Shown one piece after another: positions 1 to 64,000 of a DNA stretch of 64,000 bases (within the stretch, counting starts at the first letter, position 1; each line of letters opens with the position of its first letter). Source of the stretch: Cafeteria roenbergensis (lineage: Eukaryota > Sar > Bigyra > Bicosoecida > Cafeteriaceae); contig VLTN01000036.1 in the NCBI GenBank assembly GCA_008330645.1, positions 124,001 to 188,000 of the forward strand, given 5' to 3'. A program made the translations under genes and the position numbers. The notes beneath the pieces were generated by a model. That model had not been told where the DNA came from. It did no database searches and saw nothing but the letters and a program-made list of their open reading frames with translations.

Positions 1-1205
1 TTCACCAGGGCGTTCACGGTCAACCCTCGCGCCAGAAGGATTGGGACGGGCGAGGAGTCTCCAACGTGGGCGACCAGGCGGGCCAGCGCGTGGACGTCGC
101 CATGCAGCACGGTATCCAGCTCCTCCCGAACGTGAGGAAAGCGATCGCGCGGCTCGGAGCGTTCCTGTTTGAGAAGGTCTCGCAGTCTGAGGCGTTTCGC
201 CGCACGGCCGTCGCTGATTCTGTCCCTGTCGCGCTTGCCGGCGGTCTGGCGGGCAGCCGACGAGGCGACGTCTGATGCTGCACATGCGGCTGCTGCACAT
301 GCTCCGGTTGAGGCCAAACCAGCTGCCTCTTCTACCTTTGGGGAGAAGCCCTCGGCTGCCGGCCCTGTGAGAGAGATGCAGGGGGAGGCTTCAGCGTCCA
401 AGAGCGGGCCAGAACCGCCTTCCAGGGGGGGGCTGGGTTGGTCGCCCCCTGGCGCCGGGTACGAAAACCTCTTCATAATTGCCGCCAGGTCCAATCCCGT
501 GTTGACGCAGCGGAAGTGCTTGGCGAAATCAAGGACCAGCACAAGGAGGGGCGACATGAAAGCAGCGCCGTTTCCTGTAGCCTCCATGCCCTGAACTGTG
601 GTGGAATCCGCGGTTGACTCCTGGGCAGCCTGCTTCTGTGCCGCCAGAGCCTTGGGCAGTTGCGTCTTGAATTTTTTGTCCAGGGACTCGACGGCTTTGT
701 AGTCAACTGCATCCGCTGGCACGCCTTGCGCAATCATCCTGGCCCGAATTTTGTGGCCTTCGCCAGATGCAGAAGCCCACTCGCCCCAGATTTGGCGCCA
801 GCAATGCATCCTGGCCCGGTGAGAGCTCTTGAGCGCAGCCTTGGAACCTTGCGGATGTGCTTTGGTCCCAGCGCCTGCCTCCCGCCTCTCCGCTGCGGTC
901 TTGCCGCGAACATGGGCGCCAGTCTTGGCATCCTCAAACGCGTGTGTTGCAAGGGTCGCGATCACGGCGCGTCCGAAGACCAGCAAGCGTTTGAATTCCG
1001 CCTGGCTCACGTACGTGAGCTTTTTGCGCTTTTCGCTGCCGTCTGCCGCGGCGTCTGCGCCAGAGGCAGCAAGGAGCACGGCAATGCAAGCTATGGGCGC
1101 AGCTCAACGGGGGGGAGGGGTGCCTGGGGCGGCAGACGCGCGAGCAGACGGGCTTGTCTCTGCCGGCAGCCGCCGGCCACCGCCTGCAGCCGCCAAGGGC
1201 TCACC
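1..1205 (-). CDS. Hypothetical protein, partial (3' end beyond left edge)
   Basis: On the minus strand one frame stays open from 1102 down to position 1, far longer than chance, and continues off the window. Upstream, a GTGAGC donor (1204-1199) and an acceptor after a C-rich tract (AG at 1104-1103) join in phase, giving a 93-bp intron between exons at 1205 and up and at 1..1102. The start codon lies in an upstream exon I could not resolve. The exon reads as a hydrophobic Ala/Ile/Val/Leu stretch, then a charged Lys/Arg-rich region, a helical segment (KAVESLDKKF), a hydrophobic stretch (LLVLVLDF), a basic KRDRDR patch and a helical C-terminal part. No family was recognised. The neighbour at 1434 is divergent. 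Confidence 0.55.
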
Positions 1206-1433
1206 CTCCAGGCCCGTTGCGCCCGAGGCTAAAGCGTCATGCCTGGAAGCCACCCCGGCAAACAAAAGGCCTGTGGCGACCCTTCAGGAGTGTGAGCTGG
1301 GGCACGTGGCCAAATTAGGACTTGCGGCCAGATCAACCGGCAGAGGTGAGACCCGAACGCCAGCGTCTGATCGGAGTTTGACGAGAAAGCATCTGGTGGG
1401 CGGGGCCACACTTTCCCCAACCTCGGGGGCGCG

Positions 1434-2978
1434 ATGGCCAGCTGCGAGTCCTGCTTGAAAACGCTCTGGGCCGCTTGTGCCGTGCTGGGCGTTCTGATCG
1501 GGCTCGCGTGAGTCCGGGGCGGCGCGAGGGGCGGCTCGACAGGAAATGTCGCGGCTTGAGTCGACGGCGCCTCGCCTGCAACTCCCGCCCACGACCGCCC
1601 CGCAGGATCCTGACCGGCTGGCCCGCGACGCTGCTCTCGTTGATCCAGCTGCGCACGGCGGTGCTTGACGGCTTGGCCACGGCGGGGTCGCAGCAGACGG
1701 CTGCAGAAATGATGCTGGAATCGGCCTCGATCACCATGACCGGGATTGACTTCTCCTTTGTCGCGGCATGGGCTTTCGCCCCCTATGTCATGAGCCTGAT
1801 TGCGCTGGGGGTGGTCGTTTTCTACGCGCGCAGCAAGAAGCGCAGCATCCCCCGCTTGGCCGGCCTGGTCCTTGCGGCCGGCTTCATCGTCACGTCGGTG
1901 ACTCTCTCAACTATGGCCTTTTTCCGGAGCCAGTACAGCCTCCGATCGGTGGCGATCACGCGCTTCCAGGGCGACGGGGGCTTCCGCGAGCTCTCATCCA
2001 ACGTGGTCATCCCCACGGTCAGCATTTCCGAGCTGCAGCAGGGTGCGGCCGCGCTCGGCACGCCGACCAGCCGGCTCAGCCCGCATGACCAGCGGTTCAC
2101 GGTGCCGCAGCACACGGTGTTCAAGGGTGCCCCTGGTGTCGTCCTCGCCGTTTGGCTCGACGCTGGGACTGTGGGTGGCTCCGGCCGGTACGTACAGCCT
2201 CAAGGAAGAGCCGCAATTCGGGCGCGCCATGGGCGTGCTGCTCACAGGCGCCGCCCGCATCTCGCCCGCGGGGCTGGTGGAGGAAGTCGGCACCGAGGCG
2301 GAGGTGGTGGGATTCGTGACCTGGGCGTATGGAATCAACGGCGCGGTGACGGAGAACATCGCACCGATGCCGTGCGGCTCGGGCGCCGATGCGCCCGCCG
2401 CAGACCGCATGACGACCAGCGTGTGCGGCGTGTCGGCGTGGGTCTCGACACAGGGCATCGCGCTCGGGCAGGAGGACAAGCAGCTCGCGGCGCTGGGTCG
2501 CATGAATGTGGCTGTGAACCGAACCGTGCTCGAGTTGAACAAGGCCATGCCCCAGGATGCACAGTTCGACGTGTCGGCTACAGCCAAGGCAACGGTGCTG
2601 ACCCAGATCCCGGAGCTTCGAGGGGTGATGTCGGCCCGCCGCGCAGACGTGGCATTCGCCAATGACGTGTACGTGGCGTACACAGTGATCTGGGCAGGCG
2701 TGTACTGCCTGGGTCTGGCTGTTGTGGCACTGGCCGCGGTTATGGACGCTCGCAGGTCCAAGGCGGGAGGTGCGGCACCCCTGGTCGGTGTCAAGCACAA
2801 AACCAACCCGTCGTCGACAGCACGCCCGGCTTCAGGCAGCACGGCCTCAGAGACAGCGCCAACTGCTGCCACTGCTCCGAGCGAGCCCGAGGCGGCCGCA
2901 CCTGCCGCATCGGCAAGCCACGAGCGTCGCGATGAAAACGAACCGGCGCCTGATAATGCGGGAGAGTTCATGCTTTGA
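1434..2978 (+). CDS. Four-span membrane protein, unknown family (frameshifted)
   Basis: Exon 1 is 1434..1507 and exon 2 is 1606..2978. A 98-bp intron with GTGAGT donor and CCGCAG acceptor joins in phase (GC|G = Ala). Hydrophobic segments are visible at the N-terminus (LWAACAVLGVLIGLAIL), twice more within about the first 110 residues (YVMSLIALGVVVFYA; LAGLVLAAGFIVTSVTLS) and near the C-terminus (AYTVIWAGVYCLGLAVVALA). They flank a large loop with few cysteines, a tetraspanin/claudin/SUR7-like topology without a recognisable signature. The tail is Ala/Pro/Ser-rich. The frame changes between about 2125 and 2170 with no GT-AG signal, so either the assembly has a 1-nt error or the gene is damaged. 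Function is unknown. Confidence 0.65.
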
Positions 2979-3624
2979 AGCGTGGCGCGGGGCAGCGGCC
3001 TATCGAGGGCGAAGGAGAGGACGCGTGGGGGGGGGGCTTGACGTTTCAGTGTCGAGACACCACGACTCAGCTAGATCAGGATAGAGAGGCCCCCTCCCCA
3101 CTCTCCCCAGTTAAAAAAAAAAGTTTGCAACGTGCTTTGTTTGAGTGTTTATGAGGTTGCAGTGGCCAACCCCAACGACGGACTTGCGCCCGGGCAAAGC
3201 GTTGGCAACTCTCAAGCCGGCGCCTCGACCCTGCTTGCGACGACGCGCTGCTCTGAGATGAGGGCAGAAAGTCCCTCGTGCACTGCCAGCTGCGAGGGCA
3301 TACGTGGCACTCATGGGTGTCACCAGCCGACAATTCCGTGGCGTTTGCCTGCTCGGTTGCTCTTGCCGACGGCATTGCGGCAATTCAGATTGAATCGTCG
3401 CGGGCCACTACGCGTAGCGCAGCTCGCTTGCTTCGTCGGCTCTGGAAGCGGGGCTGAATGCTTGCAAGAGAGCGAGCGAGCGAGCTCAGCGCCGATGTTG
3501 AAAAACGCCCAGAGTGGGTTTCACCATTCCCGGGCATGAACGCATGCAAGCGTCAGGATCATGTCGCCACGCAGCCACGCAGCCACGCAACCGGCACGGC
3601 GGCGCAGCTCTGCCATGCAGGACG
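2979..3624. other. Convergent 3' intergenic region
   Basis: This lies between the stop codons of the membrane protein (+) and IQUB (-). It contains a short A-run at about 3113-3122 and no ORF with recognisable content. IQUB proteins in animals extend further at the C-terminus, so a missed final IQUB exon here cannot be excluded, but I saw no in-phase donor/acceptor pair with family similarity. Confidence 0.5.
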
Positions 3625-6550
3625 TCACCCCTTGATGATCGGCATCACGTTGGGCCTGCTGGCCAAGTCTCTGGGCACTCGCTGGAAGCGAGCCGCCTCT
3701 GGGTTGAATTCCGGGGTTTCCACGAATTGCAGGAAGAGGTTTCCGAGGCGTCTGCGCAAGCTGCGGAGGGAGGCCTGCGGCCTGCCCCTGGCAAGCAGGT
3801 CGGCCTCCCGGTCAATGAGCTCGACGATTTCGCGCGTGAGGCCGCAGTCGAACTCCTTCACCGTCCACTTGACCTGCAACAGCACCTTGACTCGGACCTC
3901 GGCAGACTTGCCGCCGGCAGCGGCGGCGGAGGCCGCCACGTCGTCCTCGTCCTTGGCCTCGTCGGGGCTGGAGGCACCTCCTCCGACGCTCCCGCCGCCG
4001 GCGGCGGCTGCAGCTCCAGCTGCGCCCCCCGCATTCATCAGCTTCGCCACGTCATCCGGCAAGGCATCGGCATCCGCGCTGCCCAGCGACCCCGCCAACA
4101 GCTCTGCCGGCGGTGTGGTCAGCGCCACGTACAGCGCCTTGAGCTCTGCCGCCCGCTGGCTGAAGGGCGTGTGGACGACCGCCACGGCGCCGTCGCCGGT
4201 CTCCCACCGCTGGGGCTGGGCCATGTCGTCGAGCATGCGGGCCACTCGCGACCCCTGGGCGTCCTTCTTGGCCTGGGTGCGAAGGCCGTCCACCGAAGCC
4301 AGCATGCGGGTCTGGCGGGCGAGCAGCTGGGCCAGGGCCTCCTTGCGGCTCGCCTCGCTCATATCCTGCGTGAAGCGGTAGAGCGGTGGGGCGGTAGGGC
4401 GGTGGGGCGGTAGGGCGGTGGGATGGTGGGGTGGGGCGGCGACTGTGGCCAAGGCCGGGGACACTGCTGCCTGTGGCAGCGCGCGCTGCCGCGCTGGCCG
4501 GCCTCGCCCGGCCGGGCGGCAACAGTGCGGGGTGCAATGTTGGGCCGGCGAGGGGAGGAAGGGGAGGGGGCGGGGGGCATGGCGCTGCATGGGCTGGCGA
4601 TCGCGTGGGTGCGCGGGAGTGCGCAGCGCCAGCAGGGCGGATGTGCGCGCGTCGCTCGGCGTCTCTCACCGCTGCCTTGATCCTGGCGGTTTCCGCCTGG
4701 CGCCAAGCCTCGACCTCCCCGTAGAGCGCCGCGAAGTCGCCGGCCGTCCGCGGGTTCATCCGCCGTTCGACCATGACCCTGTGCTGCTCCGCCGCCTCCG
4801 CCGCCGCCGCCTCGGCAGCGGCCTCTCTGGCCTCAGCATCGGCCTCCCTAGCCGCGCGCAGGCCCGCGGCGGCCAGCCTCGCCCGGTGGCCCCGCCAGCA
4901 GCGCTGCAGCAGCCGCACGCGGCCCTCCCGCTCCGCCTCCACCTCGTCTGCCGACACGTACGCCTGGGGGACCACCACTCTGTCCCGGTCGCTGCTGATG
5001 GTGAGGCCGCGTCGCTCCATCTGGGTGGCAGCCTCACGCTTCGTCTGGGCCGAGCGGGTCACCAGCTTGGGCGTCTGCGTGTCGCGGCTCACCCGGGGCG
5101 CTCGTCCCGCCCACGGGTCGGCCCGGGCGTGGCTGGTCTGCGTCGCAGCATGGTGGTACTGGAGCCCCGTTCGCTTGTCCTTGAAGCCTCCCAGGAACGG
5201 CTTTCGGCCGCGCGCCCACGGGTCCTCGGCGGCAGAGCCGCCCCCCCCGGCCCGCCCTGAGGCGGAGGGATCGTCCTCCTCGGGCCCGCCCTCCTCGCCA
5301 TCGGCGGCCGCCGCGACAGCCGCAGCCGCTGCTGCTGCCGGGTCCGGGTCATCCGAGGCCCGCGACACGCGGACAATCACCTCCCTCTCAACGGCACCCG
5401 TGTCATCTGCGGCGGGGCACGGGCCAGTCAGTTGAGCATCGCGAAGGGTGCGCAAGGTGGAGTGAGGGACGCGGCGGGCTGGCGTCAGGGGGCCTCACGC
5501 TGGCGGCCGCGCGCTCAGCGGGTTGCAGCAGGGTGAGAGCGCGATGCGCGGCGACCATACCAGGTGCGGCGACCAGGCGCTGCGGGGTCGGTGGGCGATG
5601 CTTGCAAAGGCAAGCAATGGCGCGACGGGGCGATGGTGCAAGGTGCTGGGCTTACGGGGGTCTCACCGTTGACGACGGATACGACTAGCACGCGTGGCAT
5701 GCGGTACTCGTCGCCCGTCTGTGTGGGGTCGATGACCACGTTGCCCTCCACTATGCGTCTGCTGTTGCGCAGGCCGCAGTCCTGGAGCGTGCTGTGCGAA
5801 GCGGCGACGCGGCCCAGGAACCGGAGCACGAGGTGCTGGGCCGGGATTTGCATGTCCTCAGCGATGGCCTGCGGCGGATGGACGGGGTGCCAAGGCGGGG
5901 CCGAAACGGTTGGAACGATGGGGGGCGGGCGCGGGGCTGAACTGGAGACGGGAGGGGGTGTGTTCTTTAAAAGGTGTAGGCTGCCGGGACGGCGAACCAG
6001 CGAGCGAGCGAGCGAGCGAGCGAGCGAGCGAGCGAGCGCTTGGGCGGGGCTGGGAAGCCGGCCAGTTCCACAGGCAGGGCAACTGCCCGCTCACCTCCTT
6101 CAGCGCGCCCACGCGCGTCTCGATGGGAAACTCCACCGGCTGGATGAAGCCATCGGGCTCAATCGTGAACTGGATGACGACGCCGGGGCCTGCGGCGGGC
6201 GATGAGAGGGCGCGGGGCGGGGATGCAAGTGGCAGCGGTGTGGCCGGCCAAGCGAAGGCTCGCCCAAACAGGCTCCCGCGGCGCACCATGCACGCTGCAC
6301 GGTCATGCCCCCATAATCAGTGCGCCTGCGCGGGTTTCCGTGGCGTCGTGGCTCCGCCCGGGCGCGGCGAGAGGCGCCTTGCGCGAGCGCAACCGAACCT
6401 GGCGCGGTCGCTGCAGGGCGCGCCGCCGCCTGGGGCACGCGCGGGGCGCGGCTCACCTGCCAGCGTCGCGATGCTCGATGCCATAACCGTGCGCTCGTCG
6501 GGCTCCTCGCCTGTCCCATCGTACACGTCGTCCATCGGCGCGTCTGCCAT
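3625..6550 (-). CDS. IQUB: IQ and ubiquitin-like domain protein (IQUB), ciliary
   Basis: Five exons join in phase: 6457..6550, 6095..6189, 5667..5868, 4670..5406, 3625..4365 (622 codons), all with GTGAG donors and CAG acceptors. Exons 2-3 encode a ubiquitin-like fold (residues about 31-130). Exon 4 has repeated TQT motifs, an IQ motif near residue 298 (LLQRCWRGHRAR) and an Ala/Glu helix. Exon 5 carries the family-diagnostic block TVKEFDCGLTREIVELIDRE followed by FNPEAAR. IQUB (FAP253 in Chlamydomonas) is a radial spoke 1 component that binds calmodulin and supports ciliary beating, so the organism is flagellated. The protein ends soon after the FNPEAAR block, whereas vertebrate IQUB carries a further C-terminal region, so it is naturally short or a last exon is missed. 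It is head-to-head with ARP4. Confidence 0.88.
4382..4440. repeat. GGGCGGT-type intronic minisatellite
   Basis: About seven imperfect G-rich 8-mer units (GGGGCGGT/AGGGCGGT) lie in IQUB intron 4. The G-runs lie on the plus strand, opposite to the transcript, so any G-quadruplex would form on the non-template side for a plus-strand transcript only. Confidence 0.8.
5999..6038. repeat. (GCGA)n microsatellite in IQUB intron 2
   Basis: Ten near-perfect 4-bp GCGA units lie inside the 226-bp intron between IQUB exons 2 and 3. They have no coding role in the model. Confidence 0.9.
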
Positions 6551-6874
6551 CGCGCAATCGCGCCTCGACGCAAGGCCGTGCGCTTCGCGTGCGCCCTGCG
6601 CAGTCCCTCGGCGCGCGGATGTGCGCGGTCAAAGAGGCGGCCGCGGAAAGCCCTCTTGCCCCGGATGGCCACCGGAGGTGCTGCTGCGGGGGACGGGCCC
6701 GCAAGGGCGGCACGCCGCTCGCAACAAAACGGCCTTGTGGCTGCTGGCTCTGCCGGCGCTTTGAGCTGGGCGGCATCGGATTGCGGGCGGCCCCCTGCCC
6801 GCCGGCCCACCCCGTAAGGGACTGCGGGCGTCGGGCGTGCTTTTCGTGCCTCGTCCCGTCCTCGCCGGGCCACC
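6551..6874. promoter_or_regulatory. Bidirectional promoter IQUB / ARP4
   Basis: A 324-bp gap separates the divergent start codons of IQUB (ATG at 6550, minus) and ARP4 (ATG at 6875, plus, in a CCACCATG context). It is GC-rich with no obvious TATA box. The promoter role is inferred from geometry only. Confidence 0.45.
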
Positions 6875-8383
6875 ATGTACGCCGGAGGTGAGCCGAAGAC
6901 CCGCGAAGCGCGCCTCGATGCCCAGGCGGGCAAACTACGCCGCGGCGTACCATCCCCTCTCCGCCCCAATCCGGCAACCCGTTCGCCCTCTGCGGTCGCC
7001 TCGCAGACGAGACGGGAGGTCTGGTGATTGACACCGGCCACTTTTCAACCAAGGCGGGCTATGCCGGCGACGACTGCCCCAAATGCATTCTTCCGTCGGT
7101 GAGCGAGTTGCCCCGCCAGCAGCCGGCACGGCGATACCCCTCGGCGGGCGCCTCTGCTCGCCAGCCAGCATGCGTGCGTCTGCACCGCGCCCTGCGGGCA
7201 TCCGTGACGCGGGCGCCGGCGCTGCTTCGCGGCTTGCGCCCCCGCCGCAGCAGGCCACGCCTGCTCGCTCGGCCCGACGCGCACATGACGCGCCGCCCAG
7301 CCTCCCCATCGCCGCCGCCGGCCCGCGCAGGTGGTCACCGAGGACCCCGCCCTCCTTGTCGGGCACGGTGACGACGACGACGACGACGACGACGGTGGCG
7401 GCGGCGGGCGCTTCGGACTGGCCCACGGTCGCGGATCGGCCGCAGCAGCGGCGGAGGCCGCCTCTACCGGGCGTTTTGCTGGCCGCAGGGGTGGACTCAC
7501 CCGATCAGCTGACCGTCTCATCGTCGGTGATGCGGCGCTGATGCGCCCACGACCCGGCCAACGCATCCGCGGACCCCTCCTCGACGGCAGCGGTGAGAGC
7601 ACCCCGCCGCCGCCCTAGCCACCACAGGCCGCCTCGCCCTTCGCCAGCGCGAAGCATGCGACGGCAGAGAGCGTCTCTGCCGTCGCGCCACTGCGCCACG
7701 GAGTCTCGATTCACAGCGCCAGCCCGCCGCGAAATCCTCTCCCCTCCCCGCCTCCCCCACCACCACACACACACGCCTCTGCGCTGCCCGCACCTCCCAG
7801 CGCCAGCTGTTGATCGTCTCCACGCTCCGCCCCACCCCCCGCAGTTCAAGACTGGGACGCTTTGGAAGCCCTATGGCGCGCAGCTGCGGTAGAGCTGCGC
7901 ATGGATCCTGCCGAATCACCCCTCCTTCTGACAGAGCCGGTGACCCTCGCGGACCCGCAGCGCGAGCGATACCTCGAAACCGCAATGGAAGGGTTGGGGG
8001 CCCCCGCAACGTACCTCCTGCGCTCACCCGTCGCGTCGGCCTTTGGAGCTGGTCTCCCGACCGCCACTGTCGTCGACCTCGGCTACCAACACTCCCGCTC
8101 TACCTGCGTCGTCGACGGTTTCGCGCTTCAGCGAACGGTCCAGCAACACCCCTGGGGACAGCAGGCACTGGACCTGCTCAGCGTTGCTCTGATGAGAGAC
8201 GCCGTGGCAGGCACGCAGCCCAGGCCCGACCACGCGCAGCTGACGCCCACCGGCCGCCCCGGGCACGATCCGGCGGCGGTTTCGCCCGAAGCGGCGAGAG
8301 ACGCGTTCGATGCCGGAGACATTGCCCCGAGGTACGCGGTTTCGCGGTCGCCGCCTCGCCGGGGCAGCGGCTTCACGCCCTCA

Positions 8384-8423
<40 letters not shown>

Positions 8424-9421
8424 GCGGCGGCGGTGGAGACGCTGGCGTGCGTTCCTATGTGACAGGCATGGCTGCGACTGCGCACCCCTCTTACCACGCT
8501 TACATGCTGGCGTCGCTCGGTCGAGAGTTTCGGGAGAGTGTCGCTCAAGTGACCCCGGTTCCGTTTTCGCCCGAGATGGTGGTCGTTGACCCGGTCACGT
8601 TCGTCCTTCCCGACGGCACCTCCCTGGAAGTGGGCGCCGCGCGGGCGCTGCTCACGGAGACGCTGTTCGCCCCGGAGGCTGTCCGGCCGCTGGTGCGCGG
8701 CGGGGAGCAGGAGATCCTTGCCAGGATGACGAGGGAGGCGGGGTGGGCGCATGGCGCGGCCGGGCTGGCGGCGTGGGGCCAGGGGGTGGACGTCTCCACA
8801 GGCGTCTTGCGCCGGGAGTCGGATGGGCCGCGTGGGTTAGCGGCGGCGCCCGAACAGACGTCGTCGTCGTCGTCGTCGGCGTCGTCGGCAGCGGCTGGCG
8901 ACGCCTCTCCCACGGACGGGGGCGCTGCCGCTGGTGGCGGCACCTCCAGGCACGGCTCTGCGATGTCGTCGGCGGACCCCATCCACGAGGGGCTGGGCGG
9001 GCGCGACCCCGCGGCCGTGTACCGGTTCGGCCGCCGCATGCGGGTGCTGATGCGGGCGTCGTCGACCACGGGCGCGGTGGAGGACACTGTCCCTGCCCCC
9101 ATGGCCCTGCACCAGGCGGTGTCAATGTCGATGATGTCAGCTGACGCGGATTCCCGCAAGGCGCTTTCCTCGAACATTCTGCTTTGTGGCGGGGGGTCTC
9201 TCCTCCCCGGCATCGCAACGCGGGTGCAGAGCGAGCTTGCAGCAACGCTCACAGGCGCCTTCCGGCCGCGCGTGGTGAGCGGGCTCGCGGCAGAGCGCCA
9301 GTTCTCGGCGTGGCTGGGCGGCTCAATCACCGCCTCGCTCGGCACGTTCCAGCAGCTGTGGATCTCGAAGCAGGAGTATGACGAGGAGGGGCCGGGCATT
9401 GTCGACCGCAGGTGCGGGTGA
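6875..9421 (+). CDS. Actin-related protein 4 / ACTL6 (BAF53)-like
   Basis: Exons 6875..6887, 7007..7098, 7331..7592 and 7845..9421 join in phase (647 aa). A tiny 13-bp first exon plus exon 2 give MYAGDETGGLVIDTG and AGYAGDDCPK, the phosphate-1 loop typical of ARP4/BAF53. The C-terminus has LGGSITASLGTFQQLWISK, the ARP4/ACTL6 ending. ARP4 is a nuclear actin-related subunit of SWI/SNF, INO80 and NuA4-type chromatin complexes. Core family length is about 430-490 aa; the extra length here comes from an Asp8/Gly linker in exon 3, a poly-Ser run at 8389-8424 and a Ser/Ala/Gly-rich insert at about 8860-8960. A GCN5 gene in the same window fits a shared chromatin role, but physical linkage is not evidence of a complex. 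Confidence 0.85.
8389..8424 (+). repeat. (CAG)n trinucleotide repeat encoding poly-Ser
   Basis: About 12 perfect CAG/AGC units lie inside ARP4 exon 4 and are read as AGC (Ser). They fall in an insertion between conserved actin-fold elements, so length variation would be tolerated. Confidence 0.9.
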
Positions 9422-9941
9422 CAGCCGCTTTGTGAATCGGGGCGTGTGCTTGTGGACGGGTTCGTGGCGGGAGCAGCGCGTGCAAGCCTGGCGCTGCTGA
9501 CGGCAGCGGAAACCAGCGCCCCCACTCCCCGTCAGCCCCTGCCGCCACAAGGTTGCCACGGCGGCAGCTCGTGCTGCCCTCTCAGCGGCGGCCTCCTGGT
9601 CGGGCCGCTGGTTCCGCCAGCGCAACACCTGCGCGGCAGGCCGCATCACAGCGCGGGCGTGTTGCAGAGTTGTGCAACGGCCCGGTTGGCCCCGCGTGGC
9701 GCTGTGCGTGTCCCACTGCGTGTCAAGCGCGGGCGCCTTCCCGTGACTGTGCTAAGGCCTGAATTGCGTTTCATTGCCTTGCGCCAGCTCTTTGGCCGTG
9801 CGGTTCGTTCCGGCAATCATTTCTCCAAGTCCGATGTATTCCGCGCGCAAATATTCCACAGCTCGCCGCTCGGAGCGGGTGCGACTGCCACGCGCACGCT
9901 GCCCTTGGGCTGGTGCCGAGTCCGCCCCCGCAGCCGTCTCA
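9422..9941. other. Intergenic, no gene seen
   Basis: This lies between the ARP4 stop and the start of the KCTD-like gene. I saw no conserved protein segment or repeat. It presumably holds the ARP4 3' UTR and the promoter of the next gene. Confidence 0.5.
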
Positions 9942-10496
9942 ATGGAGCAAGACCCTTCGCTGCAGCGACTGGTGGTGACGCTGAACGCGAGCCTCAAGTG
10001 AGGCGGGACGGGACTCCAAAGCGCGCCTCGCGGCCGTTTGCCATCGCTGCTCGGCCCTTGTCCCGCGCCTCAACCCCGCCCCGCCGCCCCAAAACCGCGT
10101 GGCCTCGTCTGTCGTGCAGATTAGAGACATCTGCACTCCAGGCCACGTACGAGAAGTGGCGCGCCGGACAGGTGGAGGTGAGTCCTCGAAGCAGGCCCGC
10201 AACCGCCCCGCCGCCGTTGCCAATTGCCGCTCGGCTGCACCTCACTGTTGCCCCCCGCCAAGGCACCAGTCCACAAGAGGCCCCGCGCGTTCCGTGCCTG
10301 CTATTTTACACGGGCCCCTATCGCAGCTGCATGAGCACAAGAAGCTGCTAGACGAGGAGCTGGAGGCGCTTCGCGAGGCCAAGCAGCAGCTCGCCGCCGA
10401 CCGAGCCACGTGAGCCGAGGCGCGAGCTGACGGCGCGGCGGCATATGCAGCGGCACCGGCTTCGATGGGTGCTCGAGCCGGGGGCGTCGCCGGCAC

Positions 10497-10569
<73 letters not shown>

Positions 10570-12040
10570 GGCTTGGCGCCTGTCAAGCGCACGGCCCGCC
10601 ACCCGCGCTCACGCCCAGCTCATGCGTTCACGCTGCCTTCCATGATGGTCCCGCAGGTTCGAGCGGCGCGTGGCGAGGGAGTGGGGCCCTGCCAAGCTCG
10701 ACCCGCGGCGGCGGGTGGTTGTCCGCGTGGGCGGGCAATCCTTCCAGACAACCGTGGCCGTGCTCACCAGAGACAGGTTCAGCCTCCTCGCAGCAATGGC
10801 GGCGGCGGCGTGCGCGGCGGACGACGGAGCGGACGACCGGCCAGACGCTGACGGCTCCGATGAGGAATCAAGGAGCGGCGCCACTGCTGCCGCCGCTGCA
10901 GCGGCCGGGGCGGCTGGTGAATCGGAACCACCAGCTGCTGGCTCCGACGGTGTTGCGGCCGACGCGGAGGACGAGGGCGACGGCCTCTCTCCCAAGGCTG
11001 GCTCTGCCAAGCCCCAGCGCCGGCAGCGCGTCGCCGATACGCTCCGCCGCGGGGCGTATGGCTCTGCCAGCGCAGATGGCGCCGAGAGCGGGAGCCGGCC
11101 CGCTGGAAGGATTGGGAGTGTTGCCCCGTCGGCAGAGCTATTCCTCGATCGCGACTGGTGGTTGTTTCGTCACATCCTGGCGTTTCTGCGGTCGGGGCCG
11201 GAGGCTCTGCCGAGCGACTCCGAGTTGCTCCGGCAGCTCTACGTTGAGTCGGCGTACCTGCGGCTGCAGTCGCTGAGGACCGCCATCGAGCGCCGCTTGG
11301 TCGATCGCAGATTGCCGCAGGCTCTGCTGGACCCGGAGTTTGCAGCCGCGCCGCTCACGCGCGATGCTGGGGCTGCGCTGGGAGGGCTGGCGCCCACGGG
11401 GCGGCACGGCGGTTTCGGCGGCGTGCCGGGCGGCCATGTGGGCGCTGGTGCTGCCAGCCAAGGCGGGCGCGCTGCTGCCAAGGCGGGCGAGGCGCTGGCC
11501 TGGGCCAGGTGGGCCCGTGGCGGGGCCGGCGACGCCGCCGCGTTGGGGGCAGCTGGCGCCGGTGGGGCTTCGCGGCAGAGCTGGGGCGTTGCCCCGGCGG
11601 ACGTGCCCGGGCCGCTGTCGGGGGCCATGGGGGGGGTCCGCAACGCGGCGGCACTTTTCGCCGGTGCGGAGCTCGACGCGGAGTTGAAGGGAAACGATGG
11701 CGCTGTGGACGTGGACGGCATGGGCGTGGACCTGGAGGCGCTGGTCGGAGCCATGGAGCGCACGCGGAGGCGGGCTGGGATGGCGGCGGGGCCCGGCCAG
11801 GGCGAGGGCGAGGACGAGGACCAAGGCGCAGGCGCCGGGGGGAGGGGCTATGGTGCGGCTGGCCGGGGCAGGGGGGGGGCAGGGTTCGAGCCGTTGCTGG
11901 AGGCCGCGGCTGCGGCGGCGGAGGGTGCCGGTGGGCCGGGTGTGGGCTCGGCTGGATGGTGGAGCTGGAGGGACGATCTGGCAGGCCTCGCGTCTGGAGA
12001 CGATGAGGTGGCGGACTTGGACCTGGCCGGCGGATACTGA
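9942..12040 (+). CDS. Coiled-coil and BTB/T1 (KCTD-like) protein
   Basis: Exons 9942..9997, 10120..10177, 10327..10409 and 10657..12040 join in phase (526 aa). Exons 1-3 form a charged coiled coil (LHEHKKLLDEELEALREAKQ). Exon 4 opens with a T1/BTB first half (VVVRVGGQSFQTTVAVLTRD, from about residue 85) and resumes after about 105 residues of Ala/Asp/Glu-rich insertion with the second half (LFLDRDWWLFRHILAFLRSG). The remainder is Gly/Ala-rich low complexity. T1 domains of this class tetramerise or pentamerise and often act as Cullin-3 adaptors or cytosolic scaffolds. There are no membrane segments, so this is not a potassium channel. The T1 fold split by a long disordered insert is unusual. 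Confidence 0.8.
10498..10566 (+). repeat. (GCT)23 microsatellite in intron 3 of the KCTD-like gene
   Basis: Twenty-three perfect GCT/CTG units lie 91 bp upstream of the exon 4 acceptor (10656). Read as RNA it is a CUG repeat in the pre-mRNA of the BTB gene. Confidence 0.95.
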
Positions 12041-13369
12041 GTGTGCGCGCGGCACTGGCGGCAGCGGCGCGGATGGGCGAGCTTGCAAGCCTGCTGCCGC
12101 GCCTAAGGTGAGCGGCCGGGGCGAGCAGCGTGGTGTTGCCGGTCGCGGGCGGCCGCGCGCCTGTGCTGCCGGCTGTGTCCCGCAACGAGTGATGGCTGGC
12201 CGGATGTGGAGCCGGACTCGGAGTGCTGCAGTGCGTTTTGGGAGGGCGGAGCAAGCCTCGCCATGCGCTCAAAGCCAGCCGCTCGTCCCCGCGCAAGGGA
12301 AACCCACCATTCGTCACATGCTGACTCTCGGCACGGTAGGGTTTGGAATGTCCTCTCAGCGCGCGTGTTGCTGCCAGGTCTTGGCGACGCGCTGGTCAAG
12401 CTGCCTGCCAGGCAATGACATGAGCACGGGCATGGCTTCAGCATGTCCCCGGGCGAGTCACGGGCCCGTGCGAGCCGCCCTCAGCAGCAGGAACTCGAGC
12501 TGCCCCCCGTGAGCAATGCAGCCTGTGCACATCAGGATTACAACAACGGTGAAGCTGAACCAGATCAAATTGCGACGAGACCAACGCTCGTTGTTGTAGG
12601 GCAGCGGTGTCGAACTCAGGCGGACTGTGGCTCCCGCACACATGCGCGCCTGAGTGCTGTGGTTGTGTGCTGATTGTATGACTTTGCTTTCCCCCCAAAG
12701 CGGTCGGCGGTCCGGCGTGGCAGGCCGTGGTCGAGCTGGGTGGCTTGGCCAGCCGCTGCTTGGAGGGGACGCCTCGCCGCGAGGGCGCTGGCCGTGGGCT
12801 CTTGGAGCGGCCGGGAGGAGACATCCCGCACCCCATCGCTCTACATGCTCCCGGGAGGGCGCCTGCCGGACTATGACGCTGTGGTCGGTGCTGGGCGGTG
12901 GCCGGCGGGACGGTGTGTTGTTTGTTCGGCTCGGCCGCTCGGCCGCTCGAATTGGTGAAGGGATGCTGCCCGGTTGCCGCGCCCGCACCCTGACCAGAAT
13001 GGGCACCACCGAGAACACCATGGGCCTATGTTTGGATGGCGTGGAGGGCGATAGGTCCAGTGCAGTCGCAGCGAGGCGGGCGCAAACGGCTGCAAACGCT
13101 CCACAAGCAGCACTGCTGCCGGCAGCCGCGGACGGCTCCCCACCCACTCGTCCGCGTGTTCAACTGCTGCATAGATGTGTGTGCTGCATGCCCCAGCAGC
13201 TGTGCTCCGTTGGGGGATACAGGCGTGCTTCCGGCCAGAGCGAGCGCCACTCCGCGGCCTTCCGCGAAATATCTCAACGGCAGAGATCAGGGGTTGCTCC
13301 GATGCTCGGGGCTCCCGCGGCGACGCACTCCCGACAGCCTGCGCAGTCGAGGCAGTGGCTGCCGTGGCG
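12041..13369. other. Intergenic, one weak small ORF
   Basis: This is a 1.3-kb gap between the KCTD-like and ankyrin genes. The only candidate is the small minus-strand ORF listed separately. No repeat of the dispersed family was found here. Confidence 0.45.
12458..12643 (-). CDS. Possible small single-pass membrane protein
   Basis: This is a 61-codon ORF with a convincing membrane span (LIWFSFTVVVILMCTGC) preceded by a basic RRN and followed by a short Leu/Arg-rich tail. A CACTCAG just upstream could be a splice acceptor, so it may be the last exon of a minus-strand gene. No family was recognised, and the length gives little statistical support. Confidence 0.28.
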   Translation of the reverse strand: MCAGATVRLSSTPLPYNNERWSRRNLIWFSFTVVVILMCTGCIAHGGQLEFLLLRAARTGP

Positions 13370-16052
13370 ATGAGCGAGAACCAGACGGGAAAAGCGTTGT
13401 TGGATGCTGCGAGTGCCGGGAACACGGGCGAGGTGACGAGGCTGCTGGAGGCGGGCGTGCCGGTGAACTGGGCAGAAGTCGAGGTGAGCATGGGCGTTTG
13501 CGGGGCTGGAGGTGAGATCATCGGGTGTCTAGGCTGGCCAGGCAAGGAACCCTTGAAGAGGTATTGGCTGAGACCCTCGGCCGCTGCTTGGCCCCGCAGA
13601 CTGGGAAAACGCCGCTCATCGGGGCAGCAGAAAACGGGCGCATTGAATCGATGCGAGTGCTGCTGGACCGCGGCGCCAACCTGGAGGCCAAGAACAAGGT
13701 CAGCCCATCGGCTGCGCCACAGCCATGTCGCCCCGCCGGCGTGCTTCGAGGTCGCGATGCGGCCAGCCGCAGTGCCGGGGCGTGGCCAGTCTGGTGCTCG
13801 GGCGGCGGGGCCGGGAGCGCGCACTGGGGAGCGGCGTGTCGGGGGCGGTTGTGTGGGACGGATGGGTGTGTGCGTGTTCGTGTGGCCATAGTCGACGTCG
13901 GGGTGCGTTGGCGTTGCTGGTATGCGTGTTCGGGCGCTGCAGGGTGGCAACACAGCCCTCATCATGGCTGCCTGGAGCGGCCAGGTGGAGGCCATGGGGC
14001 TGCTGCTGGACCGCGGCGCCGACCTGGAGGCCAAGAACGGAGTCAGCCCATCGGCCGCGAGACCGGCATGTCGCCACCTCAGCGTCGTCCGAGGTCGCGA
14101 TGCGGCCAGCCGCAGTGCCGGGGCGTTGCTGGCCTGCTACTCGGGCGGCGGGGCCGGGAGCGCGCACCGGGGAGCGGCGTGTCGGGGGCGGTTGTGTGGG
14201 ACGGATGGGTGTGTGGGTGTTCGTGTGGCCATAGTCGACGTCGGGGTGCGTTGGCGTTGCTGGTATGCGTGTTCGGGCGCTGCAGTATGGCAACACAGCC
14301 CTCATCATGGCAGCAGAACGCGGCAAGGTGGAGGCCATGGGGCTGCTGCTGGACCGCGGCGCCAACCTGGAGGCCAAGAACGGAGTCAGCCCATCGGCCG
14401 CGAGACCGGCATGTCGCCACCTCAGCGTCGTCCGAGGTCGCGATGCGGCCAGCCGCAGTGCCGGGGCGTTGCTGGCCTGCTACTCGGGCGGCGGGGCCGG
14501 GAGCGCGCACTGGGGAGCGGCGTGTCGGGGGCGGTTGTGTGGGACGGATGGGTGTGTGGGTGTTCGTGTGGCCATAGTCGACGTCGGGGTGCGTTGGCGT
14601 TGCTGGTATGCGTGTTCGGGCGCTGCAGTATGGCAACACAGCCCTCATCAGGGCTTCCTGCTGCGGCCAGGTGGAGGCCATGGGGCTGTTGCTGGACCGC
14701 GGCGCCGACCTGGAGGCCAAGGACGAAGTCAGCCCATCGGCCGCGAGACCGGCATGTCGCCACCTCAGCGTCGTCCGAGGTCGCGATGCGGCCAGCCGCA
14801 GTGCCGGGGCGTTGCTGGCCTGCTACTCGGGCGGCGGGGCCGGGAGCGCGCACCGGGGAGCGGCGTGTCGGGGGCGGTTGTGTGGGACGGATGGGTGTGT
14901 GCGTGTTCGTGTGGCCATAGTCGACGTCGGGGTGCGTTGGCGTTGCTGGTATGCGTGTTCGGGCGCTGCAGTATGGCAACACAGCCCTCATCAGGGCAGC
15001 AGAACGCGGCAAGGTGGAGGCCATGGGGCTGCTGCTGGACCGCGGCGCCAACCTGGAGACCAAGGGTAGGGTCAGCCCATCGGCCGCGAGACCGGCATGT
15101 CGCCCTAGCCGCGTGGTTCGAGGTCGCGATGCGGCCAGCCGCAGTGCCGGGGCGTTGCTGGCCTGCTACTCGGGCGGCGGGGCCGGGAGCGCGCACCGGG
15201 GAGCGGCGTGTCGGGGGCGGTTGTGTGGGACAGATGGGTGTGTGGGTGTTCGTGTGGCCATAGTCGACGTCGGGGTGCTTTGGCGTTGCTGGTATGCGTG
15301 TTCGGGCGCTGCAGCTCGGCAACACAGCCCTCAGCTGGGCTGCCAGGAACGGTCAGGTGGAGGCCATGGGGCTGCTGCTGGACCGCGGCGCCGACCTGGA
15401 GGCCAAGGATAGCGTGAGTGAGAGTGCTCTTGCGACTGAGCAGTGATGCTCGCTTTCGTGGGCAGGCACCTTCATGCCACTGTCCCGCAATCGTGCTCTT
15501 GGCCCCTGCTGCTCGCAGGCGGGCAAATCAGCACTGGACTTTGTGATGCGCAGACATGTCAAGGCAATGGCGCCGCAGATCATCGAGATTGTGCTTCGCA
15601 GCCGAGAGCGAGAACGGGCCCGCTATGCCGATGCGCTGGCCGCCAAGCAGGCTGAGATGGAGGACGCGCAGGCTCGCTGCGCCGAGGCGCTGGCCGCCAA
15701 GCAGGCTGAGATGGAGGAGGCGCTGGCCGCCAAGCAGGCCGAGATGGAGGAGGCGCTGGCCGCCAAGCAGGCCGAGATGGAGGAGGCGCTGGCCGCCAAG
15801 CAGGCCGAGATGGAGGAGGCGCTGGCCGCCAAGCAGGCCGAGATGGAGGAGGCACTGGCCGCCAAGCAGGCTGAGATGGAGGGGGCGCTGGCCGCCAAGC
15901 AGGCTGAGATGGAGGGGGCGCTGGCCGCCAAGCAGGCTGAGATGGAAGCTCAAGCCGACGCCGCGCAAGCATACCGCGCCGCCACGGTGGCCGCCATGGC
16001 AGCGCTCGAGCACCGCGTGAAGCAGCTCGAGGACCTGGCCCAGCTGCTCTGA
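13370..16052 (+). CDS. Ankyrin-repeat protein with coiled-coil tail
   Basis: Eight exons, all phase 0: 13370..13483, 13600..13698, 13943..14041, 14286..14384, 14629..14727, 14972..15070, 15315..15413, 15519..16052 (413 aa). Exon 1 is a degenerate ankyrin cap (LLDAASAGNTGEVTRLLEAG). Exons 2-7 each encode exactly one 33-residue ankyrin repeat of the GNTALI..AA..G.VEAMGLLLDRGA type. Exon 8 starts with a closing half-repeat (KSALDFVMRRH) and continues into an 11-residue heptad-like repeat (ALAAKQAEMEE, nine copies) and a short coiled coil. It is probably a cytosolic scaffold with an extendable binding surface; the partner is unknown. Donors between repeats are GTCAGC, unlike the usual GTGAG. Confidence 0.88.
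13600..15413 (+). repeat. 343-bp exon-intron tandem amplification
   Basis: Five 343-bp units (99-bp exon plus 244-bp intron) lie in a row, plus one final exon. The five introns 13699-13942, 14042-14285, 14385-14628, 14728-14971 and 15071-15314 have identical length and nearly identical sequence. Exon differences concentrate in a few codons (for example MAAWSG, MAAERG, RASCCG, RAAERG, WAARNG). Confidence 0.95.
15634..15950 (+). repeat. 33-bp coding minisatellite (ALAAKQAEMEE)
   Basis: There are nine copies of an 11-codon unit, eight of them consecutive. Synonymous GCT/GCC differences separate early from late units. The unit encodes a continuous amphipathic helix. Confidence 0.92.
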
Positions 16053-16518
16053 CCGTCTCACAGCACGGCCGCTAAGTGCCGTACAAACCGTTCGCCTGCT
16101 TTCGTGTGCGTGAGGCTGATCGGGCTGCCGCTGTTCCACGTCATACTTGTCCGTATTTCAGCAGCTACGGCCGAGCCAAGCCGCACCGCCAGCCGGCTGG
16201 CGGTGCGCTCGCGGTCCCACGTTGTCCTTTGCCAGCACGCAAGCTCCTCGCAGCAAATCCCACCCAGCAGAGGGCTCAAGTCTAACGCGTTCCCCAGGCG
16301 GGTAGCGTCAACAAGCAAGTCCTCGGCCACGCCATGTGCGCCTGCAGGGGCCAGGGGCAGTGTTTCCCACTGTGCCCACGCTCCACCCTCCCCATTGCCC
16401 CAACACAGGCACTACTGTCGCCCAAAAGTACGTTCGCGTCGCGTGCCCGAACACGCGGCTCCCTGCTTCTGACCCGCAACGCCCGACGCGCGCATCGCCA
16501 TCGCGAACACTCAGCCAT
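16053..16518. other. Intergenic 3' of ankyrin gene
   Basis: No gene or recognised element was seen in this 466-bp stretch before the dispersed repeat copy begins. Confidence 0.4.
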
Positions 16519-16880
16519 GCTGACCTGTGTGGGCGTTGAATGGCCGCTTGCTGGTGAAGGACTGGTGTTGACCTGAATGGCTAAAGTTCGGCGCAGTGGG
16601 GACCCCACGGGGTCGTCCGAGGGAAGGGAGGGAGGGGTCAAACGATCGAATCGAGCACACACGCACACACCACTCGGGGGCGCGTGCGTGCGGCGGGTGC
16701 GGGTGCGGCCGGCGAGCCCCACGTGCGCTCGAACCGGTGTGCCCGCCCGGAGGGCGAGCTTGCGAGCGGGCCGGATGGCCAGCGCTTGCCGTGGGGCAAA
16801 GCGGGCCCGGGCTGTTGCCCTCTCTGAGGGCGGCGGCCGCCCAACTGGAGGGGACAGCAGCTCAAGCGTCTCAGCACATA
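16519..16880 (+). repeat. Dispersed repeat, copy A (most diverged)
   Basis: This is a roughly 360-bp element found four times in the window (A here, C at 32549 in the same orientation, B and D inverted). It starts GCTGACCTGTGTGGG and has a conserved inner GTTGACCTGAATGGCTAAAG, a CA-rich stretch, a GC hairpin (GCCCGCCC..GGGCG) and a GGGGACAGCAG end. The minus strand reads GGTTCGAGC beside the hairpin, resembling a Pol III B box. Copy A overlaps the last few codons of the neighbouring minus-strand gene. Confidence 0.75.
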
Positions 16881-17704
16881 CTGTAGTTGGGAATGCCAAC
16901 CTTCTTCGCAAACGCCCTCACTTCCTTCGGCCACAAGTTGAGCATCACCTTGTGGTCGGCGACAATCGGAACCACGAACACTGGAACACCTCTGGCCTCC
17001 GACTTGAAGGGGTGGAAGCTGCTGGCTGCCAGTGCTGCGTTCTCCGTGGACCAGGGGATGCCGGCAGATGCTGCAGACTCCATGACCTCGTTGCCCGTCG
17101 GCGGGTGCCACATTCTGGCTGAAGCGGCGCTGACGACCCCCAGAGCACGTGCCAGCTCGCCGACGCCCCCGACGTGCTTGCACGTCACCAAACAGTTCCA
17201 GACAACGATGGCCTCAGGCTTGCTCGTGGCTCGCGTCAAGGGGCTGCTGAGCAAGGAATGCTTCTCGTCTCCAGTGCAATCGCTGCGAAACGGCTCATGC
17301 ATGCGGTCGAGGATTCTGGCTGCGTCGTTGATCGGCATCCGGGAAACTTCGCCCGTATCACGGCCAACTTTGACTTGCACCCGAAGTGCATGCCGAACGA
17401 AGGTGCCGTGGCCTGTGGGAACGTCCAGCACCACCGCCGCGTCGGAGCCATAGCGGTCAGGCATCTCCTTGTGGAACTGACATTGTGGGAACACTGCCGT
17501 GCTGGTTGGCTTGACGTCCAGTCCCGGCAGAAGCTGCACCGCGATCATTTGGGCCGCCTGAGAAGGACTCCTTTTGGTGTGCACCACTGCCTCTGCAGCG
17601 GTGGCAACAATGCTGGCCTTACTCATCCCCTCGAGCCAGCTTGAGAGCAGCGGCGTCCCGTCAGTCGCATCCTCCGTGAACTGCAGTTGCGGGTGGATAT
17701 CCAT
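16871..17704 (-). CDS. Unknown 277-aa protein in a mobile-element-rich patch
   Basis: This is an intact single-exon minus-strand frame with ordinary, non-repetitive composition and no signal peptide or membrane span. A strand-like segment (SDAAVVLDVPTGHG) is followed about 15 residues later by LRVQVKVGR. The spacing of Asp and Q-x-K vaguely recalls PD-(D/E)xK nuclease cores, but I cannot support that assignment. The first part is Ala/Ser-rich helix; the end is WPKEVRAFAKKVG. Its 5' end faces a retrotransposon remnant and its 3' end lies in dispersed repeat copy A, so it may be mobile-element cargo or an element-derived gene. Confidence 0.6.
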   Translation of the reverse strand: MDIHPQLQFTEDATDGTPLLSSWLEGMSKASIVATAAEAVVHTKRSPSQAAQMIAVQLLPGLDVKPTSTAVFPQCQFHKEMPDRYGSDAAVVLDVPTGHGTFVRHALRVQVKVGRDTGEVSRMPINDAARILDRMHEPFRSDCTGDEKHSLLSSPLTRATSKPEAIVVWNCLVTCKHVGGVGELARALGVVSAASARMWHPPTGNEVMESAASAGIPWSTENAALAASSFHPFKSEARGVPVFVVPIVADHKVMLNLWPKEVRAFAKKVGIPNYSMC

Positions 17705-17721
17705 GCAGCGATGCTTGACCC

Positions 17722-18318
17722 ATGAGGCGGGTGTGGCGCCACATGAGCATGCCCCGGGGCGCTAGGCTCGGCCCTCCCGAGGGCGCGGCGCTGAACGCTC
17801 CTAGGCTGCTGGTTCTGGATACCGTGGCGAGAGGCACCGTCCACATCGGCGGGGTCTCCGGTGTGGCGCACCACCTGGCGCGCTGCCGCTGCGGCAAGGG
17901 CTCCACCATTCGGGCGCACAACGACGTCCGCGACGTCCTACACGCGGCGGTGCGCTCGGCGGGGCTGCAGTCGGTGGTGGAGCCCTCCAGCTGGCAGGAC
18001 GGGCAGGCGCGCTTCGGATCCCAGCCGGGGTCCAGCGAGGCCGCGCGCAAGCGACCGGATCTGCGGGTGCACGTCGACTTCGAGACCACCCGTCTCGTCG
18101 ACGTGCAGATCACCTCGGCGGTGAGCAAGTCCTACGTGACGCAGGGCTTGCAGAGCATGGACGCCTTTCTCGAGCGCCGTGAGAAGGACAAGATGGGGGA
18201 GTACAAGAAGAGCTCAGCTACAAAGGACAACATGAGCTCCATTGTGCCCTTCGTCGTCACGACCACGGGACGCATGGGACCGGCGGGTCGGGGATGGAGT
18301 TGCTGGATTGGTTCTTGA
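17722..18318 (+). pseudogene. Non-LTR retrotransposon remnant (post-RT C-terminal region)
   Basis: The frame encodes the segment that follows reverse transcriptase in many LINE-type polyproteins: a zinc-knuckle-like HLARCRCGKG, the RAHNDVRDVL signature, then a KRPDLRVHVDF...LVDVQITSAVSKSYV block and a closing VVTTTGRMGPAG. No RT catalytic domain (YADD) or endonuclease is present upstream on this strand, so it is a 5'-truncated dead copy. It is divergent from the unknown gene at 16871-17704, with 17 bp between them. Confidence 0.72.
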
Positions 18319-18509
18319 TGAGTCTGTGAATCGAGTGTGTGGCATGGTGATGCGAGTTTTCGGCCCCTCCCAACGATGTTCATTCAGCCAAGGCCAGCGC
18401 TTCCGCCCCACCAGCAAATGTGCGCGAAACCGCCGGGAGGCCCACCAGTGCTCCGCCACCAACGAACCGAATCGTGCGTCCCAGACAGCACTCCTAGCCA
18501 TCGTACGCG

Positions 18510-20675
18510 TCAGCTGGGCGAGTCGAGTTGGCACTTGCCTTTGGGGCCTGCGTTCGCGGAAGCCACAAACTGCCTCCTGATCCAGTCCGCAGCGGCATCG
18601 GCAGGATTGCGAGCCCCGGGCCTCGTCATCCGCGAGGTGAGCCAGTGGGGCGCAGCAGAGCCAGGCAGGGCCTCCGACGCGGCTCTGGCATGGCCGGGCT
18701 TGCCACTTGGCTGCATGCCCGAGGCGGCTGCTTCCCCACCGGAAGGATCAGCCGCCTTGGCAGCTCCGCGCAGACTGGTCCCAAAGGCGGGCGGCGGCCG
18801 GAGCGACGGGTCGGCGCTGACTGCCCTGGGGTGGTCGCCCACCGCGCTGCGCCACATCGATGCTTCGGGCGGGTTGTCGGGTTGGCTGGAGGCCTGGGAT
18901 AACCCCGCAGCCATTGTTGCTGTGCTGGTGCCAGGACCGTGTCCCGCCGCCCCTGCGCCAGCCGCGCATGCAAGGCTCACCAGCGGGCAGCGCCCCGCTG
19001 CAGCTGGCGTTTCCAACGAGGCGGCGCCCACAGCCGCTGCCGCCACCGTAGCAGCCGCAGCCGCAGCCGCCCCGGCCGAGAGCGAGGCGGCCAGCGATGC
19101 GAGGCAGACGGAGCAAGAGGGCAAAGCCACGAGCGCAGGGGCGGTGTGTGCGGCGGCGTGGGCCCGGATGGGGCCATCGGGGGCCAGGCTATCCGCCTTC
19201 GCGGCCCGGGTGGATCCGGCATCGGAGGCGCCGGCCGCTGGCCCGGCACTGCCGCCCGTAGCCCTGCTCCTGCTGCCTGCGTCGCCGGAAGCGCCAGCTT
19301 CGCGTCTGTGCGTCGTCGCGCCGTCAGCGGGGCCCCGTGGAGAGAGCGTGTCGGGCTGCAGTGCGGTGGCGGCCATCGAAGGCATCGCCTCCAGGGGCAT
19401 GCGCCGCGGCAGGGGCTCGCTGCTGCAGCAGTGCGGGGGCGCGATGCCGCGGTCCACCAGGCGCGCCGCTGCGTGGGCGAGCGCGTTGGCTCGTCGAGAC
19501 TCCTTCCGGCACGCGAGCTCTGCCGCCTCGTCGCAGAAGGCCGGCTCAGCTTCGCACCGCAGGTTTGCCTCCACGACGAGCTCGGCTCTGAGGCGCTCGG
19601 CCCAGGCGCCGCGCACTGCGTCCCACTGCCGGGAGAACCGCAGGCACGTCCACGGCTCCCTGAATCGAGGCGGGGTTTCGTCGTCTGCGTTGTCGACCGT
19701 GACGCTGAGATCCACCAGCGGCGTGAGGGCCCTCACGCTGGGGGGCACCTGGGCCAGCGCCTCCTCCAGCACTCTGGGCGGGACGCTTCGCCCAGTGACC
19801 AGCGCGCGCTCCCTCGCGCGGCGGCGCACCACCTCCGGGGGGGCGTCAACGTGGATGATCGCGAGGCGGTAGGCCGGGTACTGCTCCCGGTATCGCGCAA
19901 AGAGGCCGGTGTACCACTCCTTGTCCCGCAGGGACCCGTCGACGATGAGGTTTGCGCCGATTGCAAACGCAACGCGCTCGCACACCTCTGCGATGAGCGT
20001 GGACTCACGGTGAACCATGGTGGACGCGTGCGGGTGGCCGTGCTCCTTGTACAGTTCGGTCTCCGGCAGCACAGCCTTGATCTCGTCCGGGTCGATCCCC
20101 ACAAAGGCCTGCGACGGAAAGATGGAAGCCGCTTGCTTCAGCAGCCGCATGGTGTGGCCCTTTCCCGCGCCCATCGCGCCGGCTGTCCAGACGGCCCACG
20201 GGCACACAGGCAGCGGACTGCTGCTGCCGCCGTCGCTGCCTCGGCTACTGCCACCGCTGCTGTCCTTGGACGAGGAGACGGAGCCGCTGCTTGGCGTTGC
20301 TTGAATTGGTGACCCGTCGTCGCCATCGCGCTCAGATTCTGCCCCGCCGCCAACGTCCGTCTGCTCCAGCGTCAACCCGCCTCGCTCCAGGATCGCGCAA
20401 ATGATGCGGTCCTGAACCTCCTGCCGCTCGAGGCAGTAGACGCCGTGATAGTCGTGGTCGAGCAGCACTCTTGCCGTCGCAAAGATTGGCGAGTGCGCCT
20501 GCACGCTGGCCCCAACCTTGACTGCCTCCGCCCCCTTTGCCACGGTGAATAGCTCCTGCGTTGTTTTGGCCGGGTCAAACTGTGAAGCAGCTTCAACGCG
20601 GCCAACGAACCCTCTGAGCGTGGTTGGCTGCTCCGCAAGTCGTGCAGCCACCACGTTGACCCCCGGTAACTCCAT
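18510..20675 (-). CDS. Zeta-toxin-family P-loop kinase with Ala-rich tail
   Basis: This is a single exon; I chose the ATG at 20675, where globular sequence begins (MELPGVNVVAARLAEQ), over a Lys/Arg-rich upstream extension. 721 aa. After an N-terminal domain and a Ser/Gly linker, a P-loop domain shows WTAGAMGAGKGHT (about residues 163-176), then GIDPDEIKAVLPE and a conserved NLIVDGSLRDKEWY. These are hallmarks of the zeta-toxin/UDP-GlcNAc-kinase fold; a Gly after the Walker Lys is seen in eukaryotic members. Residues from about 400 on are Ala/Ser/Pro-rich with one hydrophobic run. No antitoxin-like epsilon partner is adjacent, so a stand-alone nucleotide kinase role is more likely than a toxin-antitoxin module. 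Confidence 0.75.
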   Translation of the reverse strand: MELPGVNVVAARLAEQPTTLRGFVGRVEAASQFDPAKTTQELFTVAKGAEAVKVGASVQAHSPIFATARVLLDHDYHGVYCLERQEVQDRIICAILERGGLTLEQTDVGGGAESERDGDDGSPIQATPSSGSVSSSKDSSGGSSRGSDGGSSSPLPVCPWAVWTAGAMGAGKGHTMRLLKQAASIFPSQAFVGIDPDEIKAVLPETELYKEHGHPHASTMVHRESTLIAEVCERVAFAIGANLIVDGSLRDKEWYTGLFARYREQYPAYRLAIIHVDAPPEVVRRRARERALVTGRSVPPRVLEEALAQVPPSVRALTPLVDLSVTVDNADDETPPRFREPWTCLRFSRQWDAVRGAWAERLRAELVVEANLRCEAEPAFCDEAAELACRKESRRANALAHAAARLVDRGIAPPHCCSSEPLPRRMPLEAMPSMAATALQPDTLSPRGPADGATTHRREAGASGDAGSRSRATGGSAGPAAGASDAGSTRAAKADSLAPDGPIRAHAAAHTAPALVALPSCSVCLASLAASLSAGAAAAAAATVAAAAVGAASLETPAAAGRCPLVSLACAAGAGAAGHGPGTSTATMAAGLSQASSQPDNPPEASMWRSAVGDHPRAVSADPSLRPPPAFGTSLRGAAKAADPSGGEAAASGMQPSGKPGHARAASEALPGSAAPHWLTSRMTRPGARNPADAAADWIRRQFVASANAGPKGKCQLDSPS

Positions 20676-21595
20676 GGCGCGGGCTCGGCCAGGGCGAAAC
20701 CCAGCGACGGCCTTGCGGCTTGGCGGGCAACGGGCCCCTCGGCGTGCGCGCACCGGTGCGCGCTGCCGGGGCGACTGGTCCCGCAGCCGCCGACGCCAAT
20801 GACGGTGACCCTCGAGCTCTGCCACGACTCGGCAGAGTGCTGCGGCGACTATGGTCGAGGCCTTTCGTTCTCAGCCAGCAATGCTCGGGGAAGAGGTTCG
20901 TTTGGAACCAATTCCAGCGGGCTTCCTCGACTCGGGTGTTTGAGGTGCCAAGTAGAACGCGGGGGTAATGGCCGTTGGTCGCAATACTGCGTCCGACACG
21001 TCGGCTCGCCGCAGAAGGCCACTGAGCAGCGTGCGGCGCTTGCCGCGGAATCGCCGACTCGCGCCCCCGCTGCGGTGGCCTCCAATGCCGCACACCAACA
21101 CGCATTTTGCGGTTGTTGGTTCAATTCTGCAGGGCTGGCGTGCTCAGACGGGGTGCTCTGGCTGGCCCTGAGCTGCTCGACAGGTCTGTGCAAAGCTGGC
21201 AGCACAAGGGCTCGAGGCGGCAGCCCTGCTCGCAGCCCTTTGCATAGTTGTGCCTCATGGAACGTTGGCTTCGATGATGACGTGGATTGCGTGCTTGCGG
21301 CATTGCGGTGAACGTTCTCTGCAGCTGCAAGCCCCGCTTGCAAGACCACGGCCCAGCAGAGCCAGTCGGCGGCCTGCCTTTGGGGTGCATCGCCAGCGGG
21401 TGAGGGCGTGCGCTCGCTGAAAGGTGCACTCCTCCGGCAGGCAGCAGCGGTCAGTGGTCGCGGACACGCGCAGCGACACGGCGGTGCCCAGGTGGCCCAG
21501 CCGCTGCCCTGCCGTCGGGCAAGCGGAAAAAATCGGACCCGGCACGAGTGCGTGTGCGACAAGCGCGGTGCGTCCGGACTTCCCACGTCAGGACG
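20676..21595. other. Intergenic leader before glycosyltransferase copy 1
   Basis: From about 20785 this is nearly identical to 33207-34036. Open frames on both strands are kept in both copies simply because the copies are recent, so this is not evidence of coding. It probably holds divergent promoters for the kinase and the glycosyltransferase-like gene. Confidence 0.5.
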
Positions 21596-23585
21596 ATGCC
21601 GGCGATGGCGCGCATGTCGTCCCGCAGCAGGGGTCGACGCGACAAAGCGTGTTGCCCGGGCTGGGTCGTCGTGGCCATGCTGGCTATAGTTGCCGCGGGC
21701 GCAATTCTGCTTGCCTCGCCCATTGCCTCCGGATGGCTCCGCTCCGTGGGAGGCTCACGAGGCAGCAACATGTACAGCCACCGCTCGTTCGAAAGTAAGA
21801 CGCGCAACGAAACGTCGTGGTCCGCGCGCGACTGGGGTCGCCGCGGGAGGAGGAGGGAGGCTCGCGCCATCCTGCGTGAAGCGGATGTCTGCGAGTGCGC
21901 GAGAGGCGCCAGGCGGGCCACTGAAGTTCCTCACCTCACCCGCTCGCCGGATCATTGTGATGGTTGCTCCGCAGAGGCGATGAAGTTTGCCAGCCTGGGG
22001 GCCAACGACGGGCCTCTGCTAACTGGAAACCTCTGTGCGGCCTGCGATGATAAGGCACGCTCCGCTTCCCACCGGGGTGCTCTCTCGCATCCGCTCCTGG
22101 CGCGGGCAGGCTGTGCTGGGGTCTTCACTCGGCACTCGCCACACGTCGCACTGTGACACAGAGCGGTGGGGCGGGCAGCCCACTGCGGGCGAGTTGGCCG
22201 CCAGCTGCAGCAGCAAAGCCAGCGCCGGCAAGGCTGTGTGCAGCGAGATGCGTCTCGCCGACCAGGTGGAGTGCGCAACGCACTTTGGTGCGGCGAAGAC
22301 GGCCGATGACCTCATGCCAGGAGTGGTCACCGGGCCGCTCCGCACCGCCACAATGCAGGTCCTTCAAGCTTCGGCTCAGCAAGCAGACTGCCTCTCGTCC
22401 GGCACACAGCCCAGGGCTGGCTGCAATGCTGAGCCTCATTTCGCGATTGCGGAGCACCTCGCGGCCACCGGCATGGGCAATTTTGTTGTTGCTGCTGCAG
22501 GGCTGCTCCTGAATGCCAACTCCATGCAGAGAGTGTTCCTGCTTGGCCAGGGCCTCCCGACTGCCATGCTCAGGCCGTACTTCGAGTCTCCGCTCGGCGT
22601 GCTTTCGACGGAGCAAACTTGGCAGCCAGCAGCTATCGGGGCGAGGTGGTGGGCGGCGTGCAGGGATCCGGAGGTGCAAGCGCCGCCGCCTGCGGTCCGG
22701 CTCGAGGTCGGAACTTCTCTGACCCACGAAACAATAACGCACCTTGCCCAGATTGCCTCGGCTTACGAAAGCGCCATCAGCGCGTGCCCGTCGACCGCGG
22801 AGGCGCTCGAGGGGTTCCTGAGCGCGCTTCCCGCGCCGCCAGGCTCTGCCGAGGACTGGGAGTCGCTCTCCAAGGTGGCCACGATGCTCTCCAGAGCGCG
22901 ATCCATCTCGGTACGGTCCGGGACGCATGAAGCGTCGCTGGGCGAAGGCGTATGCGAGCTGCTGAAGCACTCCATTCGCCGCGAGCAGCTCATCTCCGTG
23001 GGCATCGCCGCCATCCTCTCCAACCCCACCACAAAGATGCTGGACCTGGCGGCGCAGTTCAAGCAGCGCGTGAAGTGGGACGAGTTCACAATTCGCGTTG
23101 GGCTGCAGCTCCGGCAATGCGTCGACTGCGGGTGGACCAACCGCGCGTGGAACGACCAAGCCCGTCTCCTCCTGCAGCTGGACTGCTTGCGGTCCGTGGT
23201 GGCCCCGATGCTGAGCGCCCACAAGCAGCCCGCCCTTGCAAGCAGCTCCCTGCTTGTGTTCCTGTCCACGGACGACCCAAGCATCTTCGACGCAGTGCAG
23301 ACTGCGCTCCAGTCCTTTGCCACAGTTGTGGCATCTGGCCCCAACAACCGCCCACCGCCCTGGTTCCACTCGACATCGGCCTCATCGCAGAGCTCACAGC
23401 AAGACTCAGTGATGCTTGACATGTTCATGCTTGGAGAGACCGACGTCCTGGTGGCGACTGGCACGTCCTTCTCGCAAGTGGCAGCAGGCCGCACGTTCAG
23501 GGACCTCATTCGCCTCCCGTACAAGGACGACCTATCGTGCAAGGCGTTCAGTCAAAGTGTCATGCCCAACTGTGGGGAGCAGTAA
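21596..23585 (+). pseudogene. Type II membrane glycosyltransferase-like, copy 1 (frameshifted)
   Basis: This is the paralogue of 34037-36022. The N-terminal frame (21596 to a stop at 22156) holds the same basic tail and membrane span (GWVVVAMLAIVAAGAILLA). The catalytic part is in another frame (22035..23585). The change falls in a divergent linker at about 22010-22100 where this copy is 4 nt longer than the right copy. Without a splice signal there, translation from 21596 would stop after 186 codons. A soluble product could start at the internal ATG 22035. It is either a decaying paralogue or one expressed without its anchor. Confidence 0.6.
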
Positions 23586-23611
23586 GATTGCTTCCAAACT
23601 TACTGCCGTCA

Positions 23612-23981
23612 TGTTTGTGATGTAAATCTTGTGCTGTTGTCCCCTCGAGTTGAGCGACCGCCGCCCTTAAGACAGGGTAACAACCCCAGGCCCGCTCTGC
23701 CCCACGGCAGCCGCGGGCCATCCGACCCGCTCGCAAGCCCGCCCTCTGGGCGGGCACACCGGTTCAAGCCCACGTGGGGACTCACCGGCCGTACCCCGCA
23801 CCCGTACCCGCCGCACGCGCGCGCCCCCGAGTGGCGTGTGCGTGCTCGACTCGATCGTTTGACCCCTCCCTCCCGTCCCTCGGGCGACCCCCTGTGGTTC
23901 CCGCCGCGCCGAGCTTTAGCCATTTAGGTCAACGCCAGTCCTCCACCAACAAGCGGCCTCTCAACGCCCACACAGGTCAGC
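23612..23981 (-). repeat. Dispersed repeat, copy B (inverted)
   Basis: This copy starts (plus strand) GTTTGTGATGTAAATCTTGTG and ends GCCCACACAGGTCAGC. It contains the hairpin GCCCGCC-CTCT-GGGCGGGC followed by GGTTCAAGCCC. It is essentially identical to copy D, as expected from the segmental duplication, and lies between two convergent genes. Confidence 0.85.
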
Positions 23982-24049
23982 AGGACGGGCCTGCCCTAGT
24001 TGCGCTGCCGAGCGAGCTTGGCGCTCGATACGGCCAACGACCCAGCCGA

Positions 24050-27000
24050 TTATGTCAAGGGGTCGACGCCTCCAGATCGAGCCGAGCTGCTAGTTGAGAT
24101 GTCGCCGTCGTCGCCATCGCAGCCTCGTTTCGTGCGGACTTCGTCGACGGCTCGGACCAGCCCGTGCCCCACGGCGAATGCCGACGCTGGGCTTGGAAAT
24201 TCCTGATTCTGCGGAAGCGAACGGCCGCCCAAAGCCAGCGCCGCACTATATGTATCGGTAGCATGCTCCCCTCGGGCAGGCAAGGCAGGTTGAAAGCTCA
24301 GACACGCTCGCCACGCACGCTGAATGAGTCTTGCCGCCCGATGTACAACGAACCTCTGCTGTCGAAGCGTCCGCCACACCAGGCAGCACAGGTCATGGTG
24401 CCGCCTCCACAAGGCGCGCATGAAGCTCTGGATACGGTCTCGCGCCCGCTGGATGCGCCTCAGGCGGCTCCGCCGAAACGCTCGCTGCACCACGAAAGCG
24501 TGAGAGTCCAGCAGCCGCCAGCGCTGAAGGCGCCACTCCATTTCCAGCCGCTCTGGGGGCGGCAGAGCATCGGCGCCGACGAACCACCTCGCCATCGTCA
24601 CCTGGATGTCCTCGGGCTCCAAGTGCAAGTCCGAGTCGGGGCATGACGCCGCGTAGCTGGCGACCGCGGCCTCCACAAGCGGCTCGAGCGCCTTGAAGCT
24701 CCGTCGGTGCGCTCTCATCCGGAGGGACACTTGCCGAATGCGCTGCCAAACATCGGCCAGCTGCAGTTGCTCCTCTGGGGAGAAGGCATGTGCCGTGAAA
24801 CAAGTCGCACTAGAATCACCAACGACAGAGGCAAGCATGACGGGTGGTGGCCGCCCGGCGGTGTCAGCACGGTTTGCGGAGTTGATCACGGTGGCCGCGG
24901 AAACAACCTGCTCCATGGCTCCGAGCGCTCCGCTTTCAGCCATCGCCGAGTAGCGACGTTCAAGAAAGCCGAGCGCAAGTCGAACCTTCGCCGTGATCCT
25001 GCGCTCCGCCACAGCACGCAGGTCATCTTGAACCAGTGGCCAAAAGCTTCGCGACTGAAGCGCGGCTGTGGCAAACTGAGACAGGCTGGGGCCGTGCAGT
25101 CGTGCTGAGCTCGATTGGGCGCCTCTGGGCTCTGCGTCCAAGTCCGGAGCCGCCTGGCCGTCGTTCCTTCGAAACCAAGTGAACGAACAATGCGGCGACG
25201 TCGTCGGATGATCGCTTCCTGCCTTGGCGAATCTTGCAATTACTTTTTTGACCGCGGCCACGGAGATAGCCACGCCGCCGGTTTCGCCCAATGCTGACCG
25301 CGCTGCGCTTCCGAGCCGAACCAGGTCACGGACCAGCGAGGACACGCGCGCCAATGCGTCGCCCTCCCTGAAGCACCGTGCGACTTCGGCAACAGCAATA
25401 GGCACTGCCAGGAGCCAGAAGCGAACGGCAATGCCTGCAAAGAATGCGACGACACCGAGCTGCCCGCCAACCATGTTTCCCAGCTCAGCAGCTACCTCAG
25501 GCCAGATACCGCCGGCCAGGATCCTGACGAGGAGGAATGCGGTGCCCCAGACCGTTGCCGCGGACTCACGCAGGCTGGTGACAGCAGCTTGTGCCCGTGC
25601 CGAAGCAGCAAGCAGGACACTGCGGTTTGTGCCGCTCGCAAGGCATTGTCCGTCATTCGGGAGAACCGCTTCTCCCGCCGGCAGCCGAAGCTTGAAGCAA
25701 TGCTCCCCTGACACTGCTTGCTCGCTCGGATTTGTCTCGCAAGGATGAAGGCCTCCCTCGTGCTCGCTGAGCGAAGCCCGTTGGGATTCCGTGTCGCGAG
25801 GAATTGCTATGCCGGATGTCACGCCTGGCCCTGACCAGGTGTGGCTCGTAGAGTTGTACGAAACCGCAGTTGAGACCCCTGCCAAGAGCCTGATCGCCGT
25901 CGACCCCGCACGACGCACGTCGTCAGGGCTGACTGCTGCGGGCGTGCTGTTCAGGGCCCCCGCCCAGGCTGTGGTCAGGTCCGTCATCGCGGAGGCCAGC
26001 GCTGTCCCAAGCAGCTGCGTCTCGGCGGCTTCTAGCGAGAGGGAACCAGCCAGCACTCGCTCCAGCTGCGAGTGAATCTGGACTTGGTCTCCCATTGCCG
26101 CCCGCGCAAGCGACACCGCGGCCGTAGACGGCATGCTTGGGAATGCACGCTGCAGCGCGAAGCGCAGAGGCTCTGGCGTTTGGTTGGTCGGAATCGCAAC
26201 CAGAGGCGACGGTGTGGCCCAGACAATTGGGGCAGCCATGCTGGACGTCCAGAGCAGCTCGTGACCGACAGTGGCTGCAGCAAACAGCGACACCGTAGCC
26301 ATTCCCAAGATGCTTGGGATTGCCACCATCAGTCTTGCCAAGACGGCCCGCAGGGCTGGGTCCGCGGGCAGGAGCCTCAAGGCGTTCAACGAGAGCAACG
26401 ACGCCAGAAGTCCGAGGTGCGGGACGCCGGCGAGGGCCGCAAGCACGCTAATCCCGAGGATGCCGGAGTTGAACGCGTGCCAGCGTGGCCACGCCGTGCA
26501 CCCCAGCGCCAAGCACCGAGCCGCGCTGGCAGCCGCGACCACGGCTACAAGCACATAGCCAAGCCACGCAGCAGGCCCAGGATCTGCCCCTCCAGCCAAG
26601 TTGGTGCGCCAGAACAGGCTGCCCATGTAAACCACAGCCAGCACTCCCAAGGCCGAATCGACACTGGCTGGGGGCGGCGCCCGACGCCTGACACCGGAGT
26701 CCCTGTCGGCATCTCCTTCCCATGGCTGCAGGCGTTCAAACCAGAAGCGCTGCACGCGGCTGAAGCAGCCCGAAACGAGCCCCAGAGTCGCCGGGCAGCG
26801 TCGGTGAGATGCAGCGGTGGGCGCCGCCGTGCCAAGCACTGTTGCCAGGACTTCGTGCGCGAGTTGTTCCGTCGTCAAGAGCTTGCGACCAGCACGACGA
26901 GCTTCACCTCGAGTTGCACGCATTGGTTCGACACTTGGCCGACCTGCCGCCGCCGCACCAGACCCGGCTGAGCCGCACGTGGAGGGCTCCCTGGACGCTG

Positions 27001-30000
27001 GCTCCATCGCTGCTGAAGGCACGCGTCGCTCTCGGCATCGACATGCTGCCAGTGTTCGCTCGGTAAAAGTCTGCAGGGTGAACTCAGCGTTGGCAAGGCA
27101 CCCGTCCCCGTGTCCGACGGCGGCCGCAGCCACAGCAGAAACGTGCTGCGCTGCAAGGCTCTCTAGAGCCGCTGCTCGACCGCTCGGGCCAGGCCGCCTG
27201 CTGGCCGTCTCCTCCTCGCCCTGCTTCTGCGGCGGTCCAAGAGTCGCGCTCGCTCGCGCCTGGAAGCCACCTGGCACCACTCGGCCGGGTTGGCAGTTGA
27301 AGGGCTCGATTCCGGTCTTCGCCATAAGCTCGGTCAAGGTGGACAAGGCCGCCGCTGCGGCCGCGTGGAGCGATGGTGCCGGCGCTCCTGGCTGGGCCAG
27401 GTGGGGACCTGCTCGCTGGGACCCGGCGCTTTGGACGGCTGCGGCTGCGCCGCTGGCGCTGGCCTGCGCAGGAGTGTGGTTCTGTGCTGCAGTCTCCGAT
27501 GCGAGGACGGTTTCCTTCGCTGCGAGAACCTTGTGAAGCATCTGAAGGCTCTGTACAAGCTCGTCGTGGTCGCCCTTGCTCCCACTGAGCCTCCGGGTTG
27601 TGCGTTCGCGTGCCGCGAGTCGCCGGAGCGCGGCCTTGACTTGCAGAAACTCGGCCTCCGGCCGTGCCACGTCGGTCACTCCATCCAATCCATTTGTTTG
27701 CATTCGAGCTGCGCTTGCATCGGGCTGTCGCAGTCGTAGCTTTCCGCACGCCAGGGACACGACGCCGAGCACCATACCACCGCCAACCCAAAGAGTGGAC
27801 GTGGTGAACGCAAGCCAGAACGCCAGCGCAAGTGCCGGTGCATAGCTTCCAAAGCGAGTCGCCGCGCCAGGCCCTCCAGCGCCCATCATGCGTAGCAGGA
27901 GCGGAGTCCAATGGGAGCCCAGCGCCGCCCCGGACATGGTGGTTACGCCATCCACAATCGACTCGAACCCACTTGGGCCTGGGAATGGGGACCATGAGAG
28001 CGCGAGCCACTGCCCAAACTGGGCGAACTCGCGGCGCACGCCAGTCTCCCCCACACCTGCGTCGAACACCACGCCCGTGCACTCCGCCTGCGACAGGCCC
28101 GTCGCGCCATTGCACCGCCCCAGGGCCCCGCGAAAGAGGAGCATCCCTGCCATGGCCCAGCCCAACACCCACACGAAAGCTCTCAGCAGCATGAAAAAAA
28201 CGATGTCCGCGCTTGAGCTCGCGAATCGTCCAAGCTGGGCGGCGCTCGGAGACCAGTCGAGGAGCGACCAAAGCAGCATTGTGCGCCCAGCAGCCGACAG
28301 CACACCCACCCACCTGGGAAGTGGAACCCAGTGGCCCGCGGCCAGGGTCCACGACGCCGCCAGGGTTCCCATTGCGACCATCACGGAGCCCTGGCCGCCG
28401 CCGCCTTGCCAGCGGCACCGGGCACAGGCCTGCCCTGCGAGCGCCAAGGCGCCAGGCAGCAGGAGAAGCGCCAGCACAACGTCCAGCACAGCAACTGCCC
28501 CTCCTGTCGCGTTTGCAGCAGCGTCGCAGCGCTTCCAAGTCGGGATCGGCGCGAATTTTGTCAGTCTCCAGCACGTCCTCACGAATGCTGTGTTCATGCC
28601 AACAGACGCGGCGGACAGCACTGCTGCCGTCTGCGTTGCCTTGCGCCATTTCCAGCCTCCCGAACGGTGCACCACCCTCGAGCAGGAGGACGCCTTCGCC
28701 CGGTTCGAAGCGCTTCGCCAGACGCGATGCAGAGCCGTCGTGGCCGTTTGTAGGGCGGACGAGCACTCGCGTACTGCCGACTCCCAGTAGCTGGGACGCC
28801 GTCCACCGATGTGATCGCCCTTGGATGTCAGTCCGCGGACAAACCGAGACGATAGGCGGAGCCCGATTCGAACTCGCTCCCAACGAGCCCGAGGGGCGCG
28901 TGTGATGCTTGCAAACGTTGCCAAGGACAATTCGAACGCCGACAGCTCAATGGTACCGGTTTCAAGTCGCAAGGCTGAGCGGCCGGTGGGGGGCGCCAGG
29001 GTCCAAAACTCTCTCGGCCCAACACCTCTGCTTCTTTCAAAGCGCGCCTCCCCCGTTCGCCTCTCCGAAGGCTCCGTCACAATTGTCAGCCCGATCGACC
29101 TGTGGCGCGAGGGGCTCTGCAAGTAGCTGGATGACGTCCGGAGCACACCTGGCCGACGGCATGCGTCGGCCATGGCCTGGGGAACCTGGACGCTTTCCCA
29201 CCCTCGTCGGAGAATCCTTGGCACGCTTGGAAGCCGCCTCCGTCCTGTTCTCGTCGTCGCACCAGCACCAGCACCTGCACCAGCACGACCGGCAATGGCA
29301 CGCTCCTCAGCGCGGATGGCAATGTGCTCCAAGCCAGCTGGCACGCGGATCAACGGAAGCAGGCGGTTGGCCCACTGTCGTCGGAACCGAATGTCGGTGC
29401 TCGTCGCCCATGGCTGTTCTGGGCGCAAAATTTGCGAAGCGACGGCTTCGGTCCAGCGCCACAGTCGGACGTCCTGGTGCTCGCGCCGCGAGTGCTCCGC
29501 GTCTGCGTACCCGCCCGACACGGCTGCAAAGAGTAGCGCCAGCATAACAGTGCGCGAAAGGTACACCCACCCGATGCCAACTACCCAGCCGGTGGACAAC
29601 CCAGGCTGCACTTCAGCCACGGCGTCTCCAAGCCACTCCCACCTGGCTCCTAGGGGCATCGCCGCGAGCGTAAGAAGAGTCCAAGCCGGGGTCTCCAGAG
29701 AAGCTCGCAGGTCAGAGGACGTCGTTCGCTGCCCGGTGGCCGGGTGCTCACCTCGATAGGTGCTGCCTCCGGAGAGCCAGTACCACTGTGTCATCGCCAG
29801 CGTGGCGAGGCACAGGGTGAAGAGCAGCCAGGCAAGTGTGCGACGGAGAGCCATTGCCACGGTACCCCACTCGAACCGCGGCAGCGGCCGGGGCTCGGCC
29901 CAGCGGACCAACAGCAGGGCAGGACCTAGTCGGTGCAGGGTCGCCAGGGACAGGATTTGGTCAAGGTGCATCGGCCCCGACCCCTCCGTTTGCCCGAAAG

Positions 30001-31895
30001 AGCCACCTTCGACGGCGGCGCGCCAAGCCATGACCGCGAGTTCAGCCACCGCCATGCTCAGCGCGAAGGCCTCCACGATATTTCCAGGCGAGGCAAGGAA
30101 CCGCACTTCCCCAAGCGCCCGCATGCGCACTGCGACTTGAGCGACCCAGAGGGCCAGGAACACGCCTCGAGCGACAGCTACCAGAGTCATTGATGCGTCT
30201 GCTTGGCCAGATGTGGGCTCCCACATGCGGTGACGGGCCAGCAGCAGGACCTGCGCGGCTGAGAGGCACCCTGAGACGAAACGGAACCACGACCGCCTGC
30301 GAAGTTGTCGCGCTTGCGTGCCCACATCATGGCAGCACCTGACGGCCTCCAACTCTCGGAGCTGTGGGGCGAGTCGCAGCCTGCGCCGTGCGGCTCGGCG
30401 TCCGCTGCTCGGCTGGTCGGCCCCGACAGCAGCGACCGACTCTGCATCAGCCGTGCGGAAGCTGGAGCTCCCTGCGGCGGCTGCTGGCGGGCCGAGGGCT
30501 CCCGGCTCGCGACTGGCGGGGAAGAGAGTGTGCGTTTGGGCAGTCTCTGCAGGCCTTGCCTCGAGCAGCTTGAGGGCCTCGGCGGCGATGCCCGCCTCGC
30601 GAGACCCGGACGACACGGACTTGAACCTCGCTCGTGCGGCCCGCGCTCTCTCCGTGGCATCCTTCCGCTGGCTAAGCCACTCGGGGTTTGGAACCAACTT
30701 TGCCCGTGTTGCCTGCCCAAACGCCATCGCCCGGACGAGGAAGCAGGGCGTGCAAGCAACGGCCCGCCACCGTGACACTGCGAAGTCGTCGGCAGGTGGG
30801 GAGCACTGATGTGCGAGGGCGTGTCGTTCACACGCTGGGCTAATCAAGCGTGACTGGTCGTCCTTGCGGGCGGCGATCTGCGCCAGCGCGGCAGCAGCAG
30901 GGAGCACGCCCGCGGCCCCTCCCAGCGCAATGACGGCCAGACCGACAACAACCAAGTGGTGCGAGCCCGTGCCATCAGCCATGTCGATCGCGGTGCTGCT
31001 CCAGCCTTGTCCGATTGCGAGCTGCAGCGTGAACGCAAGCGCTGCTGGCATAGAGCCAAGCGAAACGGCATCACGACTGGGGAGGGGAGAGCAAGAGTAC
31101 GTCGCGTTGCTGACTTCTGAGAACGTGGAACATTGTGCTGCTCCCCATTCGATTGCGGAGGCGGAGCTCGAACACCTTGCCGGACGTCCCGTGGCTGGCA
31201 ACAGCAAGGGAGCCGAGCCCGCCTGCGGTGAGTCTCGAACGCAGGCTTTGTCCAGTGCACCCGCCACGCTCTCCTCCACCACAGCAGCCACTGCCACCCC
31301 AATGACGACCACCACAAGTTCGATGGCCAGAAAGCGACGCGTGAGGCTCGGGGGCTTGAGCGGCCGTGCGGACGACGAGTCGGGCAGTCCAGGCCGATGT
31401 ACGCACTCGTGGGCAATCGCCAGTCGGGACACAGACAGCATGGTCAATGAACCAGCTATGTCTGACCGAGGCCAGAGCCAGCACGCCACGACCTCGGCGG
31501 TGGCGATGCAAGCTCCCAACATCCCACATGTGCAGCTCGGCAAGCCCGAACCGGCGCGGCAGCCAGATCCCAGCTGCACTGCCACCAGCGCCCTGCGCAC
31601 GACACGTGGCAAGCACCCAAGGCATCCTTCGCACAATCGATGCGGGCTTTGCGCAGCGCCGTATGGGCTGGCGCGCAGTGCGCAGCGACGTGCCTCACAA
31701 GTGCAGCGCAGCGACGGCGGCGGCCGCCACATCCAGCCATGCAGGCCTCCACGGCGAGCGCCGCGGCCACAAAAGCTGAGCAGCTGCTCCCAACAGGACA
31801 GCCGTGGCCACCCAGCGCACGGCCACGCGGTGGGCGCGGTGCCAGGTGCAGGGCAACCCGTTGCATGCGCAGGCCGGGGAGACGGGCTGAGGCAT
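24050..31895 (-). CDS. Four-repeat (24-TM) voltage-gated-type cation channel
   Basis: Exon 1 is 31699..31895 and exon 2 is 24050..31592. A 106-bp intron with GTGAGG donor and CGCAG acceptor joins in phase (2,579 aa). Four six-span repeats are visible, each with a pore loop before S6: I around GQGW (31001-31012), II LGARW (29630-29665), III LGSHW (27905-27925), IV AGGIW (25492-25518). The repeat IV S4-S5 region (NALRLLPADPALR, then VAIPSI) matches Cav/Nav/NALCN-type channels. The C-terminus has IQ motifs (VQRAFRRSRLR; IQRAWRACLSF) for calmodulin. Residues at the selectivity position read Q/A/S/G rather than acidic EEEE or DEKA. S4 charges are sparse in repeats I-III, so voltage sensing may be weak. 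A channel copy to the right is broken. Confidence 0.78.
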
Positions 31896-32301
31896 CGCGA
31901 GGTCCCCAGCAGCGAGCTCAGGTTAGCCTTGAAGGTGTTCCCACTGCTCGCCCTTCCGGCCTGGAAGCCCCACCCTTCACTCCCTCCCCTGAAGCTGTGC
32001 CTGGGCAGAAACGCAGTGAGTTGCGGCTGGCAGGCGGCTCTCGGAACCGCAGGCAGAGCTGGTGCCGACTCGGGTGGGCAGCGACGGTTCGCGCAAGAGC
32101 GAGCCTGTGCTTGCGAGCGCCCATCGTGCTGGACACAGTGTGGACAACAGTGTCGTCGACAAGTGATGCCATCACATCGCTTTGCGTCAGGCAAACGGCG
32201 CAACGCGCTGGGCAATGCTCAAGCGCCCGCAACACAATCACACAGCGCGTTCGGCCTCAGTGGGTTCACTGCTCTCGCTGTCTGGCCAGCCCGGCCAGTT
32301 T
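31896..32301. other. Channel 5' region / BRCA2-remnant spacer
   Basis: This is 406 bp between the proposed channel start and the BRCA2 remnant stop. It equals the intergenic spacer between the BRCA2 stop (40818) and the channel start in the right copy, so it should hold the channel promoter. Confidence 0.5.
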
Positions 32302-32548
32302 TCAGTCTGCAAGCATTCGCGTCGCAACCGCCAGCTCGCCCGAACACCGCTCGGCAAGTCCCCCTTCACCGTCCCCGCCGGCCCCGCCACCGCCCGTGCC
32401 CTCAAGCCCGCACACGACCTTGGCTGCCTCAGCGAACCGCCGCGCCAAGGCATCCAGCGCCATTCCTGACTTCGTGCTGCTATTGAGCACCGAGCAAGTT
32501 GACCATCGACCCCATTCGAGCAGCGCCACAGGCCTTCCCACCTCCATG
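32302..32548 (-). pseudogene. BRCA2 3'-terminal remnant
   Basis: This encodes the last roughly 81 codons of BRCA2 (MEVGRPVALLEWGRWSTC onward to the stop). It differs from 40818-41062 at about three positions. It is cut at 32548 by dispersed repeat copy C, and without the rest of the gene it cannot function. Confidence 0.92.
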
Positions 32549-33072
32549 CTGACCTGAGTGGGCGTTGAGAGGCTGCTTGTTGGTGGAGGATTGGTGTTGA
32601 CTCAAATGGCTTAAGTTTGGCGCGGCGGGGACCGCACGGGGTCGCCCGAGGGACGGGAGGGAGGGTCAAACGATCGAATCGAGCACACGCACACCACTCG
32701 GGGCGCGCGCGTACGGCGGGTACGGGTGCGGGTGCGGCCGGTGAGCCCACGCGGGCTCGAACCGGTGTGCCCGCCCAAAGGGCGGGCTTGCGAGCGGGTC
32801 GGATGGCCCGCGCTTGCCGTGAGGCAGAGCCGGGGTCATGTGATCGAGACCGCTCACGCGCTAGTCGGAACGCATGCGCGCGGCGGGAGCGGGATACGGC
32901 CGGCGAGCCCCCACGCGGGCTCGGGTCGGAGTGCTCGCCCAGAGGGCGGGCTTGCGAGCGGGTCGGGATGGCCCGCGCCTGCCGTGGGGCAGAGCGGGCC
33001 CGGTGTTGTTGTCGCGTCTGAAGGCGGCCTCTCAACTCGAGGGGACAGCAGCACAAGATTTACATCACAAAC
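32549..33072 (+). repeat. Dispersed repeat, copy C, inserted in BRCA2 remnant
   Basis: This is the longest copy, with the central GC hairpin block present twice (about 32745-32835 and 32905-33005). It begins GCTGACCTGAGTGGG and ends CACAAGATTTACATCACAAAC. Flanks read CCTCCAT before and ATTGCGGC after; the intact BRCA2 has CCTCCATTGCGGC at 41057-41069, giving the empty site and suggesting a short CAT target duplication. Confidence 0.85.
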
Positions 33073-33081
33073 ATTGCGGCT

Positions 33082-33193
33082 GAGGTACCTCGCGGCACAA
33101 CCGAGTCAGAAAGGTGCCTCCTGGCAGCGGCGAAACCGCCAAGCTGCACGCCTCCAGCGACAGCATTGCCTAGGGCCGCAGCTGACTAGCCAG
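33082..33193 (-). pseudogene. BRCA2 internal fragment (helical domain region)
   Basis: About 110 bp resembles BRCA2 at 47621-47733, sharing GGTGCCTCCTGGCAGCGGCG and the following GAAACCGCCAAGCTGCACGCC. Identity looks near 85%, much lower than the rest of the duplicated block, and several stops or indels break the frame. Confidence 0.8.
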
Positions 33194-33206
33194 CGACCGG
33201 GCGCGC

Positions 33207-34036
33207 AGCCGCCGACGCCAATGACGGTGACCCTCGAGCTCTGCCACGACTCGGCAGAGTGCTGCGGCGACTATGGTCGAGGCCTTTCGTTCTCAGCCAG
33301 CAATGCTCGGGGCAGAGGTTCGATTGGAACCAATTCCAGCGGGCTTCCTCGACTCGGGTGTTTGAGGTGCCAAGTAGAACGCGGGGGTAATGGCCGTTGG
33401 TCGCAATACTGCGTCCGACACGTCGGCTCGCCGCAGAAGGCCACTGAGCAGCGTGCGGCGCTTGCCGCGGAATCGCCGACTCGCGCCCCCGCTGCGGTGG
33501 CCTCCAGTGCCGCACACCAACACGCATTTTGCGGTTGTTGGTTAAATTCTGCAGGGCTGGCGTGCTCAGACGGGGTGCTCTGGCTGGCCCTGAGCTGCTC
33601 GACAGGTCTGTGCAAAGCTGGCAGCACAAGGGCTCGAGGCGGCAGCCCTGCTCGCAGCCCTTTGCATAGTTGTGCCTCATGGAACGTTGGCTTCGATGAT
33701 GACGTGGATTGCGTGCTTGCGGCATTGCGGTGAACGTTCTCTGCAGCTGCAAGCCCCGCTTGCAAGACCACGGCCCAGCAGAGCCAGTCGGCGGCCTGCC
33801 TTTGGGGTGCATCGCCAGCGGGTGAGGGCGTGCGCTCGCTGAAAGGTGCACTCCTCCGGCAGGCAGCAGCGGTCAGTGGTCGCGGACACGCGCAGCGACA
33901 CGTCGGTGCCCAGGTGGTCCCGCCGCTGCCCTGCCGTCGGGCAAGAAGAGAAAAAAAAAAAAAAAAGGAAAAGTCGGACCCGGCACGAGTGCGTGTGCGA
34001 CAAGCGCGGTGCGTCCGGACTTCCCACGTCAGGACG
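33207..34036. other. Leader of glycosyltransferase copy 2
   Basis: This is 830 bp with no supported gene, matching 20785-21595. It contains a 17-nt A-run at about 33950-33966 absent from the left copy. Confidence 0.5.
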
Positions 34037-36022
34037 ATGCCGGCGATGGCGCGCATGTCGTCCCGCAGCAGGGGTCGACGCGACAAAGCGTGTTGCCCGG
34101 GCTGGGTCGTCGTGGCCATGCTGATCATCGTCGCCGCGGGCGCGGTTTTGCTTGCCGCGCCCACTGCCTCCGGATGGCTCCGCTCCGTGGGAGGCTCACG
34201 AGGCAGCAACATGTACAGCAACCGCTCGTTCGAAAGTAAGACACGCAATGAAGCGCCGTGGTCCGCGCGCGACCGGGGTCGTCGCGGGAGGAGGAGCGAG
34301 GCTCGCGCCATCCTGCGTGAAGCGGCTGTCTGCGATTGCGCGAGAGGCGCCAGGCGGGCCACTGAAGTTCCCCACCTCACCCGCTCGCCGGATCATTGTG
34401 ATGGTTGCTCCGCAGAGGCGATGGAGTTTGCCAGCCTGGGGGCCAATGAGGGGCCTCTGCAAACAGGAGACGTGCAGGCCGCGGAGACCTCGCACGCTCC
34501 GATTCCACCCGAGGAACCTTCGTGCAATCGCTCTTGGTGCGGGCAGGCTGTGCTGGGGTCTTCACTGGGCACTCGCCACACGTCGCACTGTGACACAGAG
34601 CGGTGGGGCGGGCAGCCCACTGCGGGCGAGTTGGCCGCCAGCTGCAGCAGCAAAGCCAGCGCCGGCAAGGCTGTGTGCAGCGAGATGCGTCTCGCCGACC
34701 AGGTGGAGTGCGCAACGCACTTTGGTGCGGCGAAGACGGCCGATGACCTCATGCCAGGAGTGGTCACCGGGCCGCTCCGCACCGCGACAATGCAGGTCCT
34801 TCAAGCTTCGGCTCAGCAAGCAGACTGCCTCTCGCCCAGCACACAGCCCAGGGCTGGCTGCAATGCCGTGCTTCATTTCGCGATTGCGGAGCACCTCGCG
34901 GCCACCGGCATGGGCAATTTTGTTGTTGCTGCTGCAGGGCTGCTCCTGAATGCCAACTCCATGCAGAGAGTGTTCCTGCTTGGCCAGGGCCTCCCGACTG
35001 CCATGCTCAGGCCGTACTTCGAGTCTCCGCTCGGCGTGCTTTCGACGGAGCAAACTTGGCAGCCAGCAGCTATCGGGGCGAGGTGGTGGGCGGCGTGCAG
35101 GGATCCGGAGGTACAAGCGCCGCCGCCTGCGGTCCGGCTCGACGTCGGAAAGCCTCTGACCCACAAAGAAAAAGTGATCCTTGCTCCGATTGCCTCGGCT
35201 TACGAAAGCGCCATCAGCGCGTGCCCGTCGACCGCGGAGGCGCTCGAGGGGTTCCTGAGCGCGCTTCCCGCGCCGCCAGGCTCTGCCAAGAACTGGGAGT
35301 CGCTCTCCAAGGTGGCCACGATGCTCTCCAGAGCGCGATCCATCTCGGTACGGTCCGGGACGCACGAAGGGTCGCTGGGCGAAGGCGTATGCGAGCTGCT
35401 GAAGCACTCCATTCGCCGCGAGCAGCTCATCTCCGTGGGCATCGCCGCCATCCTCTCCAACCCCACCACAAAGATGCTGGACCTGGCGGCGCAGTTCAAG
35501 CAGCGCGTGAAGTGGGACGAGTTCACAATTCGCGTTGGGCTGCAGATCCGGCAATGCGTCGACTGCGGGTGGACCAACCGCGCGTGGAACGACCAAGCCC
35601 GTCTCCTCCTGCAGCTGGACTGCTTGCGGTCCGTGGTGGCCCCGATGCTGAGCGCCCACAAGCAGCCCGCCCTTGCAAGCAGCTCCCTGCTTGTGTTTCT
35701 GTCCACGGACGACCCAAGCATCTTCGACGCAGTGCAGACTGCGCTCCAGTCCTTTGCCACAGTTGTGGCATCTGGCCCCAACAACCGCCCACCGCCCTGG
35801 TTCCACTCGACAAGGGCCTCATCGCAGAGCTCACAGCAAGACTCAGTGATGCTTGACATGTTCATGCTTGGAGAGACCGACGTCCTGGTGGCGACTGGCA
35901 CGTCCTTCTCGCAAGTGGCAGCAGGCCGCACGTTCAGGGACCTCATTCGCCTCCCGTACAAGGACGACCTATCGTGCAAGGCGTTCAGTCAAAGTGTCAT
36001 GCCCAACTGTGGGGAGCAGTAA
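34037..36022 (+). CDS. Putative Golgi type II glycosyltransferase (fucosyltransferase-like)
   Basis: Single exon, 661 aa. A short basic cytosolic tail (SSRSRGRRDK) precedes one membrane anchor (about residues 22-42, WVVVAMLIIVAAGAVLL) and a Ser/Cys-rich stem, the layout of Golgi glycosyltransferases. The C-terminal half shows VGLQIRQ, then LLVFLSTDDPSIFDAV (about residue 555) and a D-x-F-x-L-x-E-x-D-V-L-V-A-T-G-T-S-F-S motif (about 612). This order resembles the alpha-1,6/O-fucosyltransferase (GT23-like) GDP-sugar fold, where an LATDDP strand precedes D..L...D..V.T.SS.F. Cysteines (for example RQCVDCGW) suggest a luminal, disulfide-bonded domain. The family assignment is by motif order only. 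The frame is intact, in contrast to the left copy. Confidence 0.6.
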   Translation: MPAMARMSSRSRGRRDKACCPGWVVVAMLIIVAAGAVLLAAPTASGWLRSVGGSRGSNMYSNRSFESKTRNEAPWSARDRGRRGRRSEARAILREAAVCDCARGARRATEVPHLTRSPDHCDGCSAEAMEFASLGANEGPLQTGDVQAAETSHAPIPPEEPSCNRSWCGQAVLGSSLGTRHTSHCDTERWGGQPTAGELAASCSSKASAGKAVCSEMRLADQVECATHFGAAKTADDLMPGVVTGPLRTATMQVLQASAQQADCLSPSTQPRAGCNAVLHFAIAEHLAATGMGNFVVAAAGLLLNANSMQRVFLLGQGLPTAMLRPYFESPLGVLSTEQTWQPAAIGARWWAACRDPEVQAPPPAVRLDVGKPLTHKEKVILAPIASAYESAISACPSTAEALEGFLSALPAPPGSAKNWESLSKVATMLSRARSISVRSGTHEGSLGEGVCELLKHSIRREQLISVGIAAILSNPTTKMLDLAAQFKQRVKWDEFTIRVGLQIRQCVDCGWTNRAWNDQARLLLQLDCLRSVVAPMLSAHKQPALASSSLLVFLSTDDPSIFDAVQTALQSFATVVASGPNNRPPPWFHSTRASSQSSQQDSVMLDMFMLGETDVLVATGTSFSQVAAGRTFRDLIRLPYKDDLSCKAFSQSVMPNCGEQ

Positions 36023-36049
36023 GATTGCTTCCAAACTTACTGCAGCCAT

Positions 36050-36418
36050 GTTTGTGATGTAAATCTTGTGCTGTTGTCCCCTCGAGTTGAGCGACCGCCG
36101 CCCTTAAGACAGGGTAACAACCCCAGGCCCGCTCTGCCCCACGGCAGCCGCGGGCCATCCGACCCGCTCGCAAGCCCGCCCTCTGGGCGGGCACACCGGT
36201 TCAAGCCCACGTGGGGACTCACCGGCCGTACCCCGCACCCGTACCCGCCGCACGCGCGCGCCCCCGAGTGGCGTGTGCGTGCTCGACTCGATCGTTTGAC
36301 CCCTCCCTCCCGTCCCTCGGGCGACCCCCTGTGGTTCCCGCCGCGCCGAGCTTTAGCCATTTAGGTCAACGCCAGTCCTCCACCAACAAGCGGCCTCTCA
36401 ACGCCCACACAGGTCAGC
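36050..36418 (-). repeat. Dispersed repeat, copy D (inverted)
   Basis: This is the counterpart of copy B in the right duplication block, with the same ends and hairpin. It is not an independent insertion. Confidence 0.85.
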
Positions 36419-36486
36419 AGGACGGGCCTGCCCTAGTTGCGCTGCCGAGCGAGCTTGGCGCTCGATACGGCCAACGACCCAGCCGA

Positions 36487-39400
36487 TTATGTCAAGGGGT
36501 CGACGCCTCCAGATCGAGCCGAGCTGCTAGTTGAGATGTCGCCGTCGTCGCCATCGCAGCCTCGTTTCGTGCGGACTTCGTCGACGGCTCGGACCAGCCC
36601 GTGCCCCACGGCGAATGCCGACGCTGGGCTTGGAAATTCCTGATTCTGCGGAAGCGAACGGCCGCCCAAAGCCAGCGCCGCACTATATGTATCGGTAGCA
36701 TGCTCCCCTCGGGCAGGCAAGGCAGGTTGAAAGCTCAGACACGCTCGCCACGCACGCTGAATGAGTCTTGCCGCCCGATGTACAACGAACCTCTGCTGTC
36801 GAAGCGTCCGCCACACCAGGCAGCACAGGTCATGGTGCCGCCTCCACAAGGCGCGCATGAAGCTCTGGATACGGTCTCGCGCCCGCTGGATGCGCCTCAG
36901 GCGGCTCCGCCGAAACGCTCGCTGCACCACGAAAGCGTGAGAGTCCAGCAGCCGCCAGCGCTGAAGGCGCCACTCCATTTCCAGCCGCTCTGGGGGCGGC
37001 AGAGCATCGGCGCCGACGAACCACCTCGCCATCGTCACCTGGATGTCCTCGGGCTCCAAGTGCAAGTCCGAGTCGGGGCATGACGCCGCGTAGCTGGCGA
37101 CCGCGGCCTCCACAAGCGGCTCGAGCGCCTTGAAGCTCCGTCGGTGCGCTCTCATCCGGAGGGACACTTGCCGAATGCGCTGCCAAACATCGGCCAGCTG
37201 CAGTTGCTCCTCTGGGGAGAAGGCATGTGCCGTGAAACAAGTCGCACTAGAATCACCAACGACAGAGGCAAGCATGACGGGTGGTGGCCGCCCGGCGGGG
37301 TCAGCACGGGTTTGCGGAGTTGATCACGGTGGCCGCGGAAACAACCTGCTCCATGGCTCCGAGCGCTCCGCTTTCAGCCATCGCCGAGTAGCGACGTTCA
37401 AGAAAGCCGAGCGCAAGTCGAACCTTCGCCGTGATCCTGCGCTCCGCCACAGCACGCAGGTCATCTTGAACCAGTGGCCAAAAACTTCGCGACTGAAGCG
37501 CGGCTGTGGCAAACTGAGACAGGCTGGGGCCGTGCAGTCGTGCTGAGCTCGATTGGGCGCCTCTGGGCTCTGCGTCCAAGTCCGGAGCCGCCTGGCCGTC
37601 GTTCCTTCGAAACCAAGTGAACGAACACTGCGGCGACGTCGTCGGATGATCGCTTCCTGCCTTGGCGAATCTTGCAATTACTTTTTTGACCGCGGCCACG
37701 GAGATAGCCACGCCGCCGGTTTCGCCCAATGCTGACCGCGCTGCGCTTCCGAGCCGAACCAGGTCACGGACCAGCGAGGACACGCGCGCCAATGCGTCGC
37801 CCTCCCTGAAGCACCGTGCGACTTCGGCAACAGCAATAGGCACTGCCAGGAGCCAGAAGCGAACGGCAATGCCTGCAAAGAATGCGACGACACCGAGCTG
37901 CCCGCCAACCATGTTTCCCAGCTCAGCAGCTACCTCAGGCCAGCTACCGCCGGCCACGATCCTGACAAGGAGGAATGCGGTGCCCCAGACCGTTGCCGCG
38001 GACTCACGCAGGCTGGTGACAGCAGCTTGTGCCCGTGCCGAAGCAGCAAGCAGGACACTGCGGTTTGTGCCGCTCGCAAGGCATTGTCCGTCATTCGGGA
38101 GAACCGCTTCTCCCGCCGGCAGCCGAAGCTTGAAGCAATGCTCCCCTGACACTGCTTGCTCGCTCGGATTTGTCTCGCAAGGATGAAGGCCTCCCTCGTG
38201 CTCGCTGAGCGAAGCCCGTTGGGATTCCGTGTCGCGAGGAATTGCTATGCCGGATGTCACGCCTGGCCCTGACCAGGTGTGGCTCGTAGAGTTGTGCGAA
38301 ACCGCAGTTGAGACCCCTGCCAAGAGCCTGATCGCCGTCGACCCCGCACGACGCACGTCGTCAGGGCTGACTGCTGCGGGCGTGCTGTTCAGGGCCCCCG
38401 CCCAGGCTGTGGTCAGGTCCGTCATCGCGGAGGCCAGCGCTGTCCCAAGCAGCTGCGTCTCGGCGGCTTCTAGCGAGAGGGAACCAGCCAGCACTCGCTC
38501 CAGCTGCGAGTGAATCTGGACTTGGTCTCCCATTGCCGCCCGCGCAAGCGACACCGCGGCCGTAGACGGCATGCTTGGGAATGCACGCTGCAGCGCGAAG
38601 CGCAGAGGCTCTGGCGTTTGGTTGGTCGGAATCGCAACCAGAGGCGACGGTGTGGCCCAGACAATTGGGGCAGCCATGCTGGACGTCCAGAGCAGCTCGT
38701 GACCGACAGTGGCTGCAGCAAACAGCGACACCGTAGCCATTCCCAAGATGCTTGGGATTGCCACCATCAGTCTTGCCAAGACGGCCCGCAGGGCTGGGTC
38801 CGCGGGCAGAAGCCTCAAGGCGTTCAACGAGAGCAACGACGCCAGAAGTCCGAGGTGCGGGACGCCGGCGAGGGCCGCAAGCACGCCAATCCCGAGGATG
38901 CCGGAGTTGAACGCGTGCCAGCGTGGCCACGCCGTGCACCCCAGCGCCAAGCACCGAGCCGCGCTGGCAGCCGCGACCACGGCTACAAGCACATAGCCAA
39001 GCCACGCAGCAGGCCCAGGATCTGCCCCTCCAGCCAAGTTGGTGCGCCAGAACAGGCTGCCCATGTAAACCACAGCCAGCACTCCCAAGGCCGAATCGAC
39101 ACTGGCTGGGGGCGGCGCCCGACGCCTGACACCGGAGTCCCTGTCGGCATCTCCTTCCCATGGCTGCAGGCGTTCAAACCAGAAGCGCTGCACGCGGCTG
39201 AAGCAGCCCGAAACGAGCCCCAGAGTCGCCGGGCAGCGTCGGTGAGATGCAGCGGTGGGCGCCGCCGTGCCAAGCACTGTTGCCAGGACTTCGTGCGCGA
39301 GTTGTTCCGTCGTCAAGAGCTTGCGACCAGCACGACGAGCTTCACCTCGAGTTGCACGCATTGGTTCGACACTTGGCCGACCTGCCGCCGCCGCACCAGA

Positions 39401-40410
39401 CCCGGCTGAGCCGCACGTGGAGGGCTCCCTGGACGCTGGCTCCATCGCTGCTGAAGGCACGCGTCGCTCTCGGCATCGACATGCTGCCAGTGTTCGCTCG
39501 GTAAAAGTCTGCAGGGTGAACTCAGCGTTGGCAAGGCACCCGTCCCCGTGTCCGACGGCGGCCGCAGCCACAGCAGAAACGTGCTGCGCTGCAAGGCTCC
39601 CAAGCGCAAGAGTACGTCGCGTTGCTGACTTCTGAGAACGTGGAACATTGTGCTGCTCCCCATTCGATTGCGGAGGCGGAGCTCGAACACCTTGCCGGAC
39701 CTCCCGTGGCTGGCAACAGCAAGGGAGCCGAGCCCGCCTGCGGTGAGTCTCGAACGCAGGCTTTGTCCAGTGCACCCGCCACGCTCTCCTCCACCACAGC
39801 AGCCACTGCCACCCCAATGACGACCACCACAAGTTCGATGGCCAGAAAGCGACGCGTGAGGCTCGGGGGCTTGAGCGGCCGTGCGGACGACGAGTCGGGC
39901 AGTCCAGGCCGATGTACGCACTCGTGGGCAATCGCCAGTCGGGACACAGACAGCATGGTCAATGAACCAGCTATGTCTGACCGAGGCCAGAGCCAGCACG
40001 CCACGACCTCGGCGGTGGCGATGCAAGCTCCCAACATCCCACATGTGCAGCTCGGCAAGCCCGAACCGGCGCGGCAGCCAGATCCCAGCTGCACTGCCAC
40101 CAGCGCCCTGCGCACGACACGTGGCAAGCACCCAAGGCATCCTTCGCACAATCGATGCGGGCTTTGCGCAGCGCCGTATGGGCTGGCGCGCAGTGCGCAG
40201 CGACGTGCCTCACAAGTGCAGCGCAGCGACGGCGGCGGCCGCCACATCCAGCCATGCAGGCCTCCACGGCGAGCGCCGCGGCCACAAAAGCTGAGCAGCT
40301 GCTCCCAACAGGACAGCCGTGGCCACCCAGCGCACGGCCATGCGGTGGGCGCGGTGCCAGGTGCAGGGCAACCCGTTGCATGCGCAGGCCGGGGAGACGG
40401 GCTGAGGCAT
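36487..40410 (-). pseudogene. Channel copy 2, internally deleted and frameshifted
   Basis: The former exon 1 is 40214..40410. Exon 2 lost the segment equivalent to 27162-31090, removing pore loops I-III and most of repeats I-III; a 6-nt filler (about CCAAGC) sits at the junction near 39600. A further 1-nt insertion near 37308 (CACGGGTTTG versus CACGGTTTG) separates the C-terminal IQ region (36487-37275) from repeat IV. Repeat IV itself is still readable. Not expected to make a channel. Confidence 0.85.
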
Positions 40411-40817
40411 CGCGAGGTCCCCAGCAGCGAGCTCAGGTTAGCCTTGAAGGTGTTCCCACTGCTCGCCCTTCCGGCCTGGAAGCCCCACCCTTCACTCCCT
40501 CCCCTGAAGCTGTGCCTGGGCAGAAACGCAGTGAGTTGCGGCTGGCAGGCGGCTCTCGGAACCGCAGGCAGAGCTGGTGCCGACTCGGGTGGGCAGCGAC
40601 GGTTCGCGCAAGAGCGAGCCTGTGCTTGCGAGCGCCCATCGTGCTGGACACAGTGTGGACAACAGTGTCGTCGACAAGTGATGCCATCACATCGCTTTGC
40701 GTCAGGCAAACGGCGCAACGCGCTGGGGCAATGCTCAAGCGCCCGCAACACAATCACACAGCGCGTTCGGCCTCAGTGGGTTCACTGCTCTCGCTGTCTG
40801 GCCAGCCCGGCCAGTTT

Positions 40818-43800
40818 TCAGTCTGCAAGCATTCGCGTCGCAACCGCCAGCTCGCCCGAACACCGCTCGGCAAGTCCCCCTTCACCGTCCCCGCCGGCCC
40901 CGCCACCGCCCGTGCCCTCAAGCCCGCACACGACCTTGGCTGCCTCAGCGAACCGCCGCGCCACGGCATCCAGCGCCATTCCTGACTTCGTGCTGCTATT
41001 GAGCACCGAGCAAGTCGACCATCGACCCCATTCGAGCAGCGCCACAGGCCTTCCAACCTCCATTGCGGCCGCATCGTCCCGCCCTCGCACCTCGACCCCG
41101 CTCACCCGAACTCGCTTGCCAGGCTGACCCAGCGTTGCTCCGACGGCCCTTGCTGACAGGGCATCGGCTCTGCCGTTCAGCACAGCCAACGATCGCCCAC
41201 TGTCATCCAGCAGAACGGCTCGCCACTCCCCGAATCGGAACCAGGGTGGCACGCTGACGTCGTCCGATACCAAACCAGCTGCTCGCCGCCGAGGGTAGCC
41301 CTGCCGGCCACTACTAACGGCCCCATCAGAGGCCGCACCAAAAGTCGCGGCTCGTGTTGTGCGGGCGGGCAGCGAGTGCGAAACGCGTCCCTGAGACACG
41401 CTCCATCCCACCACCACGCCTTCCAAGTCGATGGCAGTGCCGAGAGCCACCAGTCCAAGCGGTGCTGCCGCGGCAGAGCCACCCTGGGAATCGCCCTTCT
41501 CCGGGTCCTGGGCAGTCACGCAGCCGCAGAGCACGGCCAGCTGAGCGACGGTCATCCGCGGCCTCGGGCTGCAGCCCGACGCCTCGAGCAGCTCCGCGTC
41601 GCTCAGTGCGACGAGGCCGGACCCGATTCCGGCGCCAGCTGGGCTGGCAGGCCTCGCGAGACGTGCCCCGCTTCGAACCCTTCCAGCAGAGCCTTCCGAG
41701 AGCTGCGTCGACGAGGCAGCCGGCGAAGCCCGACGAAGCGTCAACCGGCGCTTGTGGCGCGAAACCGCAGGAGCAGTCGGCCCTGTCACGCCCACGGGGC
41801 CCGACGCCACCGACACTGCGGGGGACTGGGCTGCTGCTGTGGACGCCTCTGCGGAGGGCTGCGGTCCTGCCGCTGCTGCCGCTGCGGCGCCTTGCCGGGC
41901 AGAGCTGTCCGCTGCGGCCGGCACCGCAGCCACCACTGCACGGGGGGAGTCCCCTTGGCAGAGCCGCTTCGCTGACGGTGCTGCTCCGCCCACGCTAAGC
42001 GATGCTTGGCCGGCCGCATCGCTCGGTGACGGTGGCCTCGATCCGGCAGGCGGCGACCCACGCGCTTCCGCGGCGCCAGGGGCGAACGACACGCGGCGCC
42101 CGCGCGCTCGCTTCCGCGAAACCGCTGAGCCAGACTCCCCGCCCAACACCGCCGGCTCCAAGGCGCCGTCCTCCAAGCCTGCCGGCAAGGCTGCCTGCTC
42201 CAGCCGGGCACGCTTCGCGGTGGGCTCCCCGGGAGACGCTGTCCCAGCTGCAGAGCCGTCGGCAGAGCTTTCCGTCCCCGGCTCTGCCGATGCGAGGGAG
42301 AGGGGCAGCCTGCCGGCGGCATCGCCCGCCGCCAGCGCTCTGTCCCTGGGGCTGGCGAAACGGAGTCTTCGCGGCGCTGCGGCAGAGCTGTCTGCGTCCA
42401 ACGGCGTCGTGGCTTTGCCGGAAGAGCCGTATCGCTTGGCCGGGGTGACTGTGGTGTCCGGAACGGCATCGGTGCGACGCGCCGTGCTCTGCCCTGATCT
42501 CTGGGCAGAGCTCATGGCAGAGCCAGCGCGCTTGAGCAAAGATGGGCGACCGCCTCCCAGCTGGCGGTTTCGTGGCGTTGTCGCACCGAGGCGTCTTGAT
42601 GCGGCGTTGCCACCGGAGTGCGCGGTCACCGACCGATGGCTCAAGCCGTTCGCGACCGTTGGAAGCAGCGGGACGGACGATGGGTCCACGTTGTAGATTC
42701 GCAAGGACCACAGCAGAGCCGCAGCGGCGGCGGCGTTGCGTGGAATCAGCAGGTCCACCCCTCGTGCAGGGCCAACGCCGGACGGGTCGACGGCAGGATC
42801 GACGGCAGGATCGACGGCAGGATCGACCCCCAGCCAGGTCGCGAGCGCGTGGGTTGAGTCAGCGAGCGACAACGCACTGCCCGGCTTGCCGGTGATGCCG
42901 CCTGACGCTGCAGCGTTTTGTTGGGAAGCCTTGACCCCTGTGTCCGCTTGGAGCAACGGCTCCGCATCCGAGGGATCCGGTGGAGCGACGCAGCGCTTCT
43001 CGCTCCGGAAGGCGAGCTGGACAGCCTCCACCGCCACAATCACGCGCCATTCAGAGGCTTGGTTGCCCACGGCCGAGCCAGCAGCTCTTGCAGAGCCGCG
43101 ATCGAGCGATGCTGTCGTCAACTCCCGCGCACTGTCGGTAGCCCGCGGCCGTCGCGATCGGACCAGCAATTCCAAGCCCTTCGGCAGAGCCTTCGGCAGA
43201 GCCCGTGCTCCTTCCAGTTTCACAGGAACGCCTGTCACGACGGGAAGCCAGACGGCGGCCTGAATGGGAGAAAGCGTGATGGAGGGATCTGGAAGGATCG
43301 GCGGGGCCGTCACAGTGTGCCTGGCGCCTGCACCGCCGTTGTCGCCAGCGGAGACGGCGGCTGCTTCACCAGCCGCTGGAGCGGTCTCAAGGCTGGCTCG
43401 GCTCGTGCCGCCGGCAGCAACGTCAGCAGCTCCACCAATCGCCGAGGCGGCTGCAGCGGTGGAGGCAGTGGCGGTGCCCGGGCCGCGAGGAGGCCTCGCG
43501 AGCGACGGCCCTTCCAGTAGCGAACGGCTCTTTGGGGTGACTGGTGCACGACGTCCCCTTGATGCCAAGGCGATGGAGAGCGGGTTCACGGCCTGCGGCC
43601 GGCGCACCGCTCGGACGTCAACGCCAAAGATGCGAAACCGCGACCCTTCCTTCAGCAATCCAGCGGTTTCGCCGCTTGCGCGCCACATTGCAATCTCTGC
43701 GCACACCGGCCGCGGAATGGTGCGCCAGCCCCGCTGCAGCGAAGCTCTCCCAGCAGCTGGAAAGATCGCATCAGAAGACTGCTCCGCCGTGCTGGAGGCG

Positions 43801-46800
43801 GTCGGACCGCCAAGGATCCGGCACACGACTGCAAGGGCGTCAGCTGACGAGGCGGCTGCCCCGAAGGGGTGCTTTCGCGCGACGGCGAGACGTTCCGCCG
43901 AGCGACGCCGGTCGCTTGACGAGGACATGCTCGATGACGTCAGCGGCACGGGCGTGGCAGCGAAGCCAGCCACCACGCCGGGGCTCTGCTGAGCGGCAGC
44001 GCTGGGTCCGGATCTGCGTTGTGCTGTTTCGCCGTCGAATTCGGAGTCGGAGTCGCTGAGCGACGCCGAAAGCTCAGGGCTGCTTGCAGGCGACGCGGGG
44101 CGGGAGCCAGCGTCGTGCTGCTGGTCATTGGTGGGCCCGGCGCGCGCCACAGCGCCTTGGGCGTTCGATGCGGATGGGCGGTCATCCGCTGAGTAGTTGA
44201 ACGCTTCTGCGCCGACGTCGCTGTCGTCCAGCGCCGAGCGCCCTCTTGCTAGGCGACGGCCAGTGAATCCAAGGCTTCCAACGGCTGGGCGCACTGCCTG
44301 GTCGGATCCGAGGGAATGGCGTCCACTGCCGCGCGCAGCGTCGACCCCAGCCGCAGCAGTAACCCCATCTTCATCGTCGTTGTCGGCGTCGGCCATGGCG
44401 CTGATGGCACCCGTGGCCTCCTCCTCCGGCTCCGGCTCCTCCTCTTCATCGTCGCCCAGTGATGCAAGCAGCCCCGCCCCTGACATCACGCGCGACCGCG
44501 GCTTCCACCTCCCTCGGTCCTCGGATCGCTTCGAAGGCGCTCCACCGGAGCATCCAGCTCTGCCGCGCAAGCCTGTGACTTCGTCTGGTCGGGGCCCAGA
44601 AGCGGCAATGTCCGTTGCGTTGAGCTGCTTGCCGTGAGCGCCAGCCGCATCGCTGCCGTCGTCAGAACCCGGTGAGCCATCACCTCGACCAGGGGCTCTG
44701 CTAAAGCGGCTCTGCAGGTCAACTTCATCGCAAGGGGTGCCGTCAAGCGTGTCGTCCAGGTCATCATCGGAGAGTCTGTCAACAATCACACACCGGTCAG
44801 ATGCGACTCCAGTGCCCCGCGCGTGGGCCACGGGGTTGGGGGCGCGACGGGCCACTCGGCTTCGGCTGCGAGTTTGGCGCCGACAACGACCAGCTCCTGG
44901 CAGAGCAGGCATGGCCGCAGAGCCCGCCTCATTGTGCTTGGGCGACGGCTGGATGGAAGGGCTGGGGGCAGCGGCACGCCCCTCGGCGGCCGGGGTCCCG
45001 TCCGGACCTTCACCGATGCTGGTTCGGGCAGTGTCCGTGGAGTCCCTACAGCGGCCATCGCGCCTGCTGGTTGGCCTGTTGAGCGACTCTGGCCCCGTCG
45101 CCCGCGCAGCGAGACGATCTTCATCGGAGTCACTGGGGGAGTCACTCAGGCAGTCAGTGAGGGATGCCTTTGTTGCTCCAGACAGCCTCCTGTCCTGCTG
45201 ATGCACGGGTGAGGGGGCGGGTGAAATTGCTGGCTCTGGGGGTCGAACAGCCGTCAATGTTGAGTCTCCGACACTGACGGTGGCAGGGTGTGGCCCGGTG
45301 GCATGGGCAGTCGCTCCTGCTACAGTTGCAGTTGCAGTTGCAGTTGCAGATGCATTTGCAGAGGGGGTGATCGCTGCTGCCCGCCGCTCCTGCGACGCTG
45401 CCTGGGCTTGTAGCACTGCCATCAAGCGAGCATCCATCCCGCGCCGGAGGTCCGTGGTCGTCGGCGCGTCGACCACCAGCATCGGCACCATCGCGGTTTC
45501 GCGTTCTCCTCCCAGCCCGAGCTTTGCCAAGATCGATGCCCGCCTGCTGGAAAGGCGATGTGCTTGCGATGCAGCGGTTTCGTCTGCTTCCGCAACCAGC
45601 TCGCGGTGATGCGCGGCCTGATCCGATGACGATCCGTCAGTTCTGCCGCCGCGACGCCGAGATGATGCGCTTGAGGCAGAGCCGCCGTCGAATGCCATCT
45701 CCAAGGACAAGGCTCGCTTCTGCAGCTCGGCTCGCTCTGCCGCAAACTCCGCAGCGAGAGACGCCTCTGCCGCCCCGGCAGCCGCTTGGATGACCTCGTC
45801 ACGCATGCGGCGCCAGGCGACAGCCTCGGAAGCAGTCATCATTCGCTTGCACCGCGGCCCCAGCGCGTCTCTCACGGCCATTGCGCGGACCCGCAGCGAC
45901 GCTGGAGTGGCGGGCTTGCCAGAGCCGGCTCGGCCAGCTTCAACGTGACGAGTGCCGCTCCCGCCGTCGTGGACGCTGCTTCCGCCGCCGTCGTTGCCAT
46001 CACTGTCTCCGCTCTCGTCATCGGAAGCATCCCCGCACGATTCAGGTTCCGCCGGCACTCCCTTCATGAAAACCTTGGCCTCGCCCCGACGAGCGACCAG
46101 CACGTCCACACAGGGCGCCGTTCCGCCCCCCGGCACCAGCGACGCCACAGCCACCCGGAACGCCTTCCCTGCCTGAAAGCCCAGCTTGGCATCCCACGCG
46201 GCGCGGCGCGTGCCATTGACGAAGAGGCACAGGTGCTTGTGACTGGCAGCTGCGGCTGACTTGACTGCGGCAGCGACGGCTGCGGCGCAGGCTGAGTCCG
46301 ACTCGCCGGCTGGGGTCGCCTCGCCAAGACCGCTGCCCCCAGCGTTAATCTGCACGTCCTGGCCTGGACAGCTGGAGCCGTGGGGCCGCACTGCCATGAT
46401 CTGCTTCAAGAGGGCGGGCAGCACTCGGTGGTTGGAAGCCACCTCCATGGGTGCGGCGCCAGCAGCGGGCGGGGGAATGCTTGGCCTTGCCGAGCCGCCG
46501 GTGGCTGGCGCGACGCCCGGCAGTGGGGCGCCCGCAGCGGAGCCAGAGCCACCGGCAGAGCCTGCGCTGTTCGCTTGCGGGGGCGGGGCCCCGTTGCTGG
46601 CATCGGCTGGCGGGCCGTTGAGCAGGTCGCTGAGCGACGGCGACGTGAGCGACGCCACGAGCGATGCCGTCGCGATGGCAGGGCCCTCCCTGAGCGACGC
46701 TCCCCACACCCGGACCTTGCTTCCAACGGACACCTTCCCCACCACTGCCAGACACTGCAGCCACCTGTCAGCTGACGCCTCCACGCAGCACCAGCCGTCG

Positions 46801-49800
46801 CTGACCTCCAGAACGCAAGCCACGTCGTCGGGAACGCACGACAGCAGGCCCTGCAGCGGAGGCGACCCTGCTGGGGACAAAGTCGCTTTGCCATCAGTCG
46901 GCGGTCGTGCCCCAGACCCCGCGCCATCGCGACCATCAACCAATCCAGCGAGGCGCTCCCGTCGGACTCGACGCCGCTCTTGCTGTTGCAGAGCCGCGCG
47001 CGAATCCTTCCATCGCCGAGTCGCCGCCTCACACACTTCTGCTGCCTCCGCATCACTCGCCAGTCGCCAACCTCCGAAACGGTCTGGGACGCCTCCTCGA
47101 TGACCAGTTGAGCCTGCACTCGACGACGAAGCGGAACGAGCGGGCGCCCCACCTCCCGGCAGCTTGCGGTAGAGCCGCACGGCTGACACAACCAGCGCCA
47201 TGTGCCTGTCGGGCCTGTCGTCCTTGGAAAGCACCCGAGCGATCGCCGAGCGACGAGCCCGAACCACCTCCGTCTCATAGCGACAGAGCAAGCGATGCAC
47301 AACACGGTCGAAGGACAAGTTGGCAGAGCCAAGGGCAGTGCCGATCGCTGCCTGGACCGTGCTGTCGCTGCAGTGCCGCCTTCCGGATCCCACACCAGCC
47401 CCAGCGCTAGAAGCATCGGAAGAGGCTTCAGTTGGAGGTGCTTCGGCACCTGCCAGCTCTGCCGGCGGGAAGGGCAGCTCTGCCAGACGGTCCACGCATG
47501 CCTGCAGGTCCAACGCTGGCAGAGCCCGCAGAGCCGCAGCAGCGCGACGGCGAGCAACGCGCTCGCGGCTTGCGATTGACCAAACGACCCAACGCCAGTG
47601 CAGGGCAACCCACTCGAGAGTCAGGTGCTTCGCGGCACAGCCGAGTCGGAGCAGGTGCCTCCTGGCAGCGGCGAAACCGCCAAGCTGCACGCCTTCAGCG
47701 ACCGCGTTGCTCAGGGCAGAAGCTGACTGGCCAGTGGTGTCGGCAGAGCCGGGACTCGGTACAACAACGACTGTTCCCATGCCTGCCGTCGCACAGGCTG
47801 GTGACTCGCTTTCGGCGACCGACAGCCCGGAGAGTCCGCTCACCCGCGGCTTCGCCAGCGGGCCGCTGGAAGGGAGCTGCCGGTCTGGGCCCGGGGTGAA
47901 GTGGCAGAGCTCTGAGGAGTCCGGAGAGATCGTGTCGAGCCATGCCAGAGGCGAGGTGAGGAGCTGCAGCGCCCGAGCTCTGGCGAGGGCTGCAGCATGC
48001 GTCTGCCCGGACCGGAACCGTGAGACTGCTGCATGCAGAGCCGTTGTGGCTGCTGCCGATACAGCCGCCTGCATCCCGGCTGCCTGAGACAGCCGCTCAG
48101 ACGAGGCGGTGGCAGCGCCGGACTGAGCCGGCTGCAGGGCATCAGTGGGCGACGCTGCTTCACAGGAAGTCTGCGGGGTAGGCGCACTATCGCCGGGCAG
48201 GACACACACAGATCGAACGCCGCCCCCAGCACCACCTGTGCGGCTTTTAGATGCGTAGAGCTTTGCAAGGGCCTCTCGAGCCCGGCGGGTGGCCGAGGCC
48301 GATGCAGGCCGAGGCGTGACCGCGCCGCGCAGGCGCGGCCGCGAGCTTGCTCCGCCACTCTTGGGAGCAGCCGCTGGTGTAACGGCGCTGCCGTTCGAGC
48401 CCGGTGCAGTGGCCACGTGGGTGGCGGAGCGAGTCTTGCTGGCCGGCGTTGTGGGCGCAGCCTTGCCAGCATAACTGGAGGGATAGTCAGCGGCTGAGCC
48501 ATCCTGCGGCAGCGTTGAACCAGAGCTTGGCATAGCTGAATCGGTGTGGGACTGGTCGCGAGGAGTCACTCGCGGAGCCACTCGCCTCGGCTTGACGAAT
48601 GGGGTCAGCGAAGTGGCGGAAGTTGCTGCTTCAGGGGTGGTGTCGTGGTCACTGGCATTGGCGGCTCCGTCCGATCCCGCGAGCGTCGTCGATCGTCCAA
48701 GTGCGCCGCTCGCCGCCAGGACCTTTGGTGTCACTCGCCGAACAACGATGCCTGGCAAGCGGGAAAGGCGGCTGGCGGGCGTTGCAGTGTCGGCCGGGGA
48801 CGCCAGCCTGTGGGACTGCAACTGGTCCTGGACCGGCTTCCGATGGCTGCCTGACTGACAATCATCAAGTACGCGACGCTCCGCAGCACCCCGCTGCCGC
48901 TCTTCTTGAGCCAATGGGATGTGAAGCTGCTGCTGCTGGCTTTGAACCAGCTGCTGCTGCGTACCCTGTTGACGTCCGTCGCTTCCACACAAGGATGGGT
49001 CTGTGGCAGACGGTTGCGAAAGCTGCTGACATGATGCATCGCCGGCCCCATCGACAAGGGAAGGCCCCGAGGCCGGAGGACGTTGCTGTGACACAGCACC
49101 AGACGTGTCGCACGCAGCTGAAAGGTCCGTCGCAACCATCTGAGCCATATCTGCGGAAGTGGGTTCACCGCTCGACGGGCCGGCCGCGTCGCCCAGCACC
49201 GCCCGCGCTCGAGCCAGACCCGCCGCCGACACGCTCACCGGACGACGCGACGCCGTCTGGAACATCGGCACAGACGACGGGCCCGCCCCCGTGCCGCTGC
49301 CCTCAGCGCCGTGATCGTCGCCGGCTGTCGTCGGCTCGCCGCTCGACGGGCCGGCCGCGTCGCCCAGCACCGCCCGCGCTCGAGCCAGACCCGCCGCCGA
49401 CACGCTCACCGGACGACGCGACGCCGTCTGGAACATCGGCGCAGACGACGGGCCCGCCCCCGTGCCGCTGCCCTCAGCGCCGTGATCGTGTTCGTCGCCG
49501 GCTGCCGTCGCCTCGCCGCTCGACGGGCCGGCCGCGTCGCCCAGCACCGCCCGCGCTCGAGCCAGACCCGCCGCCGACACGCTCACCGGACGACGCGACG
49601 CCGTCTGGAACATCGGCGCAGACGACGGGCCCGCCCCCGTGCCGCTGCCCTCAGCGCCGTGATCGTGTTCGTCGCCGGCTGCCGTCGCCTCGCCGCTCGA
49701 CGGGCCGGCCGCGTCGCCCAGCACCGCCCGCGCTCGAGCCAGACCCGCCGCCGACACGCTCACCGGACGACGCGACGCCGTCTGGAACATCGGCGCAGAC

Positions 49801-52800
49801 GACGGGCCCGCCCCCGTGCCGCTGCCCTCAGCGCCGTGATCGTGATCGTCGCCGGCTGTCGTCGCCTCGCCGCTCGACGGGCCGGCCGCGTCGCCCAGCA
49901 CCGCCCGCGCTCGAGCCAGACCCGCCGCCGACACGCTCACCGGACGACGCGACGCCGTCTGGAACATCGGCGCAGACGACGGGCCCGCCCCCGTGCCGCT
50001 GCCCTCAGCGCCGTGATCGTGATCGTCGCCGGCTGTCGTCGCCTCGCCGCTCGACGGGCCGGCCGCGTCGCCCAGCACCGCCCGCGCTCGAGCCAGACCC
50101 GCCGCCGACACGCTCACCGGACGACGCGACGCCGTCTGGAACATCGGCGCAGACGACGGGCCCGCCCCCGTGCCGCTGCCCTCAGTGGCGTGTTCGTCGC
50201 CGGCTGTCGTCGCCTCGCCGCTCGACGGGCCGGCCGCGTCGCCCAGCACCGCCCGCGCTCGAGCCAGACCCGCCGCCGACACGCTCACCGGACGACGCGA
50301 CGCCGTCTGGAACATCGGCGCAGACGACGGGCCCGCCCCCGTGCCGCTGCCCTCAGCGCCGTGATCGTCGCCGGCTGTCGTCGGCTCGCCGCTCGACGGG
50401 CCGGCCGCGTCGCCCAGCACCGCCCGCGCTCGAGCCAGACCCGCCGCCGACACGCTCACCGGACGACGCGACGCCGTCTGGAACATCGGCGCAGACGACG
50501 GGCCCGCCCCCGTGCTGCTGCCCTCAGCGCCGTGATCGTGTTCGTCGCCGGCTGCCGTCGCCTCGCCGCTCGACGGGCCGGCCGCGTCGCCCAGCACCGC
50601 CCGCGCTCGAGCCAGACCCGCCGCCGACACGCTCACCGGACGACGCGACGCCGTCTGGAACATCGGCACAGACGACGGGCCCGCCCCCGTGCCGCTGCCC
50701 TCAGTAACGTGTTCGTCGCCGGCTGTCGTCGGCTCGCCGCTCGACGGGCCGGCCGCGTCGCCCAGCACCGCCCGCGCTCGAGCCAGACCCGCCGCCGACA
50801 CGCTCACCGGACGACGCGACGCCGTCTGGAACATCGGCGCAGACGACGGGCCCGCCCCCGTGTCGCTGCCCTCAGCGCCGTGATCGTGATCGTCGCCGGC
50901 TGCCGTCGCCTCGCCGCTCGACGGGCCGGCCGCGTCGCCCAGCACCGCCCGCGCTCGAGCCAGACCCGCCGCCGACACGCTCACCGGACGACGCGACGCC
51001 GTCTGGAACATCGGCGCAGACGACGGGCCCGCCCCCGTGCCGCTGCCCTCAGTAACGTGTTCGTCGCCGGCTGCCGTCGCCTCGCCGCTCGACGGGCCGG
51101 CCGCGTCGCCCAGCACCGCCCGCGCTCGAGCCAGACCCGCCGCCGACACGCTCACCGGACGACGCGACGCCGTCTGGAACATCGGCGCAGACGACGGGCC
51201 CGCCCCCGTGCCGCTGCCCTCAGCGCCGTGATCGTGTTCGTCGCCGGCTGCCGTCGCCTCGCCGCTCGACGGGCCGGCCGCGTCGCCCAGCACCGCCCGC
51301 GCTCGAGCCAGACCCGCCGCCGACACGCTCACCGGACGACGCGACGCCGTCTGGAACATCGGCGCAGACGACGGGCCCGCCCCCGTGCCGCTGCCCTCAG
51401 CGCCGTGATCGTCGCCGGCTGTCGTCGGCTCGCCGCTCGACGGGCCGGCCGCGTCGCCCAGCACCGCCCGCGCTCGAGCCAGACCCGCCGCCGACACGCT
51501 CACCGGACGACGCGACGCCGTCTGGAACATCGGCACAGACGACGGGCCCGCCCCCGTGCCGCTGCCCTCAGCGCCGTGATCGTCGCCGGCTGCCGTCGCC
51601 TCGCCGCTCGACGGGCCGGCCGCGTCGCCCAGCACCGCCCGCGCTCGAGCCAGACCCGCCGCCGACACGCTCACCGGACGACGCGACGCCGTCTGGAACA
51701 TCGGCACAGACGACGGGCCCGCCCCCGTGCCGCTGCCCTCAGCGCCGTGATCGTGATCGTCGCCGGCTGTCGTCGGCTCGCCGCTCGACGGGCCGGCCGC
51801 GTCGCCCAGCACCGCCCGTGCTCGAGCCAGACCCGCCGCCGACACGCTCACCGGACGACGCGACGCCGTCTGGAACATCGGCGCAGACGACGGGCCCGCC
51901 CCCGTGCCGCTGCCCTCAGCGCCGTGATCGTCGCCGGCTGTCGTCGCCTCGCCGCTCGACGGGCCGGCCGCGTCGCCCAGCACCGCCCGCGCTCGAGCCA
52001 GACCCGCCGCCGACACGCTCACCGGACGACGCGACGCCGTCTGGAACATCGGCGCAGACGACGGGCCCGCCCCCGTGCCGCTGCCCTCAGCGCCGTGTTC
52101 GTCGCCGGCTGCCGTCGGCTCGCCGCTCGACGGGCCGGCCGCGTCGCCCAGCACCGCCCGCGCTCGAGCCAGACCCGCCGCCGACACGCTCACCGGACGA
52201 CGCGACGCCGTCTGGAACATCGGCGCAGACGACGGGCCCGCCCCCGTGCCGCTGCCCTCAGCGCCGTGTTCGTCGCTGGCTGTCGTCGGCTCGCCGCTCG
52301 ACGGGCCGGCCGCGTCGCCCAGCACCGCCCGCGCTCGAGCCAGACCCGCCGCCGACACGCTCACCGGACGACGCGACGCCGTCTGGAACATCGGCGCAGA
52401 CGACGGGCCCGCCCCCGTGCCGCTGCCCTCAGCGCCGTGATCGTCGCCGGCTGTCGTCGCCTCGCCGCTCGACGGGCCGGCCGCGTCGCCCAGCACCGCC
52501 CGCGCTCGAGCCAGACCCGCCGCCGACACGCTCACCGGACGACGCGACGCCGTCTGGAACATCGGCGCAGACGACGGGCCCGCCCCCGTGCCGCTGCCCT
52601 CAGCGCCGTGATCGTGATCGTCGCCGGCTGTCGTCGCCTCGCCGCTCGACGGGCCGGCCGCGTCGCCCAGCACCGCCCGCGCTCGAGCCAGACCCGCCGC
52701 CGACACGCTCACCGGACGACGCGACGCCGTCTGGAACATCGGCGCAGACGACGGGCCCGCCCCCGTGCCGCTGCCCTCAGCGCCGTGATCGTCGCCGGCT

Positions 52801-55632
52801 GTCGTCGCCTCGCCGCTCGACGGGCCGGCCGCGTCGCCCAGCACCGCCCGCGCTCGAGCCAGACCCGCCGCCGACACGCTCACCGGACGACGCGACGCCG
52901 TCTGGAACATCGGCGCAGACGACGGGCCCGCCCCCGTGCCGCTGCCCTCAGCGCCGTGATCGTCAGCGTCGCTGGCTGTTGTCGGCTCGCCGCTCGACGG
53001 GCCGGCCGCGTCGCCCAGCACCGCCCGCGCTCGAGCCAGACCCGCCGCCGACACGCTCACCGGACGACGCGACGCCGTCTGGAACATCGGCGCAGACGAC
53101 GGGCCCGCCCCCGTGCCGCTGCCCTCAGCGCCGTGATCGTCAGCGTCGCCGGCTGTCGTCGGCTCGCCGCTCGACGGGCCGGCCGCGTCGCCCAGCACCG
53201 CCCGCGCTCGAGCCAGACCCGCCGCCGACACGCTCACCGGACGACGCGACGCCGTCTGGAACATCGGCGCAGACGACGGGCCCGCCCCCGTGCCGCTGCC
53301 CTCAGCGCCGTGATCGTCAGCGTCGCCGGCTGTCGTCGGCTCGCCGCTCGACGGGCCGGCCGCGTCGCCCAGCACCGCCCGCGCTCGAGCCAGACCCGCC
53401 GCCCGACACGCTCACCGGACGACGCGACGCCGTCTGGAACATCGGCGAGCAGACGACGGGCCCGCCCCCGTGCCGCTGGAACATCCCTCAGCGCCGTGAT
53501 CGTCGTGCGTCGCCGGCTGTCGTCGGCTCGCCGCTCGACGGGCCGGCCGCGTCGCCCAGCACCGCCCGTGCTCGAGCCAGACCCGCCGCCGACACGCTCA
53601 CCGGACGACGCGACGCCGTCTGGAACATCGGCACAGACGACGGGCCCGCCCCCGTGCCGCTGCCCTCAGCGCCGTGTTCGTCGCCGGCTGTCGTCGCCTC
53701 GCCGCTCGACGGGCCGGCCGCGTCGCCCAGCACCGCCCGCGCTCGAGCCAGACCCGCCGCCGACACGCTCACCGGACGACGCGACGCCGTCTGGAACATC
53801 GGCGCAGACGACGGGCCCGCCCCCGTGCCGCTGCCCTCAGCGCCGTGATCGTGATCGTCGCCGGCTGTCGTCGGCTCGCCGCTCGACGGGCCGGCCGCGT
53901 CGCCCAGCACCGCCCGTGCTCGAGCCAGACCCGCCGCCGACACGCTCACCGGACGACGCGACGCCGTCTGGAACATCGGCACAGACGACGGGCCCGCCCC
54001 CGTGCCGCTGCCCTCAGCGCCGTGTTCGTCGCCGGCTGTCGTCGCCTCGCCGCTCGACGGGCCGGCCGCGTCGCCCAGCACCGCCCGCGCTCGAGCCAGA
54101 CCCGCCGCCGACACGCTCACCGGACGACGCGACGCCGTCTGGAACATCGGCGCAGACGACGGGCCCGCCCCCGTGCTGCTGCCGTCCGCGTCGGGATCGT
54201 CGCAACCGTCGTCACCAGCGTTCACGGTTGCGCTATCTGCTTGGGCTTCACCATTGACTTGGCCGACTCCTGCTATAACCGTCTCGCGTCCTGGCAACTC
54301 CGTGCCGGCGTTTTCGCTGGTGTCGTCATTTGCGCGATCTTCGCTTGCTCGCCTGGATGCCGGCCCGCTCCGGCCTGCGTCCGGGGTGTACGCAAAACCT
54401 GCTCCCTGTGCGCTGGACGCACTCCTGCTTGCGGGGGCACTGCTATCTAGCTGGGACATGGGCAGCGGAGATCGCGATGAGGTCACACCCGAGTGTGCAT
54501 CGGCGTGGTGCGCGCTGCCGCCCGCCGTGGCTGGGGGCTGCGAGCCTTCACCTGCACCAGTCGCCAAGCTTGAAGTGTGCTGATTCGGCCCTGCCGGGCT
54601 GCGACCGGGGGTTGATGGTTGCCTGGCCGCAGTGGGACCCGCCAGCTGGGCAACCTGCGGTGATGGTACCCGCGACGATGAGGCGCCCAGTGCATCGGCA
54701 GTGTCTGCAGATGCGCCGGGCAGAGCTGTCGCGACAGCTGCTGGGGGCTGTGCGCCGGCCCTACCGTCAGCTGACTCTGTGCCTTGCGAGTCCGATGGCT
54801 GGGTCGGCACCTGCGATGGCGTGCCAAATTGCTCGGCCGGCCTTCGAGCCGTGCACGCAGCGCACCTGCGCTTGCGAAACGGGTTGACCAGCGTGCAGCT
54901 CGGGCAAGACCACGCTGCTCCGCGGTTTCGTGAGGACCGCGGGGTGGACAGAGCCGTTGCGGCAGATGCAGCCGCAGCTGCGGATGCGCGACGCGTGCGC
55001 GACGATGACGGTTGCAGTGACTCCAAGGTCGAGGCTCCGCTGGTGCGTCTGCTGTCAGTGGCATCAGCCGTTGCTGAGGAGGTGGCCGACTGCTGAGCGG
55101 CGGGTGGTGGTGACGCTGGAGACGCCTCTGCCGAGGAGGCTTCCTGAGCCCCCATCAAGGCTCCGCCTACGTGTGGGGCGGCTGGGCCAGTGGCTGGGTG
55201 TCGCTGGGACCGCCTCTGGGGGCTGCTTTGGGAGCTGCTCCCCTGCGCGGAGCCTTGCGATTCTCGAGCGCAGGGCGGTGCCGGCAGCTGAGGCGGCTGA
55301 ACAGCCTGGTGCGAATGCCGTGCGCCAGGAGAATAACGCGCAGGCGAGCGGTTTGGGCCTGCGAGGTTGGGGAGCGCGCCGCGATGGGGGCCACCGCAAT
55401 TCTGGCATTTGCGCGAGGCGCGCCTATCGGCTGTTGGCGCCGGCGAACGCTGCGCAATGCGGCAGCGCGGGCTGGCAGCACCGTTGGACTCACGCAAGAG
55501 TGCGATTGCCGCGTCGTCTTGCGACATTGAGAGCCACCCGAGGGAGCCACCGACCACTGCGCGCATGCCGCCAAACAGCTCGAGCGCTGGCAGCGAGGAA
55601 TCGCGGTCCAGCGGGTCAGGCCCCTCAGCCAT
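40818..55632 (-). CDS. BRCA2: BRCA2 with 29 BRC repeats and RanBP2 zinc finger
   Basis: This is one essentially intronless frame of about 4,940 codons, apart from one disturbed repeat unit at 53400-53520. Start chosen at 55632 (GCCATGG context) because GCN5 starts divergently at 55835. Order: Ser/Ala-rich N-terminus with a RanBP2-type zinc finger (about residues 236-262, W-S-C-P-S-C...N...C-A-A-C); 29 BRC repeats (about 480-2155) with core FQTASRRPVSVSAAGLARA; a long disordered region; the helical domain (LEWVALHWRWVVW; YETEVVRARRSAIARVL, about 2660-2806); OB1 (VLEVSDGWCCVEAS; KLGF; CVDVLVAR, about 2940-3180); OB2 elements (AEIAMWR...LLKEGSRFRIF, about 3970-4004); and OB3 at the C-terminus (IDLEGVVVG; VRVSGVEVRG). 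BRCA2 loads RAD51 onto single-stranded DNA in homologous recombination. The human protein has eight BRC repeats. Confidence 0.93.
42780..42835 (-). repeat. 12-bp coding repeat (VDPA)n in BRCA2
   Basis: Four tandem copies of GGATCGACGGCA-type 12-mers encode VDPAVDPAVDPAVDPS in the DNA-binding half of BRCA2, between OB-fold elements, presumably in a surface loop. Confidence 0.85.
49170..54190 (-). repeat. BRC tandem array, 29 units of about 168-180 bp
   Basis: Twenty-four units lie between 49170 and 53375, one disturbed unit at about 53400-53520, and four more up to 54190. Units are almost identical at DNA level. Differences concentrate in an acidic linker (GE-A/P-T-T/A-A-G-D followed by DDH, DEH, DHDH, ADDH, HVTEG or HATEG), where 6-bp steps of Asp-His change the unit length. 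Each core keeps FxTAS and the V-S-V-S helix start. The LFDE-like second motif is replaced by VLGD. Confidence 0.95.
53400..53520 (-). other. Indel cluster in one BRC unit (frame break)
   Basis: Against every other unit this one has an extra C (CGCCGCCCGACAC), two extra bases (GGCGAGCAGACG), six extra bases (CGCTGGAACATCCCTCAG) and an altered spacer (GATCGTCGTGCGTCGCC). The net change breaks the reading frame between the upstream 4-repeat part and the downstream 24-repeat part of BRCA2. Four independent errors in one unit suggest a consensus artefact at an assembly joint. Confidence 0.8.
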
Positions 55633-55834
55633 GGCGGCGCCAAGGCTGTCTGGGTTAGCCTGGCGGAGCCACCACCGCTCGCCCGTCAGCCTGGGCGCTG
55701 CTGTGCCTCGCGCAAGTTCGAATCGCTGCGCGTCGCTGCGATTGCTTCCGGCTCTGCCGAAAGCCCGCCCCTCCGCCGCCCCTCGCCAGCACTTGCACCA
55801 GCCTGGGAGGCCCGCTCTCAGTGCCCCGGTGGAA
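55633..55834. promoter_or_regulatory. Bidirectional promoter BRCA2 / GCN5
   Basis: A 202-bp gap separates the divergent ATGs at 55632 (minus) and 55835 (plus). No TATA box is seen. The role is inferred from geometry. Confidence 0.45.
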
Positions 55835-58800
55835 ATGGACGCCCCTGAGGCCACGCGCAAGCGCGAGCGGGACGAAAGTTCGGCTTCCTCTGGTGAGCCC
55901 AGCCGCGGCCTGTCCGCCGCTCGAACTGTCACTCACGCGGCTGCTTGCGCAAGTCTCGCTTTGCAGGCCCCCTGCTGATCCCTGGGCACGGGCGCAAGCC
56001 AGGGCTACTGAAAATGTGTCTTTGCGTCTGTGCTGGTGTGCTTTCTGCAGCTGGCCATGGCGCCGGGTCCCCTGGGACGCACGGCCAGTCGCCTGCTGAG
56101 CTTCGCCCCACGGCTGACGCCGTGCGCATGAGCCTCGATGACGCAGCCCAGCGCAGCGCCCCGCCACCGTCGCATGGCGTCCTCTCAAAGCACACTGCCG
56201 GGGGGGCAGCCAGCTCCGAGGCTGCTCCGGGTGGCGCTGGTGGCGCGCCAAGCGATTCTCGCAAGCAGTTGCCATCCCACTCGCCCTCGTCGTCCTCATC
56301 GTCCGCGACTGTCGGCGCGACTGGTCCGGCGGCGCATGCATCTTCTCGCTCGGCTGCTGCTGCAGCTGGCTCTACCACTCCAGCAAGCACCAGCAGCGGC
56401 AGCGGTGGCAGCAGCTCTCAAGCCCACCAGGCCGACGAGGCCGGCGCCCCCCCCGCTCCCACGCCCACCTTCGTGCCCCCCACCGGCATGTATGCCTGCT
56501 CTGCGGAGCCGCCCCTGAGCCGCGAGGAGCGTGCCCGGGGCGAGAAGCCCAAGGGGTCTCTGGCCTTCGCAGTCGTCACCAACGACGGCCACCCCCAGCA
56601 TGTGGTCTGGCTTGTCGGCGCGAAGTGCATCTTTTCCCAGCAGCTCCCCAAGGTGAGCTGCACCCGTCAAGCCCACGAGCTCGCGCCAGGATCCAGCTCT
56701 GATCGCAGCTGCAAACTATGCTCTGAGCCGAGCTCAACTTAGTTCCATACTTGCATTCAACTCTGTTGAGCCGCTGCGCCTGACTTCGCTCGCAACTACC
56801 CGCAGATGCCCCGGGAGTACATCGTCCGTTTGGTCATGGACCGGCGCCACCGCACGCTCCTCGCCCTCCGCGACGGGCGCGTGGTCGGCGCCATCTGCTA
56901 CAGGCCGTTCTTCGAGCAGCGATTCGCCGAAATCGCCTTTTGCGCTGTGACGTCATCCGAGCAGGTGAGAGACGCTGTGCAGAGCCAAGTGCCTCAGCCC
57001 GCGTCGCCCTGCACCAAAGTGCCCAGTGACCACAGCCGCCCGGACGGGCATATCACCCTCTCGCAGCCCTTCGCCCCGACCAACCCCGGCCCGTGCCGAT
57101 TCGGCGACGATGCCAGTCCTTTCGCACCCTCCTCTGCCTTGCTCTCACCGCCCCAATTCTCCCCCCTGACGCTTTTTTGTATTTCAATACTTGTCTCGTG
57201 ACTAATATATTTGTGCGCAGGTCCGCGGGTACGGCACGCGGCTGATGAACCACCTCAAGATGGCTGGCATGCGTGACGGCATAACGGACATGCTGACGTA
57301 CGCCGACAACTTTGCCACGGGGTACTTCAAGAAGCAGGGGTTCACGACGGCAATCTGCATGGAGCGCCGCCGATGGAAGGGGTACATCAAGGACTACGAG
57401 GGGGGCACTCTCATGCACTGCGCCGTGGCGCCAGGCATCGACTACAGGAACATTCCCGGAATGATCCGGAGCCAGCGGAAGCTGCTGGTCGAGCGCATCC
57501 GGAAGCTGGACCCGGCCGCCGCTGCCGCCCTCGGGCTCGACAGCGCCTCGGCTGGGTCGGGGTCTGGTGCCCTCGCGCCAGCGGTTTCCAAGTTGCCGGC
57601 CGCGAAGCAGAGCCATGAATCTTCGGCGCCGGCGGCCGGCGGGTCGGCCGCCTCCTCGTCCTCCTCCTCCTCCTCGTCGTCGTCGTCATCGTCATCGTCG
57701 TCGTCGTCTACGGCAGGGTCAGCCGACGCAACGGGTGCCCCTGCGAGCTCTTCCTCGGCTGGTGCTGCCGGTGGTGGCACTCCGGCGGTTTCGGCGCCGG
57801 CCAGGGCCCTGTCCCCGGCGGAAGTTGCTGTCAGACACCTGTGCCTGCACCGGCGGTTGCTGAGCCTGACGACCGACATCACGTCCATCGAGGCCTCTTG
57901 GCCCTTCCGCGAGCCGGTGAACCCGGCTGAGGTGCCCGGCTACGCCGACGCAATCAAGGAGCCGATGGATCTCCGCACCGTGGAAGAAAAAGTCCGCACG
58001 GGACAGTACGCTTCGGCCGAACAATACGCCGCCGACATTGCGCTGATATTGGACAACTGTCGCATTTTCAACGACAACCACTCTGTGTTCGCGGGCTGCG
58101 CGGACAAGGTGGAGGCTGTGGCCGCAGCCCGCCTCGCCAAGCTGCAGCAGGCGGTAGACGTCGACGTGGCCGAGGCGATGACGTCACTCGCAGCGGCATC
58201 AGCAGCGCACTCCGCCGCCGCCGCCGCCGCAGCTGCCGCCTCCGCCGCTGCCGCCGCTGCCGCGACCGCGCCTGCAGCAGCGCCCGCGGTCGTTTCCCAC
58301 CAGCCTGCGCCGGCTGGCAGCGCGGCCGGCCCCTTGGCGGCCATGCCTCCGCCCCGACATTCGGCCGCCGGTGCCCCGCCTCTCAGCTCTGGCCCTACCG
58401 GGAGTGGTGGTCACAGCGAGGCCGCGACGGCCCAGCAAGCCCAGCTGCAACCCGCTGCGGCGTCCGTTCGGGCGGTTGCAGAGCCGGCAGCGTCTGTGCC
58501 CGTGCCGGTCGCAGCACCGGCAACAGCATCGGCGCCCAATCCAGCGCAGTCGTCGTCGTCCTCGTCGTCGTCGTCTTCTGCTGCTGCTGCTGCTGCTGCT
58601 TTCACGCCCAGCTCCGCCGCCGCTGCCACAGCCAGCGCAGGCCCTCGAGGCGCAGTGCACCATCCAGGGCCATCGGCGGTTTCGCCGTCTCGAGCTGCTC
58701 CTCGGCACCTCGTTCCGCTTCAGTCAGGAGCCAATCTCCCGGCAATCACCCACCCGTCAGCCCGCGGTGCAGTTTCCGATGCGGAGCGACAAGCGGCCGC

Positions 58801-59551
58801 CGCCGCGGAGGCCGCCACCATCGCATCCGCCCGCGCCGCCGCAGAGCAGGCATCACGGGCGGGTCAGATGGCATCGCCAGGGAGGGCCGGGCCGACAGCC
58901 GGAGGCGCCCGGGGCATGCCCATTCCGATTCCTTCTGCGCGGCACTTTTCCGGCTCTGCAGGAAGCGGAAGTGGAGTCGCAACAGGCTCTGCCGCCCCTC
59001 CCATCGGCGCGAGGCATGTAGCGATGAGCGGCCCTCCGGGCTCGGCGGTTTCGCCGCACGCCGCCGTTGCCCTGGGTGGGGGATACGGAGGGGCAGTGGG
59101 GCCCTTGGCGGGTCCCCCGGGTCACTCAGGACCACCATTGCACATTGGAGGGCGGCCGCTGCAGTCGCACCCTCCCCACGGCGGCCCGCCACTCTCACCG
59201 TCCCAGCAGCAGCAGCTAGCGTACCAGCAACAGCAGATGTACCAGCACCAGCAGCAGCAACACATGTACGCCCCCCAGCAGATGCAGCAGCGGCATGCAG
59301 CGGCAAGCGCACTTGGCATGGCGCCCGGCACGGCAGCAGCCTCGGCCGCCGCTGCAGCTGCTGGCGCGGCTGGAGCCATTCACCCCGGAGCGGCGGGTGT
59401 GACCCACAGCCCAGGCCATGCTGGCTCTGCCACCGGTCACCTGGCGCCCCCGCCGGCGGGCAGCGGCCTTGGCCCATCAGCGGGCCATCACCCCGCCCAA
59501 GGATACCCCGGCACGGGTGAACCCCCGCGCCCGTGGAACGGATCTGCGTGA
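55835..59551 (+). CDS. GCN5: GCN5/PCAF-type histone acetyltransferase with bromodomain
   Basis: Exons 55835..55892, 56051..56652, 56806..56964 and 57221..59551 join in phase (1,049 aa). After a disordered Ser/Ala/Gly N-terminus, the GNAT domain runs from about residue 185 to 365: LAFAVVTNDG, KCIFSQQLPK, the catalytic-Glu strand FAEIAFCAV, acetyl-CoA loop QVRGYGTRLMNHL, then YADNFATGYFKKQGF and GYIKDYEGGTLM. A bromodomain follows (about 480-590; WPFREPVNPAEVPGYADAIKEPMDL, ILDNCRIFND). Like yeast GCN5 it lacks the PCAF N-terminal domain. The last 450 residues are Ala/Ser/Pro/Gly and Gln-rich low complexity with Ser and Ala homopolymers, unlike the family, where the bromodomain ends the protein. 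It acts in SAGA/ADA-type complexes on histone H3. Confidence 0.95.
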
Positions 59552-59974
59552 AACCGCCGAGAGACTCCGCCGCCACCCCGCGCTCGGAGCGTCGTTGGCC
59601 CGGGGCTTTCGCCGAAACGCCACCCTCGGGGGCTCTGCAGGCCACGGCGCGGCCTTTGCCCGTCGCGGAGGCTGCGTGGCTTGGGCGGCTGTGGTGCCGC
59701 TGTGCGGCTGCGAGCGGTTGGGGCGTATTGGCCGGCGCGCCGCAGTGCTGCGGCGCGCTGTTCGGCCACTCGTCGCGCCTGGGGGGCGGCGGCGGCGACG
59801 GCGATTTGTGGAGATGTGGCCGTCATTCGTGGGTGTCTTGGGTTGCGTTTTGCTCAGTCAGGCGTGGCTGCATCAAGTGTGTGTCAGTGGCGGGGTGGGT
59901 CGCTGGACACTGCGCTGCAGCTGGCGTGACCACACACGAAACCGTCGGACAATCCCTGGCAAATCAATGGCCAG
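59552..59974. other. Convergent 3' region of GCN5 and RS-rich gene
   Basis: This is 423 bp between two stop codons. No conserved coding content or repeat was seen. Confidence 0.5.
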
Positions 59975-61344
59975 TCACTTGTCCATCTCACGGCCAAGCC
60001 TGCGGTCCTCGTCTCTGTCATCCCGAGACCGGCTCTCGCTGTACCGGCTCTCATCGCGCCGGTCTCGATGTCGGTCTTCGTGACGATACCGAGACCTGTC
60101 TCGGTCGGTTTCATCGCCAAAGCGATCGTCGGCCCTGTGGCGGCGGCGGCGGCCGGAGGTCTCTCGACGGCGCAAGGTATCGTCGTCGCGCGAGGCCGGC
60201 TCAGGCGAGGGCGAGCGGTCTCGGTGGCGGCGGCTGGATGAGCGGTGGCGGTGGCGGCGTCTGTGGCGGCGGCCGTCGCTGTCACTGCTGCTGTCGCCGC
60301 CGTCGCCGTCGCTGCCTCTGGCCAGGTCGCCGCCGCTCCGCTCGTCATCGTGACGGCTCCTGTGGCGGCGCCGTCGCCGCCTGCTGCCGTCTCTGTCGTC
60401 ATAGCGGTCCGCATCACGCCGCCTACGCGAGCCAGCCTCGTCAGCGGCATCCCGGGTCGAGCCACGAGCGGCGCCAGGATCGGCCGGAGCGTCGGCTGAT
60501 GCAGGCGCGAAACCGCTGACGACGCCCAGGGCGGCGCTGGCGTCGAGCACCTCCCCGCGGCGCTTCCGGCGGGCGTGCTCCTCCCGCGCGCGCTCCTGAA
60601 GCCGAGAAGCAGCGAGGGCACGGCAAAAGAGGCTTGACAGAGTCATCACCCGAAAGGGGGCGAGCGATGGGCGCAGCAGCGGCGGCCTTGCGTCAGGCGG
60701 ACGAGGTTGGGACGCGCATGAACGTTTGACGGGGTGATGATCGCCGACGGATTGTGCTTCGGAGGCCAGCGGCGGGAGGGGCATTGACCAGAAGGCGACA
60801 GAAACACGGGGAGCGGGGTCCAGCGGAGGCGATGGCGGCAATGGGGCGGAGCGGACAGGGGCGATGCAAAGGGGGGAAATAAGAAACAAAAAGAAACAAC
60901 AGACGAAAGCGCGGGAGCGGGTGGCAGGGGGCGCGCGGGACAGGGAACAGGCTGCTGCTGGCCAAGCGCCACGCACACGTGCACTCCAGCAGCCCGAGCG
61001 CCATTTGCAAGCGGCGCCAGGAGGGCTCGCAGCCGCTCAAGGACGGCCAGCCTGGACAGCAGACTGCTGGCCCGCTCCCCAGTGGAGTGCGCCGCTCGCG
61101 CGCATCGCAGGCTCACACGCTCCTCGACGCTAACGGCGGAGTCTGCAACAGCGTCCATCTTTGAGGCGGCGGACGCGCGCAGGCGCTCCAGCCGCTTGGC
61201 CACGGTGCTCTCGTAGATGCCGGCAACGACCTGCTTGCGGCTCATGCCCTTGGGGCCCTTGCCCAGGATGGTCCGGCCGTGGTCCTGCAACGGGTGGCGC
61301 TTGCAAATGCCGCCGTGGCAGGCGGGGCAAACGGGCGTGGACAT
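59975..61344 (-). CDS. CxxC and Arg/Ser-rich protein, probable splicing-related
   Basis: Exon 1 is 61117..61344 and exon 2 is 59975..60595, joined in phase 0 through a GTGAGC donor and a pyrimidine-rich CTTCAG acceptor (282 aa). The N-terminus is MSTPVCPACHGGICKRH, a possible small zinc site, followed by a basic helical segment (MSRKQVVAGIYESTVAKRLE) that continues across the junction (VSVEER|ERAREEHARRKRR). From about residue 120 on it is dominated by SR, RD and RH dipeptides with RRRRRRHRSR-type runs, ending GREMDK. RS-rich tails of this kind occur in nuclear pre-mRNA processing factors. The family was not recognised. An alternative start at 60646 would give an intronless 223-aa product. 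Confidence 0.62.
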
Positions 61345-61641
61345 GCCGCCCGACGCTCCCGGGCGCGCGTGGCACCTCGCAGCTGCGTGCCGGGACGCAA
61401 ATCGGGTGCTTGCTGCGGCCGGGGTGGCGCAGGGCGCCGGCCGGGGCGCCTCGGGGTGCGCGCCTGCCGGAACGTCCTGCTCTGTTCCGGGCAAGCAGAG
61501 CCGCCGCTGTCTTTGCGCGTCCCAAAGGCAACCTTGCGGCGGCCCGCAGGCACTCGCTGCCAGCAGGGAGGGGGACTCCCTTCTCGTGCAGGTCGCCCGC
61601 CCGAGCGTGCGCCCTTCCCCCCGAGTCCCGGCCGCGCAGCC
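61345..61641. promoter_or_regulatory. Bidirectional promoter RS-rich gene / ABCF3
   Basis: A 297-bp gap separates the divergent start codons at 61344 (minus) and 61642 (plus). Inferred from geometry. Confidence 0.4.
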
Positions 61642-64000
61642 ATGGACGAGTCGGCCGTGTCGGCCGCGCTGGAGGCAGTGCCTCACCTTCGGTCGATGGA
61701 CAGCGACCTGCTGGCCTACCTGGCGAGCATGATCGCTGCGCAGCCCGAGAGCGTCACCCCCGCAGTTCTCGCGGACACCGTGGGCCCGTTCTTTGACTCC
61801 GCCGGGGTGGCTGAGACCGCTGGCGGGGCCGAGATGCTCTGCAAGGCAATCCTGTCCCACATTCGCACTGGCAGCGTCGGCCCGGGCATTCCCCGCAAGG
61901 CCGCGTCGTCCGCGGCAGGTGCGGGCGCAGGCGCTGGGAGCAGCGGCGTGCCCGTCCCCGCCGTGGGGGGCGGCCGCCGTGGCCGCCGCGCGCGCCGCGG
62001 CGCTGACCCGGCCGCCGCCGCCGCCAGCCGCGCCGCCGAAAAGGCCGCCGCCGCAGCAGCAGCTGCCGCGGCGTCCTCCCGCCGCGCTGCCGCCGCGGCC
62101 GCTGCCGCCGCCGAGGAGGAGGACGCCGCCCCTCGCCTTCTGTCCGCGCCCGTGCACGTGGGCGCCCGGGAGGCCGCGGCCCACGCCAAGGACAGCCGCT
62201 CGGGCATGCTGGACTTCCTTTGGGGTCGCGAGGACAACGCCTACCTCAACCAGAACAAGGTCACGGAGTACGTCATGTCGGCCAAGGACCAGGAGAAGTA
62301 TGCCAAGCGCGTGGACCGCTGGCAGCGCCGGCAGGCTGCTATGGAGCGGAAATCCAAAAAGGGGAGGAGGGGGTACATTGCGCCGCCGCCCATTGCGGGC
62401 GAGGCTGCCTCCGGCGCGGGCGGCGCCAGCGCCCCCGTGGACTTCACCCCCGTCTCCGCGGAGGAGGAGGCAGCGGCGGCCAAGAACGTGGATATCGAGC
62501 GCTTCACAATGGGCTTCGCGGGCCTGTCGCTGCTTGAGAACACGGAGCTCAAGATCATCCTCGGCCGCAAGTACGGCCTCATCGGCCAGAACGGGTCCGG
62601 CAAGACCACGCTGCTGCGCCAGCTGGCCCGGCGGGAGGTGGAGGGTCTCCCCAAGGGCCTGACCATTCTGCACGTGCAGCAGGAGGTGCGCGGCTCAGAC
62701 GCCACCGTGCTCGACACGGTCATGGCCAGCGAGGTGGAGCGCGAGACCCTCATGCGGGAGGAGGAGGAGCTGGGCGCCAAGATCGAGGCGCGAGAGGCCA
62801 CCATCGCAGCGCTGGAGGCCGACCTGGAGGCCGCCGAGGCGGCGGCGACGGCGGATCCGGCCAAGGCCGAGGCCATCCTCGCGGAGCTCGGGACGCTCCA
62901 CAAGCAGGACGACGACGACACCGTGCGCATTCAGGAGATCTACGAGCGCCTGGAGCGACTGGACGCCGCCTCGGCAGAGGCCCGCGCCGCCGAGGTGCTG
63001 GGCGGTCTCGGCTTCTCGACCACCATGCAGCAGCTGCCCACCCGCGCCCTGTCCGGCGGCTGGCGTATGCGCGTGGCCCTGGCCTGCGCAATCTTTGTCC
63101 GGCCAGACATCCTCTGCCTGGACGAGCCGACCAACCACGTGGACTTCCCAGCCATCGCCTGGCTCGAGGACTACCTCTCCAAGTACAAGTCCACTTGCAT
63201 CATCGTCTCCCACGACCGCCACTTCCTCAACCACGTTGCAACGGACATTGTGCACCTGTCGCACAAGAAGCTCCATTACTACAGGGGCAACTACGACGAG
63301 TTCGTCACCTCCAGGGCGGAGATGCTTCGGCACTCCACGCGCGCGGCGGCGGCAGCCGACGCCAAGAAGGCCCACATCCAGGAGTTCATCGACAAGTTCC
63401 GGGCCAACGCCAAGAAGGCGTCGCTCGTGCAGAGCCGTATCAAGGCCCTCTCGCGCATCGACTCAGTCACCGTGGCGTCGGACGATCCGGCGTGGTCGTT
63501 CGAGTTCCCGGAGCCCTCCGACCTCGGCGGGGCGAGCTCCGTCATCCAGATCAAGGACGTCGGCTTCGGGTACGATCCTTCCAAGATGCTCTTCCGCGGC
63601 GTGAACATGGGCATCTCGATGGACAGCCGCATCGGCATCCTGGGCCCCAACGGCGTGGGAAAGTCCACGCTGATCAAGCTGGTCATGGGCCAGCTGGCGG
63701 CCGTGGAGGGGGCGGTCGTGCCGCACCCCAAGCTGGAGGTGGCCTTCTTCTCGCAGCACCACGAGGAGCAGATGGACCTCGAGAAGAGCCCTCTGGAGAT
63801 GCTGGTGGACATCAACCCCGGCACCGACGAAACCGCGGCCCGCGCCCACCTCGGCAGGTTCAACCTGTCCGGGGAGCTCGCCCTGCAGCGCATCGGGTCG
63901 CTCAGCGGTGGCCAGAAGAGCCGCGTGTCGTTCGCGCTCATGTCCTTCAGGGCCCCGCACGTGCTGGTGATGGACGAGGTCACCAACCACCTCGACATCG
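61642..64000 (+). CDS. ABCF3: ABCF3/GCN20-type ABC ATPase, partial (3' end off window)
   Basis: One open frame from the ATG in GCAGCCATGG to the right edge (786 codons) with no intron seen. The N-terminal helical domain (HLRSMDSDLLAYLASMI) is the one that links GCN20/ABCF3 to GCN1; an Ala-rich linker follows. First ABC cassette: Walker A GQNGSGKTT (about residue 315), signature LSGGW, Walker B ILCLDEPTNHVD. Second cassette: GPNGVGKST (about 667), LSGGQ (about 754), VLVMDEVTNHLD. There are no membrane spans, as expected for soluble ABCF proteins, which act at ribosomes and in GCN2-dependent amino-acid starvation sensing. The second Walker B reads DEV where DEP is usual. The final D-loop/H-loop region is outside the window. 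Confidence 0.94.
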   Translation, partial: MDESAVSAALEAVPHLRSMDSDLLAYLASMIAAQPESVTPAVLADTVGPFFDSAGVAETAGGAEMLCKAILSHIRTGSVGPGIPRKAASSAAGAGAGAGSSGVPVPAVGGGRRGRRARRGADPAAAAASRAAEKAAAAAAAAAASSRRAAAAAAAAAEEEDAAPRLLSAPVHVGAREAAAHAKDSRSGMLDFLWGREDNAYLNQNKVTEYVMSAKDQEKYAKRVDRWQRRQAAMERKSKKGRRGYIAPPPIAGEAASGAGGASAPVDFTPVSAEEEAAAAKNVDIERFTMGFAGLSLLENTELKIILGRKYGLIGQNGSGKTTLLRQLARREVEGLPKGLTILHVQQEVRGSDATVLDTVMASEVERETLMREEEELGAKIEAREATIAALEADLEAAEAAATADPAKAEAILAELGTLHKQDDDDTVRIQEIYERLERLDAASAEARAAEVLGGLGFSTTMQQLPTRALSGGWRMRVALACAIFVRPDILCLDEPTNHVDFPAIAWLEDYLSKYKSTCIIVSHDRHFLNHVATDIVHLSHKKLHYYRGNYDEFVTSRAEMLRHSTRAAAAADAKKAHIQEFIDKFRANAKKASLVQSRIKALSRIDSVTVASDDPAWSFEFPEPSDLGGASSVIQIKDVGFGYDPSKMLFRGVNMGISMDSRIGILGPNGVGKSTLIKLVMGQLAAVEGAVVPHPKLEVAFFSQHHEEQMDLEKSPLEMLVDINPGTDETAARAHLGRFNLSGELALQRIGSLSGGQKSRVSFALMSFRAPHVLVMDEVTNHLDI

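Follow-up and report, generated by a model that had tools for sequence, protein, structure and literature searches.

A predicted BRCA2 orthologue with a homogeneous array of about 29 BRC repeats in the assembled genome of the protist Cafeteria roenbergensis

Introduction

The number of BRC repeats in BRCA2 differs between organisms from one to many, and the reason for this was described by Hartley and McCulloch 2008 as unexamined to that date (PMC2408642). Human BRCA2 has eight non-identical BRC repeats (PMC2408642), some Drosophila BRCA2 proteins have seven, nine or eleven (PMC2882388), and family members that lack OB folds also exist (PMC8121103). The closest described system is that of Trypanosoma brucei, in which the units are 44 aa long; 15 were predicted from the genome and 11 per allele were obtained by PCR in that strain. 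Lister 427 has 12 and 10 repeats and two subspecies carry fewer (PMC2408642). The figure of 15 is repeated in a review (PMC8121103). Trichomonas vaginalis BRCA2 has 14 predicted BRC repeats and, outside T. brucei and T. congolense, the repeats have been described as unevenly spread and degenerate (PMC2408642). When T. brucei BRCA2 was cut to one repeat, recombination and RAD51 foci were impaired, yet the protein still supported VSG switching (PMC2408642), so a high repeat number is not needed for every task. In moss BRCA2, the affinity of four joint BRCs for RAD51 is about 100 times that of a single BRC (PMC12412785).

Here we describe a gene from the bicosoecid Cafeteria roenbergensis which probably encodes a BRCA2 orthologue whose RAD51-binding region has grown into a homogeneous array of about 29 units and which would act as a multivalent RAD51 loader. 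The original prediction for this locus had set it against an array of about a dozen repeats in trypanosomes, and that comparison agrees with the 11–12 measured and 15 predicted for T. brucei (PMC2408642). In the literature surveyed, which was largely without subscription journals and so gives no proof of a record, we found no BRC number above 15, and our literature search returned no paper joining BRCA2, Cafeteria and BRC. What is new here, pending long-read proof, is the number and uniformity of BRC units in a free-living protist.

Results

Layout of the BRCA2-like gene

The gene lies within the window, by which we mean the whole 64-kb stretch of DNA that was analysed. Its features are as follows.

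40818..55632, minus strand: BRCA2-like gene, comprising open frames P0002 and P0001, with a likely ATG at 55632 and the stop at 40818
54838..54912, minus strand: possible RanBP2-type zinc finger (WSCPSC...CAACTARRP), N-terminal of the BRC array (PF00641, 23.7 bits)
49168..54200, minus strand: tandem array of 29 BRC units of 57/59 aa (TRF, FQTA anchors, PF00634)
~53400..53510, minus strand: frame break inside the BRCA2-like gene, with four length changes in units 4–5 (unit alignment, unit lengths)
47556..47642, minus strand: BRCA2 helical domain, first conserved block (PF09169, 16.5 bits; aligned to 1MJE)
47178..47318, minus strand: BRCA2 helical/OB1 conserved block (LSFDRVVHRLLCRYETEVVRARRSAIARVL...), aligned to 1MJE/1MIU/1IYJ and to the relative P0003
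46089..46814, minus strand: OB1 domain, two blocks with a long insert between them (PF09103, 54.3 bits in 2 stretches; 1MJE blocks)
43602..43700, minus strand: OB2 block (AEIAMWRASGETAGLLKEGSRFRIFGVDVRAVR; PF21318, 18.0/21.5 bits; 1MJE)
40992..41456, minus strand: OB3 candidate, by eye only, with no Pfam or PDB match

The ATG at 55632 was our choice, the open frame extending upstream to a GTG at 55932. The region between this ATG and the array is rich in Ser, Pro and Ala, and the zinc-finger candidate within it scores under the Pfam cut-off of 27 (E 2.8e-5). The BRCA2-like frame contains no stops in 55632–54192 and none in 49169–40821; since the 2783-codon C-terminal frame after the array has 0 stops, against 30 to 66 in the other five frames, a chance open frame can be excluded. 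An antisense open frame of 1648 aa over the array (49311–54257) was set aside because the BRC, OB1 and other matches all lie on the minus strand.

Size and uniformity of the BRC array

The count of 29 BRC units given in the original prediction was reproduced in two ways: 29 FQTA anchors run along the minus strand of the 64-kb window from 54144 down to 49262, and TRF reported a single array at 49168–54200 with a period of 171, 28.9 copies, 95% matches and 3% indels. The 29 tandem units start with FQTASRRPVSVSAAGLARARAVLGD on the minus strand and FQTA is present in 29/29. When cut at the FQTA anchor, the units are 171 or 177 bp long, with the exceptions of unit 4 (186 bp) and unit 5 (178 bp). 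A typical protein unit reads FQTASRRPVSVSAAGLARARAVLGDAAGPSSGEATTAGDDHGAEGSGTGAGPSSAPM, and 68% of it is Gly, Ala, Ser, Pro or Thr.

A search with the Pfam BRC model had been proposed as a check on the original prediction, and in the assembly searched (36,303,456 bases, 167 contigs) PF00634 scored above its cut-off in at least 28 places, every one inside the array, at 32.8 or 31.6 bits each; by open frame, it gave 605 bits for P0001 (24 stretches) and 108 bits for P0002 (4 stretches). A DNA search of the genome with one unit found 30 places, again all in the array, 28 of them full length and the other two being part of the last unit and a piece just upstream of unit 1. Neither the Pfam profile nor the DNA search of the whole assembly found a BRC paralogue or allelic copy outside the array.

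The units are nearly identical in DNA, making this a homogeneous array of the T. brucei type. A 96-bp core is the same in 24 of the 29 units, silent positions included; four more are one base off, and a length change puts unit 5 out of register. Mean pairwise identity, with gaps counted, is 96.7% among 26 units (units 4, 5 and 29 left out), and there are 21 distinct unit sequences among the 29.

Among solved structures, the closest and only match to one unit was the RAD51-bound BRC1 peptide of Leishmania (7QV8 chain D), with E 0.5 and no gaps over 28 residues; this match is weak alone. By reading, the unit also carries VLGD, i.e. two hydrophobic residues and an acid, at the right spacing for the second BRC module (LFDE). 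The fourth-module tetrad of the Leishmania infantum BRC1–RAD51 complex (7QV8) is RLGD, with one hydrophobic residue where the Cafeteria tetrad retains two, and L. infantum BRCA2 has only two repeats (PMC9162458).

The DNA-binding domain and BRCA2 identity

For the C-terminal region, the mouse and rat BRCA2 structures (1MJE, 1MIU, 1IYJ) gave matches with E 2.8e-10 to 4.9e-9. The matches consist of five short colinear blocks, of which the helical region and OB1 hold two each and OB2 holds one; each block is weak alone. The original prediction had spoken of an intact helical/OB region. This held for OB1, whose PF09103 score exceeds the cut-off of 25.6, but the helical domain (PF09169, cut-off 25), which also has a colinear block in the 1MJE alignment, and OB2 (PF21318, 18.0 bits in a long piece and 21.5 in a short piece, cut-off 27) both score below theirs, and neither Pfam nor PDB gave an OB3 match for the last 300 aa. 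A BRCA-2_helical profile run against the whole genome also produced no match at E <= 0.001, but its controls gave none either, so this negative carries no weight. Long low-complexity inserts separate the blocks of the domain. The assignment to BRCA2 itself was borne out by PF00634 in at least 28 places, by OB1 above its cut-off and by the colinear mouse and rat blocks, and on this sequence evidence the gene is a BRCA2 orthologue.

The protein resembles human BRCA2 in its FxxA BRC repeats and in having helical, OB1 and OB2 blocks colinear with the mouse and rat structures, and differs from it in the long inserts that interrupt OB1 and OB2 and set the two apart, and in the possible RanBP2-type zinc finger before the array. 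As in the published account of T. brucei BRCA2 (PMC2408642), head-to-tail BRC units that are near-identical in DNA, the last one diverging, are followed by the DSS1/DNA-binding domain, and the expansion looks lineage-specific; unlike the T. brucei protein (44 aa, 11–12 measured), the Cafeteria protein has units of 57/59 aa, of which there are 29 in the assembly, and belongs to a different supergroup. T. vaginalis BRCA2 is likewise a protist protein of high repeat number, with half as many.

A search for protein relatives, in which scoring was limited to 8000 candidates, gave a single match, a 1070-aa BRCA2 from public sequence (P0003). It shares the core RPV.VSAA.LARAR and the helical and OB1 domains with the Cafeteria protein, but its units, about nine in number (8 by pattern, one by eye), are diverged and not homogenised. 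The two other protein relative searches yielded nothing at E <= 0.001 (1632 and 1526 candidates scored), exact-pattern scans of viral and genome contig collections gave no match, and none of the 7 stretches matched in a relative scan of viral contigs was confirmed.

Probable recombination between units and amplification elsewhere in the genome

The 26 clean units vary at 18 columns of the alignment, mostly in the linker. With the 6-bp length variant counted once, nine of 13 variable sites fall within 36 of the 171 bp (binomial 0.00025, for a stretch picked after looking). All four combinations were present in 11 of the 15 pairs among six variable sites, four of the 11 resting on one unit; such pairs point to exchange between units, although repeated mutation could give some of them, and the units look reshuffled by recombination. 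A simple trail of stepwise duplication was not seen, as neighbouring units were no more similar than shuffled ones (6.75 versus 6.15 differences, p 0.83); units two apart were slightly more similar than shuffled (5.14 versus 6.14, p 0.07), which is not convincing. Third-position GC is 0.78–0.84 in the array and 0.61–0.77 outside it, a difference that is compatible with GC-biased conversion without being a test of it.

As a control, TRF was run on 22 loci (220 kb; GC 71.3%), 20 of them taken from the 20 longest contigs, always at the same fixed position, and two beside or within the contig of the BRCA2 gene. These loci held two other arrays with a period above 100 bp, of which only that in L037 reaches at least 10 copies, and together with one from the window they are listed here.

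L037 2725–8635: ankyrin array, 395 bp x 15.0, one ankyrin repeat per unit, by reading
L040 526–1853: ankyrin array, 283 bp x 4.7, one ankyrin repeat per unit, by reading
Window 13658–15407: ankyrin array, 343 bp x 5.1, one ankyrin repeat per unit, by Pfam

CAG precedes the ankyrin coding piece in all three arrays and GTGAG follows it in L037 and L040; the units look like an exon plus an intron, apparently amplified and homogenised together, intron included. Adjoining the ankyrin array of the window is a 33-bp tandem repeat (15684–15946, 8.0 copies at 97%), the period of which is a multiple of three.

Amplification with homogenisation thus looks to be a habit of this genome and not specific to BRCA2. 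It had been suggested in the original prediction that the array is kept by recombination that BRCA2 itself promotes: the recombination is backed by the mosaic sequence pattern, but nothing shows BRCA2 acting specially on its own gene, and the same amplification at the ankyrin loci weakens any idea that the array is driven by BRCA2 function. Those three arrays also favour a rival explanation that falls only a little short of being probable, namely that the BRC array is selectively neutral, the genome amplifying tandem coding units generally and the number of BRCs being without special function. Within the BRC core, silent sites vary as little as amino-acid sites do, so the uniformity of the units needs no selection on the protein, and in Drosophila yakuba BRCA2 alleles with 3 and 5 repeats coexist (PMC2882388). 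Against neutrality, every length change outside units 4–5 is in frame, the variation is mostly in the linker (the nine sites noted above, in a stretch picked after looking), and in T. brucei the number of repeats affects recombination (PMC2408642). We continue to favour a functional array, one whose growth and lasting uniformity would come from gene conversion and unequal exchange among its units, the amplification being the same as at the ankyrin loci.

Copy number and frame in the assembly

The copy number of about 29 rests on one assembly, pending long-read proof, and neither this dependence nor the frame break in units 4–5 was noticed in the original prediction. Assembly and polishing might in part have created the copy number and the uniformity, and the array might in truth be shorter, longer or more varied; we consider this unlikely, though it deserves to be taken seriously. 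The probable source assembly (BVI) was made from PacBio RS II reads at 45x, with Racon polishing by 2x300-bp Illumina reads (PMC6972860), and reads of that length would, we believe, not be uniquely placeable in a 5-kb array of 171-bp units; in T. brucei, too, the genome predicted 15 repeats where PCR gave 11 (PMC2408642). The cluster of length changes in units 4–5 resembles an unresolved consensus. On the other hand, consensus polishing tends to erase variants, yet 21 distinct sequences remain among the 29 units; apart from units 4–5, unit lengths preserve the frame; and 5 kb is within the span of long reads.

The cluster consists of four length changes within about 110 bp, with a net shift of one base modulo three, as a result of which units 1–4 and units 6–29 lie in different frames. 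Stops appear in the unit frame of units 4 and 5. Units 1–4 are in open frame P0002 (814 aa), which stops soon after unit 4, and units 6–29 are in open frame P0001 (4185 aa) together with the DNA-binding domain. Outside units 4–5, every length difference in the array is a multiple of three. The break is probably a local error of assembly or consensus, and the frame would then be continuous in the living cell. It is improbable that the break is real, whether the allele encodes a truncated protein that has four BRC units but lacks the DNA-binding domain, is a pseudogene, or has the broken part spliced out as an intron: the assembled frame from the likely ATG does end shortly past unit 4, and other genes of this genome have introns, e.g. 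RAD51 (by reading), but 24 units and 2783 codons stay open downstream, which an old pseudogene would not retain, all four length changes are confined to about 110 bp of a 5-kb array, and the assembly is without a second BRC locus to take over.

RAD51 and other partners

The partner genes RAD51 and DSS1 are both encoded in the genome, RAD51 on contig C41 (locus L011, E 1.8e-126) and DSS1 on contig C39 with 32.2 bits, exactly at the cut-off of 32.2. RAD52 is present on contig C12. The self-association motif of RAD51 reads FSTA if the intron is spliced as we read it. When aligned to human RAD51 (5JZC), the Cafeteria protein carries Glu in place of human Tyr205 and Lys in place of Met251 (numbering counted by hand). 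These two human residues line the second (LFDE) pocket of human RAD51 (PMC9162458). Leishmania RAD51 has Leu and Ser at those two positions, its pocket is shallow and the LFDE-like part is dispensable for binding (PMC9162458). Because of the Glu and Lys, the second contact between BRC and RAD51 may be changed in Cafeteria: on the side of the unit (VLGD) it looks canonical, whereas on the RAD51 side it does not. Such a pocket bears on which part of the BRC contact is essential.

A DMC1-like exon was found on contig C37 (loci L012, L014, L017), its best PDB matches being DMC1 (E 5e-45) and RAD51 (E 4e-40). According to the account in PMC6972860, no sexual cycle is known for Cafeteria, the organism that carries this DMC1-like gene.

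Discussion

By analogy with T. brucei BRCA2, the Cafeteria protein is most likely a multivalent RAD51 loader. Our working model is that the BRC units are joined by flexible Gly/Ala/Ser/Pro linkers and that the FQTA hook of each unit would fit the RAD51 subunit interface, so that one BRCA2 could hold many RAD51 monomers; the DNA-binding domain together with DSS1 would bring this load to RPA-covered single-stranded DNA, where the delivered RAD51 would seed a filament. It had been proposed in the original prediction that the protein could coat itself with tens of RAD51 molecules, and from the 28 intact FxxA cores encoded we infer that it may do so.

A further proposal, which we regard as improbable, makes BRC number a fast heritable dial: the array, held uniform by BRCA2-promoted recombination, would vary in length from cell to cell and thereby set the amount of RAD51 on each BRCA2 molecule, to a maximum of about 28 monomers or roughly 1 MDa, and its own locus would recombine more when the array is long and less when it is short. 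Returning to the multivalent loader, 29 near-identical units in a free-living protist would, if verified, be about double the highest number that we found in print. We know of no antigenic-variation context in Cafeteria, and repeat number would, on the same condition, be separated from antigenic variation. The units are so similar that number can be studied without the confounding differences of human BRC1–8.

Three other open frames in the window were also noted. On the minus strand, an open frame of 2721 aa at 24050–32215 contains an ion-channel domain (PF00520, 43.7 bits), and one of 771 aa at 18510–20825 contains a zeta-toxin-type kinase domain (PF06414, 70.9 bits); a zeta-toxin-type P-loop domain in a eukaryote is not necessarily a toxin. 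Beside the BRCA2 gene, at 57245–59551 on the plus strand, an open frame of 768 aa contains a bromodomain (PF00439, 64.6 bits).
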